A stretch of DNA of 64,000 nucleotides from Trichobilharzia regenti (Eukaryota > Platyhelminthes > Trematoda > Strigeidida > Schistosomatidae), in the NCBI GenBank assembly GCA_944472135.2, contig OX235263.1, forward strand, positions 25,907,379 to 25,971,378, written 5' to 3'. Both the position numbers and the translations under genes were made by a program. The notes under the pieces were generated by a model. The model had not been told where the DNA came from and searched no databases. It saw only the letters and a program-made list of their open reading frames with translations. This document shows positions 1 to 64,000 of this stretch, piece by piece; position 1 is the stretch's first letter, and each line of letters starts with the position of its first letter.

Positions 1-38
1 AGAGCTGAGCATTAACGGTTTATGAGAGGTGGCTGACA
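1..38 (+). repeat. 3' end of BEL 5' LTR
   Basis: About 38 bases ending in GGCTGACA match 3570-3607 with a few substitutions. The internal element sequence begins at base 39. Confidence 0.7.
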
Positions 39-211
39 GTTTCTGATGCTAGAAACAGATTCCGGCGGATTCAGACAGTTGGTGAAAGTTTGGATAGTCA
101 CCGTTCATCCTTCCTGGTGCCGGTCAAGTCCTCTTTGAACAAGCAATATCTGGAACTTTTTGGAACTGGGTCAAGTTCAACAATGCCTGGGTCAAAGAAG
201 GGACAGGTGTC

Positions 212-2137
212 TTGGATGCGAACAGGAAAGTAAGTCATGTTGACTTGTCTGTTAATTGTAACGATGTGTCTGATGTTAAGCATGACATGGTTGATGTTAC
301 TGTTTCGCTGTTCAGGGATAATAGGAACATCAAACTCCCTAAATTTGAACCACGGTGTTTCGATGGAAACCCAGCTGATTATTTACAATTTGTAAAGGAG
401 TTTGAGATCATGTTGAGTGGTTTTTTATTAAATGATGAATTGAAATTAATGTATTTGATGAGGTATTGCACTGGAGATGCTGCAAGAGCTATACAGTGCT
501 GTACGTTTATGAAGCCAAAAGAGGGTTACTACGAGGCTATGAGCATATTACGTCAAAGGTTTGGAAGACCTTCGATGATTGCGGGGAAATTATTCGAGGC
601 TGTTAAGGGTAATGGTGGTCAATTACAGGATGACTCCCAGGCACTCACTGAGTTTTTAGATAATTTGCTAATTTACAAGATTGCAATGATTTTGATGAAT
701 CGCATGAGTAACCTCAACTCGAGTTTTATACTAGAAGTAATAGCAAGACGCCTACCTACTCGACTGCAAAGGAAGTGGGTGAAGATAAGCTCCCGTATGG
801 AGGATGAGGGTATCGAGCCAAAATTTGATGATATCCTGAAACTAGTAAAAGATAGTGTCAATCAATCTATGAGCAAGTTCGCCAGTCTATCAAATCTCAC
901 CCCTAGAATAGAGCAGTCTGAGATCAAAATGCAATCATTGATGACGAGTAGGCCTCAGAGAGGTGGATATCGAGAAGACTCCATGATGTATAGTAATGCA
1001 TATAGACCTAGTAATTGTAACAGGTTTCGTAGTACATCCTCAACAGATAAGTTGCAAGCTGCAAGACAAACACGGTTGTGTTTTACACGTTTGCAAGAGG
1101 TGCATACAGAAGTGAACTGTGAACCGGTGAGCAAGTTCAGTGATAAGCTAAATGTAAACTCCAGGTCTGACTCCGAATTTTGTGACGATAACGGTGTTGT
1201 GAAGAAGTCTGTAGTTGCAACTGGTAAGCCGTTGTTGAATAGAGTGTCACAGAATAGAGTTACTGCTTCAGAGTGGAGTTCTGACTTCACAAGTTTACAA
1301 GGTATAACTAGTCAGAGTGAAGATATAAAACCTTTAATGATTTGTGAGGAGGAACCAAAATTGTCTACTGCTGTTAACAAAGAGTTTGAAAATGATGAAC
1401 TTGACGGTAAAGTGAATATTCGTGGTGATGATCATGATAGTGCAGATTTGTCTTTGGTTGATCATGATGAAATGAGGGGAATGCCTACTACTGCTAATTT
1501 AAATAAAGGTTCTGTACAACTACAACGTGAAGTAGAATTGAACGCAGATGCAGTTCCAGAAGATGGGCATACTTGTGAGACCGTCAGTGTAATTGATCAG
1601 CGTGTAGCCCACCTATCATCAGATGCTAATGCTAAAGCGGAGCTGATAGTAAAAAACAGCAGTGGTGGTAGTCTTGCAGTTAGACAAATTTCTGAAAGCC
1701 GAACAAGAACAACTTCTGATTCACCACTAAGTTCATCAACTGGTATCAATCAGCTGTCGTTAGTGTTGTCATCCAAAATAAGAAGGACGCCCATCAACTC
1801 AAGTATCTTGTGCAATGACTATGATAGTATTGGTGCATTTGAAAAGACGAAAGATATTGCTCAGTTTAGTGAGGATATGCCAAGTGTACACGAGAGAGTA
1901 ATTGTTAAATTGACTTGCATGAATAAAGACATTTCTAGCTTCAAGTTACTAATTGAATGCTATTATCTTTGGTGTAAATTACTCTGTGCCTACGTTTGTT
2001 TGACCAGAAATGTCGTATGTTTGTTCGTCATCCATATTCTAAGATACAATGACATGAGCGTGTTACCATTCAGATTTGAGGATATAGCTGATAGAAGGAA
2101 GTCAGCAAATGAACTCTGTGGCAATTTCCCAACCTAG
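212..2137 (+). CDS. Gag-like protein of BEL/Pao element (DUF1759-type domain)
   Basis: A 641-codon open frame. Residues about 45-230 have the pattern of the BEL/Pao gag domain (DUF1759): LPKFEPRCFDGNPADYLQF, then EFEIMLSGFLLNDELKLMYL, a C-TGDAARAI motif and a REAMSIL-QRFGRP-like stretch. In the family this protein forms the particle that packages element RNA. Residues about 240-520 are low-complexity and polar; no CCHC zinc knuckle is visible. The frame opens with TTG at 212. An ATG at 183 is in another frame and closes after about 16 codons, so either the true start lies upstream behind a frameshift or the copy is damaged. The expected protease and pol are missing: noncoding DNA follows the stop. 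The last about 100 residues (hydrophobic, then RFEDIADRRKSAN) may come from the 3' part of a longer ancestor. Confidence 0.65.
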   Translation: MDANRKVSHVDLSVNCNDVSDVKHDMVDVTVSLFRDNRNIKLPKFEPRCFDGNPADYLQFVKEFEIMLSGFLLNDELKLMYLMRYCTGDAARAIQCCTFMKPKEGYYEAMSILRQRFGRPSMIAGKLFEAVKGNGGQLQDDSQALTEFLDNLLIYKIAMILMNRMSNLNSSFILEVIARRLPTRLQRKWVKISSRMEDEGIEPKFDDILKLVKDSVNQSMSKFASLSNLTPRIEQSEIKMQSLMTSRPQRGGYREDSMMYSNAYRPSNCNRFRSTSSTDKLQAARQTRLCFTRLQEVHTEVNCEPVSKFSDKLNVNSRSDSEFCDDNGVVKKSVVATGKPLLNRVSQNRVTASEWSSDFTSLQGITSQSEDIKPLMICEEEPKLSTAVNKEFENDELDGKVNIRGDDHDSADLSLVDHDEMRGMPTTANLNKGSVQLQREVELNADAVPEDGHTCETVSVIDQRVAHLSSDANAKAELIVKNSSGGSLAVRQISESRTRTTSDSPLSSSTGINQLSLVLSSKIRRTPINSSILCNDYDSIGAFEKTKDIAQFSEDMPSVHERVIVKLTCMNKDISSFKLLIECYYLWCKLLCAYVCLTRNVVCLFVIHILRYNDMSVLPFRFEDIADRRKSANELCGNFPT

Positions 2138-2150
2138 GGCGACAACCTGA

Positions 2151-2576
2151 GAAGGGTTGTAGGCGTACTGCTGTAAGTCCTACAGTTCTTCAAAGGGTAG
2201 CGCATCAATGATCAGTCCAACGTGCTTGGTGTGTGATTTTGTACATATTTTCATATTGTATATACTGAATTGATATCATCTGTCATCTAGCTGTTGGTAA
2301 TTCTGTTTGTGTCCGGGCGACGTCTACTTGGATCACCAACCTGAGAAGGAGTGTAGGCGTACTGCTGTAAGTCCTACAGTTCTTCCAGGGTAGTTCGTCA
2401 AGGCAAAATCCACCACATTTATGTGTTGATTGTACATATGTTTGTGCTAAATAGTTGTGTGAGTTCCAATTATCGTAATTGTTGGTTAATCTTGTGTGTG
2501 TCCGGACATTCCGAAACTTACAATCGTCAACGTGAGAAGGGTTGTAGGCGTACCGGTGTAAGTCCTGCGATTCTTC
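2151..2576 (+). repeat. Three spaced copies of a conserved stem-loop
   Basis: Three modules at 2151-2191, 2345-2385 and 2536-2576 (spacing 194 and 191). Each has a 13-nt left arm (GAAGGGTTGTAGG in copy 1), a 15-nt loop and a 13-nt right arm (CCTACAGTTCTTC in copy 1). Copies 1 and 3 pair along the whole stem if G-U pairs are allowed; copy 2 has one mismatch. Copy 3 changes its right arm to CCTGCGATTCTTC and still pairs. The spacers are far less alike than the hairpins. They lie in the noncoding part of the BEL element, so a role in its RNA is possible but not shown. Confidence 0.65.
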
Positions 2577-3287
2577 AAAGGAATTCCATCAAGACATGAT
2601 CCGCGAGTTTGTGTGTACTGTTTGTATATATGTGTGGTGTGTCATATCAATTGGTGTTTTTTGGACTCATTGTGTTTACTTGTTGTTTTCGTACCTTGTT
2701 GTTATTGCATAATTTTGTTAAACTTTTCGTCGTGATTACTTCTGAAGTTGTTTCGAGTCTTCTACATCCGTGAATGAATTGATTGTTGTTAATGATAGCA
2801 GATGGGTCGTATACGCCGGGGAGGCTAGGCTATTGCTGAGAATGACATGCATACGGAGATAATGATTAACTGTGATCCCCCACGCCGGGGAGCGGGAGTG
2901 TAGACGACTGGGGCTTACGTACGTCACCGTTACTAGAACTGAAGCAGAATGAGTGACAAGCGATTGCAGTGGTAATTGGTAGTGAGTAAATACGAGGACG
3001 TGCGTGGAGTATCATGAGGTGGTGCTGTGGTCACGTTGCATTCTGCAAGAGTCATTCTAGCAAATGGCGATTGTGTTGCAAGATGTCAAGAGGACGTCTC
3101 TGTCTGGAGGCGCAGGTCGTCAGCGATGTGTGAGATTGTGCTGTGAGTATGCTTGTGGTGTGTTGGCTTTTCTGTTTGTTTTCCATTTCAGCTCTGTCCG
3201 TGTGACCCAGGTTCTCGCAATGGCATCCAAGTCAACGTGCATTGGTCGTGAAGGAAAAAAGGGATGGATCCCTTTTTTGCCGGGGGG

Positions 3288-3607
3288 TGTCAATGTAGTT
3301 GAAGATTGAACGATGAATTCATGGTTGTTTGCTCAAACCCAACTTCCCTATATTTTTTGCGCAGGCATTAACACACCAGTCATCGTCTCATCGATCGCTA
3401 TTCAGAAAGCAAGTACAAAAACTTCAGAAATCCTAGTTGTAAAGTTGACTATATGTTGGTGTCAGAATAAAGAATTCTCGAGTCGCCAATCTGTGTTCTG
3501 GTTTTTGCGTCCGTTATTACTAAGCGTTTCTGAGAAGCTTCGAGGAACAGCGTGATTCCCAGCGTAGCAAGAGTTGGGCATTAACGGCTTACGAGAAGTG
3601 GCTGACA
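3288..3607 (+). repeat. BEL 3' LTR, 320 bp
   Basis: Begins TGTCAATG after a run of six G and ends GGCTGACA, giving TG...CA termini. Its end matches window bases 1-38 and its first about 130 bases match a fragment at 18508-18640. Both copies carry a reading frame that crosses the LTR border and stops about 20 bases inside it. Confidence 0.7.
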
Positions 3608-3639
3608 CAATTTTTGTATTGATCAAATTGACACACTAC

Positions 3640-4822
3640 GGATCATCATTGAACAAAGCTTGGAATGGCAGTCACCTCTCTATCTCAACTTCATCGACTT
3701 TGAAAAGGCCTTCGACAGCGTCGATCGAGAGGTCATTTTTGCAACTACTTCACTACTACGGGGTCCTATCGACAATTATACATCTCATCCAACAGTTAAA
3801 CGACAATGTTGCATGCCAAGTAATCCACAACAGGAAACTTACGGAATCCTTCGAAGTGAGGACGGGAGTGAGACAAGGCTGCTTACTATCACCAATTGTC
3901 TTTCTGATTGTAGTAGGTTGGATAATGCGACAGACAACGGGAAATGAGGAAACAGGCACAAAATGGACTCACACAAAAAGAGGGTTGGAGGATCTGGACT
4001 TCGCCAGTGATATATGTCTGATTTCCCACAAACTAGAAGATATGCAAGTCAAAAGCAGCAAGTTGGCAGGAGAAGCACCAAAGATAGGACTTCAGATGAA
4101 CATAGATGAAACAAAGGTGATGAAGATTCCTGGCCAACACCAACAGCAGGAACAACAGACACCAAACAGCATAAATGGAAGCAATCTGAAAGAAACAACC
4201 TCCTCTACCTACCTGGGAAGTACCGTTTCAACTATAGGTGGACGGATCTGACGTGGATATCGAACCTGGAATCGGAAAAGCAAGACAAGCTTTCATTACT
4301 CTTAAGTCTGTGTGGAAGTCAACAGCACTCAGCATCAAAAACAAGATCCGGATCTTCAACTTCAATGTGAAGTCAGTGCCACCTACTATACAGATCAGAG
4401 ACTTGGCGAGTCATAAAAAGCACCTCAAACAAACTTCAAACCTTCATTAACAATTGTCTTCGCACAATACTCAAGATCAGATGCCCTGGCAGAAAAGACC
4501 AGCAACAGGGATCTCTGGGAGCGAAACAATCAGGAACCGATTATGAAACAAATATGCAGGAAGAAATGAAGATGGATTGGCCATACTCTGAGGAAACCAT
4601 CAAGTGACATCACTAGACAAGCCACCGCTCAAGTGGATCCCGAAAAGGAAGCAGCGAGTTGGTTGTCCAACGGTGACTTGGAGGAGGTCATGTGAGGAGG
4701 AGATGTAAGCATGTGGACAGACTGGAAGCGGGGTGAAAAAGTTGGCAGAAAACAGAAGGCAATGGAGGTGCGCAGCTGAAGCCCTATGTTCCTCTAGGAA
4801 CTAAGGGATATAATAATAATTG
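3640..4822 (+). pseudogene. RTE-like LINE, 5'-truncated, frameshifted
   Basis: Conceptual fragments in three frames together read as the reverse transcriptase of an RTE-type LINE. YLNFIDFEKAFDSVDRE (about 3675) is RT motif A, VRTGVRQGCLLSPI (about 3860) is motif B, LDFASDI (about 4000) is a degraded catalytic box (FADD expected), and SVWKSTALSIKNKIRIFN (about 4310) belongs to the C-terminal part. The 3' end reads AGCCCTATGTTCCTCTAGGA followed by (ATA)n. No endonuclease domain is present, so the copy is 5'-truncated. Closely related pieces lie at 35160, 39776, 52415 and 56227. It starts about 30 bases beyond the BEL LTR. Not functional. Confidence 0.85.
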
Positions 4823-5199
4823 TTGAGATGCGACCACGTGGGCTCTGCACAGATTTATGTGGCATCTTTTAAGTTAACTTGATATCCATTGTCGGATCTT
4901 TGAATACCACTTCAAAATGTCTCATCTCATTTATTTTCAAATAACGTCTTTACTTGATCCTCATTACATTCCATTAAACCTCAATTTTTATAGCTCTTTA
5001 TGAATCTGATTCGACTTATTCTATTCCTATTCTCTGTAGGGTACGGTTGTGCATCAAATGTACGAAAAGTTATAAAATAAAAAACCGGCATTAGGGTAAA
5101 TGTATTAAAACCAAAAGTGGACATCATGATAGTAAGAACTATATGGGTAGCATTATACATTGCAAATGAACGTTGTCAGCCTGGGGATTAATTGCCTTA
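4823..5199. other. No recognisable gene
   Basis: AT-rich DNA between the RTE tail and the PLE fragment. I see no open frame, RNA gene or repeat motif that I can support. Confidence 0.5.
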
Positions 5200-5864
5200 C
5201 CATTCTATTTCCTATATAAATGTATTTATTATTGATATATTAGAACAAGACATATAAGCGAGCAATATTTTTTTCAATTAGGTCTTCTTCAGGCTTTACT
5301 GTGATTTACATAGACTTATATACATAAAATTTTAACCAATGACGGTGATTTTGTGGATCAAATAATAATAGCAATAATAATAATGTGGTAAATGTTTTGA
5401 ATGAAGTTAATAACGATGGTTATGATGATAACAAAATATCGATAATAAGGCTTATACAGGTGATAAGAGTAACAAAGTTGGTATATGCATATATGTAGAC
5501 AATTCAACAAAGAAATGAATTAGGTCAAATCAAATGGAACGATAGTCAGAGTTTAAATAAATATCATAAAAGTTCGAAGGAGGTGGATGATAAGAAAGGG
5601 TGGGAGAGTTTTGAATAGGATTCACCTAGTCCAAGGGAGAGACAAAGGTGGAACAAATTTCTTTTGTATACAAAGACTAGGATTGTTCTCTCGAATTCCA
5701 ATAGCTTCGGATAAGTGTAAATGACGGGTCCTGATTCCGTTCGAAAGACTCGATGGAATGCGATAAATAACTTTAAAAGCACTATTTTTGTCCACTTGGT
5801 GACCACTATCAATCAAATGAGCCAGAATATAACTTCGTATGGTATATTGCATGATATCTCGCAC
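5200..5864 (-). pseudogene. Penelope-like element 3' fragment
   Basis: On the minus strand, 5864-5622 encodes about 80 residues including ILAHLIDSGHQVDKNSAFKV and later RENNPSLCIQKKFVPPLSLP. This looks to me like the end of the endonuclease region of schistosome PLEs, recognised from memory rather than alignment. Downstream on the same strand CCTGAAGAAGACC (5281-5293) and AT-rich DNA resemble a PLE 3' untranslated region. No RT domain is present and frames are broken. It could instead be the tail of another uncharacterised retroelement. Confidence 0.5.
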
Positions 5865-5900
5865 TTGCTCATTTTATTACACTTTAATGATTTACTTTGT

Positions 5901-6131
5901 GCGTCGGTGGCACAGCGGTTAAGACGCTCGCCGACCATGCACATGGTCGGAGGTTCGAGCCCCGGCCGGCGCACACCTTTACCTCGCTAAGCCAGTAGTG
6001 AGACTCGTAAGGAGGAAAGGTTGGGCATGAGGTTAGCTACCCCATCCTGTAAAAAAATCAACACTGCTACGGAATCTTCAAGCCTATAGCTTGGAGCCCT
6101 ATGTTCCACTGTGAACGTGAAGGAAAAAAAA
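5901..6131 (+). repeat. tRNA-headed SINE with RTE-like tail
   Basis: 5901-5972 folds like a tRNA: GCGTCGG pairs with CCGGCGC as a 7-bp acceptor stem (one G-U). A box A match TGGCACAGCGG lies at 5908-5918 and a box B match GGTTCGAGCCC at 5952-5962, so RNA polymerase III transcription is plausible. The anticodon arm is replaced by a longer near-perfect hairpin (CCGACCATG / CATGGTCGG), so this is not a working tRNA. The unrelated body ends in GAGCCCTATGTTCCACTGTG followed by an A-rich tail, close to the RTE 3' ends at 4780 and 53580. Confidence 0.75.
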
Positions 6132-6154
6132 ATGATTCACTTTAGGACTTTTAC

Positions 6155-6625
6155 TTTTATAATAATAATAATATATATAATAATATATATATTTTTTATA
6201 TGAGGGATGCCAGTTTACAGGCATCATCAATTCGATAATTTACACAATATTAATAAGCATATTTAGTAAAGATAATATAATAAAGTACATTTTTTTCCCT
6301 AGCTATGTAGGGTACACCAATTGTATAGGCATGCATAAATATTGTTTTAATAATAACAATATATTCCTTCCTGTTTATGCAGGAAAATACCTATTGTACA
6401 GGCATGGATAAGTTATTATATAGATACACATAATTTGATGTATGATGAATTTACAGTTTGGTTGTTCTCTCTGACATCAAAGTCAGTCGGAAAAGTCTGC
6501 TATAAAGTCTGTTTGTGTAGCACATAAAGAGATATAGAAATATTGTCTTCGCATTAACAAAAAACCCAGACATCACATGAATGTAATACGGATATCTGGG
6601 AAAAAAAGCTTGAAGTCAATTCTCC
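6155..6625 (-). mobile_element. CR1-like 3' UTR fragment, 5'-truncated
   Basis: Reverse-complement match to about 23800-24280, the 3' end of the CR1-like element: shared GCCAGTTTACAGGCATCATC at 6209-6228, and CTTCGCATTAACAAAAAA near 6547. The (TAA)n-rich stretch at its left edge corresponds to the 3' tail. No coding sequence remains; this is a typical 5'-truncated insertion. The two copies are clearly diverged. Confidence 0.65.
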
Positions 6626-7299
6626 TATATAACTTTGTTGTGAACAGCACTCTTGGCTTAAAGATTATTGATGTATTATGTTGAGATCAGTGATATATTT
6701 ATTCCATTTTTTCAGCAGTCTTATCGTAGTTTTATAACAGGAAAGAAATTTGATCGTGGATGCGAAAACTAGATAAGGTCATGTTGGGTTGTTTTACTGC
6801 ATCAAATGGTGCCGAGGTCGATTCCAGAATCCTCCATTTGCTCCACTTGTGTCTGCATGGCGGACTGTATTCGTAAGTTGAGTAAAGTGTTGAAAAACTA
6901 TTTGAAGACCAGTTGCTTCTTCATTTCAGATCATGAATACTCCTTTACAGCATGTTCGCCAGCGTCTTCAAATGGTAGAATTGGATCGTTCATGGAACTT
7001 GAGTGATTATGAGATGAATGGTTTGGAATTAATCATAGCAGTTAGAATACATTTTAAGATGCAGTGAAGCACTTTTGATTCAGCAACTGGTGAGTTTTTT
7101 CTTCATTTCGACCTACTACTATCAGAATAACTGCGAACCATTTCATTCAAAATGTCGAATAATACATGCAGGAGTAGATCATTACCAACGAATGAATCAA
7201 CTTGATCTGAGATGCAGCTGTCAGCATGTTTTCGTTATTATTTTTTTATTTTATTTTTTTATTTAATTTTTTTTTGGTAACAGCTTGATTCCACATTGT
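6626..7299. other. No recognisable gene
   Basis: Short open frames occur (for example 6806-7006 on the plus strand), but none shows a known motif, long length or repetition elsewhere in the window. Confidence 0.45.
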
Positions 7300-7451
7300 A
7301 TTTTTGGTACAAGTATGGAATTTTCAGCATGGATATCGGTAGCCCAAATTTCGCAGGCCGACCTTAGATATCTGGTGTGCGCCGGTGTGGGCTCGAACCC
7401 CGGACCATGTACATGGTCGTCGAGAGTCCTAACCACTGTGCCACCAACGCA
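7300..7451 (-). repeat. Second tRNA-headed SINE, minus strand
   Basis: The reverse complement of 7379-7450 is a tRNA-like head nearly the same as at 5901: acceptor GCGTTGG with CCGGCGC, box A TGGCACAGTGG, and box B region complementary to 7389-7401. The anticodon arm is again a palindrome (GACCATGTACATGGTC). The body on its 3' side differs from the first copy and ends in an A-rich tail near 7270-7300, so the same head may serve more than one SINE type. Confidence 0.6.
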
Positions 7452-8280
7452 TATATATCCAGGTTTATTGGCGCTGTTTAGGCAGTGATTTGGATTATAA
7501 CGTATTCTACAAAGTCTCCGTGCCCATTTGAAGTATACATATGCTTTGAAAGGATTACTTTGTTGGCTCCTATCCCCACTGAGTGTTAACAACAGCTGCT
7601 GTGGGTTTATGTATTTCTTCGTCATTTTGGATAAAACATCGCCGCATTCTTTTTGGGTAGGAGACCAGTTGGTAGATTATAAATGATGTCCAAGTAACTT
7701 TTATCTTTCCATGAGATGTTGCGGTAAGTTTCGACCTTGTTTTCTCATATTTCATTGGTATGTTGATTATGGTTCGCCCTTTGTATCAGGTAGACATAGT
7801 TTGATCGACTCTTGGTTAAATGGGTGTTATTGTCATGACTGATGCTTTTTTGTCTGGAATTATAAATAGAGACAAAACAAACAACAGGTGTAGTCTCTGA
7901 GTTCATACATTAAATGGGCCTATGATTTCTGAAACTCTTACATGGGAATTACCATTGGTATCAATTACAAACTCACTTAGTGTGTCATTAAGTGCCTTTT
8001 CAAAGGAGGCCAATGTGCTTATAAAACAGCTTTCAATCCATAGTAAAAGTTGCACTTACCTCAATATTGGTTGGTTATCGTATGCCTACAACCACAGAAT
8101 GAAAACGAAACGAGGTCGATTTTCCCGCACAACCTGGAGGACAACTGTACAATTCAATAACTACATGGCCTGGTTCAGACAATGGGTGTATTTATATATA
8201 TCAAATATTTAGCTGTTGAAACGTTAACTTGTAGACAATCTACGATTTGACATTATACCATACTTGATCGTGCCTGTAAA
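7452..8280. other. No recognisable gene
   Basis: Mixed AT-rich DNA. A 96-codon frame (7922-8212, plus) has no motif I recognise. It may include degraded upstream parts of the gypsy remnant that follows. Confidence 0.4.
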
Positions 8281-9180
8281 AATGGGATGCGTTTTCCAGA
8301 TCCACAGGCGGTGAAAAGTCTGCACACTTTTAACGGCTTGGTAAGTTATTATCGACGCTTTATCCCTAATTGTGCCTGTCTGATTCAGCCATTGACAGAA
8401 CTTCTTCGAGGGAATAGCAAGTCAATAGAACTTGACGCGTTTGCTCAAAATGCTTTTACCCAAGTTAAAAAAGCCATCGCGAATGCCACACTTCTGATGT
8501 ATCAGGATCCAACGGCACCGTGAAAATTCGCAGTTGAGGCATCAAACACTGCAATCGGCGCAGTTCTACAGCAGCTAGTTAACAAAGAGTGGCAACCACT
8601 CGTCTTTTTCTCCAGGCGCCTTCAATTAGCTGAAACGAAGTACAGCCCATTCGACAGAGAACTTCTGGCAATGTACTGTGCCATATGTCATTTTCGACAT
8701 TCAGTGGAGGGTCGTGAATTCATAGTTTCCACTGATCACAAACCTCTGACGTACTCTCTGAACTCACCTTCAGATAAGAATCACGACAACTGGATTACGT
8801 TTCACAGTTTACATCAGATACTCGCCATGTATCCGGAGTAAACAACACTGTGGCAGATGCCTTGTCGCGCGTTTGTTCCCTCATCCCATACAACGGACTT
8901 TATGAAGTAATTAAACGTTCGGATAAACCCTTTGCCTCAGACAAAAAACAGCGATGATACCGTTAGCATTGACCGTCTGAAACGGGCCTACTTGGAAGGT
9001 AATCCTATTAGCATAGAGCTCAACGCACCCCATAATCCACAAGTAACCAAAGATCGTTTAGTCCTCGATGAAGTCACTAGCACGGCGACAGCTACCGGAT
9101 CTTCTGTCGACCCCCATAAGAAAAATCGTTCTGTACGTACCGTAAGGTTCCCAGAATATCTTCACACTTATATAACATAA
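8281..9180 (+). pseudogene. Ty3/gypsy (CsRn1-type) pol remnant lacking integrase
   Basis: 8287-8523 encodes the end of RT: SLHTFNGLVSYYRRFIPNCA, LIQPLTELLRGNSK. After an in-frame stop at 8521-8523 come RNase H motifs: AIGAVLQQ, FFSRRLQLAETKYSPFDREL, STDHKPLTYSL. A frameshift near 8785 precedes NTVADALSR (about 8850). The text then jumps to the pol C-terminus: [14 protein letters not shown] (about 8957) and SVRTVRFPEYLHTYI before the stop. The integrase that should lie between is missing, so an internal deletion falls near 8880. Organisation matches the intact element at 46194-51754 ([21 protein letters not shown]), but the protein is clearly diverged. I found no LTR next to it. Confidence 0.8.
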
Positions 9181-10032
9181 CGAAGTGGTGCTATTCACCC
9201 AACTCATGTGTTTGTGGTACTAATTATTTTTTTCTTTTCAGATGCATCAATTTCTTTTATATACAGTATCACTAAACACAAGTAAATTTTTTTTTAACAG
9301 TACATGTCAAATGCACCGAAAAAATTAGATGCATACTTTTTCGAAGTTCTAAACTTTGCATTATTTTACTGTATAGTAAATGCACATCATATTTTTTTCC
9401 ACTTCCGGCTGATTCTGTCTTACGGGATAATCAGCTGTAGCGGTAAATAATCCTTCAAAATTATTGACCATAGGAATCATCGGTGAACATTGGATGGTGA
9501 CCCTTAGAGTTTAAGTCGACTTGTTTAGCTGAAGGCATCCCCACAATTTGGTACTCCGTCGTGTCACTGTCATGCACGATAACTAGCCAGCTTAGCTTCC
9601 GCTTGAATCCGCAATTTGGTTCCGAAATATATATAGTAATGCGGATAACGGATTGTAGCCTTTTGCTTTGCCTTTGGTACGCGAGATTCAAATACGTTAG
9701 AAGTAGTTTATATACAAGCTTGCATTAATATACCCAAAAATGTTGACGAACGTCTATACCATCAACCTGCAAAAGATGTCCCTCCCGGTGCATTCCGAAA
9801 TGGAGAAATTAGAGGTATACTGCAAAGGGCAGATTTAAGCTCATTATGAAAGTGACTACGAATAGCAAATCAGTTCAGGTGTAAAAGAAGTAGCATTATT
9901 ACCTCTCAACGCATCCGTGGTGACGTGGATATATTTACTTTCTTTCACTAGAAGACAATCCCCTTACCAAGAAGGTCCTCTGGACGTCCAATTATACTTT
10001 GTAATTCAATGACAACTTTAAGTTTCCCATTA
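9181..10032. other. No recognisable gene
   Basis: May hold the diverged 3' LTR of the gypsy remnant, but with only one copy I cannot define it. No supported coding frame. Confidence 0.35.
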
Positions 10033-12028
10033 ATATGGCAGCTACAGGAGATTACTTCTATTTTAGGATAACTACGTGCCTTTAGACAATGCATCACTGA
10101 ACTAAGCAGCGTACGTCCAGTATGTCTAAACATACTGAACGTTGTATAACTGGTCAAATCGTATTTCTTACATACTTTACTAGGTAGCCTCATAAATGAT
10201 GAATTTACACTACGAGCGTTTACTTTAGTATGCACACTTAGCCCATAGACATCATCCCTATGTGTGGTGTACATTTAATGCTGATAAGCTGTGTGGTGAG
10301 TCCTGTAAAACAGGCTACTAGCATGGATAAAGCAAGGAGGACATGTCAAGCAGGAAAAAGTGGCGTCATTAAACTTTGTTCTTTCCAATTAGATGCATAA
10401 AGTGTTAAGTAATTTAATATCCACAAGATAGACATGTAAATATTGCAGTTATTGATCACAAAGACATTAGATATTGATTAATATCAGCCGAACGTTAGAC
10501 AGAAACGAAAATTGTTCCTCACCACATTACCAAATGAACAGTTTATATCTGACGATTCCACTACAAGTTGACAGATTAATGAAGCATGTATTGACTCTAA
10601 TTTGTTATGCTTACTCGTACGACGTCAGGTATCAGCCGTTTGACATCTAGTACTGTGCCCATATGCAACTGGCTAAGCAAGGCGACTCTGGTTGATCAAA
10701 AAGTACGGAATCCCTATTCGACTTGTTAAGTCCTACTCAGTTTTACAATGTACTACTGCATAGAAACAGAAGCAAAATCCTACAAATGACTGAAGTAACA
10801 CTCATAATACTACTGCAAGTCTCCATCACCCTAAAAAAGCTTGACATGCATTGATCCGATCTCGCACGTTATAATAGCCTATAGTGTAGCGATGTTTTGA
10901 AGTAGTCCAGAAGAAGTGGAAATTACGAGCATGTTAGAGATTTCATTAACTTACAGAAGAAAATTCTAACGGAAAGTATCAGAGTTGGTTTGACCGATTG
11001 ACGCTAGCTCTGATTTCATATTCGACAACCACCATAAACCTGAGACAATAGAGCATATGTAAGGACTAGTACAATATGAAGTTATGAAGGATAATTCTGT
11101 ATTTCGGTATACAAAGTGGAAACATTGATTGTATTAATTAATTCTACCAAGTCAAATTTCCACGCCAATCGGATGATTTGCAGTCCATGGCTGATGTCGA
11201 TGTTGACGCCGTAGGCATGAACAGTCCTCAAATATTTTACAGTATTCAGAGAGCCAAAGCCATCAAACATAAGCTGCATCGGATTTTAACTCCACGAAGT
11301 TGCGCACCGCGGTAATGGCATAGAGATATACCTAAAGTGTCGTCAAATACACAGATCTATTGCGTCAATGAGGACAACAATGTCACATCATGTAGTCCAG
11401 ACGTTCAATCTTGATACCATGCTCAGTGTAAACGGAAGTTTCAAGACAAGTATATCCTTATTATTGGTGATCAAAACGTTGGAGCATGGACATTAGATAT
11501 ACAGTGTCAGTGGGAGTGGTATATCAGATAGTGCATTAACAACAATGGAACCTACTAGACTAATTCCTCATAATGAACACAATTCGTGTGCATAGCAATA
11601 CCATAAACTGAACAATGCTCTTTAACCGCCTCTATAATCTAGTATAGATGTCCTTTACTGGCTTTAGAAAAATCACCGTTCCTTTACATCGACCCATTTT
11701 GAATTTCACAGACCATAACAACAGCTCTGGCCACATCCGAGTAATACAGAACAGACTCGATTGTCGTTGACCAAGTCAAAGTGCTCAACTGCCTAAGGAA
11801 ACTAGATGAGGGAAATCAATGGGTCCTGGTAATCTTATTTTGTTGGTGAAATAATCGTCTCTCTTACTATCTTCTATTTGTAGTCTATGGTGACACTTCC
11901 TCAATTAACTGACAATACTAGTTACTAATATCACTGTCGTTATTTAAAAATTTTCTATATGACTTCCCTGTCATTAAAACAACAGCTGTCATCAGTAATC
12001 CCGTAATACCACTTTTATGATGGTTTTT
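10033..12028 (-). repeat. Left arm of a large inverted repeat (unknown repeat family)
   Basis: Reverse complement of 24281-28333 at very high identity; few substitutions were seen in the stretches compared. It lacks a segment of about 225 bp (around 25035-25300 of the other arm) and the 1.8-kb gypsy insertion. On its minus strand, 11279-11082 encodes a short peptide containing YGVNIDISHGLQIIRLAWKF, which resembles the second half of a BTB/POZ fold (weak). 10274-10034 encodes another short frame starting MYTTHRDDVYGLSVHTK, shared with 28093 onwards. No complete gene. A diverged third copy at 31760-33085 shows that this is a dispersed family. Confidence 0.8.
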
Positions 12029-12240
12029 TGATGTGACTCGACAAAATTAGATAGCGGCTATTCGAAGGCTTCGTTACTTTTTCGCGTGTTATTCCTCAAT
12101 TCTTTTTTTTCACTGCATAGGCGACTTTTAATAGGTCTCTCACGGATAGTAATAAATATTTATTTCTATTCTTTCATAAAATATAACTTTTCCGGTTAAA
12201 ATTATCCGTTATAGGTAGTGCCCACCTAAGTGCTACTGTC
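12029..12240. other. Spacer, nothing recognised
   Basis: AT-rich sequence between the inverted-repeat arm and the G-rich TIR element. Confidence 0.4.
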
Positions 12241-12653
12241 ATCTCAGTCGGTTACTTTTTTTGTGGACCTGGGATATGTGGGTAAAAACGTGGGTAGTTT
12301 TCCGTTTAAATGTGGGCAAAGTGGGATAAGGTGGGCTGTTTTCGTTTGTAACATGGGCAAAGTGGGAATAAGTGGGCTGTTTTCTAAAATGACATGGGCA
12401 AACGGGGAAAAAGTGGGTATATTTTGAATTCCTGCACATGGGATAAATGGGTGAAAACGTGGGTTACGTGGGAAAACTGGGAAAAGGTGGGACAAACAAA
12501 TTTTATCTGGACATGGGAAAACGGGGAAAAAGTGGGAAATGTGGCCAAAGTGGGTAAAATCGGTTGCATTTACACCATCTTTTGCCCACGTGTTTGCCGA
12601 TCAAAATTACCCTTTTATCCCACGTTTGCCCATGTGCATTAACCGACTGGGAT
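12241..12653. mobile_element. G-rich element with terminal inverted repeats (putative MITE)
   Basis: The ends are inverted repeats: ATCTCAGTCGGTTA at 12241-12254 and the complement of ATCCCAGTCGGTTA at 12640-12653 (13 of 14 match). The interior is many loosely repeated TGGG-centred units such as CATGGGCAAAGTGGGATAAG, and near the right end the complementary CCCACGT / TTTGCCCATG units appear. 12461-12491 fits the canonical G-quadruplex pattern: four GGG tracts with loops of 6, 6 and 7. Overlapping open frames on both strands are a by-product of this composition and are not genes. No target-site duplication is evident, so it could also be a minisatellite with chance ends. Confidence 0.55.
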
Positions 12654-12837
12654 AGCATCTTTGCATTAACAGTATTTGTACGGGGTGTCGTAATACTCTA
12701 TTTCAATATTTTTATCCATATAAACTGTTAATTGCATACAGAACTAGACAGTTTAAGTCTTCAACACTCTAAAACAGACCTTATGGACACTGCTCATTCT
12801 CTTATATTTAAGAATTTTAACTTTGTTCTAAATGCCA
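12654..12837 (+). other. Leader of CR1-like copy
   Basis: Lies between the TIR element and the first ATG of the CR1-like ORF1 at 12838. Probably that copy's 5' untranslated region. No other feature seen. Confidence 0.35.
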
Positions 12838-14011
12838 ATGGTCCAAACTAAGCGTCTAACTCCACTGTTTCTCCAAATCCCAGTAAAAGACACAAACCAA
12901 ACAGAATAAGTAGGCCTGCAGGAAGTGAGAGAACTACATCCGTTGATTTAACAACTAAATACATGTTTGCTGTAGTAGACACGTTAAGTCCGGACATTAA
13001 ACTCCCCTCACTTGCTTCCGTAGTCAACAACATCATGGATGGTATACATAGTGATACTACATGTAATGATCTAGGCTTCATAGACACCTGCAAAGCGTCT
13101 TGCGATATGAATCACACGGCAAACATTTCGACTCCTATCACTAATCCAGTTTTTTGTTCTACACCTAGTTGTGAAGATAAAATCGAAGAACTATTTTCTA
13201 TCATTAGGGGGCTTGAAGCTAAGATATCAAAACTGGCACTACCTAGTGAAACTGGCAGTAGTAGTACTTCACCTAGGAAGTTACCACAAACCGCAAACCT
13301 GATAAACTACGTTGCAACTAAAATATATCAACGTGTAGTGCGTGAGAAGAGCATGATTGTGTATAATATACCGGATAATGCGCAGATCAACAGGATCAAA
13401 AGCACTCTTCTGAATACATGCTCTATGAATAATGTCTCGCGGAGCTGCCATCGACTAAGAAAGTCTCAGAAATATAAATCTTGCCCACTTGTGTTGAAAT
13501 TTGACTCGTCCTCTAATGCTGACATCTTTTACAGTAGGCAAACACTACTGAAAAATACGCGTTACCATATGACTAAGTTAGCTGTGACAAAACGCCGATC
13601 CAAAGGATGACTTACATGACTGATTCTAAAACCGTGAATCCCAGCTCCTCTACAACACCCCTGAGCACCCACAATTCTTTCGAGGCAGAGCAAAAGGGTG
13701 TGGACCTTTCTATACAAAGCACATTGTATTCGGAAACGAACTTGCGTGAAAATATAAGGTCGAAAAATAGTTCAGTGTATAACCGTAGACTAAGAAGGAA
13801 ATCCACCGTAGATCTAGACTCCTCTGATAACGATCCCTGTACCCCGGTGACTAACTGCGGTACATCACACCCAGTATTCACCAATCCAAGTAGTCTCAAT
13901 TCCAGGAAGTTGAATAATGGGGCTGTCAGTTCGTCCAGAATGACAATGCAGAATAAGAGACCAATGTCACACACTAATTCAGATGCTCACAGTTTGATAA
14001 AACGCCTCTAA
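12838..14011 (+). pseudogene. CR1-like LINE, ORF1 and start of ORF2 only
   Basis: ORF1 begins at ATG 12838 (MVQTK, compare MVQISK at 18705). It needs one frameshift near 12855 to enter the frame ending at 13610. Its C-terminal domain (KSMIVYNIPDNAQINRIKST, CHRLRKSQKYKSCPLVLKF) is homologous to that of the element at 18961-19581; this ORF1 is presumably an RNA-binding protein. A second frame starts at 13607 and overlaps the ORF1 stop as ATGA. By comparison with 19572 it is the N-terminal extension of ORF2 ahead of the endonuclease. It is cut at about 14011, where the sequence turns back into an inverted copy of itself. Confidence 0.7.
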
Positions 14012-14380
14012 GCTGACTCGAATTGTTTCCATTTACGTCACAACTGTTCGACACCCTATGGTTAAGTCTATCAATCTTTTGGTTTATAGTGGTGAGAGGG
14101 TTTACTTTTTTGGACAGGTAGCTGAGAGGTTCGGGTTGTGTTTTACGGTTTTTATACCTGTCGGTTTTGTGAATATTTTTTTCTGGACAGAGGTGTGTTA
14201 TCAAACTGTGAGCATCTGAATTAGTGTGTGACATTAGTCTCTTATTCTGCATTGTCTTTCTGGACGAACTGATAGCCCCATTCTTCAACTTCCTGGAATT
14301 GAGACTACTTGGATTGGTGAATACTGGGTGTGATGTACCGCAGTTAGTCACCGGGGTACAGGGATCGTTATCAGAGGAGT

Positions 14381-17300
14381 AATAATAATAATAATAATCA
14401 CTTTATTCCACAACAATAACAATTTACAGCATGGAATTTTCAGCGTTTCTTTTATATATTGCAATGGTTTAGCTCTGTTTATAATTATATAAATGCATAA
14501 AATGTTAAAATATTGATAGTTAATAGGAAAAAACAAAACAAAACAAAAAAATAAAAAAAACCCAACAAAATCACATCATTTCTAGGTCATAGTGAATAAT
14601 AAATAAATAATATAACAAATAACACTTGCATTAATATGCATCATTTCATTTTATAGTTTAGTTACTGATTCAAAAGTTGTAAAAGTTCTTTTCTGATATT
14701 TGTCTCTTCACACAATACTCGTGCCAAATATGGAACGGTCGAATTTTTATATTTTGTAGTACGAGCATAAATGTTTATAAAATTTCTTCTGGTCTTACCC
14801 GAAGAGATACAAGGAAACAATTGTGAATAAAGAGGATGTTCACTATCAGATAAGATAACTTTAGCTAAGTGTTTACAAGAATTCATATGCCTATTGACAA
14901 CAGTGTCATTTAGTTGAGTCAAAGGGATAGCACTGACCCTACTTACAGCGCTCAATGTTCTTCGTAGTATTATATGGTCTTTCTTGAGTAGCCCAGGGAA
15001 GAATAATGGAGAACAATAAAGAATTATGGGCAAAACACATGAATTAATAAATTGTATGATAAGAGATTGGGTTATACCTGAGTGTCTCAACTTCTTTGTG
15101 TAATAAGTCAGACGGAAAACTTTCTTAGAAACTATAAGGATATGGGACGACCAGCAAAGGTTTGAAGAGAAACTAATTCCAAGATAAGAAACACTTGACT
15201 TACTCTCTATCATGGTATCATTAATATTACAACAATCATGAGATTGGATCAATCCATGCATGTCTTTTTCACTTCTTAAGCTGAAGTCAACAGTGTTACA
15301 TTTAGTTGGATTTAGTTTAAGACCATTTGAGCCAGACCAATCTTTTACTTCATCTAAGAAGCCATTCATATGGGAACAATCCGATGTTGAAACTACAGGG
15401 ACAGAAACGGTCAGATCATCAGCATACTTAATGAAGTTAACTTTGGGTGAGTTCGGAAGGTCATGCAAAAAGAAAGAGAAAAGAAATGGAGAAAGTACTG
15501 CACCTTGAGGCACACCACTTTCAGTTGGCTGAGAAGTGGAGCGCTTTCCAGCCAAAACAGTATGCTGTTTCCTGTCCTTAAAGTAAGAAGACGGCCATCT
15601 AGTTGCCCAGGACTCTGTTTGAGCTGAAATCATCTTTCCTAATAAAAGTGTCCTATGAACAGAGTCGAAAGCTGCAGTATAGTCTAAAAAAGCTGTTCGA
15701 ACGAACTTAGCACCCTTATCAAGGCAGGAAACAATATTGTGGTGTAGTACAATGGCTGCATCTAATGTACTTCTTCCACACTTATAAGCAAACTGCTTAG
15801 GGTCACTAAAAGCTTTTAAAGAAGGTTTAAGAATATTCAAAAGAAGTTTCTCCATAGTTTTCAAAAAAGGAGATGTTATAGCGACCGGTCTAAACATTAT
15901 ACCTGTTCCAGAAGATGATTTCTGTACAGGTACAACCTTGATTTCTTTCCAGTCAGCAGGTACCGTTTCCCTGTTAAATGATGCGTTAAAGATTTGAGTC
16001 AGAGGATGACACAAGATGTCTGCACACTTTTGAAGAAGAATGCTTGGTACACCATCTGGACCAAGGCTATGTGTTGGATTTAATGATTTCAAACATAATA
16101 GTACATCCTTTTCTTTAAAACCCGGAAAATGACCATTTTCTTGAATAGGTACATCAGGTACAACCATATTAATTTGTTTCTTGATGAATGATTTGTTTAA
16201 AGCATTAACATCAGAATAAGCATCAACAGACATTTGTTTTTTACTTGTAAGTTTATTGAAAAGTTTCCAAATGTTTGAAGGATTTTTACATGATAAAAAT
16301 TTTTCATTATATAGTCTGTTCAACCTTTCTATTTCAATTTTTATATGGGTGTTTATTTTACGGACACCAATATTATCACAATTCTTATACAACTTCTCTT
16401 TTTGTCTTCTAAGTTTTTTCAGTTGCACAGAAGAGATTCTGTCAAATCTCGAAAACAGTGTTTCATATGGACAGCAAATTTCCAAACAAAACTTCAGATA
16501 ATCGGTTATATTAGAGACAGTAGCATCCAACTTATCATCAGTAAATAGTTCCCAGTTGGTATCATGCAACATGCTTCTTAATGCTAGAATGTTATCATGG
16601 GAATATGAACGTTCATGTATCTTCTTTGTTAAATGACTAAACAATTTTCGTTGTAACTTGCCGTACACTTTCGGTAAAATACGAATAATGCAGTGGTCAG
16701 AATTTAACAAAGGAGCTCTCCTTCGGGTTTCATATACATCACGGTCATTTATGAAAACCAGGTCTAGTGATTTGTCCAGACGTGTATTAAACTTGACTAG
16801 ATTCTCATGACCAAGTGAAGTAAGAAAGCTGTGATCACATAAATTGAAATCACCACAGACTATAGATAACGATTTCCGAATGCAGGAGCAGCGAATTCAG
16901 TAAACTCATCTGCAAACATAACTATATTAGAAAGGCTACAATTGGGTGTTATGTAAATATTTGTTATGTATATATAAGAATATTTACTTAAGTGTTTTGG
17001 GCGACACCTGACGGTTATGCGATCTATATTGTCATTAGAATAATTGAAGCAAACGTGATTTGATGTAGACCAACTTGTGTTTATAAATGTGGCTACCCCT
17101 CCTCCATATTTTTTCTTGGAACTATCTCTATCTTGGTGAAAAACTTTATACCCATTTATTGAGACTAAATTATCATCATAATGCTGGTGCAGCTAAGTCT
17201 CTTGTATTGCTAAAACTCAAGCATTTCGATAAACATTGGAATACATTAGGGATTGGAGATAATCCATTTTGTTGGACAGGGATCTACAATTAGTGCTAAC

Positions 17301-17558
17301 GAGTTCAGGAACAGTCATTTGATTGACTTGTGTACGTTTCAGTGCACGCTGCCAGCCACAGTGAAGCTTTTTTCTCAATTTTTGTGGATGACACAACGCG
17401 GTAGGCTGTAATGATTTTAAAAATGCGCGATTATATATAATACGATTAGGACACATTATTGATAAATTAAAACAAAATTAAAAGAGCAAACCAAAGCAAT
17501 TTTGAAAAATGTTGTAAGGTGGAATTTTTGGTAGCCCTATGTTCAAGCAGGCCGCGTT
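14381..17558 (-). mobile_element. Nested 5'-truncated CR1/jockey-like LINE
   Basis: Flanked by GAGT on both sides. Its minus-strand 3' end is GTGGAATAAAGTGATT followed by (ATT)n at 14381-14400, the expected LINE tail. It holds the endonuclease and reverse transcriptase of ORF2 but no ORF1. Its RT is a different lineage from the element at 18705-24280, so the insertion is not a self-copy of its host. Confidence 0.75.
14662..17456 (-). pseudogene. ORF2: APE endonuclease and reverse transcriptase, frameshifted in endonuclease
   Basis: The downstream 682 codons (16710-14662) are open and stay in frame up to about 16877. They carry LGPDGVPSILLQKC (about 16050), TAFLDYTAAFDSVHR (about 15680), SGVPQGAVLSPFLFSFFLHD (about 15510) and the catalytic IKYADD (about 15420): a CR1/jockey-type reverse transcriptase complete through its C-terminus. 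Upstream, in other frames, the APE-type endonuclease can be followed: CRSLSNKMDYLQSL (about 17290), YGGGVATF (about 17100), VCGDFNLCDHSF (about 16850), LDLVFIND (about 16760), NSDHCIIRI (about 16700). At least two frameshifts separate these pieces, so the copy is dead although its RT frame is intact. The product would nick target DNA and copy element RNA into the nick. Related fragments lie at 33086 and 44685. Confidence 0.85.
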
Positions 17559-18060
17559 GAGTCTAGATCTACGGTGGATTTCCTTCTTAGTCTACGGTTA
17601 TACACTGAACTATTTTTCGACCTTATATTTTCACGCAAGTTCGTTTCCGAATACAATGTGCTTTGTATAGAAAGGTCCACACCCTTTTGCTCTGCCTCGA
17701 AAGAATTGTGGGTGCTCAGGGGTGTTGTAGAGGAGCTGGGATTCACGGTTTTAGAATCAGTCATGTAAGTCATCCTTTGGATCGGCGTTTTGTCACAGCT
17801 AACTTAGTCATATGGTAACGCGTATTTTTCAGTAGTGTTTGCCTACTGTAAAAGATGTCAGCATTAGAGGACGAGTCAAATTTCAACACAAGTGGGCAAG
17901 ATTTATATTTCTGAGACTTTCTTAGTCGATGGCAGCTCCGCGAGACATTATTCATAGAGTATGTATTCAGAAGAGTGCTTTTGACCCTGTTGATCTGCGC
18001 ATTATCCGGTATATTATACACAATCATGCTCTTCTCACGCACTACACGTTGATATATTTT

Positions 18061-18529
18061 GGTTGTTGTTAATACTATGTTGCGTTTCCTTTGTCTGGCT
18101 TTGTTATTAATATGTCCTTGTTGTTCACCCCTTTCTCCAACTAGGAGTAACATGCCTAGCAACGCACATAGCTTGGGAATGCAACGTAAAATGGATCCTC
18201 AGGATATATGGAGCACTAAACGGGACTCATATAGGCACCAAACTAACGAAAATTCTCGTCCAAACTCTCGTACTATCTATGTTGAACCTCATCAACATAA
18301 TGAGTATAGATCGACACTTGATCCCCTCAATAACTTCACTCACACACCTGATGTGAGCCAATATCCATCCGACTGTGAAAGCCCCATGAGGTACAACTAC
18401 CAGGGTAATCTTAACACATGGTACCTAGGTCCAGCAAATTACAACACAAATTGCAAGGCAAACCATATATCACCAGTAGATGAACGCAGATGCCGACCCA
18501 TGGATGCTGTCAATGGAGTTGAAGATTGA
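18061..18529 (+). pseudogene. Unrecognised frame running into a BEL LTR
   Basis: About 156 codons open. The first 30 are hydrophobic and may be chance sequence next to the inverted CR1 junction. The rest is polar and rich in N, P, S and Y, with no motif I know. The frame enters the LTR fragment at 18508 and stops 20 bases later, exactly as the small frame at 3064-3309 does at the other LTR. This suggests it is the 3' coding end of a BEL element, upstream parts lost. Function unknown. Confidence 0.4.
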
Positions 18530-18640
18530 ACGATCAATTCTTGGTTGTTTGCTCAAAATCAACTTCCCCAATTTTCGCGGAGGCATCAATACGACAGTCA
18601 TCGTCTCATCGGTCGCTGTTCAGAAAGAAGAGTAAAACAT
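18508..18640 (+). repeat. BEL LTR fragment
   Basis: Starts TGTCAATGGAGTTGAAGATT and follows the LTR at 3288 for roughly 130 bases at about 80% identity (TGGTTGTTTGCTCAAA, CAGTCATCGTCTCATCG), then fades out before the CR1-like ORF1. Confidence 0.65.
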
Positions 18641-18704
18641 CGTAAATTGCACGTGTTTGCTCTGAAATTTATTTACTGCTTATTGTCTTAGAATTCTTGA
18701 AATT

Positions 18705-19581
18705 ATGGTCCAAATATCTAAAAAACGTGTTCGTAGAAACACAGCTGTTTTAGATAGTGGCTCAAATTCGGTTATAACTGCATTACCGCCTGGTAATACA
18801 GTATCAACTACTAGCTCTCAAAATGGTTTGAGTGCAGATCTCACTCCTGTGATACAGGTGAAAGATGTTCTGTTAGAGAACTCTGAGTTCTGTAAACTAA
18901 ACCTCCTTATGAAAGATATGCAAAGGCAAGTAAGTGAAATTCAGAAAAAATTAGATCAGTTTGATAGTATGTCACTGCCAATCTCAAATACCACGGAAAG
19001 CCGTTCTGATATTGGCCAGTTTGTCTTTACTGGATGTAACTCAAAACAAGCTTTTGGATTTAGACCCAATAGCCTGTCCGTTAAAACAGCATCCTAAAAT
19101 ATCTCCAGACAACCTAAATAAAGCTGAAAATCTGATTGACTGCTTGGCTACGGAGGTGATGAAGCGTATAACCTCTTCTCACCAAGCTATAGTTTACAAC
19201 GTCCCAGATTCTCTGCCCCTGAAAACTGTAAGACACAAAATCCTGATTTGTTGCGGCATGGCTAGTGTTCCATGTGAATGCAAAAGGCTTCGTAAAAGGT
19301 CTAACCAGGCTAATTGTCCCATCATTTTTAAATTCAGTAATTCCCTTGATGCTAGTAAGTTTACTAAATGTCAGGATCACTTAAGACTGAATAGCAGTTA
19401 TAAGTCTATAACCGTAGCTCAGGATAAAACACCGTGTCAGCGCAGAATAATGCGTAGTAATAACCTGGTCACCTCCTCTAGCTTTGATTTACCAAAAAGG
19501 ATCGTGCACAGCAACAGACACCTAGTGCTGAAACTAGCATTCAGCAAACTACACAACAACCACACCTGCCAATGGAACTAG
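18705..19581 (+). pseudogene. CR1-like ORF1 with one frameshift
   Basis: Starts MVQISKKRVRRN at 18705. A predicted coiled coil (LLMKDMQRQVSEIQKKLDQF) lies near residue 70. The frame closes at 19097, and the C-terminal domain continues in the overlapping frame ending at 19581 (AIVYNVPDSLPLKTVRHKIL, CKRLRKRSNQANCPIIFKF), homologous to 13318-13610. Length and order (basic N-terminus, coiled coil, conserved domain) fit an ORF1 nucleic-acid-binding protein. The stop overlaps the ORF2 ATG by 10 bases. Confidence 0.7.
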
Positions 19582-22500
19582 GAACTGATTTAGATACCAG
19601 TACCCTTGTAAATAAAGCCTCATCGAAAGATGTTAAACTAGTTAGAACTTCTGCAAGTTGTTCTAAGAAATTTTCCCCCAAACGTAGTAACCTCACCATG
19701 ATTCTCAAATTTCGCAGGGTTGAGACTAATGATGGGGAAGAATACTTTGTATTCAATAAGCCTGCTGAGAGTAAGAATGCCAACAAACCATCACTTGTTA
19801 CGAAAAACTCCTCTCGAAACATAAGTATATCTGGAGGTGTTCCGCATGCTCCACCTTATAGAAAGTCAGGCTCCAAGACTCCTAAAGTCTTGCAGCCAAA
19901 GCACCTTCCTTCACAATTCCCTTTAAGTTATAAAAACAACCCGAAGGTGTATACCGGTATGACGAATAGCAGTTGGATGGGTAGACCTTTTGATGCTATG
20001 GCTTTTAACCGTCAACCTAGGCCCAACCTACTACCCTTATATCCAGGAACATATGGTAAATTTTCCAGGTGTCCCGAATCACTGGTACGACCAATGGCAC
20101 CTAGGACCACCTCATTGCACACCAACTCCGATGTACAGACACCCAGTCCGACCTCCTTTTCATTCATAAATTCTTGCGGTGCTGACGCACAAATAGATTT
20201 AGGTTATGGTGACATTTTAAGCCAGTTTGTAGTATCCCGTGACTTATTCACGATATTGCTAATTAATGCACGTTCCTTAATCAATAAGATATCTGAACTA
20301 AGGACATTATTATTAGTCGCCAAGCCTACTGTAGCTCTGATTACTGAGTCATGGTGCTCATCCTCTGTACTTGATGTGCATATAGGTATCGATGATTACA
20401 CTGTACACCGTGCAAACAGAGATTGCAAGCGTGGTGGAGGATGTCTCATATATATACATAGCTCATTTGTAGTCAGTAAGGTGGAAGATGAAACAATGAA
20501 TAATGTACCTGACTCACTCTGGGTTGTCTTACATGGAGATAAGTACAAACTTCTCATAGGCTGTGTTTATCGAGCACCAAGCTCAACAAAAGAAACTGAT
20601 GCGTTATTAGCTAAATCGTTTGCACATGCATCCTCGTTTAGTGCTAATTACAAAATAATTGCAGGGGACTTCAATCTTCCAGAAGTTAATTGGCTAACTA
20701 GTTCCGGCCCCCAACGCTTCGACGAATTACTTGCCACTATAGACTGTTATGGATGGCAACAACACGTCCAGACACCTACTCGTGGTGACAACATGTTGGA
20801 CCTTGTTTTTTGTCATGACACAATCCCAGTATCCACTTATGTTGGTAATAGATTTTCCAGTAGTGACCATAGAATGGTACTCTGCTCTCTGCCTTTCTCA
20901 CCACTAAATACAGGAAACAAACAAGACTCAGGAAGCACAATATGTCGTAGTTACAAATATACAGACTGGGGATTAGTCCAAGAACTTATTCGACTCTGTC
21001 AATGGGATGACTATTTTACCACTGACTCCCTGGAGGCCTTAGTAACCCTGTTTTACAGGAATGTTACCCTTTGTCTAGATACAGTTGTCCAAAGAAAATA
21101 GTGAAATTAAGTAGACACCGAACTGAATATATTCCAAGGGCACACCGTAATAAGTTAAGGAAGCTGAAGAAACAGTACTATTCCACTAAGGACATATCAC
21201 TATTGCTCTCAATCCACGAGTCTCTTGAATCTATCAAGCGCCTACGTTCTCAAAAGGACCTCGACGAAGAGTTAACGGCACTTGAAAGTACCTCCAAAGT
21301 TTATAACTTAACGGCACTTCTTAAAAAACGAATGCAGTGGGCGAGGGAAATCCCTACTTACTTCACGACAAAGTAATCTACAATGAACCTGCCACTATCT
21401 GTGAACTCTTCAGTGATTGGTTTGCAAACTTTAGTTTAGAAACACATATGCCTGGTGAAACCGCTCCCCTTACTATCTCTTCCCTTGAAAGCATTGTGTT
21501 CACTAATCAACTAATAGTACAAGCAATTAAAAGCCTTAAACCTTCCACTAGTACGGGACCGGATGGCCTCGCTTCGATAATTTTCAAAAACAGTGGGTGT
21601 GATATACCCTGTTACTTAAATTCTTCTCAATATCTATGGACACTGGCACTTACCCTAGTGAGTGGAAAACTAGCTTCATAATTCCACATTACAAATCTGG
21701 TGATAGGGCAAACGTCCGCAATTACAGACCCATAAATATAACCCCAGTTATCTCACGAATCATGGAGAAAGTTGTAAAGGATCAATTGTCAGACTACCTA
21801 ATTAGGGAGATCTTGTTACAAGGTCTCAACACGGATTTCTCAAAAATAGATCCTGCGTTACTTGCCACTTCGACTTTTTCAACTGCATCACTAGTAGTCG
21901 CGAAGCACGTAAGCTAGTCGTTGTTCTATACTTCGATATATCTAGGGCATTTGACATGGTATCTCACAGTATTCTCTTTGAGAAGCTGTACTCTTGTGGA
22001 ATTCGCAACCCATTACTGAACTGGTTAAAATCATTTCTAAGCAACAGGGTACAAATAACCAAAGTTGGATCTGTATTGTCTCATCCTAGGCAGATCTTCA
22101 ATGAAACTGTTTTGTATTTCTTTATTACTCCTTTGTCTCACACCTCTGCTCACTGTTTCTTTTATGCTTTTCTTGTACTTTCTCCTCTTGCTTCGCGTGC
22201 TACACGGAATGTGGCGACTTGAACTTCCACACATTTGTGCAAAGTTCTATGTCGAAAACAGACAGACAGGCAGATCTCAAGTGGGGTCGTGCAGGGTTGT
22301 GTCCTAGGTCCACTTTTATTCACAATCTACATTAATAGCATTTGCAAGTGCTTCACCTCAGGTAAACCATTCCGATATGCTGACGACCTCAAAGTCGTCC
22401 ACTCCTGCTACACTCATGAATTAAGCGATATGGTTACTAAAATACATCTTGAACTAAGTAGCCTTGCAACGTGGTGTGCTGAATCCTGTCTAAACTTTAT

Positions 22501-23257
22501 CATTGACAAATGCGGCTGGATTTGTATCGGCAACAGTAAGCTTGATCTAAATCTTGAAATAAATGGGCGAAAACTAGCTAAGCTCAATTCAGTCGTAGAT
22601 CTCGGTATTAGATACTCTAGTAACCTAACGTTCGCTGAACAGACTGATTATGCCAGACGTAAAACGTGTAGGCTGATAGGATGCATAACACGCAATTTCT
22701 TTTGTTGTGAAACTAGGGTTTTATTATACAAAGTATGTGTCCGACCTATCTTAGAATACTGCCCGTTTATTCTTAGCGGACTAAGACAAAATGACAAGCT
22801 TAAATTAGAGGGAGTGCAACGGCAGTTTACCTCAAGAACTCTTGGTTTAGAAAGTGGTCTGGAATACCATGAGCGATGCGTAAGACTAAGATTAGAACCC
22901 CTCTGGAAAAGACGCCTTAAGCTGAACCTTATCTTTTACTACAAGCTAACTAATCTTCTCTTGCATTCCTCCGAGCCAATAACTAAACCTACCGCTGTCA
23001 TCAGTTACAATCTTAGAAATCATCACAATCTAGCTGCTATGGAGCACTGTCAGACTTACGTGCGGTACAACTTCTTCTTAAATAAGTTTTCAGTCATTTG
23101 GAACAGACTACCAGCTAATGTGCGCGATTCAAACACACTTCCAGTGTTCATCTCCTCAGTCACCAGACTACTCAAAGATGACAATGCACTTTTGCGCCTG
23201 ACTCTTACACCTTCTTTTTCACCCTACATAGATATTTTAAGTTCATTAAACGTGTAG
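19572..23257 (+). pseudogene. CR1/jockey-like ORF2 (APE endonuclease and RT), several frameshifts
   Basis: 19572-21101 is open: about 215 residues of unknown N-terminal extension, then the APE-type endonuclease (LLINARSLINKISELR, ITESWCSSS, RGGGCLIYIH, IAGDFNLPEVNW near 20665, NRFSSSDHRMVLCSL near 20860). The frame shifts near 21090, 21340 and 21650. RT pieces follow: STSTGPDGLASIIFK (about 21550), WKTSFIIPHYKSGD and RPINITPVISRIMEKV (about 21670-21780), VVLYFDISRAFDMVSH-like text in changed frame (about 21920), GVVQGCVLGPLLFTIYIN (about 22285) and the catalytic FRYADDLKVV (about 22370). The last 340 codons (22235-23257) are open to the natural stop. A 180-bp insertion at 22098-22277 interrupts RT. 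A 3' UTR to 24280 completes a nearly full-length but dead element. Confidence 0.85.
22098..22277 (+). mobile_element. 180-bp insertion in RT with 10-bp direct repeat
   Basis: AGGCAGATCT occurs at 22088-22097 and again at 22268-22277. Removing one copy plus the 170 bases between them lets the RT frame pass unbroken from motif SHPRQI to SSGVVQGC. The insert contains CACACATTTGTGCAAAG and looks like a short interspersed sequence with target-site duplication. I cannot name its family. Confidence 0.65.
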
Positions 23258-24280
23258 TTACAACAAACTACAATTATAAATGTTAATATTATTGGAACTA
23301 GATGATAAACATTTCTACACAGGACAGTAATATTAGTTCACACATAATATAAAAGTTAGCATAACGGGACTAGTTAGTTTGTGTACCAAAATAACCATAG
23401 TTACCAAACAGAATATATATATGTATATATTTATTAATCACTCCTTAAGGACTCCCGTTGCTTTCTTCTGCGTTGCTGTTGTTTGTCTTCTTTTTTCTCT
23501 CACCATTTCAGCTTCCATTCGACTTTTTGAATGAGAATGAATAATGTGGATATTTGACCATTTACAATGACAAATGATCTGCAAACATTATTGGTCCCGT
23601 ATCTTTCAGTTGCCTGGTTAATAACGAATTAACTTTCTCCACGACGCAACCTGGATTACATTTGTGGAATATACTCTTATACCAATGGAAAAGTATCTAT
23701 TTGTAATACAACGTCACGATTGTAGCTTATAACATAACTGATCGTATCTGTAAAAATAGCTTCCTTATTACCCAATTTGGATATAAATCAAATCAAAAAT
23801 AAGATTCGGATTTGTACACACCCAAGTTATATTGAGGAATTACTTCCAGCTTTATTTTTTCCCAAGTATTTTTAATCCATCCAAAACTTACTTGGGTTTT
23901 TTTGTTAATGCGAAGACAATATTCCTATATTTCATGATGTGCTCCATTGAATGACTGGTTATCATATTGTTCCCACAGACCTAAAAAATGGCATGCATTT
24001 TCATGTAAATTTATATGTTTATATGAGAACATACATTATTATTATTAAAACAAAAACGCCAGCAACCATGTAACTTAACCATAAACCGAATTTATGAAAT
24101 TTAAATAATGCCTTTATATTTGGTGTGTCCTACACAAGTAGGAAAAAATGTGTATTTTATTAAAACATTATTATTAATTATGATTGCTAATCGTATATGA
24201 AATTTATCATATTGATGATGCCTGTAAACTGGCGTCTCTCATGTACAAAATGAGAATATACTACTATTACTATTATTATT
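23258..24280 (+). repeat. 3' untranslated region and tail of CR1-like element
   Basis: Noncoding. The last part (about 23880-24260) is repeated in reverse at 6155-6570. It ends in an (ATT)-rich tail (TACTATTACTATTATTATT) directly at the border of the inverted-repeat arm, which marks the insertion point. Confidence 0.65.
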
Positions 24281-25825
24281 AAAAAACCATCATAGAAGTG
24301 GTATTACGGGATTACTGATGACAGCTGTTGTTTTAGTGACAGGGAAGTCATATAAAAAATTTTTAAATAACGACAGTGATATTAGTAACTAGTATTGTCA
24401 GTTAATTGAGGAAGTGTCACCATAGACTACAAATAGAAGATAGTAAGAGAGACGATTATTTCACCAACAAAATAAGATTACCAGGACCCATTGATTTCCC
24501 TCATCTAGTTTCCTTAGGCAGTTGAGCACTTTGACTTGGTCAACGACAATCGAGTCTGTTCTGTATTACTCGGATGTGGCCAGAGCTGTTGTTATGGTCT
24601 GTGAAATTCAAAATGGGTCGATGTAAAGGAACGGTGATTTTTCTAAAGCCAGTAAAGGACATCTATACTAGATTATAGAGGCGGTTAAAGAGCATTGTTC
24701 AGTTTATGGTATTGCTATGCACACGAATTGTGTTCATTATGAGGAATTAGTCTAGTAGGTTCCATTGTTGTTAATGCACTATCTGATATACCACTCCCAC
24801 TGACACTGTATATCTAATGTCCATGCTCCAACGTTTTGATCACCAATAATAAGGATATACTTGTCTTGAAACTTCCGTTTACACTGAGCATGGTATCAAG
24901 ATTGAACGTCTGGACTACATGATGTGACATTGTTGTCCTCATTGACGCAATAGATCTGTGTATTTGACGACACTTTAGGTATATCTCTATGCCATTACCG
25001 CGGTGCGCAACTTCGTGGAGTTAAAATCCGATGCACCTTATGTTTGATGGCTTTGGCTTCCTGAATATGCAGATGTGATATCTGCAGGACTCACAGAACT
25101 ATGTTCACGAGGCATTAATTAGATTTGGGAATGCTCTCTGAGTTACATATTTGCAATGCTTTTGTTAAAGTGAACGTATTCGGCGTGGAGTTACATGGAT
25201 GGCCTTCAAGTGATTTCGATGAGAGAACAACGCCTCCAAATTACGGATGTTCCAGAGTTTGTCTTGAAATTTGTTCATAATCCTCAAATACTGTAAAATA
25301 TATGAGGACTGTTCATGCCTACGGCGTCAACATCGACATCAGCCATGGACTGCAAATCATCCGATTGGCGTGGAAATTTGACTTGGTAGAATTAATTAAT
25401 ACAATCAATGTTTCCACTTTGTATACCGAAATACAGAATTATCCTTCATAACTTCATATTGTACTAGTCCTTACATATGCTCTATTGTCTCAGGTTTATG
25501 GTGGTTGTCGAATATGAAATCAGAGCTAGCGTCAATCGGTCAAACCAACTCTGATACTTTCCGTTAGAATTTTCTTCTGTAAGTTAATGAAATCTCTAAC
25601 ATGCTCGTAATTTCCACTTCTTCTGGACTACTTCAAAACATCGCTACACTATAGGCTATTATAACGTGCGAGATCGGATCAATGCATGTCAAGCTTTTTT
25701 AGGGTGATGGAGACTTGCAGTAGTATTATGAGTGTTACTTCAGTCATTTGTAGGATTTTGCTTCTGTTTCTATGCAGTAGTACATTGTAAAACTGAGTAG
25801 GACTTAACAAGTCGAATATGGATTC

Positions 25826-26019
25826 TGTAGTAATTTATTGTAATTGAAATATTAATATACCGGGATGACGGAATTATAGGAATCTAATCAAAACCCAGAG
25901 AGGGCAGCAATCAGTAATTTGTATTTAGCGGAATTAGAATGCAATTCATATATGAAACATATCAACAGTCAACAGTAAGTATTTAAACAATACAGAGATA
26001 GAAATTGTCAATCACCACA
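25826..26019 (-). repeat. 3' LTR of gypsy element (minus orientation)
   Basis: 194 bp. It contains the gag-pol fusion stop codon: the frame ends at 26008, 12 bases inside the LTR. Confidence 0.88.
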
Positions 26020-27447
26020 TCCGCCACACCTCGAATATCTCCTCGCGTATTTATAACGATGTCTCGGTCTGCTTGCAAGTAGCTTCGAGCTAACTGATTC
26101 TGTGATATTATTTTCATCAGTACTATCTGGACTTATTTCTGAATTATCTACAAAATCAGGATTATTAGCGGAATCAATAATATTATAATTGGAACGACCT
26201 ACTTCATTTATTGTCACTTTGTCCAGGTGTCCGTTATGAACTGAGTGATCTTTGATGTCTAATATCTTCACCACTCGATTTCCCATTTTTTGTAGTATAA
26301 TTCCAACAGAAGGTCTGTAGTTATTATCTTTGTAATAATGTACATTAGAAGTAGTGGACATCAGATGCTTTTTGAGAATTCGAGATTTGAATAGTTTTGC
26401 AGGACTTTCACAAGAACTTGTATGCTCTGGATTCACCAGACGTAGTCTATGCATATGCAGTAATTCCTCAATTTTATTCAGTTGCTCTCTCATCTCATTC
26501 AGGTCTTTTCGTGCTTTCGACAGTTCACATTGCAACTTGGCTACCTCATTTTTGAATACAGTTGATACTTGCGTTGCTGAACTTGCAGTGGAGGTTTTCG
26601 TTGGATTAGCTTGAGTATTTTGAAAAGTTGAAAGACACATAGACTCCATTTTACTAGACAGCTTGGGAGAATTATAAGAATGTTGAGCAACATAAGTACT
26701 CGAACTCCTGCAAACCGTCTTGATGTGTCCAACTTTACCACATTTATAGCACTTAGCACTCCGAAAACGGCAAGTGCTTCGTAGATGTAACTTTCCACAG
26801 GATAAACACGGTTTAATGTTTTTGATCTCTCGCTGCATTCTATTACCTGTGGACGGCAGTTTGGATTTCTTTCCATGAACACTTGTATTTTCGACTTTAG
26901 ACAGCATGACATCAGATACTGACGTAGTGGGAGCAGAGTATTCATTATGGACATCTTCATATGTAATACATACCTCTTTAGCAGTTTGAAACGTACAAGA
27001 AGGAATCTGAATTAACTCTTTCTCTAATTTAGGAATGTTGATTCCAGCAATTAGACGATCACGTAGTTGTGTATGCAGCTGATCTCCAAAATTACACTTT
27101 GAGGCTTGAATTTGGAGTTGTAGTATAAAGTCTCTTATCTTCTGATTGGGAGAACGTACCAGTTTGTTGAAGTGAGCCCTCTCTCTGGTCTCAAAAGTAG
27201 TTACATGGAAGTGATCTATAAGAAGTTCACGGAGCTTAGCATATGGCATAGAAATGGGTTTATCTGGAAACGCCAGATTCTTCACCAGGCTATATGCATC
27301 AAGACCAATAGCGGTGATGAAATGAGCAGGTATTTTATCATCCCGAACATTCTTGGAAATGCACCACGCATCAAAGCATTCCAAATAATCAGCAATCTCC
27401 CGCGGAGAACCATTAAGAGGAAATTTTCCCAGGTTACTTAGCTCCAT
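26008..27447 (-). CDS. Gag fused to pol C-terminus (deletion derivative)
   Basis: 479 codons from ATG 27447. Residues 1-170 are the gag capsid-type region (LGKFPLNGSPREIADYLECF, then helices). Two zinc knuckles follow: CLSCGKLHLRSTC (spacing 2-3-4) and the canonical CCHC CYKCGKVGHIKTVC. Residues about 290-330 form a coiled coil (LQCELSKARKDLNEMREQL). The frame then jumps in phase to a segment starting EHTSSCESPAKLFKSRIL, which matches the end of integrase and pol C-terminus at 30836-31258, ending CGGCGD. The deletion preserved the frame, so a protein could be made, and LTR similarity says it is recent. It has no enzyme of its own; it could act only as a packaged or parasitic derivative. Confidence 0.8.
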   Translation of the reverse strand: MELSNLGKFPLNGSPREIADYLECFDAWCISKNVRDDKIPAHFITAIGLDAYSLVKNLAFPDKPISMPYAKLRELLIDHFHVTTFETRERAHFNKLVRSPNQKIRDFILQLQIQASKCNFGDQLHTQLRDRLIAGINIPKLEKELIQIPSCTFQTAKEVCITYEDVHNEYSAPTTSVSDVMLSKVENTSVHGKKSKLPSTGNRMQREIKNIKPCLSCGKLHLRSTCRFRSAKCYKCGKVGHIKTVCRSSSTYVAQHSYNSPKLSSKMESMCLSTFQNTQANPTKTSTASSATQVSTVFKNEVAKLQCELSKARKDLNEMREQLNKIEELLHMHRLRLVNPEHTSSCESPAKLFKSRILKKHLMSTTSNVHYYKDNNYRPSVGIILQKMGNRVVKILDIKDHSVHNGHLDKVTINEVGRSNYNIIDSANNPDFVDNSEISPDSTDENNITESVSSKLLASRPRHRYKYARRYSRCGGCGD

Positions 27448-27460
27448 CGCGACGCCAATT

Positions 27461-27654
27461 TGTAGTAATTTATTGTAATTGAAATATTAATATACCGGGA
27501 TGACGGAATTATAGGAATCTAATCAAAACCCAGAGAGGGTAGCAATCAGTAATTTGTATTTAGCGGAATTAGAATGCAATTCATATATGAAACATATCAA
27601 CAGTCAACAGTAAGTATCTAAACAATACAGAGATAGAAATTGTCAATCACCACA
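27461..27654 (-). repeat. 5' LTR of gypsy element (minus orientation)
   Basis: 194 bp. Followed on the minus strand by AATTGGCGTCGCG and the gag ATG, so a primer-binding site starting at TGGCGTCGCG would run into the start codon. Confidence 0.88.
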
Positions 27655-28333
27655 GATTCCGTACTTTTTGATCAACCAGAGTCGCCTTACTTAGCCAGTT
27701 GCATATGGGCACAGTACTAGATGTCAAACGGCTGATACCTGACGTCGTACGAGTAAGCATAACAAATTAGAGTCAATACATGCTTCATTAATCTGTCAAC
27801 TTGTAGTGGAATCGTCAGATATAAACTGTTCATTTGGTAATGTGGTGAGGAACAATTTTCGTTTCTGTCTAACGTTCGGCTGATATTAATCAATATCTAA
27901 TGTCTTTGTGATCAATAACTGCAATATTTACATGTCTATCTTGTGGATATTAAATTACTTAACACTTTATGCATCTAATTGGAAAGAACAAAGTTTAATG
28001 ACGCCACTTTTTCCTGCTTGACATGTCCTCCTTGCTTTATCCATGCTAGTAGCCTGTTTTACAGGACTCACCACACAGCTTATCAGCATTAAATGTACAC
28101 CACACATAGGGATGATGTCTATGGGCTAAGTGTGCATACTAAAGTAAACGCTCGTAGTGCAAATTCATCATTTATGAGGCTACCTAGTAAAGTATGTAAG
28201 AAATACGATTTGACCAGTTATACAACGTTCAGTATGTTTAGACATACTGGACGTACGCTGCTTAGTTCAGTGATGCATTGTCTAAAGGCACGTAGTTATC
28301 CTAAAATAGAAGTAATCTCCTGTAGCTGCCATC

Positions 28334-28782
28334 ACAACACCCCGAACGATTTACTTTTCTTGGTCGGCTGGACGCATGCATCATGTTGTTTGAAATTCCG
28401 GTCGATAGATGTTTTTGTCAATAATTTTCAATAAAAGTGTGTTGTATGTTTTTTGGATTGATAGGAATTCTCATTTCTTGGCTAGTTATTGTTTCTTTCC
28501 GCGTCATGTGATCTGTTTGTGACACACTCTAAGCATATCAGTTGTAATGATTAGCGTTTAATGCGGAATGAGGTAAACATCGCTATAATGAGGAAGATGG
28601 GGTAGTTGGAGGGTGATGTCATCTACACAAATGGTTTACTTCTTATAGAAGCTGCAGCTTTTGACATAGTATCATTCAATGAAGACCACGTCCAAATGTG
28701 GCTATTTTCGGGTGAAAAACAAAACTATTTGACAAAAGAATGCTATCAGTACATGAGAATCACCTATAAATGCTTACAGAAC
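28334..28782. other. Spacer between inverted-repeat arm and gypsy pol
   Basis: AT-rich. A 61-codon frame (28606-28791) has no recognisable motif. Confidence 0.35.
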
Positions 28783-31258
28783 TGTGGATAACTTCTTACT
28801 TCAATATCGCAAGTTGGTTGAGCAAGGCATACTTATGCCAGTTGAGTCTTCAAATTGGGCTACTCCTATTGTTACGCCACTAAAGGCTGATGGAAAAACA
28901 CCTAGAATTTGTGGTGACTACCGCCTTACACTCAATAGTCGTCTACTACAGCAAAGTTGCACTACTCTAGAAACTGAAGACATTCTCTACAAACTACATG
29001 GCTCAAGATACTTTTCAAAAATAGATCTAAAAGATGCCTATTTGCAAATTCCTCTTGATGAGGCGTCTAGTGCATTAACAACCATTAATACTCCATTTGG
29101 ATTGTTCAAGTATAAGTTCTTGCCTTTTGGTTTAAAGGTTTCACCTGCAATATTTCAAAATGTAATAAATCAGATGATAGATGGATTAGATGGTGTTGAG
29201 TCATACCAAGACGACATTATAGTTCATGGTCCTAATATCGAATTGCATAATGAACGTCTTTTAAAACTGTTCAGGTGTTTATGTGAGAATAATGTTCTTG
29301 TTAATCCATCTAAATGCCATTTCACTTTGTCGTCTGTATCATGCTTGGGATACACAGTAGACTCCGAAGGTTTCAGACGTGATGCTAGTCGTTTGGCACC
29401 TCTAATTCAAGCACCGTCACCTAATAATATGTCATCGTTGAGATCATGGATAGGTACTCTTCAGTTTTACTCCAGATTCATTCCCAACTTCACTCAACGG
29501 TTATCTCCACTTCTTGAGATTGTCTCCAGTAAACAGTTTAAGTGGGAACAACAACATGAGAATATCTTGCGAAAAACTTTGGAGTTTCTTAATAAACAAG
29601 CTTTCTTAAGACCTTTTTCATCGAAAGATAAGTCTGTTCTCACTACAGATGCTTCTCCTATGGGTATAGCCGCAGTACTTGAGCAAAATGGACAACCTGT
29701 TATTTGTATTTCAAGACGTCTAAGTAAGAGTGAACAAGGGTACTCACAAACCCAGAAAGAAGCTTTAGCAGTTGTATGGGCAATAAGACGCTTGCACAAA
29801 TATCTCTTTGGTACTAAGTTTCACATAGTTACTGATCATCAAGCTTTGAAATTCATTTACAATCCAGAAAAATCTTTGAATAAATCATCTGCTGCTATGG
29901 TTCAGAGATGGAGTTTAGAACTAAGTGCATATGATTACACTATTGAACATAGATCGGCAAAGGATATACCTCATGCAGACTTCTTATCTCGTTATTCATT
30001 ATTTGAAAATGTTGCTAATGATACTGATTGCTTATTAGTCCAGCCGTTACCGGTGGATCGAGTTCGACTTATAAATGATACTCGGAAATATTACGGATGT
30101 GTTATAAATGCAACAAAAAGAGGTTGGAATGTTCAGTGTAAGCGAAGATTTCCAGACTTTTATAAGCGAAGAGATGAGATTTCAGTCCATCCTGAAGGAT
30201 TTCTATGTCTGAATGACAGAATTATTATTCCTCCAACATTAAGATCTGCAATTTTGGATGATCTACATTCTGCTCATTTAGGAGCTGATAAGATGAAATC
30301 ATTAGTACGCCTAACATGCTGGTGGCCGGAAATTGATGCTGACATTAACAAAAGATCAAAGAGCTGTTCTAGCTGTTTACATAAAATGTCCTATGGGAAG
30401 TAATCGTGGACACCGTGGCCTGCATCTTGTGAGGTTTGGCAGCGTGTTCATGCAGATTACTGTGGTCCATTCTTAAATTCATATTATGCTTTAGTTATTG
30501 TGGATTCTTATTCTAGATGGCCAGAAGTCATCATTACAGATAGTCCTAATGCCAAATTCACTCACAGAGCGTTGAGAAAGATTTTTAGTCGAGAAGGAAT
30601 TCCAGATGTCTTAGTTACTGACAATGGTACTCATTTTACGGAGAAGAACTTCAATGATTGGCTCAAACATATAGGTTGTCGTCATTTGTACACAGCACCA
30701 CGTCATCCGCAGTCAAACGGGTTGGCAGAAAATTTTGTACGAACATTAAAGAGTGCTATAGCATCAATGAGTCCTCAAAATTTTGATGAGCTAGAGAGAT
30801 GTGTGGATAACTTCTTACTTCAATATCGCAATGCGGAGCATACAAGTACCCGTGAAAGTCCTGCAAAACTATTCAAATCCCGAATTCTCAGAAAGCATTT
30901 GATGTCCACGACTTCTGATGTACATTATTACAGAGGGAATGATTATAGACCTTCTATTGGTATCATACTACAAAGAATGGGAAATCGAATGGTGAAGATA
31001 TTAGACATCGAAGATAATTCAGTTCATAACAGACACTTGGATCAAGTGAGAATAAATGAGGTAGGTCGTTCCGATTATGATTATAATGACTCCGCTAGTA
31101 ATCCCGACTTTGTAGATAATTCAGAAATAAGTCTAGATGATACTGATGGAAATGATATCACCGAATCAGTTAGAAGATCGCAGAGACTGGCAAGCAAACC
31201 GCGATATCATTATAAATACGCAAGGAGACATTCAACGTGTGGCGGATGTGGTGATTGA
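28783..31258 (+). pseudogene. Ty3/gypsy pol (RT, RNase H, integrase), 5'-truncated, one in-frame stop
   Basis: After a 30-base patch copied from its own integrase region, the frame enters RT at KLVEQGILMPVESSNWATPI. RT motifs follow: KTPRICGDYR, FSKIDLKDAYLQIPLD, TPFGLFKYKFLPFGL, catalytic YQDDII (about 29205). Then RNase H (LTTDASPMGIAAVLEQ, VTDHQALKFIY), integrase zinc finger (HSAHLGADK ... CSSCLHK) and the integrase core: HADYCGPF, VTDNGTHF and NGLAENFVRTL supply the D, D, E residues. One TAA at 30401-30403 interrupts the frame between zinc finger and core; both sides are in the same frame. Protease, gag and 5' LTR are absent. The stop lies 12 bases inside the 3' LTR. A different gypsy lineage from the CsRn1-type element. 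Confidence 0.88.
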
Positions 31259-31439
31259 CTATTTCTATCTTTGTATTGTTTAAATACTTACTGTTGATTG
31301 TTAATATTTTCATATATGAATTGAATAATAATTCCGCTAAATACAAATTCCTGATTGCTGCCCTCTCTGGGTTTTGTTTGGATTCTTATAATTCCGTCAT
31401 CTCGAAATACTAATATTACAAGTGCAATAAATTACTACA
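31247..31439 (+). repeat. 3' LTR of pol-only gypsy
   Basis: 193 bp, TGTGGTGATTG...TTACTACA, matching the LTRs of the element at 25826-27654 but with roughly 10% differences and small indels, so a related subfamily or an older copy. Confidence 0.8.
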
Positions 31440-31759
31440 AGAACCCTCTGTGGGAAGAGAAGTTATCATGTAGATGTGTCTTTCACTGTATGTGTGTTTG
31501 GATAGGAATTAAGGTAAGTTGATAGGTTATCTCTAAGTTGATTCAATATATATTTACACTGATTGGCGCAGTTTAATATGGATTATGTGAATTCAATGTA
31601 TAAAAGATATCTCTATTAATATTGTGCCATTGTGTGCTTAGCTGACTGCTAGGCTAACAAATGTAGGTGGTTCTCGTGGTTGTTGCAAGCGCAGTGCATT
31701 TGAGAAGGCAATAACTCGTTTATTTTTCCTCATTGTCTCACTTCGTGCAATTATTCAGT
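31440..31759. other. Spacer, nothing recognised
   Basis: No motif or repeat beyond AT richness. It could hold the start of the diverged repeat copy that becomes recognisable from about 31760. Confidence 0.35.
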
Positions 31760-33085
31760 GTATAGTAATAGTATACACATGGTTTGTGTTGATTACGAGA
31801 ATTGAATCTAGTTAGCTCTATTATTATTAGTCTACGGCTGTTATATCATTTCCACTTACACTTTAAACTTAATACTGCGATGTTTCTGATCACCGATAGT
31901 GGAGATGAATTTCTTCTGAAATTTCGATTTACATGAAGCAGTACAGATGCAGTGTCACGACAATGTCTAGGTTGCATTATATGTCATTGTTATCCTCATC
32001 AACACAACAGGTCTGCGTATCTTACAATATTTTAAGTGTTTCTTTATGCTGTTAACACTGCATAGCCGTTTAGAGTTCAGACATGTTCAGCTTATATTTG
32101 ATGGCTACAGATTCCTAAATATGAGAATGTAATTTCTGTAGGAATCATAAAGCTGTGCTCACTAGACATTACTGAGATTGTGGATCAGTTCCTAAGTTAC
32201 ATGTTTGCAATACTTCATTTAACGTAAACGCATTTAGTGTGAAATCCATGAGAGAATGACGTCTCAACAATATGGGTGTTTCAGAGTTTATCTTGAGGTT
32301 TGCGTGTAATCCTCTAATGCTGGACAACTTATGAGATCTATTTATGCATACGGCACGAATATAAAGACCAGCTGTGGATTACAAATACCTTTAATTGTAT
32401 GAGAACTTTACTTAGTATTAATAGAATCAGTGTATACTAATATATAAAATTATCTTTCATAACTTCATGTTGTGCTTCATATTTCAGGTATATGGAGGTT
32501 GTGGAATGTGAAATCAATGGAAATGTCAATCTGTAAAACTAACGTCAATATCCTTCATCAAAATTTTCTTTTGTAAACTAAGAAAATGTTTAATATACTC
32601 TTCATTTCTACTTCTTCTGAACTTCTTCATTGCGTCGCTATACTATGAGCTTTCGTAATATGTGAATTCTGATTAATGATTGTTAAGCTTAGTTAGTGTA
32701 ATGGAGATTCACTATAGTATAATGAGACTGTTACTTTAATCATTCATATGGTTTGGCGTTTGTTTCTATACAATAGCACATTGTAGGAACCAAGTAGAAT
32801 TTAGCAAGTTGAATAATAAATTCGCAATGTTCGTTACGCTAAAGTCGCCTTATTTAGCCAGTCGCAAGTCTGTATACTGCTAAACGCGAAGTATGTAGTC
32901 CAAGTAAATTAAGCTTGACAGCTGCTTCAGTAATAAGTTAATATGCAGTGGCATCATCAAATAGACTGTCTACCTGGCAATGAGCTAAGAAACAATTTTT
33001 ATTTATTTCTGATATGCCGTTGAATCATGTGATACTATCTAGTATCTATCATTTCTATGATCAACAACTGCAGTGTTTGAATATC
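31760..33085 (+). repeat. Diverged third copy of the inverted-repeat-arm family
   Basis: Follows the right arm (24720-25560 and 27780-27930) in order, at perhaps 70-75% identity: TTTGATGGCT ... TTCCTAAATATG at 32097, AGTTACATGTTTGCAAT at 32195, and GAAACAATTTTTATTT at 32987 against GAACAATTTTCGTTTC. All reading frames are broken. It ends where a CR1-like RT fragment begins. Confidence 0.65.
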
Positions 33086-33350
33086 TACTTTGTTAAGTAT
33101 GCTGATGATCTGACTATTTCAGTGTCTGTCAACTTCCAGCTAGACTGTACTAAAATGAACAGCTTCCTATCAAGAATTAGCAAATGGTCTTCGTCTAACG
33201 GCCTTAAAATAAATCCTTCCAAATGTCAGACATTGGATTTCAGTTTTAGATGTAAAAGAAAGTTAAATGAAACAGTTAGTTCCTATGACCGTTGCAAAAT
33301 TGATGACAGTGACATGGAAATCGAATCAGATGTTAAATATTTTGGATGAA
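33086..33350 (+). pseudogene. CR1-like RT fragment
   Basis: Encodes VKYADDLTISVSVNFQLDCT and WSSSNGLKINPSKCQTLDFS, the catalytic YADD region and following segment of the same RT lineage as 14662-16710. Truncated at both ends. Confidence 0.8.
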
Positions 33351-35159
33351 TTCTTTTAACTGTTCATTCACAATATGTATCAATTCACTTTTTTCTTTGA
33401 TCTTGTATTTTGTCATTAGTCACTCATTATTTCCAAGCAAAATATTGACTACATCTCCCTCACTTTTTCAATTCTAGTGTAAATAGTCAGGCTTTTAACA
33501 CTGAATAATTTGTCTACTCACATCATCCTCGGAAGTGTGTTGTCTAAACTTTCTATCTATGACTACAAGTCACCGTGAAAAGTGTGTTCAAGTATTTTGT
33601 CACTTCTAATCTGATTTAGTTGAGTATGTCCGCAGTTGAAAAGAATTCACGAAACTAAGCGAATTCGTATTATCCTGCAAATATGTTCGTTATTTCTCTG
33701 TTCAAACCAACAATGAGAAATGGTTGTAAGATAGGACTAAGTTATAATGCGAGGAAAACTACAGTCACAGGTGAATTTTCCCGTCACGTCACCTCCAATA
33801 TAACTATAACATTCTACACACACCGCCATTATTGAACATTGTAGGGAGAAGTCAAAGTGATGTCAAAATATCATTATTATTGTTACTGTTAGTATTATTT
33901 TTACAATTATCACTACTACTACTGCTATTATTATTACGACTACATATCACTAGTAAAGTCTAATCAAGTGAAAGAGAAAAGAAGAAGCACGTTGTCTTCA
34001 AATGATTCGTGAAGACAGTCGAATACATAGACATGGATTACGGTAGTAAATATCCTGTCAGTGAGTGGTATTCATCCTTCAGGAACAGAAAAAAGAATGT
34101 GAAAATGATGAATGAACGAGTAGTTTGAAAAGAATCAACGATGATACTGAAGGAGTGACGAACGTTTCATAATGTGAATCAACCACTAATTTTCGACATT
34201 TTCAGTCTCAAATGACTGAATTACTCGAATCGATTGTACTCCAGTTGATACGCTGGATCATACATGTCCTTCATGCATTCAAACGTGGGCAAGACGTGTA
34301 TTAAGCACCTCAGTTAAAAGCATCATACCAATTAACCACCACAACAATCAGTCTGGAAGAATCCGAAGCTTCCCATCTAACTATAATACCGATTCTCGAA
34401 ATTTTCACTACACAATGTTTAGTTATTCATTAGATGTGAACATCTCACCTACTTGTCTCTAAACACCAACACAACATTATTCAATAGGACATGAGATGTG
34501 TTGAAAGAGACTACACGATAAGTAGACTGATCTTCGCCAAAAGGATAGTGTGGATTGATTCTGGTACATAAACTCACCCTCATACTCGTCCTAACTTTCT
34601 CATAGATTGATCTGGTTTCTATAAAGAGAAGGTGGAGTTTGTAGTCAAAAAAGGATCATTTGATGTGTAAACTTTAAGATGCGCTTGTGAGAAAACAGAT
34701 AAAATGTTATAAGTCCATCGTTTCTAATCATCGAGACAAGTATCCGCATAGTACGCGAAAAATCTGAGTGTGAGATGCTATCTCACCTCCGACTCAACCT
34801 TTACGACATACTAGACTGTTGGAAGCGCCTTGCAAAATACTCGACTTCAAATTTTTCAACTTACCATAAGCTATCACTGACAGGTGTTGCAAATGACTGA
34901 GATTTATTACCCGTTGAGTCAATTGGTTTATTTCTGGAAAGGAAGGCAAAGTGCAAGCACATATCATGGATAGGCATGGTGATTTGTGGACAAATGAGGA
35001 TGGGAGGAAGCATTGCTTATTCGGAAGACGGGAATATTGAGCGAAACAGTGCTCACTTCTCAATTAAACTCCACTCAGCACACTGAACACATACATACAT
35101 ATATACGCCACAGCTTTTCCAGTAGGCAGTGGATGGTTTTCAATATCTGGTATCGTTAC
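33351..35159. other. No recognisable gene
   Basis: Unique-looking AT-rich DNA with a short ATT/ACT microsatellite around 33880-33945. Frames such as 34794-35063 (minus) lack motifs. It may be intergenic or intronic. Confidence 0.4.
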
Positions 35160-35526
35160 CTACATATTGAAGATCAATCAAATTGTCAGAGACAATCAGC
35201 GACAAGAATTTTGAGGAACAAATCAACCACCCAGGAACCCACTGATCAAGAAATACGCTGGACGAAATGGAGATGCATCAGACAAACGTTGAGGAGGCCA
35301 TCGGTTTACATCGCTCACCAGGCCATCTCTCGGACAGGACATGAGTGGACATCGACGAGTAGGGAGTGTCCCTGAGGGTAGTGACATTGAGTAGGTCATG
35401 TTGAGGGCTGATGAGAACCCATAGGCAATCTTGAGGCCAGCTGAATAGGACCGCAAAGAATTGGACGAAGCGGAGATGTGCTGCTGAAGCCTTCTGTCCC
35501 GCTTGAAACTCAAGGGAACAATAATA
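35160..35526 (+). pseudogene. RTE-like LINE 3' fragment
   Basis: Reads RWTKWRCIRQTLRRPS with the C-terminal RTE pattern, and ends in GAAGCC...CTTGAAACTCAAGGGAACAATA, the diverged form of the RTE tail at 4780 and 53575. It abuts the last exon of the predicted micro-exon gene. Confidence 0.7.
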
Positions 35527-38500
35527 TTAGCAGTAATAAAATCCTAGAAATACGGTCAGTGGAAATTGCCCTGGAAGAAGAATCATTAGGGCATTTGTAA
35601 GTAAGTAGACTTTCTCTTCATACAGAGAAACTTCATCGTTTACGATAAACGTAATATGACAGTCACTGTCAATTGTTATTGAGTCGAATAAATTGACAAA
35701 CATCCGTCTGTGAAATACGAAGGATAAAAGTTGTGGAACATTCTTCCACAAAGCAATGACATGTTTCGAATTACCTTCAGTGCGACTAACCGACAGAAGA
35801 CTATCACATTCACTTAAATCCGGCTGTTGTCCGATACCTATTCAAGAAGAAAGAATAATATTGACGGTATTTCGTCGGCTACAATGAACATGGTGTGTTC
35901 AGTATTACTGATCACCAGTATTCTGTGATTTGACTTACGGCTTGGACGGGCTGAAATACACAGACGTCAACACATACAAACATATTACTCGTTTATCATA
36001 ACATCGGAAATAATATGTACGTGTAGGTTGTAAATTTCGCCAACCTGTTGTTGGAGTTAAAGTGATTCTTGTTGAGTAAGCAGTGAGTGACGGATCTTCA
36101 GAGAGAGAAATCGGAAGCTTTAAATCTTCATAGGAATTGACCATAAGTCAATGAAATGTCCATCTACGGATTACGCGATATGCGCACTGTTGCCGACTAG
36201 CTCTCAGTTACTCTCAATTCACCTCTGAACACTGTGAGCGGCTGGGCATCAACTATTCAAAACGATGTACTCATTCACAAAACGATTTTAGTGAGTAGCA
36301 TCGGAGAGTAATCACCCGTTTGGTTTTGACAGTCTCACAAACAAACCAAGTCCCAACACATTGACCCTAGTTCACAAAATGACAACAGACGTATACAAAA
36401 TCACTACTGGATGTCAATTATTGTGCAGTGACTGACAAATTCATTCAAATATCCAACAGATAAACACATCTGTCTTCCAGTCACACACCTGCGCTATCAA
36501 CGATAACTAAGTTAGCATTTAAATACGTTGACTTGGCCAGAAGAATGAGAAACCGTAAGCAGAAGTGAAACTAATCTGCCTAACCAATAATATCAGTGCT
36601 TACATTCAGATCCATGGCTTAACGATTCCCTCCAGAGAGTTCTACTCAGAGATATGTAGAAGAAGTTCCCTGAATAAAATGCAAATAGAACAGAATATTC
36701 ATCGACCAGTAGTTTGAAAATCACCTGTCACATTGATCCAATGGTAAAAATTCAATGGATCATTTCATGTTTGTCTCCCTATCTGACAATTATTAGTGGC
36801 CTGTAGTTCAGGCTTTTCAGCGAATAAATCAACATCTTTCGCCATTAAGTATCGTCGGGCATTGATTGGATGAAATGCTAGATAGGCTTGTAGTCTCCTA
36901 TACTGGTGGTATCCAAGTGACTGATAAGCAGCTCAAAACTGTCTGCCACACGTACACTCATCTTTCAATAGCAGTAGAGAGACTCAACTGAATCTCTCTC
37001 AAAAATCAGGCTCGAAAACTTGTTGATTGAAATGCACGGTGAACAAGATCAAACAAAATAGGGTATAAATTACGAGGGCGTACTTACCGTATGACTTCTG
37101 TACCTCTCTGATGGTCCCTGAAATGCCTGACGAAAGAAATGAATACACGACAGATTCAAGATAGACAACAAGTGGGATAAGGAAAGGTGCTAAATTCCTA
37201 ACCATGAGGTACTCAAATTGAATAGGTAGCACTATTCAGACATATTGTTTAAACAACTGAACGTCAGCCTTCACATGTCTGTGTGATATTCAATAGTGGC
37301 GTTAATTCAAAGTCTATTTAACGAGAGATTTCAATAGTCTAAAAAAATTTTTTTGCAGGTTAAAGATGAACAACAAACATTTCACTTACTTCTGTAAATA
37401 TCCGGTTGGTAGTAGTGTTGAGAAATATTGGATAGACAATTCGCAACTAAAAGAACGATTATTTCTCAATATTGATTAAATTTGTTGACTTACACGCAGT
37501 GATACTTTTACCCGTTTCTCTGGCCTGTCTTTCCAAGCGGTCTGAATTGGGAAAGAGACAAAGAAAGAGTCAGTTGCTTAGTGCAATATAAATCATGATT
37601 ACAAAACATTTGAGGCAGTATTGTCAATATTGCTCGCTTCTCAAATATTGAAATAAAAGCTGATGAATAAACGGACGGTAGTGTGGCATCACCAGTTCTC
37701 TGTCTCCAATGATACCTAGATATTGATGTTTACACACATTTGAACAGCATTTGACAATTGTTTACTGCATGTTCATGCACAAAGTATTTAACATCCTCCA
37801 GCGACTAGTAATGCGAAACCGCAGATTCACTTCAAAACACAAAATCTATGTACGAAACACCTCGAAACTGATATTAGTTATATTGTGATTGTCATCGATT
37901 TACAGGTTATAAAGCTACATCACACCACTGACATCCTTAGTAGGAAGGATAACTAGAGGCTGTGAACACTCCACGTTTGTTGAAGGATTATGGCAGGCAA
38001 GAAAGAGGAGGCTAAGTGTGGGTCTTAGTTACTTTATAATTGAAAGTGATACCATTGCGAATAATAAATATCCCTCGACACATCATTCGGGGAATAAACC
38101 TAATTCAATCTGTCATATGTCCAACAATAACATTAATTTTCAACTATATGCAAACACCACCACAGAGTTCAAGTAACACACACATACTATTGATTCGTAG
38201 CATCACTGACACAGCAAATTAAGAAATAAAATACAAAATACACATGGTAAGTAAAAGCAGGCTTGCTAGAGAACCTTCTAAAGCCTTCACTTTCTGCTCC
38301 GCAATGGCTTTCTTATTTTCATGTCTATTATACGTCCTGTAAAACAATCGCAAAATTTGAACAAATGAATTGATAATGTCAATAGGAATGATGGCAGATG
38401 TCAAATCTGTTCATCAGTCACACTGAAATCGTCTACATTCACAGAGTGTTCGAGTGTTACACGCTGAACATGCTTTCATCAACCACCTCCAACGCAGATA

Positions 38501-40891
38501 ATTGCGATTTCGGAGAGAATACGACAAATCATTTCACAAATGAAAATGAAAATGTATTCAATGAACATGTACATTACTACTTCGCCAAATGTTAGGCGAA
38601 TGCATAGAATATTGAAGTATATTGGAAAGAATTTGCTTGATTTCACAAAAGAGGATGATAGGATCTAAGGCGCGTACCCGTTGAAGAAGTTGCATCGCAT
38701 CTTCAAAACAAGAAGGCAGAGCATGAAATCATTCGAAAAAGCATGATCGAATGCTACGAATTGTTCAGTTTCAAGAATGAGTGACGTAGAGAAAATGTGT
38801 GCCAGAATGTTTTATTAGAGTGAATAGTACTGGTTGATATGTTCAATGAGTAGCGTATTGAAGAGAAATTCATACTCGAGAATACGGAACAATACCGCTT
38901 GAAATACCCTCTCACTCACTCCAGAAGAAGTAACTTTTGTCCTGCTCGAGAATCCTAGTTCTCAAACCGAATTCAGGGGTTAACTGCCACAGATGCAAAC
39001 TGACTAGCTTCTCACCACAACCACCTACCCAATGTGAATACATTGAGGATTCATCTTTTCACTCTTAGGAAATATGAAATGATGAAGTCGATTCCCGCAT
39101 ATCCACAGCATGCAGACTCCCAGAGTTCAACGCTATCGTCCTGCTGGACTAGATGAAGTTGTTTCACTTGCTGCATTTCTTTGCAGGATTTACATGATGT
39201 ATCACCACCAGACTATTCGATAATAGCCTAAAATTAGCTGACAAACTACCAATTGTGGAGAACAATATTCAAAAGCTTGACATCTATTATGACTAATCAC
39301 CACCATTGTCTCCAATTTTACAAAATTTCGTAATCGATTTCAGCCTAGCACGTTTGTCACACAAATACGACTATTTATTTTGACACCCCATAACTAATCT
39401 GTTATTCTACGTTAAAAATGTATCCGCCACATAACTGGTCTTTATTGTAACGACAACAAATGTTATATTTTATAATTGTAAGAACCTGAAGAGAGATTAT
39501 TGGAAAGAATATTATTCGTTCAGATTGACTTTCAATTCATTGTAGAATCCCGAATATTCATTCCTGAGGTGACTGGATATTCGACAAGCAACTTCACATT
39601 TCAAAAGAATTTACAAGTCAGAAACAATCGGATTATAGCAGACTAATGGCAACATGAATGCTTAAATTACTGTTCAATGTGCAATGGCTCACAGTAATTC
39701 TGAGTATTTCCAACAGCTTCTGAAAAGGAGAAATATTTAACAATATTTAATAATAATAATAAATTTAATAATATGCGAAACAGGCGGAACTGACGAAGAT
39801 ATCAAAGCCAGAATCGGAAAAGCAAGGCAAGCTTTCATTAGTCTTAAGTCTGTGTGGAAGTCAACAGCACTCAGCATCAAAAATAAGATCCGGATTTTCA
39901 ACTCCAATGTAAATGCAGTGCTACTATACGGATCAGAGACTTGGCGAGTCATAAAGAGCACCTCAAACAAACTTCAAACCTTCATTAACAATTGTCTTCG
40001 CACAATACTCAAGATCAGATGCCCTGGCAGAAAAGACCAGCAACAGGGATCTCTGGGAGCGAAACAATCAGGAACCGATTATGAAACAAATATGCAGGAA
40101 GAAATGAAGATGGATTGGCCATACTCTGAGGAAACCATCAAGTGACATCACTAGACAAGCCACCGCTCAAGTGGATCCCGAAAAGGAAGCAGCGAGTTGG
40201 TCGTCCAACGGTGACTTGGAGGAGGTCATGTGAGGAGGAGATGTAAGCATGTGGACAGACTGGAAGCGGGGTGAAAAAGTTGGCAGAAAACAGAAGGAAA
40301 TGGAGGTGCGCAGCTGAAGACCTATGTTCCTCTAGGAACTAAAGGATATAATAATAAATAATGAAGCTTAGCATATTTAATCACACGAATCACTAGATCA
40401 ACAGAGAGGGACAGTCGTTCATCTATTATTTCGTGGATAGACCACCTAAATACTTTTGCACTCAATCTGCACTGAGTACGTGTTTCAAATTGATGCGACT
40501 CAAGATGAGTTTGGAGTCATGAAAATGAAATCATCAATGTACACAATTCGTGCAACAGAAACGTATGCAATGTATGCGAGTTCGTGTTATCGGTGTGTGT
40601 CAGATAAATGAATAGATTGGGTTGTCATGCCGTACCTCAAATTCATCAGAAAATGATATTCATATCGACGTCTGATAGATCTGATCGAATCGAGTGGTTC
40701 ATACATTCACACAAATCACTGATTATCACATAGTTGTCAGAAGTGAGTTATCTACTTTCAAGGTAGTTTCAAAATATTTAAAGTGCAATATATACACACA
40801 ACGAAATTAACTGGCACTTACCTGTCAGTGGAGATGAATGCAGGAGAAGGAGGAACACAGTGATTTCTAATGATAGGAAAGCGAAAGCCAT
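35527..40891 (-). CDS. Predicted secreted micro-exon-type gene, copy A (spliced)
   Basis: Predicted exons in transcript order: 40822-40891 (70 nt, ATG), 37494-37541 (48), 37390-37446 (57), 37088-37117 (30), 36604-36669 (66), 36045-36095 (51, weak donor GTTGGC), 35939-35950 (12) and 35527-35837 (terminal, 311 to TAA). Except at the 51-nt exon, donors are GTAAG; acceptors end in AG after pyrimidine tracts (best: GCATTTTATTCAG before the 66-nt exon). Exon 1 encodes a signal peptide (MAFAFL, then TVFLLLLH). It ends in phase 1, and every internal exon is a multiple of three starting and ending in phase 1, with no stop in the joined frame: 197 residues, or 214 with the 51-nt exon. Tiny symmetric exons behind a signal peptide are the hallmark of schistosome MEGs, whose secreted products vary by exon skipping. 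I cannot assign a MEG family; more micro-exons may exist. Intron 1 contains an RTE fragment. Gene model inferred, not confirmed. Confidence 0.7.
37847..39423. other. 1577-bp segment present only in copy A (inside MEG intron 1)
   Basis: Precisely missing in copy B, where the bases flanking it are joined at 55874/55875. On the minus strand 38336-38219 follows a good acceptor (GATTGTTTTACAG) and ends in a hydrophobic tail (SLASLLLLTMCILYFIS), but its open frame needs phase 2 and does not fit exon 1. On the plus strand 38674-38784 encodes 36 residues (HLQNKKAEHEIIRKSMIECY inside) before a stop. Neither is a supported gene. Confidence 0.5.
39776..40355 (+). pseudogene. RTE-like LINE 3' end inside MEG intron 1 (copy A)
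   Basis: Encodes KARIGKARQAFISLKSVWKS and VLLYGSETWRVIKSTSNKL, then LRTILKIRCPGRK, closely matching 4250-4822. It ends CTATGTTCCTCTAGGAACTA and (ATA)n. Same strand as the other RTE copies and antisense to the host gene. Confidence 0.85.
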
Positions 40892-42379
40892 GATTATGTG
40901 TAATTCCGTGAAATCTGATGTATATATATGAATTTGTATTCTAGAGATTCAAATGAACAAATGAAGGACGCGAAGATATCGGACCATTTCGAGGTGACTC
41001 TAGTTTATGTTATGTCCACGTGGTCATGGCGTGATTATCATTATTAAAAGCAAATTGACCTTTATCAGGGAATGTAGACAGTTTTCTTCAAACAAGGTGT
41101 AATTATTCAGACAGAAAAGGCGAAATTTGGTATTATTTCTTATGAGAATTTCTTCACTGTAATAACTTTTTCTTGTGTTAGCAGAGGGTGGGAACAAGGA
41201 ATATTGTTTAGAAAGCATTGCCTTCAGTGTATTGTAGTCATGCGTTATCAATAAGGGCAGTTTATTTGATGGATACATCTGTTACCTTGAATGACTGATT
41301 GCTTATATGCTGACGAAATATGTGATATTTCTGTGAGAAATATGGTGAGGTGACTGTAAATATACAGATAGTATGAAATGGATGAAGACGATGTGTATTC
41401 TTAATAGAAAGATTCAATGTGAGCAATGAATTTTGTCCACTCATTTGAAAGCGCTCAACGGATACGGTGAGTGGCTAGTACACATAGACATTATGTTTGT
41501 AAACAGGAGATAGTTATACCCCATTTGATTGTTTATCGTGAAATAATGGATATTTGATTTGTTTTAGGTGATGTCATATCTTGGTGGAAAACTTAATATC
41601 ACTAACAACTGCAACTGCATGTTAGTAAGACAGATGAGAAGACATAGGAGTGAGTTGCTATCAATCCAAGAGGATTCCAGACATCACGCCACAATTTCAC
41701 ACATCAGAAGTATCACAAGAAGATCAGTTTACTGAAACGAAGATCTTTTTTTAAATATCCTACCAAAAGTTTTTTTTTAAACAAAATAGAAAGAGAACTA
41801 ACATGAGTTTCAAAGTTCCTGCTGAAGGTTACTCCATCATCTCTTTGTTGCCGTTTCTTATACCTGCAAATTGTATGCTCCCTAGTTAAGTCTACTGTGA
41901 TTGTTTGTTTAGTCCCCCAAGGTAAGTCACTGTTCATGTTTTTTCTCATGACTGATTTTGGCTAGCAGACAGCTCTCACCATACTATCATTCCAGTCATT
42001 GGTTTTTCCTAGTCTGACGTATTGGTCTATCTCAGTTTTGGTGGGATATTTTCAAGTGATGGTGTCGTGTGTTCTGTAGGCGTATTCCAGCCAGGTTAGA
42101 TGAACGCACAACATCCAGTATCACTTCGTCATGACAAATCTTTAAACTGTATACACTTAAAGCATTATATACAACGCTGACGCGCCTTATAATTGCCAGA
42201 GTAATAGTCTTGACATAAGTTAAACTGATAACAGTTAATATTACTGTATAATACTGTATGATTTATCAAAATAAAATCTTATCCATAATGAAGTTATAAT
42301 CTACCACAGTGCCCAAGTTTTATACTTATATCAATAAATCTCTACAAAGCCAATACTTGAAAATTCATCTGATGATCAT
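40892..42379. other. Upstream region of MEG copy A; no further gene recognised
   Basis: Holds the presumed promoter and 5' flank of the minus-strand gene. A (TA)4 run lies at 40921-40928, only 30 bases before the ATG. Minus-strand frames at 41024, 41262 and 41713 have no motif I can use. The whole stretch is repeated at 57343-58830. Confidence 0.4.
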
Positions 42380-42760
42380 TAGCCATTGGCCCTATTCAGG
42401 TAGTGACCTGGGGTTCTAGTGGGTAGCTTTGGAAAGTACAGTGCAGAAGGTTGAAGATGAGGCAGTAACTCATCGAAGAAGACATTGCAAAGTGGTCGCG
42501 CTATGTCGTGTTATGATAGAGGCTAGAATTCATGGACTGGCCAGTGGATCGGGTCCCAGTGTCTTAATGGACTACGAGTTATCTCACCTTGTAACCAGAA
42601 GGTCTTGGGTTCGACCCGTGGGGGTGTGTGCGTACTGATGAATGGTTCCAAGCTCTAGGACGAAACGCCTGTCCAGTACTCCCTGGTTGGTTTTCCAATG
42701 ATTCTCTAACTGATGTCATCTCATGGTGAAATCCTCCAACCAATCAAACTAAATCCCTAC
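42380..42760 (+). repeat. Sm-alpha-like SINE, copy A
   Basis: Box A-like TGGCCAGTGG at 42538-42547 and box B GGGTTCGACCC at 42607-42617 give a polymerase III-type promoter. A hammerhead-type core follows at 42632-42679. Schistosome Sm-alpha SINEs have exactly this order: tRNA-like promoter, then hammerhead. Ends are approximate. Confidence 0.65.
42632..42679 (+). ncRNA. Degenerate hammerhead ribozyme motif, copy A
   Basis: Core strands in order: CTGATGA (42635-42641), GGACGAAAC (42658-42666) and cleavage-type GTC (42671-42673). GTACTG (42632-42637) can pair with CAGTAC (42674-42679) as helix I, but it overlaps CTGATGA, as if one CTG had been lost. Helix II (GTTCC with GGAC) carries a bulge and extra bases. 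Helix III is as short as in the schistosome hammerhead. Likely decayed rather than active. Confidence 0.55.
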
Positions 42761-42924
42761 GAAAACCGATCCTTGTAATTTCTATTTGTTTAAGCCTCAC
42801 TGGCACACTCGCTTCTAGATCATGATGTTTTACTCCTAAATATTGTGAATTCTGTACCGATTTCCAATTTGCAAATGAACCGGTGTTTTGCAATTTATGC
42901 AGTTCAAGAGAGTGAAATGTCGAA

Positions 42925-43960
42925 ATAATAGTGAAGACATCAAATTCACGAAGAGAGGAGAAGAATTAGACAACATACAATTACTTTCTCATATGTCTTA
43001 ATCAAGAGAATTAACACAGAAAAATTTAGAAACACAAATGTGTAAAAAATCAATGCACACAAACCAAATACTCAACTATAATAGTAATAATGCAATTACT
43101 CACAAAGGAAACTGTGTGCAGAATTTGTTTAAAGGAGTTCAAACATACTGTAGCACTACTCCAGTGTTGAAGAGGATGGAAGAAAAATGCCTACTAACGG
43201 TCTTCAAAAAGAATGAATATCCGCAGAATTTCATCAAAAAGTGTTTAAAATTGAATCACACTACCGACAAGGAACCATCATCGAAGAACACAAGAAAATT
43301 CATCCTACCATATATATAAAAAATATCTCTGAAATAACAGCTAGAATATTGAAACCTTTGAAATATATATAGCACACAAGCCAATCAGCACAATCCCTTC
43401 ATTCATTGACATTGTACAAAGCGAAAGACCCGTCCAAAAGAAAAGGAAGATAAAATTAATACCATTTACAAAATAACTTGTATGAAGTATAACGGATATT
43501 ACATCGGTCAAAACAGGCGTCCCCTGCAAATGAGAATCCAGGAACACAAATTTACTGTGAAAAGACATGATATGTATTTTTCATATCAATACAATCAGAT
43601 AATTATGTACAACAATTTTATTGGGATAATGTTGAAATTTTAAACAGAGGAAACACCAAAAGTTCCACAGAATTCCTAGAAGCCTGTTACTCAGTCGAAT
43701 ATGTAATTAACAAACATGTTAATATAGACCAAATCTACCAACTAAGAAAAAGTAAATCATGTGACGAAAAAGTTCAAAATTCAAGTCCACAAGTACTAAT
43801 GTAAATCAACTACCAGTCACGAAGATGGTTGCCAGGAGATGCAATTCTATCATTCAGATATAATTTAAATTTGTTCATTTTATGCTAAAGCTTGCACTGA
43901 AGATGTTGTCCAGAAGGACAACGAAAGCTCCCCAATAAAAGCAACCAGCTAAGAGAATAC
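42925..43960 (+). pseudogene. Penelope-like element fragment (RT end plus GIY-YIG endonuclease), copy A
   Basis: Plus-strand text across frames: HTNQILNYNSNNAITHKGNC, NEYPQNFIKKCLK, KFILPYI then ISEITARILKPLK (end of PLE RT, about 43038-43360), followed by IYKITCMKYNGYYIGQNRRP and QMRIQEHKF (GIY-YIG start, about 43460-43560) and a degraded remainder. Beyond it, CTGAAGATGTTGTCCAGAAG near 43906 resembles PLE 3' ends. Several stops and frameshifts; not functional. PLEs pair an RT related to telomerase with this endonuclease. Confidence 0.75.
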
Positions 43961-44060
43961 AACTAATTGCAAGAGGGAAATTTCACCACACTTCCGTTTT
44001 CGAAACCGAAAATATTCAAATCATAATACGTGTGATCTACATTTGTGCAGGATTCTATAG

Positions 44061-44552
44061 ACCACTGATTGATTGATATGACTAGTCGGACACCATTCAT
44101 GTCAACTAGTAGTGCTTGCTAGCCAGCCAGAAGAGGAGCCAAGCCCAAATCTGTACAATGTACCCAGTTTGGCTGATGTGAAATAGCCGAATCACTCAGT
44201 TACTTGTGTGAATTGTTCATTTCTTCAATGGAATTCTCATTTTGCTTATTACGCAGTTCAAGGAAGTCAAATTTCTCTACAGTTCCTTTTGCGAACTCAT
44301 CAATTCGACGTCAGAATATACGTGATCTGCTTGACACCATGGTGTCAAATAACTGGTCAGAAATTAGGTGGTTTGAACCAGTGTTCGGCTGCATGATCTC
44401 AATCAAACCAAGTATACTGCTGGTTAAGTCGACCGCAAAGAAGGCAAACAACCTTTTGGTGTCTAGATCATTTCAGTCTGATTGGTTGGCTAGTTGGTAA
44501 GCACTACTGGTTGACATGATTAGTGTCTAACTACTCATGTATGTAAATCAGT
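44061..44552. mobile_element. Nonautonomous element with about 60-bp imperfect terminal inverted repeats, copy A
   Basis: The left end (44061-44125, containing GACTAGTCGGACACCATTCA and AGTAGTGCTTGCTAGCCAGC) is the imperfect reverse complement of the right end (about 44490-44552, GGTTGGCTAGTTGGTAAGCA, TGGTTGACATGATTAGTGTC). Interior about 360 bp with no transposase-like frame. No clear target duplication. Confidence 0.6.
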
Positions 44553-44633
44553 AGTATATACAGGTGGTCTTGCTTGATACTGTCCTACTTACTGAAAATA
44601 ACAGTTTCGCAAACATTAGTCTTCATATTGAAA

Positions 44634-44635
<2 letters not shown>

Positions 44636-44664
<29 letters not shown>
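44636..44664. repeat. TA dinucleotide microsatellite
   Basis: 29 bases of alternating A and T. The corresponding run at 61087-61115 in copy B has the same length. Confidence 0.9.
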
Positions 44665-44669
<5 letters not shown>

Positions 44670-44684
44670 CAGCTTTCTGACAGT

Positions 44685-45190
44685 ATGATCAAATACTTCA
44701 CTTCGATTTCTAAGAAAATTTTCCGTTTAATCTTCTGTGTTAAGAAGTTAAGACAATCAAGAAAGTATCGTTGAGTCTTTACATTTAAAGTTTATTAACT
44801 CTTGCATCTTATATATCTTTCTTTATTACTTCCACTTAGTCTTTCCTGGGCTAATTGAAAAGCGCTGTTTCATATATTGAAAGGTGATAAGGGTTGTCGG
44901 TAAGGCAGGTGGTGTGTCACTAGGTCAGCTTTTTACAACTGTAGTCGACAGACACTTGAACTCACGCAAGAAGCCATCTAAATCTATAAAGTATGACTGT
45001 CACCATTCTCATTATTTACAATTCTCCCCAACTTGCATCTCATCAGGTAGGAGGACTAGAAGTCATTAGAGAAAATTATTTATGTATAGAAATTCAGAGA
45101 TACCATATTTGGCTTGTCAGCTTCCTGTGTGATATAAATATGGTTAAGAGAGAAGCCTACAACTTATTACCTTATCGACAAAATTAATGA
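44685..45190 (+). pseudogene. CR1-like ORF2 C-terminal fragment, copy A
   Basis: ISKKIFRLIFCVKKLRQS (44700), LTTVVDRHLNS-like text (44935) and SPTCISSGRRTR (45028), then IPYLA (45105), match in order the C-terminal region of the RT frame at 14662-15200 (SKKVFRLTYYTKKLRHS, VVNRHMNSCK, PCISSGKTRR, VPYLARVL). Frames broken. Confidence 0.75.
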
Positions 45191-45899
45191 CTTTTTAATC
45201 TTATCCTGTTTGTAATTTATGGTGACATTATCATAAAGGTTTCCTTGTATTTCCCAATGAATGAAAAACCAAACGATATTGTTCGCTATTTAATGCTAAC
45301 AGCTTAATCAAAGTATTATTACACCAAAACTTACAAAATCTCAGCATATATATAACAACTTAATCATCGTTCCTCAGCATGGGGGGCAATTTTCCGTTGT
45401 CGACTTGGCCAATTGGTAAAGATAACAAAACTAGGTGTAGAGTGTTGAATTTGATAAGTGTGTAGAATTATAAAAACAGCCTGTGTTTACATACTGAAGT
45501 TGCTTATCACATTCGTGTTGCTTTTGCCAATTTATGGGGGAGGCGGGTGGTGTAATCAGGTCAACTTCTGTCTTAGTCCATCATCCCGGTTCATCAGACA
45601 ATTGGGATTCCATTTGATATGAAGTACTTCTGATGATGATAGACGTTCTTTGTGATTTCTGAAATTTTTGTGGATTATTTCAATATTAATGTCATATATA
45701 AGATAATACATCAGGTGTATAGATTTTGGGGAGAGGCATATAATTGTAAGATTAATAGACGAATGTAAAATGTTACGTAACATGGTGTGAAATTTGATAA
45801 CATAGAATTTAATATTGTAAAAATTAAGATAAAAAGTATACACATGAATAATTTTTGGTTTAAAATGTCAAGTAGATCAAGTGGAAAAGATTCAGAATG
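45191..45899. other. AT-rich spacer and probable PLE 3' UTR
   Basis: No supported gene. The part right of about 45560 lies downstream (minus strand) of the PLE endonuclease remnant. (TAA)n repeats at 45909-45946 create spurious tyrosine-rich frames. Confidence 0.45.
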
Positions 45900-45989
45900 A
45901 GAGTCGTAATAATAATAATAATAATGATAATAATAATAATAATAATCGAAGTAATAACGGAAAAGTACATAGAATAATAAAATAAAATA

Positions 45990-46193
45990 AAATATTTCAA
46001 TATTGTCAAAATCAATTTCGTGGCCTGATTCCATAACGTGTAGAACTATGGCTGATTATTTTTCAAGTTTCCTAGTTCAACTGGATTTCTCGGTAGTCGA
46101 ACAGATGCAGCTCTACGGTGTTCAATGTATATCGCATCAAATTTCAACCATTTTGTTTTGTAGATACAATTAGATAGAAAATCTTTGGGGATT
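45990..46193 (-). pseudogene. PLE endonuclease remnant, downstream half (split by gypsy)
   Basis: Minus strand: PKDFLSNCIYKTKWLKFDAI and YIEHRRAASVRLPRN (GIY-YIG endonuclease start), then in another frame HVMESGHEIDFDNIEIF. The upstream RT half lies at 51755-52405, on the far side of the gypsy element. The codons at the two borders join across the 4-bp GATT duplication. Confidence 0.75.
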
Positions 46194-46654
46194 TGTGGAG
46201 TCCTCGAAAATAAACTTATCCAAATTTTACTGCTATGTAAGAAATGAACATATTGTACACTACTTTGTTTTAACCATAAACTCTGTACTTTGACTTTACC
46301 TCGGGTTTTGAATAAATATATAGTTCTGACTTCGACTCTCCATCTTCTCCACCGTCTCAACTGCCGTCGATCAATTTTAATCACCTGCTTTCTATCTCAG
46401 ATTTTTGCAGGAGCACCGTAGTTTCTTCCTACGTACTTTGGTCGACCTCCGGAAACGTCAACATTGGAGAATTAGTACTGGAGCAGTCTTCCCGCAGCGC
46501 CTCTGGAGTCCATTACGTTTATTGTGGATTTTGGATCTTTGTAAACCCAAGTAACGAAACTTTAATATATTCTTCCCGTAACTAAACTGATTTGGTATTT
46601 TATTTTCTATTTGAATTTGGGTAACTAAGCTAACAGAGTAAAAGGTCCACCACA
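46194..46654 (+). repeat. 5' LTR of CsRn1-like gypsy
   Basis: 461 bp, TGTGG...CCACA. Confidence 0.92.
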
Positions 46655-46840
46655 ATAATTGGTGAACCCGTTTCGAACCTTTTTTATGGTTAACCCGTTT
46701 TCGAACCTTTTTGTTTCGATAGTTAACTCGTTTTGAACATTTTTGTTGCTATTTTGGTCTTATAAACTCACATTGCTTTAATTTTTGTTACCACAAGTTT
46801 TGCTATTTTGTATATCTCTATACTTATATATTATATAGCA

Positions 46841-47731
46841 ATGGCTCCATCTAAACGTACCCCTGTTCCTGAAGAAGGTAATAAAGGAGAAGAGACACAG
46901 AACTCTGCTGTTAACGCCTTGCCGGATTTAAGACTACCTCAATTTGATCTGGCTGAACCACGTGTCTGGTTCACAATCATTGAACAGTTGTTTGCAGCTC
47001 GAGGTATTACGTCGCAGATTGCCATGTATGGTTGCGTATTAGCAGCAATACCCACGGAAGTACTACGAGAGGTTATCGATGTCATAGACAGCAAACCTAC
47101 AGACTCTCAATATGACAAACTAAAAGCTGCACTCATCCAGCGGACCACTCTCTCCGATGAGAAACGCATACAACAACTACTTACTTCGTGTGATCTAGGT
47201 ACAAAAAAGCCATCTCAACTACTTAGACATATGCGCCAGTTGATTGGGTCACACAAAGTAGATGAGTTAATTCTACGTCAGATGTTCTTACAACGTTTAC
47301 CACAAAACGTTCAACAAATCCTAACAATATCTTCTAGGACGACAGACCTTGAAGAATTAGCTAAGATGGCAGACGATATCATGGATGTGTTATCAAATAA
47401 TGGCATAAATAGCGTGTCTACAGCGGCAGTACCACCAAGCCCTTCCACATCTATGAAGGACGCACCAATGTTTTGGTTACTTTCCCAGTTAACATCTCAA
47501 ATGCAAGATTTACGACTGGAAGTGTCCGAGCTTCGAGCACAAAGGAACCAGTCACATACGGTATCCAAGCAACGGCGATCAAGATCTAGACGACGTTCTA
47601 GAACACCGTCTCAAAGCCGTAACATTTGTTGGTATCATAGGAGGTATGGGCATAATGCCCTGAAGTGTGTTCGACCGTGTATGTACAACAGTGGTAACTC
47701 ATCTCAGGGAAACTCCCCAGCCAGACAGTAA
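46841..47731 (+). CDS. gag: Gag of CsRn1-like gypsy element
   Basis: The ATG at 46841 ([13 protein letters not shown]) is chosen because the longer open frame to 46808 starts with TTG. 296 residues. Residues about 30-180 form the capsid-type region ([48 protein letters not shown]). A basic serine/arginine tract (about 245-258) is followed by the unusual CHCC zinc motif [18 protein letters not shown], which replaces the usual CCHC knuckle and is typical of the CsRn1/Kabuki group. The stop TAA overlaps the pol ATG by one base (TAATG). Packages element RNA into particles. Copy B (63291) carries nonsense codons. Confidence 0.9.
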
Positions 47732-50700
47732 TGGCGACGGCTGTTAATGGCAATCACCCCAGTCGCCTTTTCTATGTGAGGGATTTGACTACCGGCACAT
47801 TATTCCTGGTAGATACAGGCGCCGAGGTCAGTGTTATTCCCCCCTCACTATCCAGGCGATCAGCCAAAATACCTGGAAAACTTTCACTCCGTGCTGCCAA
47901 CCAAACCAACATACAGACGTATGGCGAACAGTCAATGATTTTAAACTTAGGACTACGCCGACGTTTCACATGGATCTTCATAGTAGCTGACGTACGTCAC
48001 GCTATACTAGGTGCAGACTTCCTAAGTCACTTCAATCTGTTAGTTGATATCAGCAAGAAAAAACTGATTGACAATTGCACCCAACTCAAGATCCATGGTA
48101 TTACATGTGACTACTCTGTTCATAGCATCTGTATAGAAAAGCCGGAGAGTGAAATGTTCTCTGCTTTATTACAACGATTTCCTAAAATCCTTAAACCATC
48201 ATACAACGTCGAAGATATATCTCATACAGTTACGCATAAGATCATCACAACAGGACAACCTGTGAAGGCACGTCCACGACGGTTACCACCCGATAAACTA
48301 GCAGCAGCTAAGTCGGAATTCGAACATATGATGCAGCTAGGTATCATACGACCATCTAACAGTCCATGGTCTTCACCTTTGCATATGGTACCTAAAACTA
48401 ATCATGACTGGCGACCATGTGGAGATTATCGCGCTTTGAATAACGCTACGGTCCCAGATCGTTATCCTATACCTCATCTCCACGACTTCTCCTTGACCTT
48501 ACATGGAAAGACCATTTTTACTAAAGTTGACTTGGTCAGGGCATATCATCAAATACCAGTCGCTCCAGAAGACATTGCAAAAACAGCAATTATTACGCCT
48601 TTTGGATTATTCGAATTCTTGAGAATGCCTTTCGGACTAAAGAATGCTGCTCAAACATTTCAGCGTTTTATGGACCAAGTTACCCAAGGTCTTGATTTCG
48701 TCTTTGTATATATCGACGATGTCTTAATTGCCAGCTCATCGATGGAAGAACATATGGAACACTTAAGCCTGTTATTTCAAAGGTTTGAACAATTTGGAGT
48801 TGTTATCAATCCAAAGAAATGTATTTTTGGTTCCCCTTCCATTGAATTCTTAGGACATCGAATAACTGCCGAAGGCATCAGACCTACCGAAGATAAGATA
48901 AAAACTATTAAGAACTTTCCCGAACCTGATTCCTTAAAGAAACTTAGACGTTTTCTCGGGATGTTCAACTTCTACCGACGTTTTATTCCATCATGTGCCT
49001 CCATAGTTCAACCACTGACCGACCTACTTAGATGCAATTCGAAGAAATTTCAGTGGTCTGAAGAAGCAAAAGCAGCATTTAATAATGCAAAAGATGCCTT
49101 ATCCAACGTTGTAATGTTATCTCACATCAACCCAGAAGCTTCACTCATTTTATGTACAGATGCATCGCAGGTAGCAGTGGGAGCAGTTTTACAACAAAAG
49201 TTCAATAATGACACCACTCCACTTGCTTTCTTCTCCAAGAAATTGGAACCTGCGCAAACTCGTTACAGCACTTTTGGCAGAGAACTGTTAGCCATCTACC
49301 TAGCAGTGAAACATTTCAGCTTCTTACTACAAGGTCGACATTTTACTATCTTAACCGACCATAAGCCTCTTTGTTATGCTTTCACCACTTCGTTGGACAG
49401 ACACTCTCCGAGAGAAGCCAGACAACTGGATTACATCTCACAATTCTCAACAGACATCCAGTTCATCAAAGGAGATTCCAATATCGTAGCCGATTCTTTG
49501 TCTCGATGTGACGTTAATCACCTATCTTCGATAGATATTAGCTTAGACAATATTGCCAAGCTGCAGAAAAATGACGCCGAACTCCATACTTGTAGACGAA
49601 ACTCCTCCCTACAGTTGCAGGATGTACCTATTCCCCTGTCTGATACAACTATCGTCTGCGACGTTTCAACGGGCGTTCATAGACCTTTTGTTCCACTAAG
49701 TTGTCGAAAACCTTTGTTTGAACATCTACATTCATTGTCTCATCCTGGAGTGCGTGCTACGGTCAAGTTAATCAGCGAGCGTTTTGTTTGGCCCAAGATG
49801 AACTCCGATATTCGGAAATGGGCCCGCCAATGCTTGCAATGTCAAAGATCCAAGGTACATCATCATACCGTCACACCTCCAAAACAGTTCAATTTACCGG
49901 ATAAACGATTTCAACACGTTCATATAGATATTATTGGACCATTACCGCCATCCAGAGGATTTACTCATATACTTACTGCGATTGATCGATTTACCCGATG
50001 GGCTATTGCTTGTCCACTCAACGATATATCTGCAGAAAATATCGCTTTGGTTTTCTTAGATCGTTGGGTGTCAAACTACGGAGTACCCACAACTATTACA
50101 ACAGACCGAGGAGCTCAATTTCAATCAACTCTGTTTCGAGAGTTTACGAGACTCCTTGGAGTGAACCATATCTCCACTACAGCTTATCATCCTGCAGCGA
50201 ATGGTCTGGTGGAACGTTTCCATCGACAACTGAAAAGCTCGCTTATGGCACAAGCTGACTCATCTAAGTGGAGTGAACACCTACCATTAGTTCTTCTCAG
50301 TATCCGATCAACTGTCAAAGAAGATTTGGGATGTACACCAGCTCAACTTGTGTATGGTACTACCCTCACATTGCCTGGTCAGTTAGTTCCGTCTAATGAT
50401 TCAACTGAAGTAAATATCTCCGACTTCACCAACCGCCTTACCCAGCAAATGCTCCAGCTTCGACCAGTAGCCCCTCGCCAATCACTTCAGAAAGCTCAAG
50501 TTAATAAGAATCTACTCACTAGCAAATTTGTATTTGTTCGCGTCGATGCCATTAGAAAAGGTTTACAACATCCATATGAAGGTCCTTTTCTAGTACTTAA
50601 ACGCACCGATAAATACTTCACGCTGAACAAACATGGTAAACCGGAGACTGTTTCTATCGACCGTCTTAAACCAGCGTACACCGACAGCGAATATGAAACA

Positions 50701-50838
50701 CTAGCAACGCCGACACCAATAAACAATCAGAAAGTCAATGCAACTCCAACTCTCCCGCTCTTCACACTTCCCCCTGTACAGACACGCAGTGGACGGCAGA
50801 TCTGTAAACCTGCCCGCTATGTTCATTTTATTGACTGA
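47731..50838 (+). CDS. pol: Pol of CsRn1-like gypsy (protease, RT, RNase H, integrase)
   Basis: 1035 codons, unbroken. Protease: [15 protein letters not shown] (about residue 28). [40 protein letters not shown] and catalytic [10 protein letters not shown] (about 325). RNase [19 protein letters not shown] (about 475), [12 protein letters not shown]. Integrase: zinc finger HLHSLSHPG ... CLQCQRSK (about 670-705) and core residues in [22 protein letters not shown] and [11 protein letters not shown] (D, D, E). The C-terminus [13 protein letters not shown] ... [11 protein letters not shown] is a basic tail like that of the remnant at 8957-9180. All catalytic motifs are present, so the copy may be competent. 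Translation presumably follows gag by termination-reinitiation at TAATG, since the frames differ and pol has its own ATG. Confidence 0.92.
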
Positions 50839-51293
50839 CATAAACGTTAACCTCATTTAGACATTCTTCTCATTACTATTGTTGTCGGCATTCATTTCAT
50901 TATAACCATTAATATTTATTAGTATTATTGTTTGCTGTTCGTTAACTGTACTGCAAGCACACGCATTCACCAAGTATATGTATATTTCTATTTATATATG
51001 AATTTCACAAATGTTAACGAACATGTCATGGTTTATTATGTACATAAATTTTTTATTTAAAATTATAACAAGTTTTGATTTTTTTTAAATTCCTGTATGT
51101 GCTTGTATGTGCTAAACTTTATACGACACGGATGCATTCCATACATCCTGATCTAACTTTGTATCCTTATTGTTGTATGTTTTTTTTGTTATCCTTATTG
51201 TTGACATTATCCCTTATTTATATTGCTTATATTCATGTAATCGTCCACGAGGACAGTACTGATGGTCCTCCGGACCTCTAAGAGGGGGAGCCC

Positions 51294-51754
51294 TGTGGAG
51301 TCCTCAAAAATAAACTTATCCAAATTTTACTACTATGTAAGAAATGAACATATTGTACACTACTTTGTTTTAACCATAAACTCTGTACTTTGACTTTACC
51401 TCGGGTTTTGAATAAATATATAGTTCTGACTTCGACTCTCCGTCTTCTCCACCATCTCAACTGCCGTCGATCAATTTTAATCACCTGCTTTCTATCTCAG
51501 ATTTTTGCAGGAGCACCGTAGTTTCTTCCTACGTACTTTGGTCGACCTCCGGAAACGTCAACATTGGAGAATTAGTACTGGAGCAGTCTTCCCGCAGCGC
51601 CTCTGGAGTCCATTACGTTTATTGTGGATTTTGGATCTTTGTAAACCCAAGTAACGAAACTTTAATATATTCTTCCCGTAACTAAACTGATTTGGTATTT
51701 TATTTTCTATTTGAATTTGGGTAACTAAGCTAACAGAGTAAAAGGTCCACCACA
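51294..51754 (+). repeat. 3' LTR of CsRn1-like gypsy
   Basis: 461 bp, starting after AGAGGGGGAGCCC. Four transitions separate it from the 5' LTR. Confidence 0.92.
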
Positions 51755-52405
51755 GATTTGGTCTTTTATATGGACAAGGTTGTTTCGCAGTGTTTCTGAT
51801 GCTTTGAAGAAAACTCTGATGTCGAGCTTATCAAGTACTTTTCTCATATCATCTGACGTCTCTGATCGATAAGGAATGACAACTGTTGAGGTCCATATTT
51901 TCGGAATAGGTTTTCTATCATACTTGATGTCAGTGTTGATTTTGTTGATGAAGTTCTTTGGGTAGTTGTTTTACTTGAGAGTCTCAATAATTTTCAAGTA
52001 TTGGTTTTTGTAGGGATTTTGTTTGATTGCATGGAGGAATTTAAAAAAAAAATAAAGTCTCAATAATGTTTGATATTTTTTTCTTTCTCACCCGTTAACA
52101 TCAAAGAGTGTGCTTGTCTGAGAAGACTTGAAACAACTGATAGCTTTGCACTAATGGTGTGTGATGATCCGAAATCGAAATATTTGTTGGAGTGGGTTTT
52201 TTTCCTGAATATAGATGTACTAAAATTTCCGTTTTCCCCCCTATTAAATAGGCAGTATAGAAATGATAGTTCACTGATGTCTGATTCTGCTCTTGAAGTA
52301 AACTGGATGGCGGAAGCTAGATTGTTCAGTTTTCCAAGAATGAACTGTGTAGATCTCGTTTTATCACTACAAAATTATCATTTACATATCTTAACCATAT
52401 TTTAG
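51755..52405 (-). pseudogene. Penelope-like element RT, upstream half (split by gypsy)
   Basis: Minus strand from 52405: PKIWLRYVNDNFVVIKRD (catalytic box, YVND where YVDD is expected), then with a frame change TSIF-KKTHS- and HTISAKLSVVSSLLRQAHS-like text, KNFINKINTDIKYDRKP, TVVIPYRSETSDDMRKV, IRVFFKASETLRNNLVHIKD. These are consecutive PLE RT segments ending at the border with the endonuclease. An A-rich run near 52040 and a stop near 51980 break it. Continuation is at 46193-45990. Confidence 0.78.
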
Positions 52406-52414
52406 GAGTGATTA

Positions 52415-53624
52415 TGCATCATCATCGAACAAACCATGGAATGGCAAACAAACCTCTACCTCAACTTTATCGACTTTGATAAGGCCTTCGATAGCGCTAA
52501 CCGCGAAGTAATTTGGAAACTAAGGTGTACCCCAAATATTCATCAACCTTATTCAACAGCTGCACGACAACGGCACATGTCAAATGATCCACAACGGAAA
52601 ACTCAGCGAGGCGTTTGGAATAAACACAGGAGTCAGACAAGGGTGCTTATTATCACCAATGATATTCCTAATTGTGGCGGACTGAAATATTCGGGAAACG
52701 AGAAGACAGGGATGTCCTGGACCGACTGACGCGAAGAACCTAGAAGACCTCGTTTGCTCGAGGTGATGATTTATGTTTGATGTCACAAAAAATCGAAGAC
52801 TAAAAAGCGGAAACCGAAAAACTGACCGAAACAGCAGGTAGTGAAGACAAGACTCCAGGTGAAAATAGACAAGATGGAGGTTATGAAAATAACCAACTAC
52901 CACCACCACCAACACCAACAACAGCAACATCCAGCGTCAATCACCATCAACGAACGGGATTTGAAAGGGGTTACTTCATTCACTTATCTAGGGAGCATTC
53001 TCTCAACAACAGGGAGTGGGAACGGACGAGGATGTCAAATTGAGAACCGATTAGGCGAGAAAAACATTCATCAACCTGGAACCAATCTGGAAATCTTCGT
53101 CACTCAGCCAACATCAACAACAAAATCCAGTCGGATTTTCAATACAAACGTCAAGTCAGTCAGTTCTTCTATGCGGATCAGAAACTTGGCGGACAGGTCA
53201 CAAAGAATATTTCCAACAGTCTGTTGCAGACCTTTATTAACAACTGTCTTCGCTGGATCTATACTGAAGATCAGATGGCCGGGCCGGAAAGAATCACCAA
53301 CAAGGAACTATGGGAACAAACAAAACAAGAAACAATCGCCCAACAAATATGCAGGAGAAAGTAGATGGAGATGGATCGGACACTCGCTGAGGAGACCGCT
53401 GGGTGACTCGCGCGTCAAGCACTCGAGTGAAACCCGAAAGGGAAGCGGCGAGTGGGAAATCAGTGCTTGGGTGACATCGAGGAGATGGTGTGAATAGGAG
53501 TTGAAAGAGTATGGACTAAAATGGATGTAGGTGAAAAGTACAGCAGAAAACAGAAGCAAGTGGAGACGTCCATTTGAAGCCCTATGTTCACCGTAGGAAC
53601 TCGAGGGAACAATAACAATAATAA
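52415..53624 (+). pseudogene. RTE-like LINE, 5'-truncated, frameshifted
   Basis: LYLNFIDFDKAFDSANREVI (52455) is RT motif A. Motif B text (RQGCLLSPMIFLIVAD-like, changed frame) falls at about 52630, and TSFTYLGSILSTTGSG at 52975. KSVSSSMRIRNLADRSQR and RWRWIGHSLRRPLGDSR (53365) belong to the C-terminal part. The tail GAAGCCCTATGTTCACCGTA ends with (AAT/AAC)n at 53624 and abuts the last exon of the MEG-like copy B. Cysteine and frame losses show it is dead. Confidence 0.83.
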
Positions 53625-53696
53625 GACCTTCACTTCGTAGAGAGTAGCTTCATAGTTCACGATAAACGTAGTATGACAGTCACTGTCAATTGTTAT

Positions 53697-56600
53697 TTAG
53701 CCGAATAATTTGACAAACATCTGTCTGTGAAATAGGAAGGATAAAAGTTGTGGAACATTCTTCCACAAAGCAATGACATGTTTCGAATTACCTTCAGTGC
53801 GACTAACCGACAGAAGACTATCACATTCACTTAAATCCGGCTGTTGTCCGATACCTATTCAAGAAGAAAGAATAATATTGACGGTATTTCGTCGGCTACA
53901 ATGAACATGGTGTGTTCAGTATTACTGATCACCAGTATTCTGTGATTTGACTTACGGCTTGGACGGGCTGAAATACACAGACGTCAACACATACAAACAT
54001 ATTACTCGTTTATCATAACATTGGAAATAATGTGTACGTGTAGGTTGTGAATTTCGCCAACCTGTTGATGAAGTGAAAGTGATTCTTGGTGGGTAAACAA
54101 TGACTGAAAGATGTTAAGAGGGAGAAACCTGAAGTTTCGAATCTTCATAGGAATTGACCATGAGTCCATGAGCTGCTCATCTTCGGATTAGGCGGTATGC
54201 ACACTGTTCCCAACTAGGTTTCATTTGCTCCCAATTCACCTCTGAACACTGTGAGCGGCTGGGCATCAACTATTCAAAACGACGTGCTCATTCACAAAAC
54301 GATTTTAGTGAGTAGCATCGGAGAGTAATCACCTGTTTTGTTTTTGACAGTCTCACAAACAAACCGAGTCCCAACACACTGGCACTGGTTCACAAAGTGA
54401 CAACAGACGTATACAAAATCACTACTGGATGTCAATTATTGTGTAGTGACTGACAAATTCATTCAAATATCCAACAGATAAACACATCTGTCTTCCAGTC
54501 ACACACCTGCGCTATCAACGATAACTAAGTTAGCATTTAAATACGTTGACTTGGCCAGAAGAATGAGAAACCGTAAGCAGAAGTGAAACTAATCTGCCCA
54601 ACCAATAATATCAGTGCTTACATTGAGATCCATGGATTAATGATTCCTTCCAGAGAGTTCTACTCTGAGGTATGGAGAAGAAATTCCCTGAATAAAATGC
54701 AAAAAGGACAGAATATTTATCGACCAGTAGTTTAAAAATCACGTGTCACACTGGTCGAATGGCACAAATTCAATGGATAATTTCATGTTTGTCTCCCCAT
54801 CTGGGAAATATTAGTGGCCTATAGGTCAGGCTTTTCAGCGAGTAAATCAACTGAGTCAGTTTTGTCAACATCTTTCGCCATTACGTATCACTGAGCAGAG
54901 ATTGGATGAAATGCTAGATAGGCTTGTAGTCTCCTATACTGGTTGTATCCAAGTGACTGAAAGTGAAATTTGGGATGAGCATCTTAAGCAGCTGAAAGCA
55001 GTCTGCCACACTCACACTCATCTTTCAACAGCAGCAGTGTGACACAACTCAATTTCATTCACAAATCAGCCTCGACACTTCGCCGATTGAAATGCAAAGC
55101 GAACAAGATCAAACAGAATGTGGTATGAATTATGAGGGCGTACTTACCGTATGCCTGCCGCACCCTATAGATGCTCTGTGAAATGCCTGAGGAAATAAAT
55201 CAATACGTGACAAATTCGCGATAGACAACAATTGGGATAATAAAAGGCGATTAATTCTTAACCAGAAGATACCCAAGTTGAATAGGTAGCACTATTCAGA
55301 CATATTGTTTCAACAACTGAACGTCAGCCTTCACATGTCTGTGTGATATTCAGTAGTGGCGTTAATTCAAAGTCTATTTAACGAGAGATTTCAATAGTCT
55401 AGTAAATTTTTTTGCAGGTTAAAGATGAACAACAAACATTTCACTTACTTCTGTAAATATCCGGTTGGTAGTAGTGTTGAGAAATATTGGATAGACAATT
55501 CGCAACTAAAAGAACGATTATTTCTCAATATTGATTAAATTTGTTGACTTACACGCAGTGATACTTTTACCCGTTTCTCTGGCCTGTCTTTCCAAGCGGG
55601 CTGGAGTGAGAAAGACAAACAGTTTGTTGCAAGACACTGGAGACAGTGTTGTCAATATTGCTCGCTTCTCAAATATTGAAATAAAAGCTGATGAATAAAC
55701 GGACGGTAGTGTGGCATCACCAGTTCTCTGTCTCCAATGATACCTAGATATTGATGTTTACACACATTTGAACAGCATTTGACAATTGTTTACTGCATGT
55801 TCATGCACAAAGTATTTAACATCCTCCAGCGACTAGTAATGCGAAACCGCAGATTCACTTCAAAACACAAAATCCCGCCACATAACTGGTCTTTATTGTA
55901 ACGACAACAAATGTTATATTTTATAATTGTAAGAACCTGAAGAGAGATTATTGGAAAGAATATTATTCGTTCAGATTGACTTTCAATTCATTGTAGAATC
56001 CCGAATATTCATTCCTGAGGTGACTGGATATTCGACAAGCAACTTCACATTTCAAAAGAATTTACAAGTCAGAAACAATCGGATTATAGCAGACTAATGG
56101 CAACATGAATGCTTAAATTACTGTTCAATGTGCAATGGCTCACAGTAATTCTGAGTATTTCCAACAGCTTCTGAAAAGGAGAAATATTTAACAATATTTA
56201 ATAATAATAATAAATTTAATAATATGCGAAACAGGCGGAACTGACGAAGATATCAAAGCCAGAATCGGAAAAGCAAGGCAAGCTTTCATTAGTCTTAAGT
56301 CTGTGTGGAAGTCAACAGCACTCAGCATCAAAAATAAGATCCGGATTTTCAACTCCAATGTAAATGCAGTGCTACTATACGGATCAGAGACTTGGCGAGT
56401 CATAAAGAGCACCTCAAACAAACTTCAAACCTTCATTAACAATTGTCTTCGCACAATACTCAAGATCAGATGCCCTGGCAGAAAAGACCAGCAACAGGGA
56501 TCTCTGGGAGCGAAACAATCAGGAACCGATTATGAAACAAATATGCAGGAAGAAATGAAGATGGATTGGCCATACTCTGAGGAAACCATCAAGTGACATC

Positions 56601-57342
56601 ACTAGACAAGCCACCGCTCAAGTGGATCCCGAAAAGGAAGCAGCGAGTTGGTCGTCCAACGGTGACTTGGAGGAGGTCATGTGAGGAGGAGATGTAAGCA
56701 TGTGGACAGACTGGAAGCGGGGTGAAAAAGTTGGCAGAAAACAGAAGGAAATGGAGGTGCGCAGCTGAAGACCTATGTTCCTCTAGGAACTAAAGGATAT
56801 AATAATAAATAATGAAGCTTAGCATATTTAATCACACGAATCACTAGATCAACAGAGAGGGACAGTCGTTCATCTATTATTTCGTGGATAGACCACCTAA
56901 ATACTTTTGCACTCAATCTGCACTGAGTACGTGTTTCAAATTGATGCGACTCAAGATGAGTTTGGAGTCATGAAAATGAAATCATCAATGTACACAATTC
57001 GTGCAACAGAAACGTATGCAATGTATGCGAGTTCGTGTTATCGGTGTGTGTCAGATAAATGAATAGATTGGGTTGTCATGCCGTACCTCAAATTCATCAG
57101 AAAATGATATTCATATCGACGTCTGATAGATCTGATCGAATCGAGTGGTTCATACATTCACACAAATCACTGATTATCACATAGTTGTCAGAAGTGAGTT
57201 ATCTACTTTCAAGGTAGTTTCAAAATATTTAAAGTGCAATATATACACACAACGAAATTAACTGGCACTTACCTGTCAGTGGAGATGAATGCAGGAGAAG
57301 GAGGAACACAGTGATTTCTAATGATAGGAAAGCGAAAGCCAT
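53697..57342 (-). CDS. Predicted secreted micro-exon-type gene, copy B (spliced)
   Basis: Paralogue of 35527-40891. Exons: 57273-57342 (signal peptide, 70 nt, same as copy A), 55553-55600 (48), 55449-55505 (57, same as A), 54622-54687 (66, eight differences from A), 54062-54103 (42, candidate), 53956-53967 (12, same as A) and 53697-53854 (terminal, 158 to TAA). All junctions are phase 1 and the joined frame is open: 150 residues. The counterpart of A's 30-nt exon (55148-55177) has lost its acceptor AG at the aligned place. The nearest AG gives 28 nt, out of frame, so it is probably skipped. The terminal exon stops at 53697-53699, 50 codons earlier than in copy A. An RTE tail follows at 53624. 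Gene model inferred from splice signals and phase only. Confidence 0.65.
56227..56806 (+). pseudogene. RTE-like LINE 3' end, copy B
   Basis: Same sequence as 39776-40355 and in the same place, first intron of MEG copy B, so it predates the duplication. Confidence 0.85.
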
Positions 57343-58830
57343 GATTATGTGTAATTCCGTGAAATCTGATGTATATATATGAATTTGTATTCTAGAGATT
57401 CAAATGAACAAATGAAGGACGCGAAGATATCGGACCATTTCGAGGTGACTCTAGTTTATGTTATGTCCACGTGGTCATGGCGTGATTATCATTATTAAAA
57501 GCAAATTGACCTTTATCAGGGAATGTAGACAGTTTTCTTCAAACAAGGTGTAATTATTCAGACAGAAAAGGCGAAATTTGGTATTATTTCTTATGAGAAT
57601 TTCTTCACTGTAATAACTTTTTCTTGTGTTAGCAGAGGGTGGGAACAAGGAATATTGTTTAGAAAGCATTGCCTTCAGTGTATTGTAGTCATGCGTTATC
57701 AATAAGGGCAGTTTATTTGATGGATACATCTGTTACCTTGAATGACTGATTGCTTATATGCTGACGAAATATGTGATATTTCTGTGAGAAATATGGTGAG
57801 GTGACTGTAAATATACAGATAGTATGAAATGGATGAAGACGATGTGTATTCTTAATAGAAAGATTCAATGTGAGCAATGAATTTTGTCCACTCATTTGAA
57901 AGCGCTCAACGGATACGGTGAGTGGCTAGTACACATAGACATTATGTTTGTAAACAGGAGATAGTTATACCCCATTTGATTGTTTATCGTGAAATAATGG
58001 ATATTTGATTTGTTTTAGGTGATGTCATATCTTGGTGGAAAACTTAATATCACTAACAACTGCAACTGCATGTTAGTAAGACAGATGAGAAGACATAGGA
58101 GTGAGTTGCTATCAATCCAAGAGGATTCCAGACATCACGCCACAATTTCACACATCAGAAGTATCACAAGAAGATCAGTTTACTGAAACGAAGATCTTTT
58201 TTTAAATATCCTACCAAAAGTTTTTTTTTAAACAAAATAGAAAGAGAACTAACATGAGTTTCAAAGTTCCTGCTGAAGGTTACTCCATCATCTCTTTGTT
58301 GCCGTTTCTTATACCTGCAAATTGTATGCTCCCTAGTTAAGTCTACTGTGATTGTTTGTTTAGTCCCCCAAGGTAAGTCACTGTTCATGTTTTTTCTCAT
58401 GACTGATTTTGGCTAGCAGACAGCTCTCACCATACTATCATTCCAGTCATTGGTTTTTCCTAGTCTGACGTATTGGTCTATCTCAGTTTTGGTGGGATAT
58501 TTTCAAGTGATGGTGTCGTGTGTTCTGTAGGCGTATTCCAGCCAGGTTAGATGAACGCACAACATCCAGTATCACTTCGTCATGACAAATCTTTAAACTG
58601 TATACACTTAAAGCATTATATACAACGCTGACGCGCCTTATAATTGCCAGAGTAATAGTCTTGACATAAGTTAAACTGATAACAGTTAATATTACTGTAT
58701 AATACTGTATGATTTATCAAAATAAAATCTTATCCATAATGAAGTTATAATCTACCACAGTGCCCAAGTTTTATACTTATATCAATAAATCTCTACAAAG
58801 CCAATACTTGAAAATTCATCTGATGATCAT
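57343..58830. other. Upstream region of MEG copy B; no further gene recognised
   Basis: Duplicate of 40892-42379. Confidence 0.4.
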
Positions 58831-59211
58831 TAGCCATTGGCCCTATTCAGGTAGTGACCTGGGGTTCTAGTGGGTAGCTTTGGAAAGTACAGTGCAGAAG
58901 GTTGAAGATGAGGCAGTAACTCATCGAAGAAGACATTGCAAAGTGGTCGCGCTATGTCGTGTTATGATAGAGGCTAGAATTCATGGACTGGCCAGTGGAT
59001 CGGGTCCCAGTGTCTTAATGGACTACGAGTTATCTCACCTTGTAACCAGAAGGTCTTGGGTTCGACCCGTGGGGGTGTGTGCGTACTGATGAATGGTTCC
59101 AAGCTCTAGGACGAAACGCCTGTCCAGTACTCCCTGGTTGGTTTTCCAATGATTCTCTAACTGATGTCATCTCATGGTGAAATCCTCCAACCAATCAAAC
59201 TAAATCCCTAC
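58831..59211 (+). repeat. Sm-alpha-like SINE, copy B
   Basis: Duplicate of 42380-42760: box A-like at 58989-58998, box B at 59058-59068. Confidence 0.65.
59083..59130 (+). ncRNA. Degenerate hammerhead ribozyme motif, copy B
   Basis: Same bases as 42632-42679, with the same apparent loss of a CTG at the helix I/core border. Confidence 0.55.
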
Positions 59212-59375
59212 GAAAACCGATCCTTGTAATTTCTATTTGTTTAAGCCTCACTGGCACACTCGCTTCTAGATCATGATGTTTTACTCCTAAATATTGTGAA
59301 TTCTGTACCGATTTCCAATTTGCAAATGAACCGGTGTTTTGCAATTTATGCAGTTCAAGAGAGTGAAATGTCGAA

Positions 59376-60411
59376 ATAATAGTGAAGACATCAAATTCAC
59401 GAAGAGAGGAGAAGAATTAGACAACATACAATTACTTTCTCATATGTCTTAATCAAGAGAATTAACACAGAAAAATTTAGAAACACAAATGTGTAAAAAA
59501 TCAATGCACACAAACCAAATACTCAACTATAATAGTAATAATGCAATTACTCACAAAGGAAACTGTGTGCAGAATTTGTTTAAAGGAGTTCAAACATACT
59601 GTAGCACTACTCCAGTGTTGAAGAGGATGGAAGAAAAATGCCTACTAACGGTCTTCAAAAAGAATGAATATCCGCAGAATTTCATCAAAAAGTGTTTAAA
59701 ATTGAATCACACTACCGACAAGGAACCATCATCGAAGAACACAAGAAAATTCATCCTACCATATATATAAAAAATATCTCTGAAATAACAGCTAGAATAT
59801 TGAAACCTTTGAAATATATATAGCACACAAGCCAATCAGCACAATCCCTTCATTCATTGACATTGTACAAAGCGAAAGACCCGTCCAAAAGAAAAGGAAG
59901 ATAAAATTAATACCATTTACAAAATAACTTGTATGAAGTATAACGGATATTACATCGGTCAAAACAGGCGTCCCCTGCAAATGAGAATCCAGGAACACAA
60001 ATTTACTGTGAAAAGACATGATATGTATTTTTCATATCAATACAATCAGATAATTATGTACAACAATTTTATTGGGATAATGTTGAAATTTTAAACAGAG
60101 GAAACACCAAAAGTTCCACAGAATTCCTAGAAGCCTGTTACTCAGTCGAATATGTAATTAACAAACATGTTAATATAGACCAAATCTACCAACTAAGAAA
60201 AAGTAAATCATGTGACGAAAAAGTTCAAAATTCAAGTCCACAAGTACTAATGTAAATCAACTACCAGTCACGAAGATGGTTGCCAGGAGATGCAATTCTA
60301 TCATTCAGATATAATTTAAATTTGTTCATTTTATGCTAAAGCTTGCACTGAAGATGTTGTCCAGAAGGACAACGAAAGCTCCCCAATAAAAGCAACCAGC
60401 TAAGAGAATAC
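59376..60411 (+). pseudogene. Penelope-like element fragment, copy B
   Basis: Duplicate of 42925-43960; the stops and frameshifts seem to be the same ones. Confidence 0.75.
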
Positions 60412-60511
60412 AACTAATTGCAAGAGGGAAATTTCACCACACTTCCGTTTTCGAAACCGAAAATATTCAAATCATAATACGTGTGATCTACATTTGTGCA
60501 GGATTCTATAG

Positions 60512-61003
60512 ACCACTGATTGATTGATATGACTAGTCGGACACCATTCATGTCAACTAGTAGTGCTTGCTAGCCAGCCAGAAGAGGAGCCAAGCCCAAA
60601 TCTGTACAATGTACCCAGTTTGGCTGATGTGAAATAGCCGAATCACTCAGTTACTTGTGTGAATTGTTCATTTCTTCAATGGAATTCTCATTTTGCTTAT
60701 TACGCAGTTCAAGGAAGTCAAATTTCTCTACAGTTCCTTTTGCGAACTCATCAATTCGACGTCAGAATATACGTGATCTGCTTGACACCATGGTGTCAAA
60801 TAACTGGTCAGAAATTAGGTGGTTTGAACCAGTGTTCGGCTGCATGATCTCAATCAAACCAAGTATACTGCTGGTTAAGTCGACCGCAAAGAAGGCAAAC
60901 AACCTTTTGGTGTCTAGATCATTTCAGTCTGATTGGTTGGCTAGTTGGTAAGCACTACTGGTTGACATGATTAGTGTCTAACTACTCATGTATGTAAATC
61001 AGT
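60512..61003. mobile_element. TIR element, copy B
   Basis: Duplicate of 44061-44552. Confidence 0.6.
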
Positions 61004-61084
61004 AGTATATACAGGTGGTCTTGCTTGATACTGTCCTACTTACTGAAAATAACAGTTTCGCAAACATTAGTCTTCATATTGAAA

Positions 61085-61120
<36 letters not shown>

Positions 61121-61135
61121 CAGCTTTCTGACAGT

Positions 61136-61641
61136 ATGATCAAATACTTCACTTCGATTTCTAAGAAAATTTTCCGTTTAATCTTCTGTGTTAAGAAGTT
61201 AAGACAATCAAGAAAGTATCGTTGAGTCTTTACATTTAAAGTTTATTAACTCTTGCATCTTATATATCTTTCTTTATTACTTCCACTTAGTCTTTCCTGG
61301 GCTAATTGAAAAGCGCTGTTTCATATATTGAAAGGTGATAAGGGTTGTCGGTAAGGCAGGTGGTGTGTCACTAGGTCAGCTTTTTACAACTGTAGTCGAC
61401 AGACACTTGAACTCACGCAAGAAGCCATCTAAATCTATAAAGTATGACTGTCACCATTCTCATTATTTACAATTCTCCCCAACTTGCATCTCATCAGGTA
61501 GGAGGACTAGAAGTCATTAGAGAAAATTATTTATGTATAGAAATTCAGAGATACCATATTTGGCTTGTCAGCTTCCTGTGTGATATAAATATGGTTAAGA
61601 GAGAAGCCTACAACTTATTACCTTATCGACAAAATTAATGA
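61136..61641 (+). pseudogene. CR1-like ORF2 C-terminal fragment, copy B
   Basis: Duplicate of 44685-45190. Confidence 0.75.
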
Positions 61642-62440
61642 CTTTTTAATCTTATCCTGTTTGTAATTTATGGTGACATTATCATAAAGGTTTCCTTGTA
61701 TTTCCCAATGAATGAAAAACCAAACGATATTGTTCGCTATTTAATGCTAACAGCTTAATCAAAGTATTATTACACCAAAACTTACAAAATCTCAGCATAT
61801 ATATAACAACTTAATCATCGTTCCTCAGCATGGGGGGCAATTTTCCGTTGTCGACTTGGCCAATTGGTAAAGATAACAAAACTAGGTGTAGAGTGTTGAA
61901 TTTGATAAGTGTGTAGAATTATAAAAACAGCCTGTGTTTACATACTGAAGTTGCTTATCACATTCGTGTTGCTTTTGCCAATTTATGGGGGAGGCGGGTG
62001 GTGTAATCAGGTCAACTTCTGTCTTAGTCCATCATCCCGGTTCATCAGACAATTGGGATTCCATTTGATATGAAGTACTTCTGATGATGATAGACGTTCT
62101 TTGTGATTTCTGAAATTTTTGTGGATTATTTCAATATTAATGTCATATATAAGATAATACATCAGGTGTATAGATTTTGGGGAGAGGCATATAATTGTAA
62201 GATTAATAGACGAATGTAAAATGTTACGTAACATGGTGTGAAATTTGATAACATAGAATTTAATATTGTAAAAATTAAGATAAAAAGTATACACATGAAT
62301 AATTTTTGGTTTAAAATGTCAAGTAGATCAAGTGGAAAAGATTCAGAATGAGAGTCGTAATAATAATAATAATAATGATAATAATAATAATAATAATCGA
62401 AGTAATAACGGAAAAGTACATAGAATAATAAAATAAAATA

Positions 62441-62644
62441 AAATATTTCAATATTGTCAAAATCAATTTCGTGGCCTGATTCCATAACGTGTAGAACTAT
62501 GGCTGATTATTTTTCAAGTTTCCTAGTTCAACTGGATTTCTCGGTAGTCGAACAGATGCAGCTCTACGGTGTTCAATGTATATCGCATCAAATTTCAACC
62601 ATTTTGTTTTGTAGATACAATTAGATAGAAAATCTTTTGGGATT
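62441..62644 (-). pseudogene. PLE endonuclease remnant, copy B
   Basis: Duplicate of 45990-46193 with one substitution seen near 62637. Ends at the same gypsy insertion point with GATT. Confidence 0.75.
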
Positions 62645-63104
62645 TGTGGAGTCCTCGAAAATAAACTTATCCAAATTTTACTGCTATGTAAGAAATGAAC
62701 ATATTGTACACTACTTTGTTTTAACCATAAACTCTGTACTTTGACTTTACCTCGGGTTTTGAATAAATATATAGTTCTGACTTCGACTCTCCATCTTCTC
62801 CACCGTCTCAACTGCCGTCGATCAATTTTAATCACCTGCTTTCTATCTCAGATTTTTGCAGGAGCACCGTAGTTTCTTCCTACGTACTTTGGTCGACCTC
62901 CGGAAACGTCAACATTGGAGAATTAGTACTGGAGCAGTCTTCCCGCAGCGCCTCTGGAGTCCATTACGTTTATTGTGGATTTTGGATCTTTGTAAACCCA
63001 AGTAACGAACTTTAATATATTCTTCCCGTAACTAAACTGATTTGGTATTTTATTTTCTATTTGAATTTGGGTAACTAAGCTAACAGAGTAAAAGGTCCAC
63101 CACA
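62645..63104 (+). repeat. 5' LTR of gypsy element, copy B
   Basis: 460 bp. It matches the copy A 5' LTR apart from one missing A near 63009. Element continues beyond the window. Confidence 0.88.
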
Positions 63105-63290
63105 ATAATTGGTGAACCCGTTTCGAACCTTTTTTATGGTTAACCCGTTTTCGAACCTTTTTGTTTCGATAGTTAACTCGTTTTGAACATTTTTGTTGCT
63201 ATTTTGGTCTTATAAACTCACATTGCTTTAATTTTTGTTACTACAAGTTTTGCTATTTTGTATATCTCTATACTTATATATTATATAGCA

Positions 63291-64000
63291 ATGGCTCCAT
63301 CTAAACGTACCCCTGTTCCTGAAGAAGGTAATAAAGGAGAAGAGACACTGAACTCTGCTGTTAACGCCTTGCTGGATTTACGACTACCTCAACTTGATCT
63401 GGCTGAACCACGTGTCTGGTTCACAATCATTGAACAGTTGTTTGCAGCTCGAGGTATTACGTCGCAGATTGCCATGTATGGCTGCGAATTAGCAGCAATA
63501 CCCACGGAAGTACTACGAGAGGTTATCGATGTCATAGACAGCAAACCTACAGACTCTCAGTATGACAAACTAAAAGCTGCACTCATCTAGCGGACCACTC
63601 TCTCCGATGAGAAACGCATACAACAACTACTTACTTCGTGTGATCTAGGTACAAAAAAGCCATCTCAACTACTTAGACATATGCGCCAGTTGAATGGATC
63701 ACACAAAGTAGATGAGTTAATTCTACGTCAGATGTTCTTACAACGTTTGCCACAAAACGTTCAGCAAATCCTAACAATATCTTCTAGGACGACAGACCTT
63801 GAAGAATTAGCTAAGATGGCAGACGATATCATGGATGCATTATCAAATAATGGCATAAGTAGCGTGTCTACAGCGGCAGTACCACTAAGCCCTTCCACAT
63901 CTATGAAGGATGCACCAATGTTTTGGTTACTTTCCCAGTTAACATCTCAAATGCAAGACTTATGACTGGAAGTGTCCGAGCTTCAAGCACAACGGAACCA
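63291..64000 (+). pseudogene. gag: Gag of CsRn1-like gypsy, copy B, two nonsense codons, cut by window end
   Basis: Starts MAPSKRTPV like the intact gag at 46841. It has TAG at 63588-63590 (CAG in copy A) and TGA at 63963-63965 (CGA in copy A). By my count about 21 substitutions occur in about 710 bases, against three differences in the preceding 7.4 kb of the duplication. Confidence 0.88.

What the first reader, a model, noticed from the sequence alone, without database searches (positions are those of the whole stretch)
35527..40891. Unannotated-looking micro-exon gene: signal-peptide exon plus 48, 57, 30, 66, (51) and 12-nt phase-1 exons
On the minus strand, a 70-nt exon with an ideal signal peptide and GTAAGT donor is followed by small blocks between AG acceptors and GTAAG donors (the 51-nt candidate has a weaker donor). 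Every block is a multiple of three and every junction is phase 1, including a 12-nt exon. The joined frame runs 197 codons (214 with the 51-nt exon) without a stop. Chance would rarely give this many consistent phases. This is the architecture of schistosome micro-exon genes, which secrete variable proteins by exon skipping. I do not recognise the family.
Basis: partly seen in the sequence, partly recalled or inferred. Interest (0 to 1): 0.88.

Follow-up and report, generated by a model that had tools for sequence, protein, structure and literature searches.

The report
Bird-schistosome secreted small-exon gene pair
The window holds two tandem copies of a gene that builds a small secreted parasite protein from short exons, most of which can be skipped without breaking the protein; its relatives in the searches made here are all from the bird blood fluke Trichobilharzia regenti.

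Summary
The signal-peptide exon (70 nt), the exons of 48, 57, 66 and 12 nt, and the 63 nt that begin its last exon stand. Its 30-nt exon is really 39 nt. Its 51-nt exon and long terminal exon are not supported. It missed exons of 27, 69 and 41 nt and the true terminal exon. The revised model (40891 to 34038, minus strand) has 11 coding exons, ten GT-AG introns and 176 aa; eight of nine internal exons are symmetric phase 1. Nine Trichobilharzia regenti database proteins were retrieved and no other species. They support the signal-peptide exon, the tail exons and skipping of the 66-nt exon. A second copy at 57342-53792 lacks the last three exons within the window. The copies are a mosaic of identical and about 12% diverged tracts. 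The gene works like a schistosome micro-exon gene (secreted, symmetric, skippable exons) but fails the strict size rule: 7% of its coding sequence is in exons of 36 nt or less. No RNA reads were available, and a genome-wide copy count could not be made. Function is inferred.

The parts
40822..40891 (-). Gene 1 exon 1, 70 nt, signal peptide
   Evidence: ATG, hydrophobic leader, GTAAGT donor; 81% identical over 21 aa to the leader of P0006, E 5e-5
39693..39719 (-). Gene 1 exon 2, 27 nt, phase 1
   Evidence: acceptor ctccttttcag, donor gtgagc; weak match to P0004, 47% over 17 aa, E 0.35, in the right place after the leader as in P0006
38641..38700 (-). Degenerate counterpart of the 60-nt cassette of P0001; no GT at the matching donor position
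   Evidence: tblastn of P0001, E 0.13; sequence; boundary by inspection
38275..38336 (-). Degenerate counterpart of the 63-nt cassette of P0001/P0004; 62 nt here, weak donor, out of phase
   Evidence: tblastn of P0004/P0006, E 0.03-0.06; sequence; boundary by inspection
37494..37541 (-). Gene 1 exon 3, 48 nt, phase 1
37390..37446 (-). Gene 1 exon 4, 57 nt, phase 1; Cys52 and sequon NIS
37088..37126 (-). Gene 1 exon 5, 39 nt, phase 1 (reader: 30 nt)
36604..36669 (-). Gene 1 exon 6, 66 nt, phase 1; its counterpart is missing from P0003
35939..35950 (-). Gene 1 exon 7, 12 nt, phase 1
35775..35837 (-). Gene 1 exon 8, 63 nt, phase 1; Cys117
   Evidence: 100% match to P0005 over 20 aa, followed there by the 69-nt exon
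34865..34933 (-). Gene 1 exon 9, 69 nt, phase 1 (missed by reader)
   Evidence: 100% match over 23 aa to P0005 and P0008
34578..34618 (-). Gene 1 exon 10, 41 nt, not symmetric, shifts the frame of the last exon
   Evidence: P0002, P0005, P0008
34038..34076 (-). Gene 1 terminal coding exon with stop
   Evidence: P0008 C-terminus, E 8e-5
57273..57342 (-). Gene 2 exon 1, signal peptide, identical to gene 1
56144..56170 (-). Gene 2 exon 2, 27 nt, identical
55553..55600 (-). Gene 2 exon 3, 48 nt, 1 difference
55449..55505 (-). Gene 2 exon 4, 57 nt, identical
55148..55186 (-). Gene 2 exon 5, 39 nt, 12 differences, frame open
54622..54687 (-). Gene 2 exon 6, 66 nt, 8 differences, frame open
53956..53967 (-). 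Gene 2 exon 7, 12 nt, identical
53792..53854 (-). Gene 2 exon 8, 63 nt, identical; homology to gene 1 stops at 53624 beside a retroelement fragment

Best explanation
This is a functional-looking gene, with a second tandem copy, from a Trichobilharzia-type bird schistosome. It encodes a small secreted protein (176 aa before leader removal) built from symmetric phase-1 exons. The leader exon sends the product out of the cell. Because eight of the nine internal exons are symmetric and share one phase, any subset of them can be left out without a frameshift, giving proteins that differ by cassettes of 4-23 residues. The non-symmetric 41-nt exon is a tail switch: with it the protein ends in a 12-residue tail; without it the last exon is read in another frame, which here stops at once. 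Two cysteines (positions 52 and 117) flank the exons that differ most between the copies (39 and 66 nt), so they may form one disulfide loop whose size changes with skipping. Duplication, conversion-like exchange and loss of exons vary the set further. Shown: sequence structure, phases, two copies, homologues, mosaic divergence. Inferred: secretion, use of the skips in living worms, tail switch, disulfide, exposure to the host.
For: Chance test. All ten introns GT-AG and a 176-aa frame with a single, terminal stop. A spliced draft (164 aa) matches three T. regenti proteins at E 1.0e-44, 4.9e-44 and 9.5e-26; nine T. regenti entries were retrieved in all. P0008 runs through the end of exon 8, exons 9 and 10 and the terminal exon as in the model; P0006 joins a matching leader to a segment in the place of the 27-nt exon. 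P0003 lacks exactly the 66-nt cassette and carries the Ala that the window's 39-to-12 junction codon GCC predicts. In copy 2 the diverged 39- and 66-nt exons stay open with splice sites kept.
Against: No RNA reads; the T. regenti entries are uncharacterized or unnamed database proteins of unknown evidential basis, and several read through donors (P0004, P0005, P0006, P0007, P0009), as a gene predictor might. P0001-P0004 lack the leader. P0006 reached only E 0.13 before it joined the profile, P0009 2.6e-3 and P0007 0.19-0.49. P0001-P0003 have a third cysteine in the 69-nt exon and P0004 one in the 39-nt exon, which weakens the single-loop idea. No signal-peptide program was run. The structure model is unusable (mean pLDDT 41.5). 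No Pfam family above cut-off for the draft.
Confidence: 0.8

Rival explanations
1. A classical schistosome micro-exon gene belonging to one of the numbered MEG families.
For: Leader exon, symmetric exons, introns longer than exons in nearly all cases, transposons around, tandem copies; T. regenti has MEG-4, -8, -9 and -26 (passages).
Against: 7.3% of coding sequence in internal exons of 36 nt or less against about 80% by definition; profile searches returned T. regenti entries only; the post-leader motif described is absent by inspection.
Confidence: 0.12
2. Decaying pseudogenes: exon loss, a tail-less second copy and TE insertions mark a dying locus.
For: Two degenerate exons in copy 1, absent from copy 2; copy 2 lacks three 3' exons within the window; TE pieces in introns.
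Against: Copy 1 is fully open with ten GT-AG introns; the 39- and 66-nt exons of copy 2 carry 20 changes without a stop.
Confidence: 0.07
3. The reader's exact model (30-nt exon, 51-nt exon, terminal exon ending at 35527).
For: Open frame at those borders; P0007 also reads through the 63-nt donor, with 76% identity to the window there.
Against: Copy 2 has a stop in the read-through; P0005 and P0008 join 63 to 69; P0001-P0003 lack the 51-nt block and fit 39 nt.
Confidence: 0.02

Closest known systems
Uncharacterized T. regenti proteins A0AA85K247, A0AA85K844, A0AA85KAW2, A0AA85K6D7, A0AA85K6F1, A0AA85J2D1, A0AA85K3U1, A0AA85K3S4 and one unnamed NCBI entry
   Same: Share exons in the same order; best local identity 66% (P0001, P0002), 52-54% (P0003), 97% over 34% of the model (P0005), 95% over 32% (P0008)
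   Different: Fragmentary or without leader; P0001-P0004 and P0006 keep the 60-nt and/or 63-nt cassettes that are degenerate here
Schistosome micro-exon genes (MEGs)
   Same: Leader in the first exon, symmetric skippable exons, long introns, tandem duplication, TE-rich surroundings
   Different: Exons mostly 39-69 nt rather than 36 nt or less; no sequence match found
Trichobilharzia MEG transcripts of PMC6362228 said not to be close to S. mansoni MEGs (passages)
   Same: Same genus; secreted proteins
   Different: Their sequences were not in hand, so identity with this family is untested

Membership tests
Micro-exon gene (MEG) | Signal peptide mostly or wholly in the 5' exon (passage of PMC4671649) | tested here: met
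   Hydrophobic leader in the 70-nt exon; by hydropathy only, no signal-peptide program
Micro-exon gene (MEG) | Central exons mostly symmetric | tested here: met
   8 of 9 internal exons; 71.8% of CDS
Micro-exon gene (MEG) | About 80% of coding sequence in symmetric exons of 6-36 bp (passage of PMC5825161) | tested here: not met
   39 of 531 nt, 7.3%
Micro-exon gene (MEG) | Protein variants by exon skipping | tested here: inconclusive
   P0001, P0002 and P0003 differ by whole cassettes, but are database models; no reads
Micro-exon gene (MEG) | Post-leader motif FL-phi-phi-F-X6-W-p-(K/H/R) reported for S. mansoni MEGs | tested here: not met
   By inspection of the model: its only Trp lies in the 66-nt exon and no FL-phi-phi-F is present
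Numbered MEG families | Sequence similarity to a named member | tested here: inconclusive
   Only T. regenti entries at E up to 10 (7 hits among 7874 candidates; 9 among 4407); the search needs shared 5-residue words, and whether the database holds the MEG records was not checked
Numbered MEG families | Similarity to solved MEG structures | tested here: inconclusive
   One irrelevant chain at E 2.9 for the 164-aa draft

The most novel reading that the evidence does not exclude
The two copies act as one compound locus. The upstream copy keeps leader and seven further exons but lacks a tail in the window, so its transcript could run on and splice into the downstream copy. All shared junctions are phase 1, so exons of both copies could be combined freely, while conversion-like exchange keeps some exons identical and lets the 39- and 66-nt exons diverge: a chromosomal cassette system for varying a secreted protein.
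Probability: 0.1. Interest if true: 0.65.

Novelty: new variant of a known kind. Interest (0 to 1): 0.42.

Why it matters
Micro-exon genes are thought to let schistosomes vary proteins shown to the host. A related design in a bird schistosome with larger exons, one shared phase, a frame-switching tail exon and mosaic tandem copies would help to say which part of the design matters (symmetry or tiny size) and whether it arose before the schistosome genera split or separately. It also shows that database models of such genes can be fragmentary.

Tried and rejected
Chance assembly of splice sites: rejected. Structure prediction of P0002 with five relatives: unusable confidence, so no fold search was made. 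Pfam for the 164-aa draft: one sub-threshold match, E 0.16. Solved structures for the draft: one irrelevant match, E 2.9. Rfam at gathering thresholds: no match in the window. dN/dS between copies: too few changes; in the 39- and 66-nt exons 17 nonsynonymous against 3 synonymous, pN 0.21 and pS 0.14, but in the 66-nt exon alone pN 0.12 is below pS 0.16; suggestive at most. Amphipathic segment at residues 63-84: the highest moment was reached in 0.8% of 2000 shuffles, suggestive only. Recombination between retroelements as the cause of the truncated copy 2: not settled, because no match between 35.1-35.5 kb and the element at 52.4-53.6 kb was listed at E 1e-5. Literature searches; the accession search (six of the eight UniRef accessions) found 0 papers. 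Papers were seen as listings, abstracts, passages or single sections only.
Full report
Observation. I read the minus strand of 34800-41600 and scored acceptor-donor blocks. Four of the 15 rows are the signal-peptide exon with chance upstream AGs. The gene 1 region has 6 distinct donors, against a mean of 0.32 and a maximum of 3 in 300 dinucleotide shuffles and at most 2 in 31 half-overlapping control tiles. The cut-offs were chosen after the first scan, and the 27-, 63- and 41-nt exons do not pass them.

Second copy. A self-comparison shows that 35607-37556 matches 53624-55615 (89.6%), 37599-37846 matches 55627-55874 (97.6%) and 39424-47550 matches 55875-64000 (99.7%). So a second copy of the gene lies upstream on the same strand. 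In the exon part the copies are a mosaic: identical runs of 286, 196 and 154 bp sit among sequence that is 12.0% different (140 of 1163 non-exon positions outside long runs). The 48-, 57-, 12- and 63-nt exons carry 1, 0, 0 and 0 differences; the 39- and 66-nt exons carry 12 and 8, without stops and with splice sites kept. From 39424 to 46186 there is no difference at all, and from 46187 to 47550 there are 24. Recent conversion or unequal exchange would explain the mosaic; an assembly error is not excluded.

Homologues. A spliced draft model (164 aa) matched three T. regenti proteins at E 1.0e-44, 4.9e-44 and 9.5e-26 (3 hits among 39 candidates). Profile searches added six more T. regenti entries and no other species at E up to 10 (7 hits among 7874 candidates; 9 among 4407). 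The weak ones are P0006 (E 0.13 before it joined the profile), P0009 (2.6e-3) and P0007 (0.19-0.49). Placing these proteins on the window corrected the model. The 63-nt exon ends at its donor and joins a 69-nt exon (34933-34865), a 41-nt exon (34618-34578) and a terminal exon (34076-34038). P0008 runs through these junctions. P0006 begins with a leader 81% identical to that of the window over 21 aa, followed by a segment in the place of the 27-nt exon; the direct match to that exon is weak (P0004, E 0.35). P0005 is 97% identical over the third of the model it covers, so the window is probably from T. regenti or a close relative; I could not fix the species or tell paralogue from allele.

Model. 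Eleven coding exons of 70, 27, 48, 57, 39, 66, 12, 63, 69, 41 and 39 nt give 531 nt and 176 aa with one terminal stop, and ten introns of 47-2151 nt, all GT-AG. Eight of nine internal exons are symmetric phase 1. The 41-nt exon is not symmetric. In T. regenti P0002 and P0003 it is present and the tail resembles one frame of the last exon; in P0001 it is absent and the tail resembles another frame of the same place. The two short tail matches of P0002 and P0001 are weak (E 2.1 and 0.97); the P0008 tail match is better (E 8e-5). In the window the second frame stops at once.

Skipping. P0003 lacks exactly the 66-nt cassette and has Ala at the new junction; the window's 39-to-12 junction codon is GCC, Ala. 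Compared with P0001, P0002 lacks 20 residues and P0003 21 residues near the N-terminus, two further cassettes. Counterparts of these lie at about 38700-38641 and 38336-38275 of copy 1 in degenerate form, inside a 1577-bp stretch (37847-39423) that copy 2 lacks. Their boundaries are by inspection and the matches are weak (E 0.13 and 0.03-0.06).

How it may work. A leader, two cysteines flanking the exons that differ most, sequons (NIS at 55, NLS at 138) and skippable cassettes suggest a secreted protein with a variable loop. Against a single loop, P0001-P0003 have a third cysteine and P0004 has one in the 39-nt exon. One amphipathic stretch at residues 63-84 has a moment reached by 0.8% of shuffles. 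The structure prediction gave mostly helix at useless confidence. All of this is inference; no expression data were available.

Comparison. Published definitions of MEGs require about 80% of coding sequence in symmetric exons of 6-36 bp (passage of PMC5825161), or a centre mostly of exons under 36 bp with the leader in the 5' exon (passage of PMC4671649). A later article allows 3-81 bp (abstract of PMC10526429). This gene has 7.3% in internal exons of 36 nt or less and 71.8% in symmetric internal exons. It works like a MEG but is not a member by the strict rule. MEGs in S. mansoni are often tandemly duplicated, TE-enriched and fast evolving (abstract and first part of Results of PMC4350168); tandem copies and retroelements are seen here too. 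T. regenti has MEG-4, -8, -9 and -26 (passages of PMC5825161), and Trichobilharzia transcripts not close to S. mansoni MEGs have been reported (passages of PMC6362228); whether those include this family is untested.

Limits. The genome-wide search did not complete (14 calls), so copy number is unknown. Absence from other species rests on a word-based search of one protein database.

Noticed in passing
39424-46186 and 55875-62637: 6.76 kb with no difference at all between tandem copies, while beyond it 24 differences fall in 46187-47550 and the exon side differs by 9-12% with identical tracts; recent exchange or assembly error.
   Followed up: partly
46194-51754: Gypsy-type LTR element: LTRs 46194-46654 and 51294-51754 at 99.1% identity, pol ORF 47698-50838 with RT, RNase H and integrase domains; a second copy begins at 62645.
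   Followed up: partly
10035-12032 and 24278-28332: Inverted, nearly identical segments (678 bp at 99.7%, 790 bp at 99.1%, 543 bp at 99.4%) in an element-rich region; also 13315-13821 against 18065-17559 inverted at 99.4%.
   Followed up: no
98-2137: 679-codon open frame with DUF1759 domain, E 1.2e-9; by recall a retroelement gag-type domain.
   Followed up: no
39785-40357 and 35100-35540: Retroelement 3' fragments inside introns of gene 1; the first also occurs at 4243-4819 at 95.7%; the second judged by eye only.
   Followed up: partly
37846/39424 against 55874/55875: Copy 2 lacks 1577 bp present in copy 1, with a 3-bp shared sequence at the junction.
   Followed up: partly
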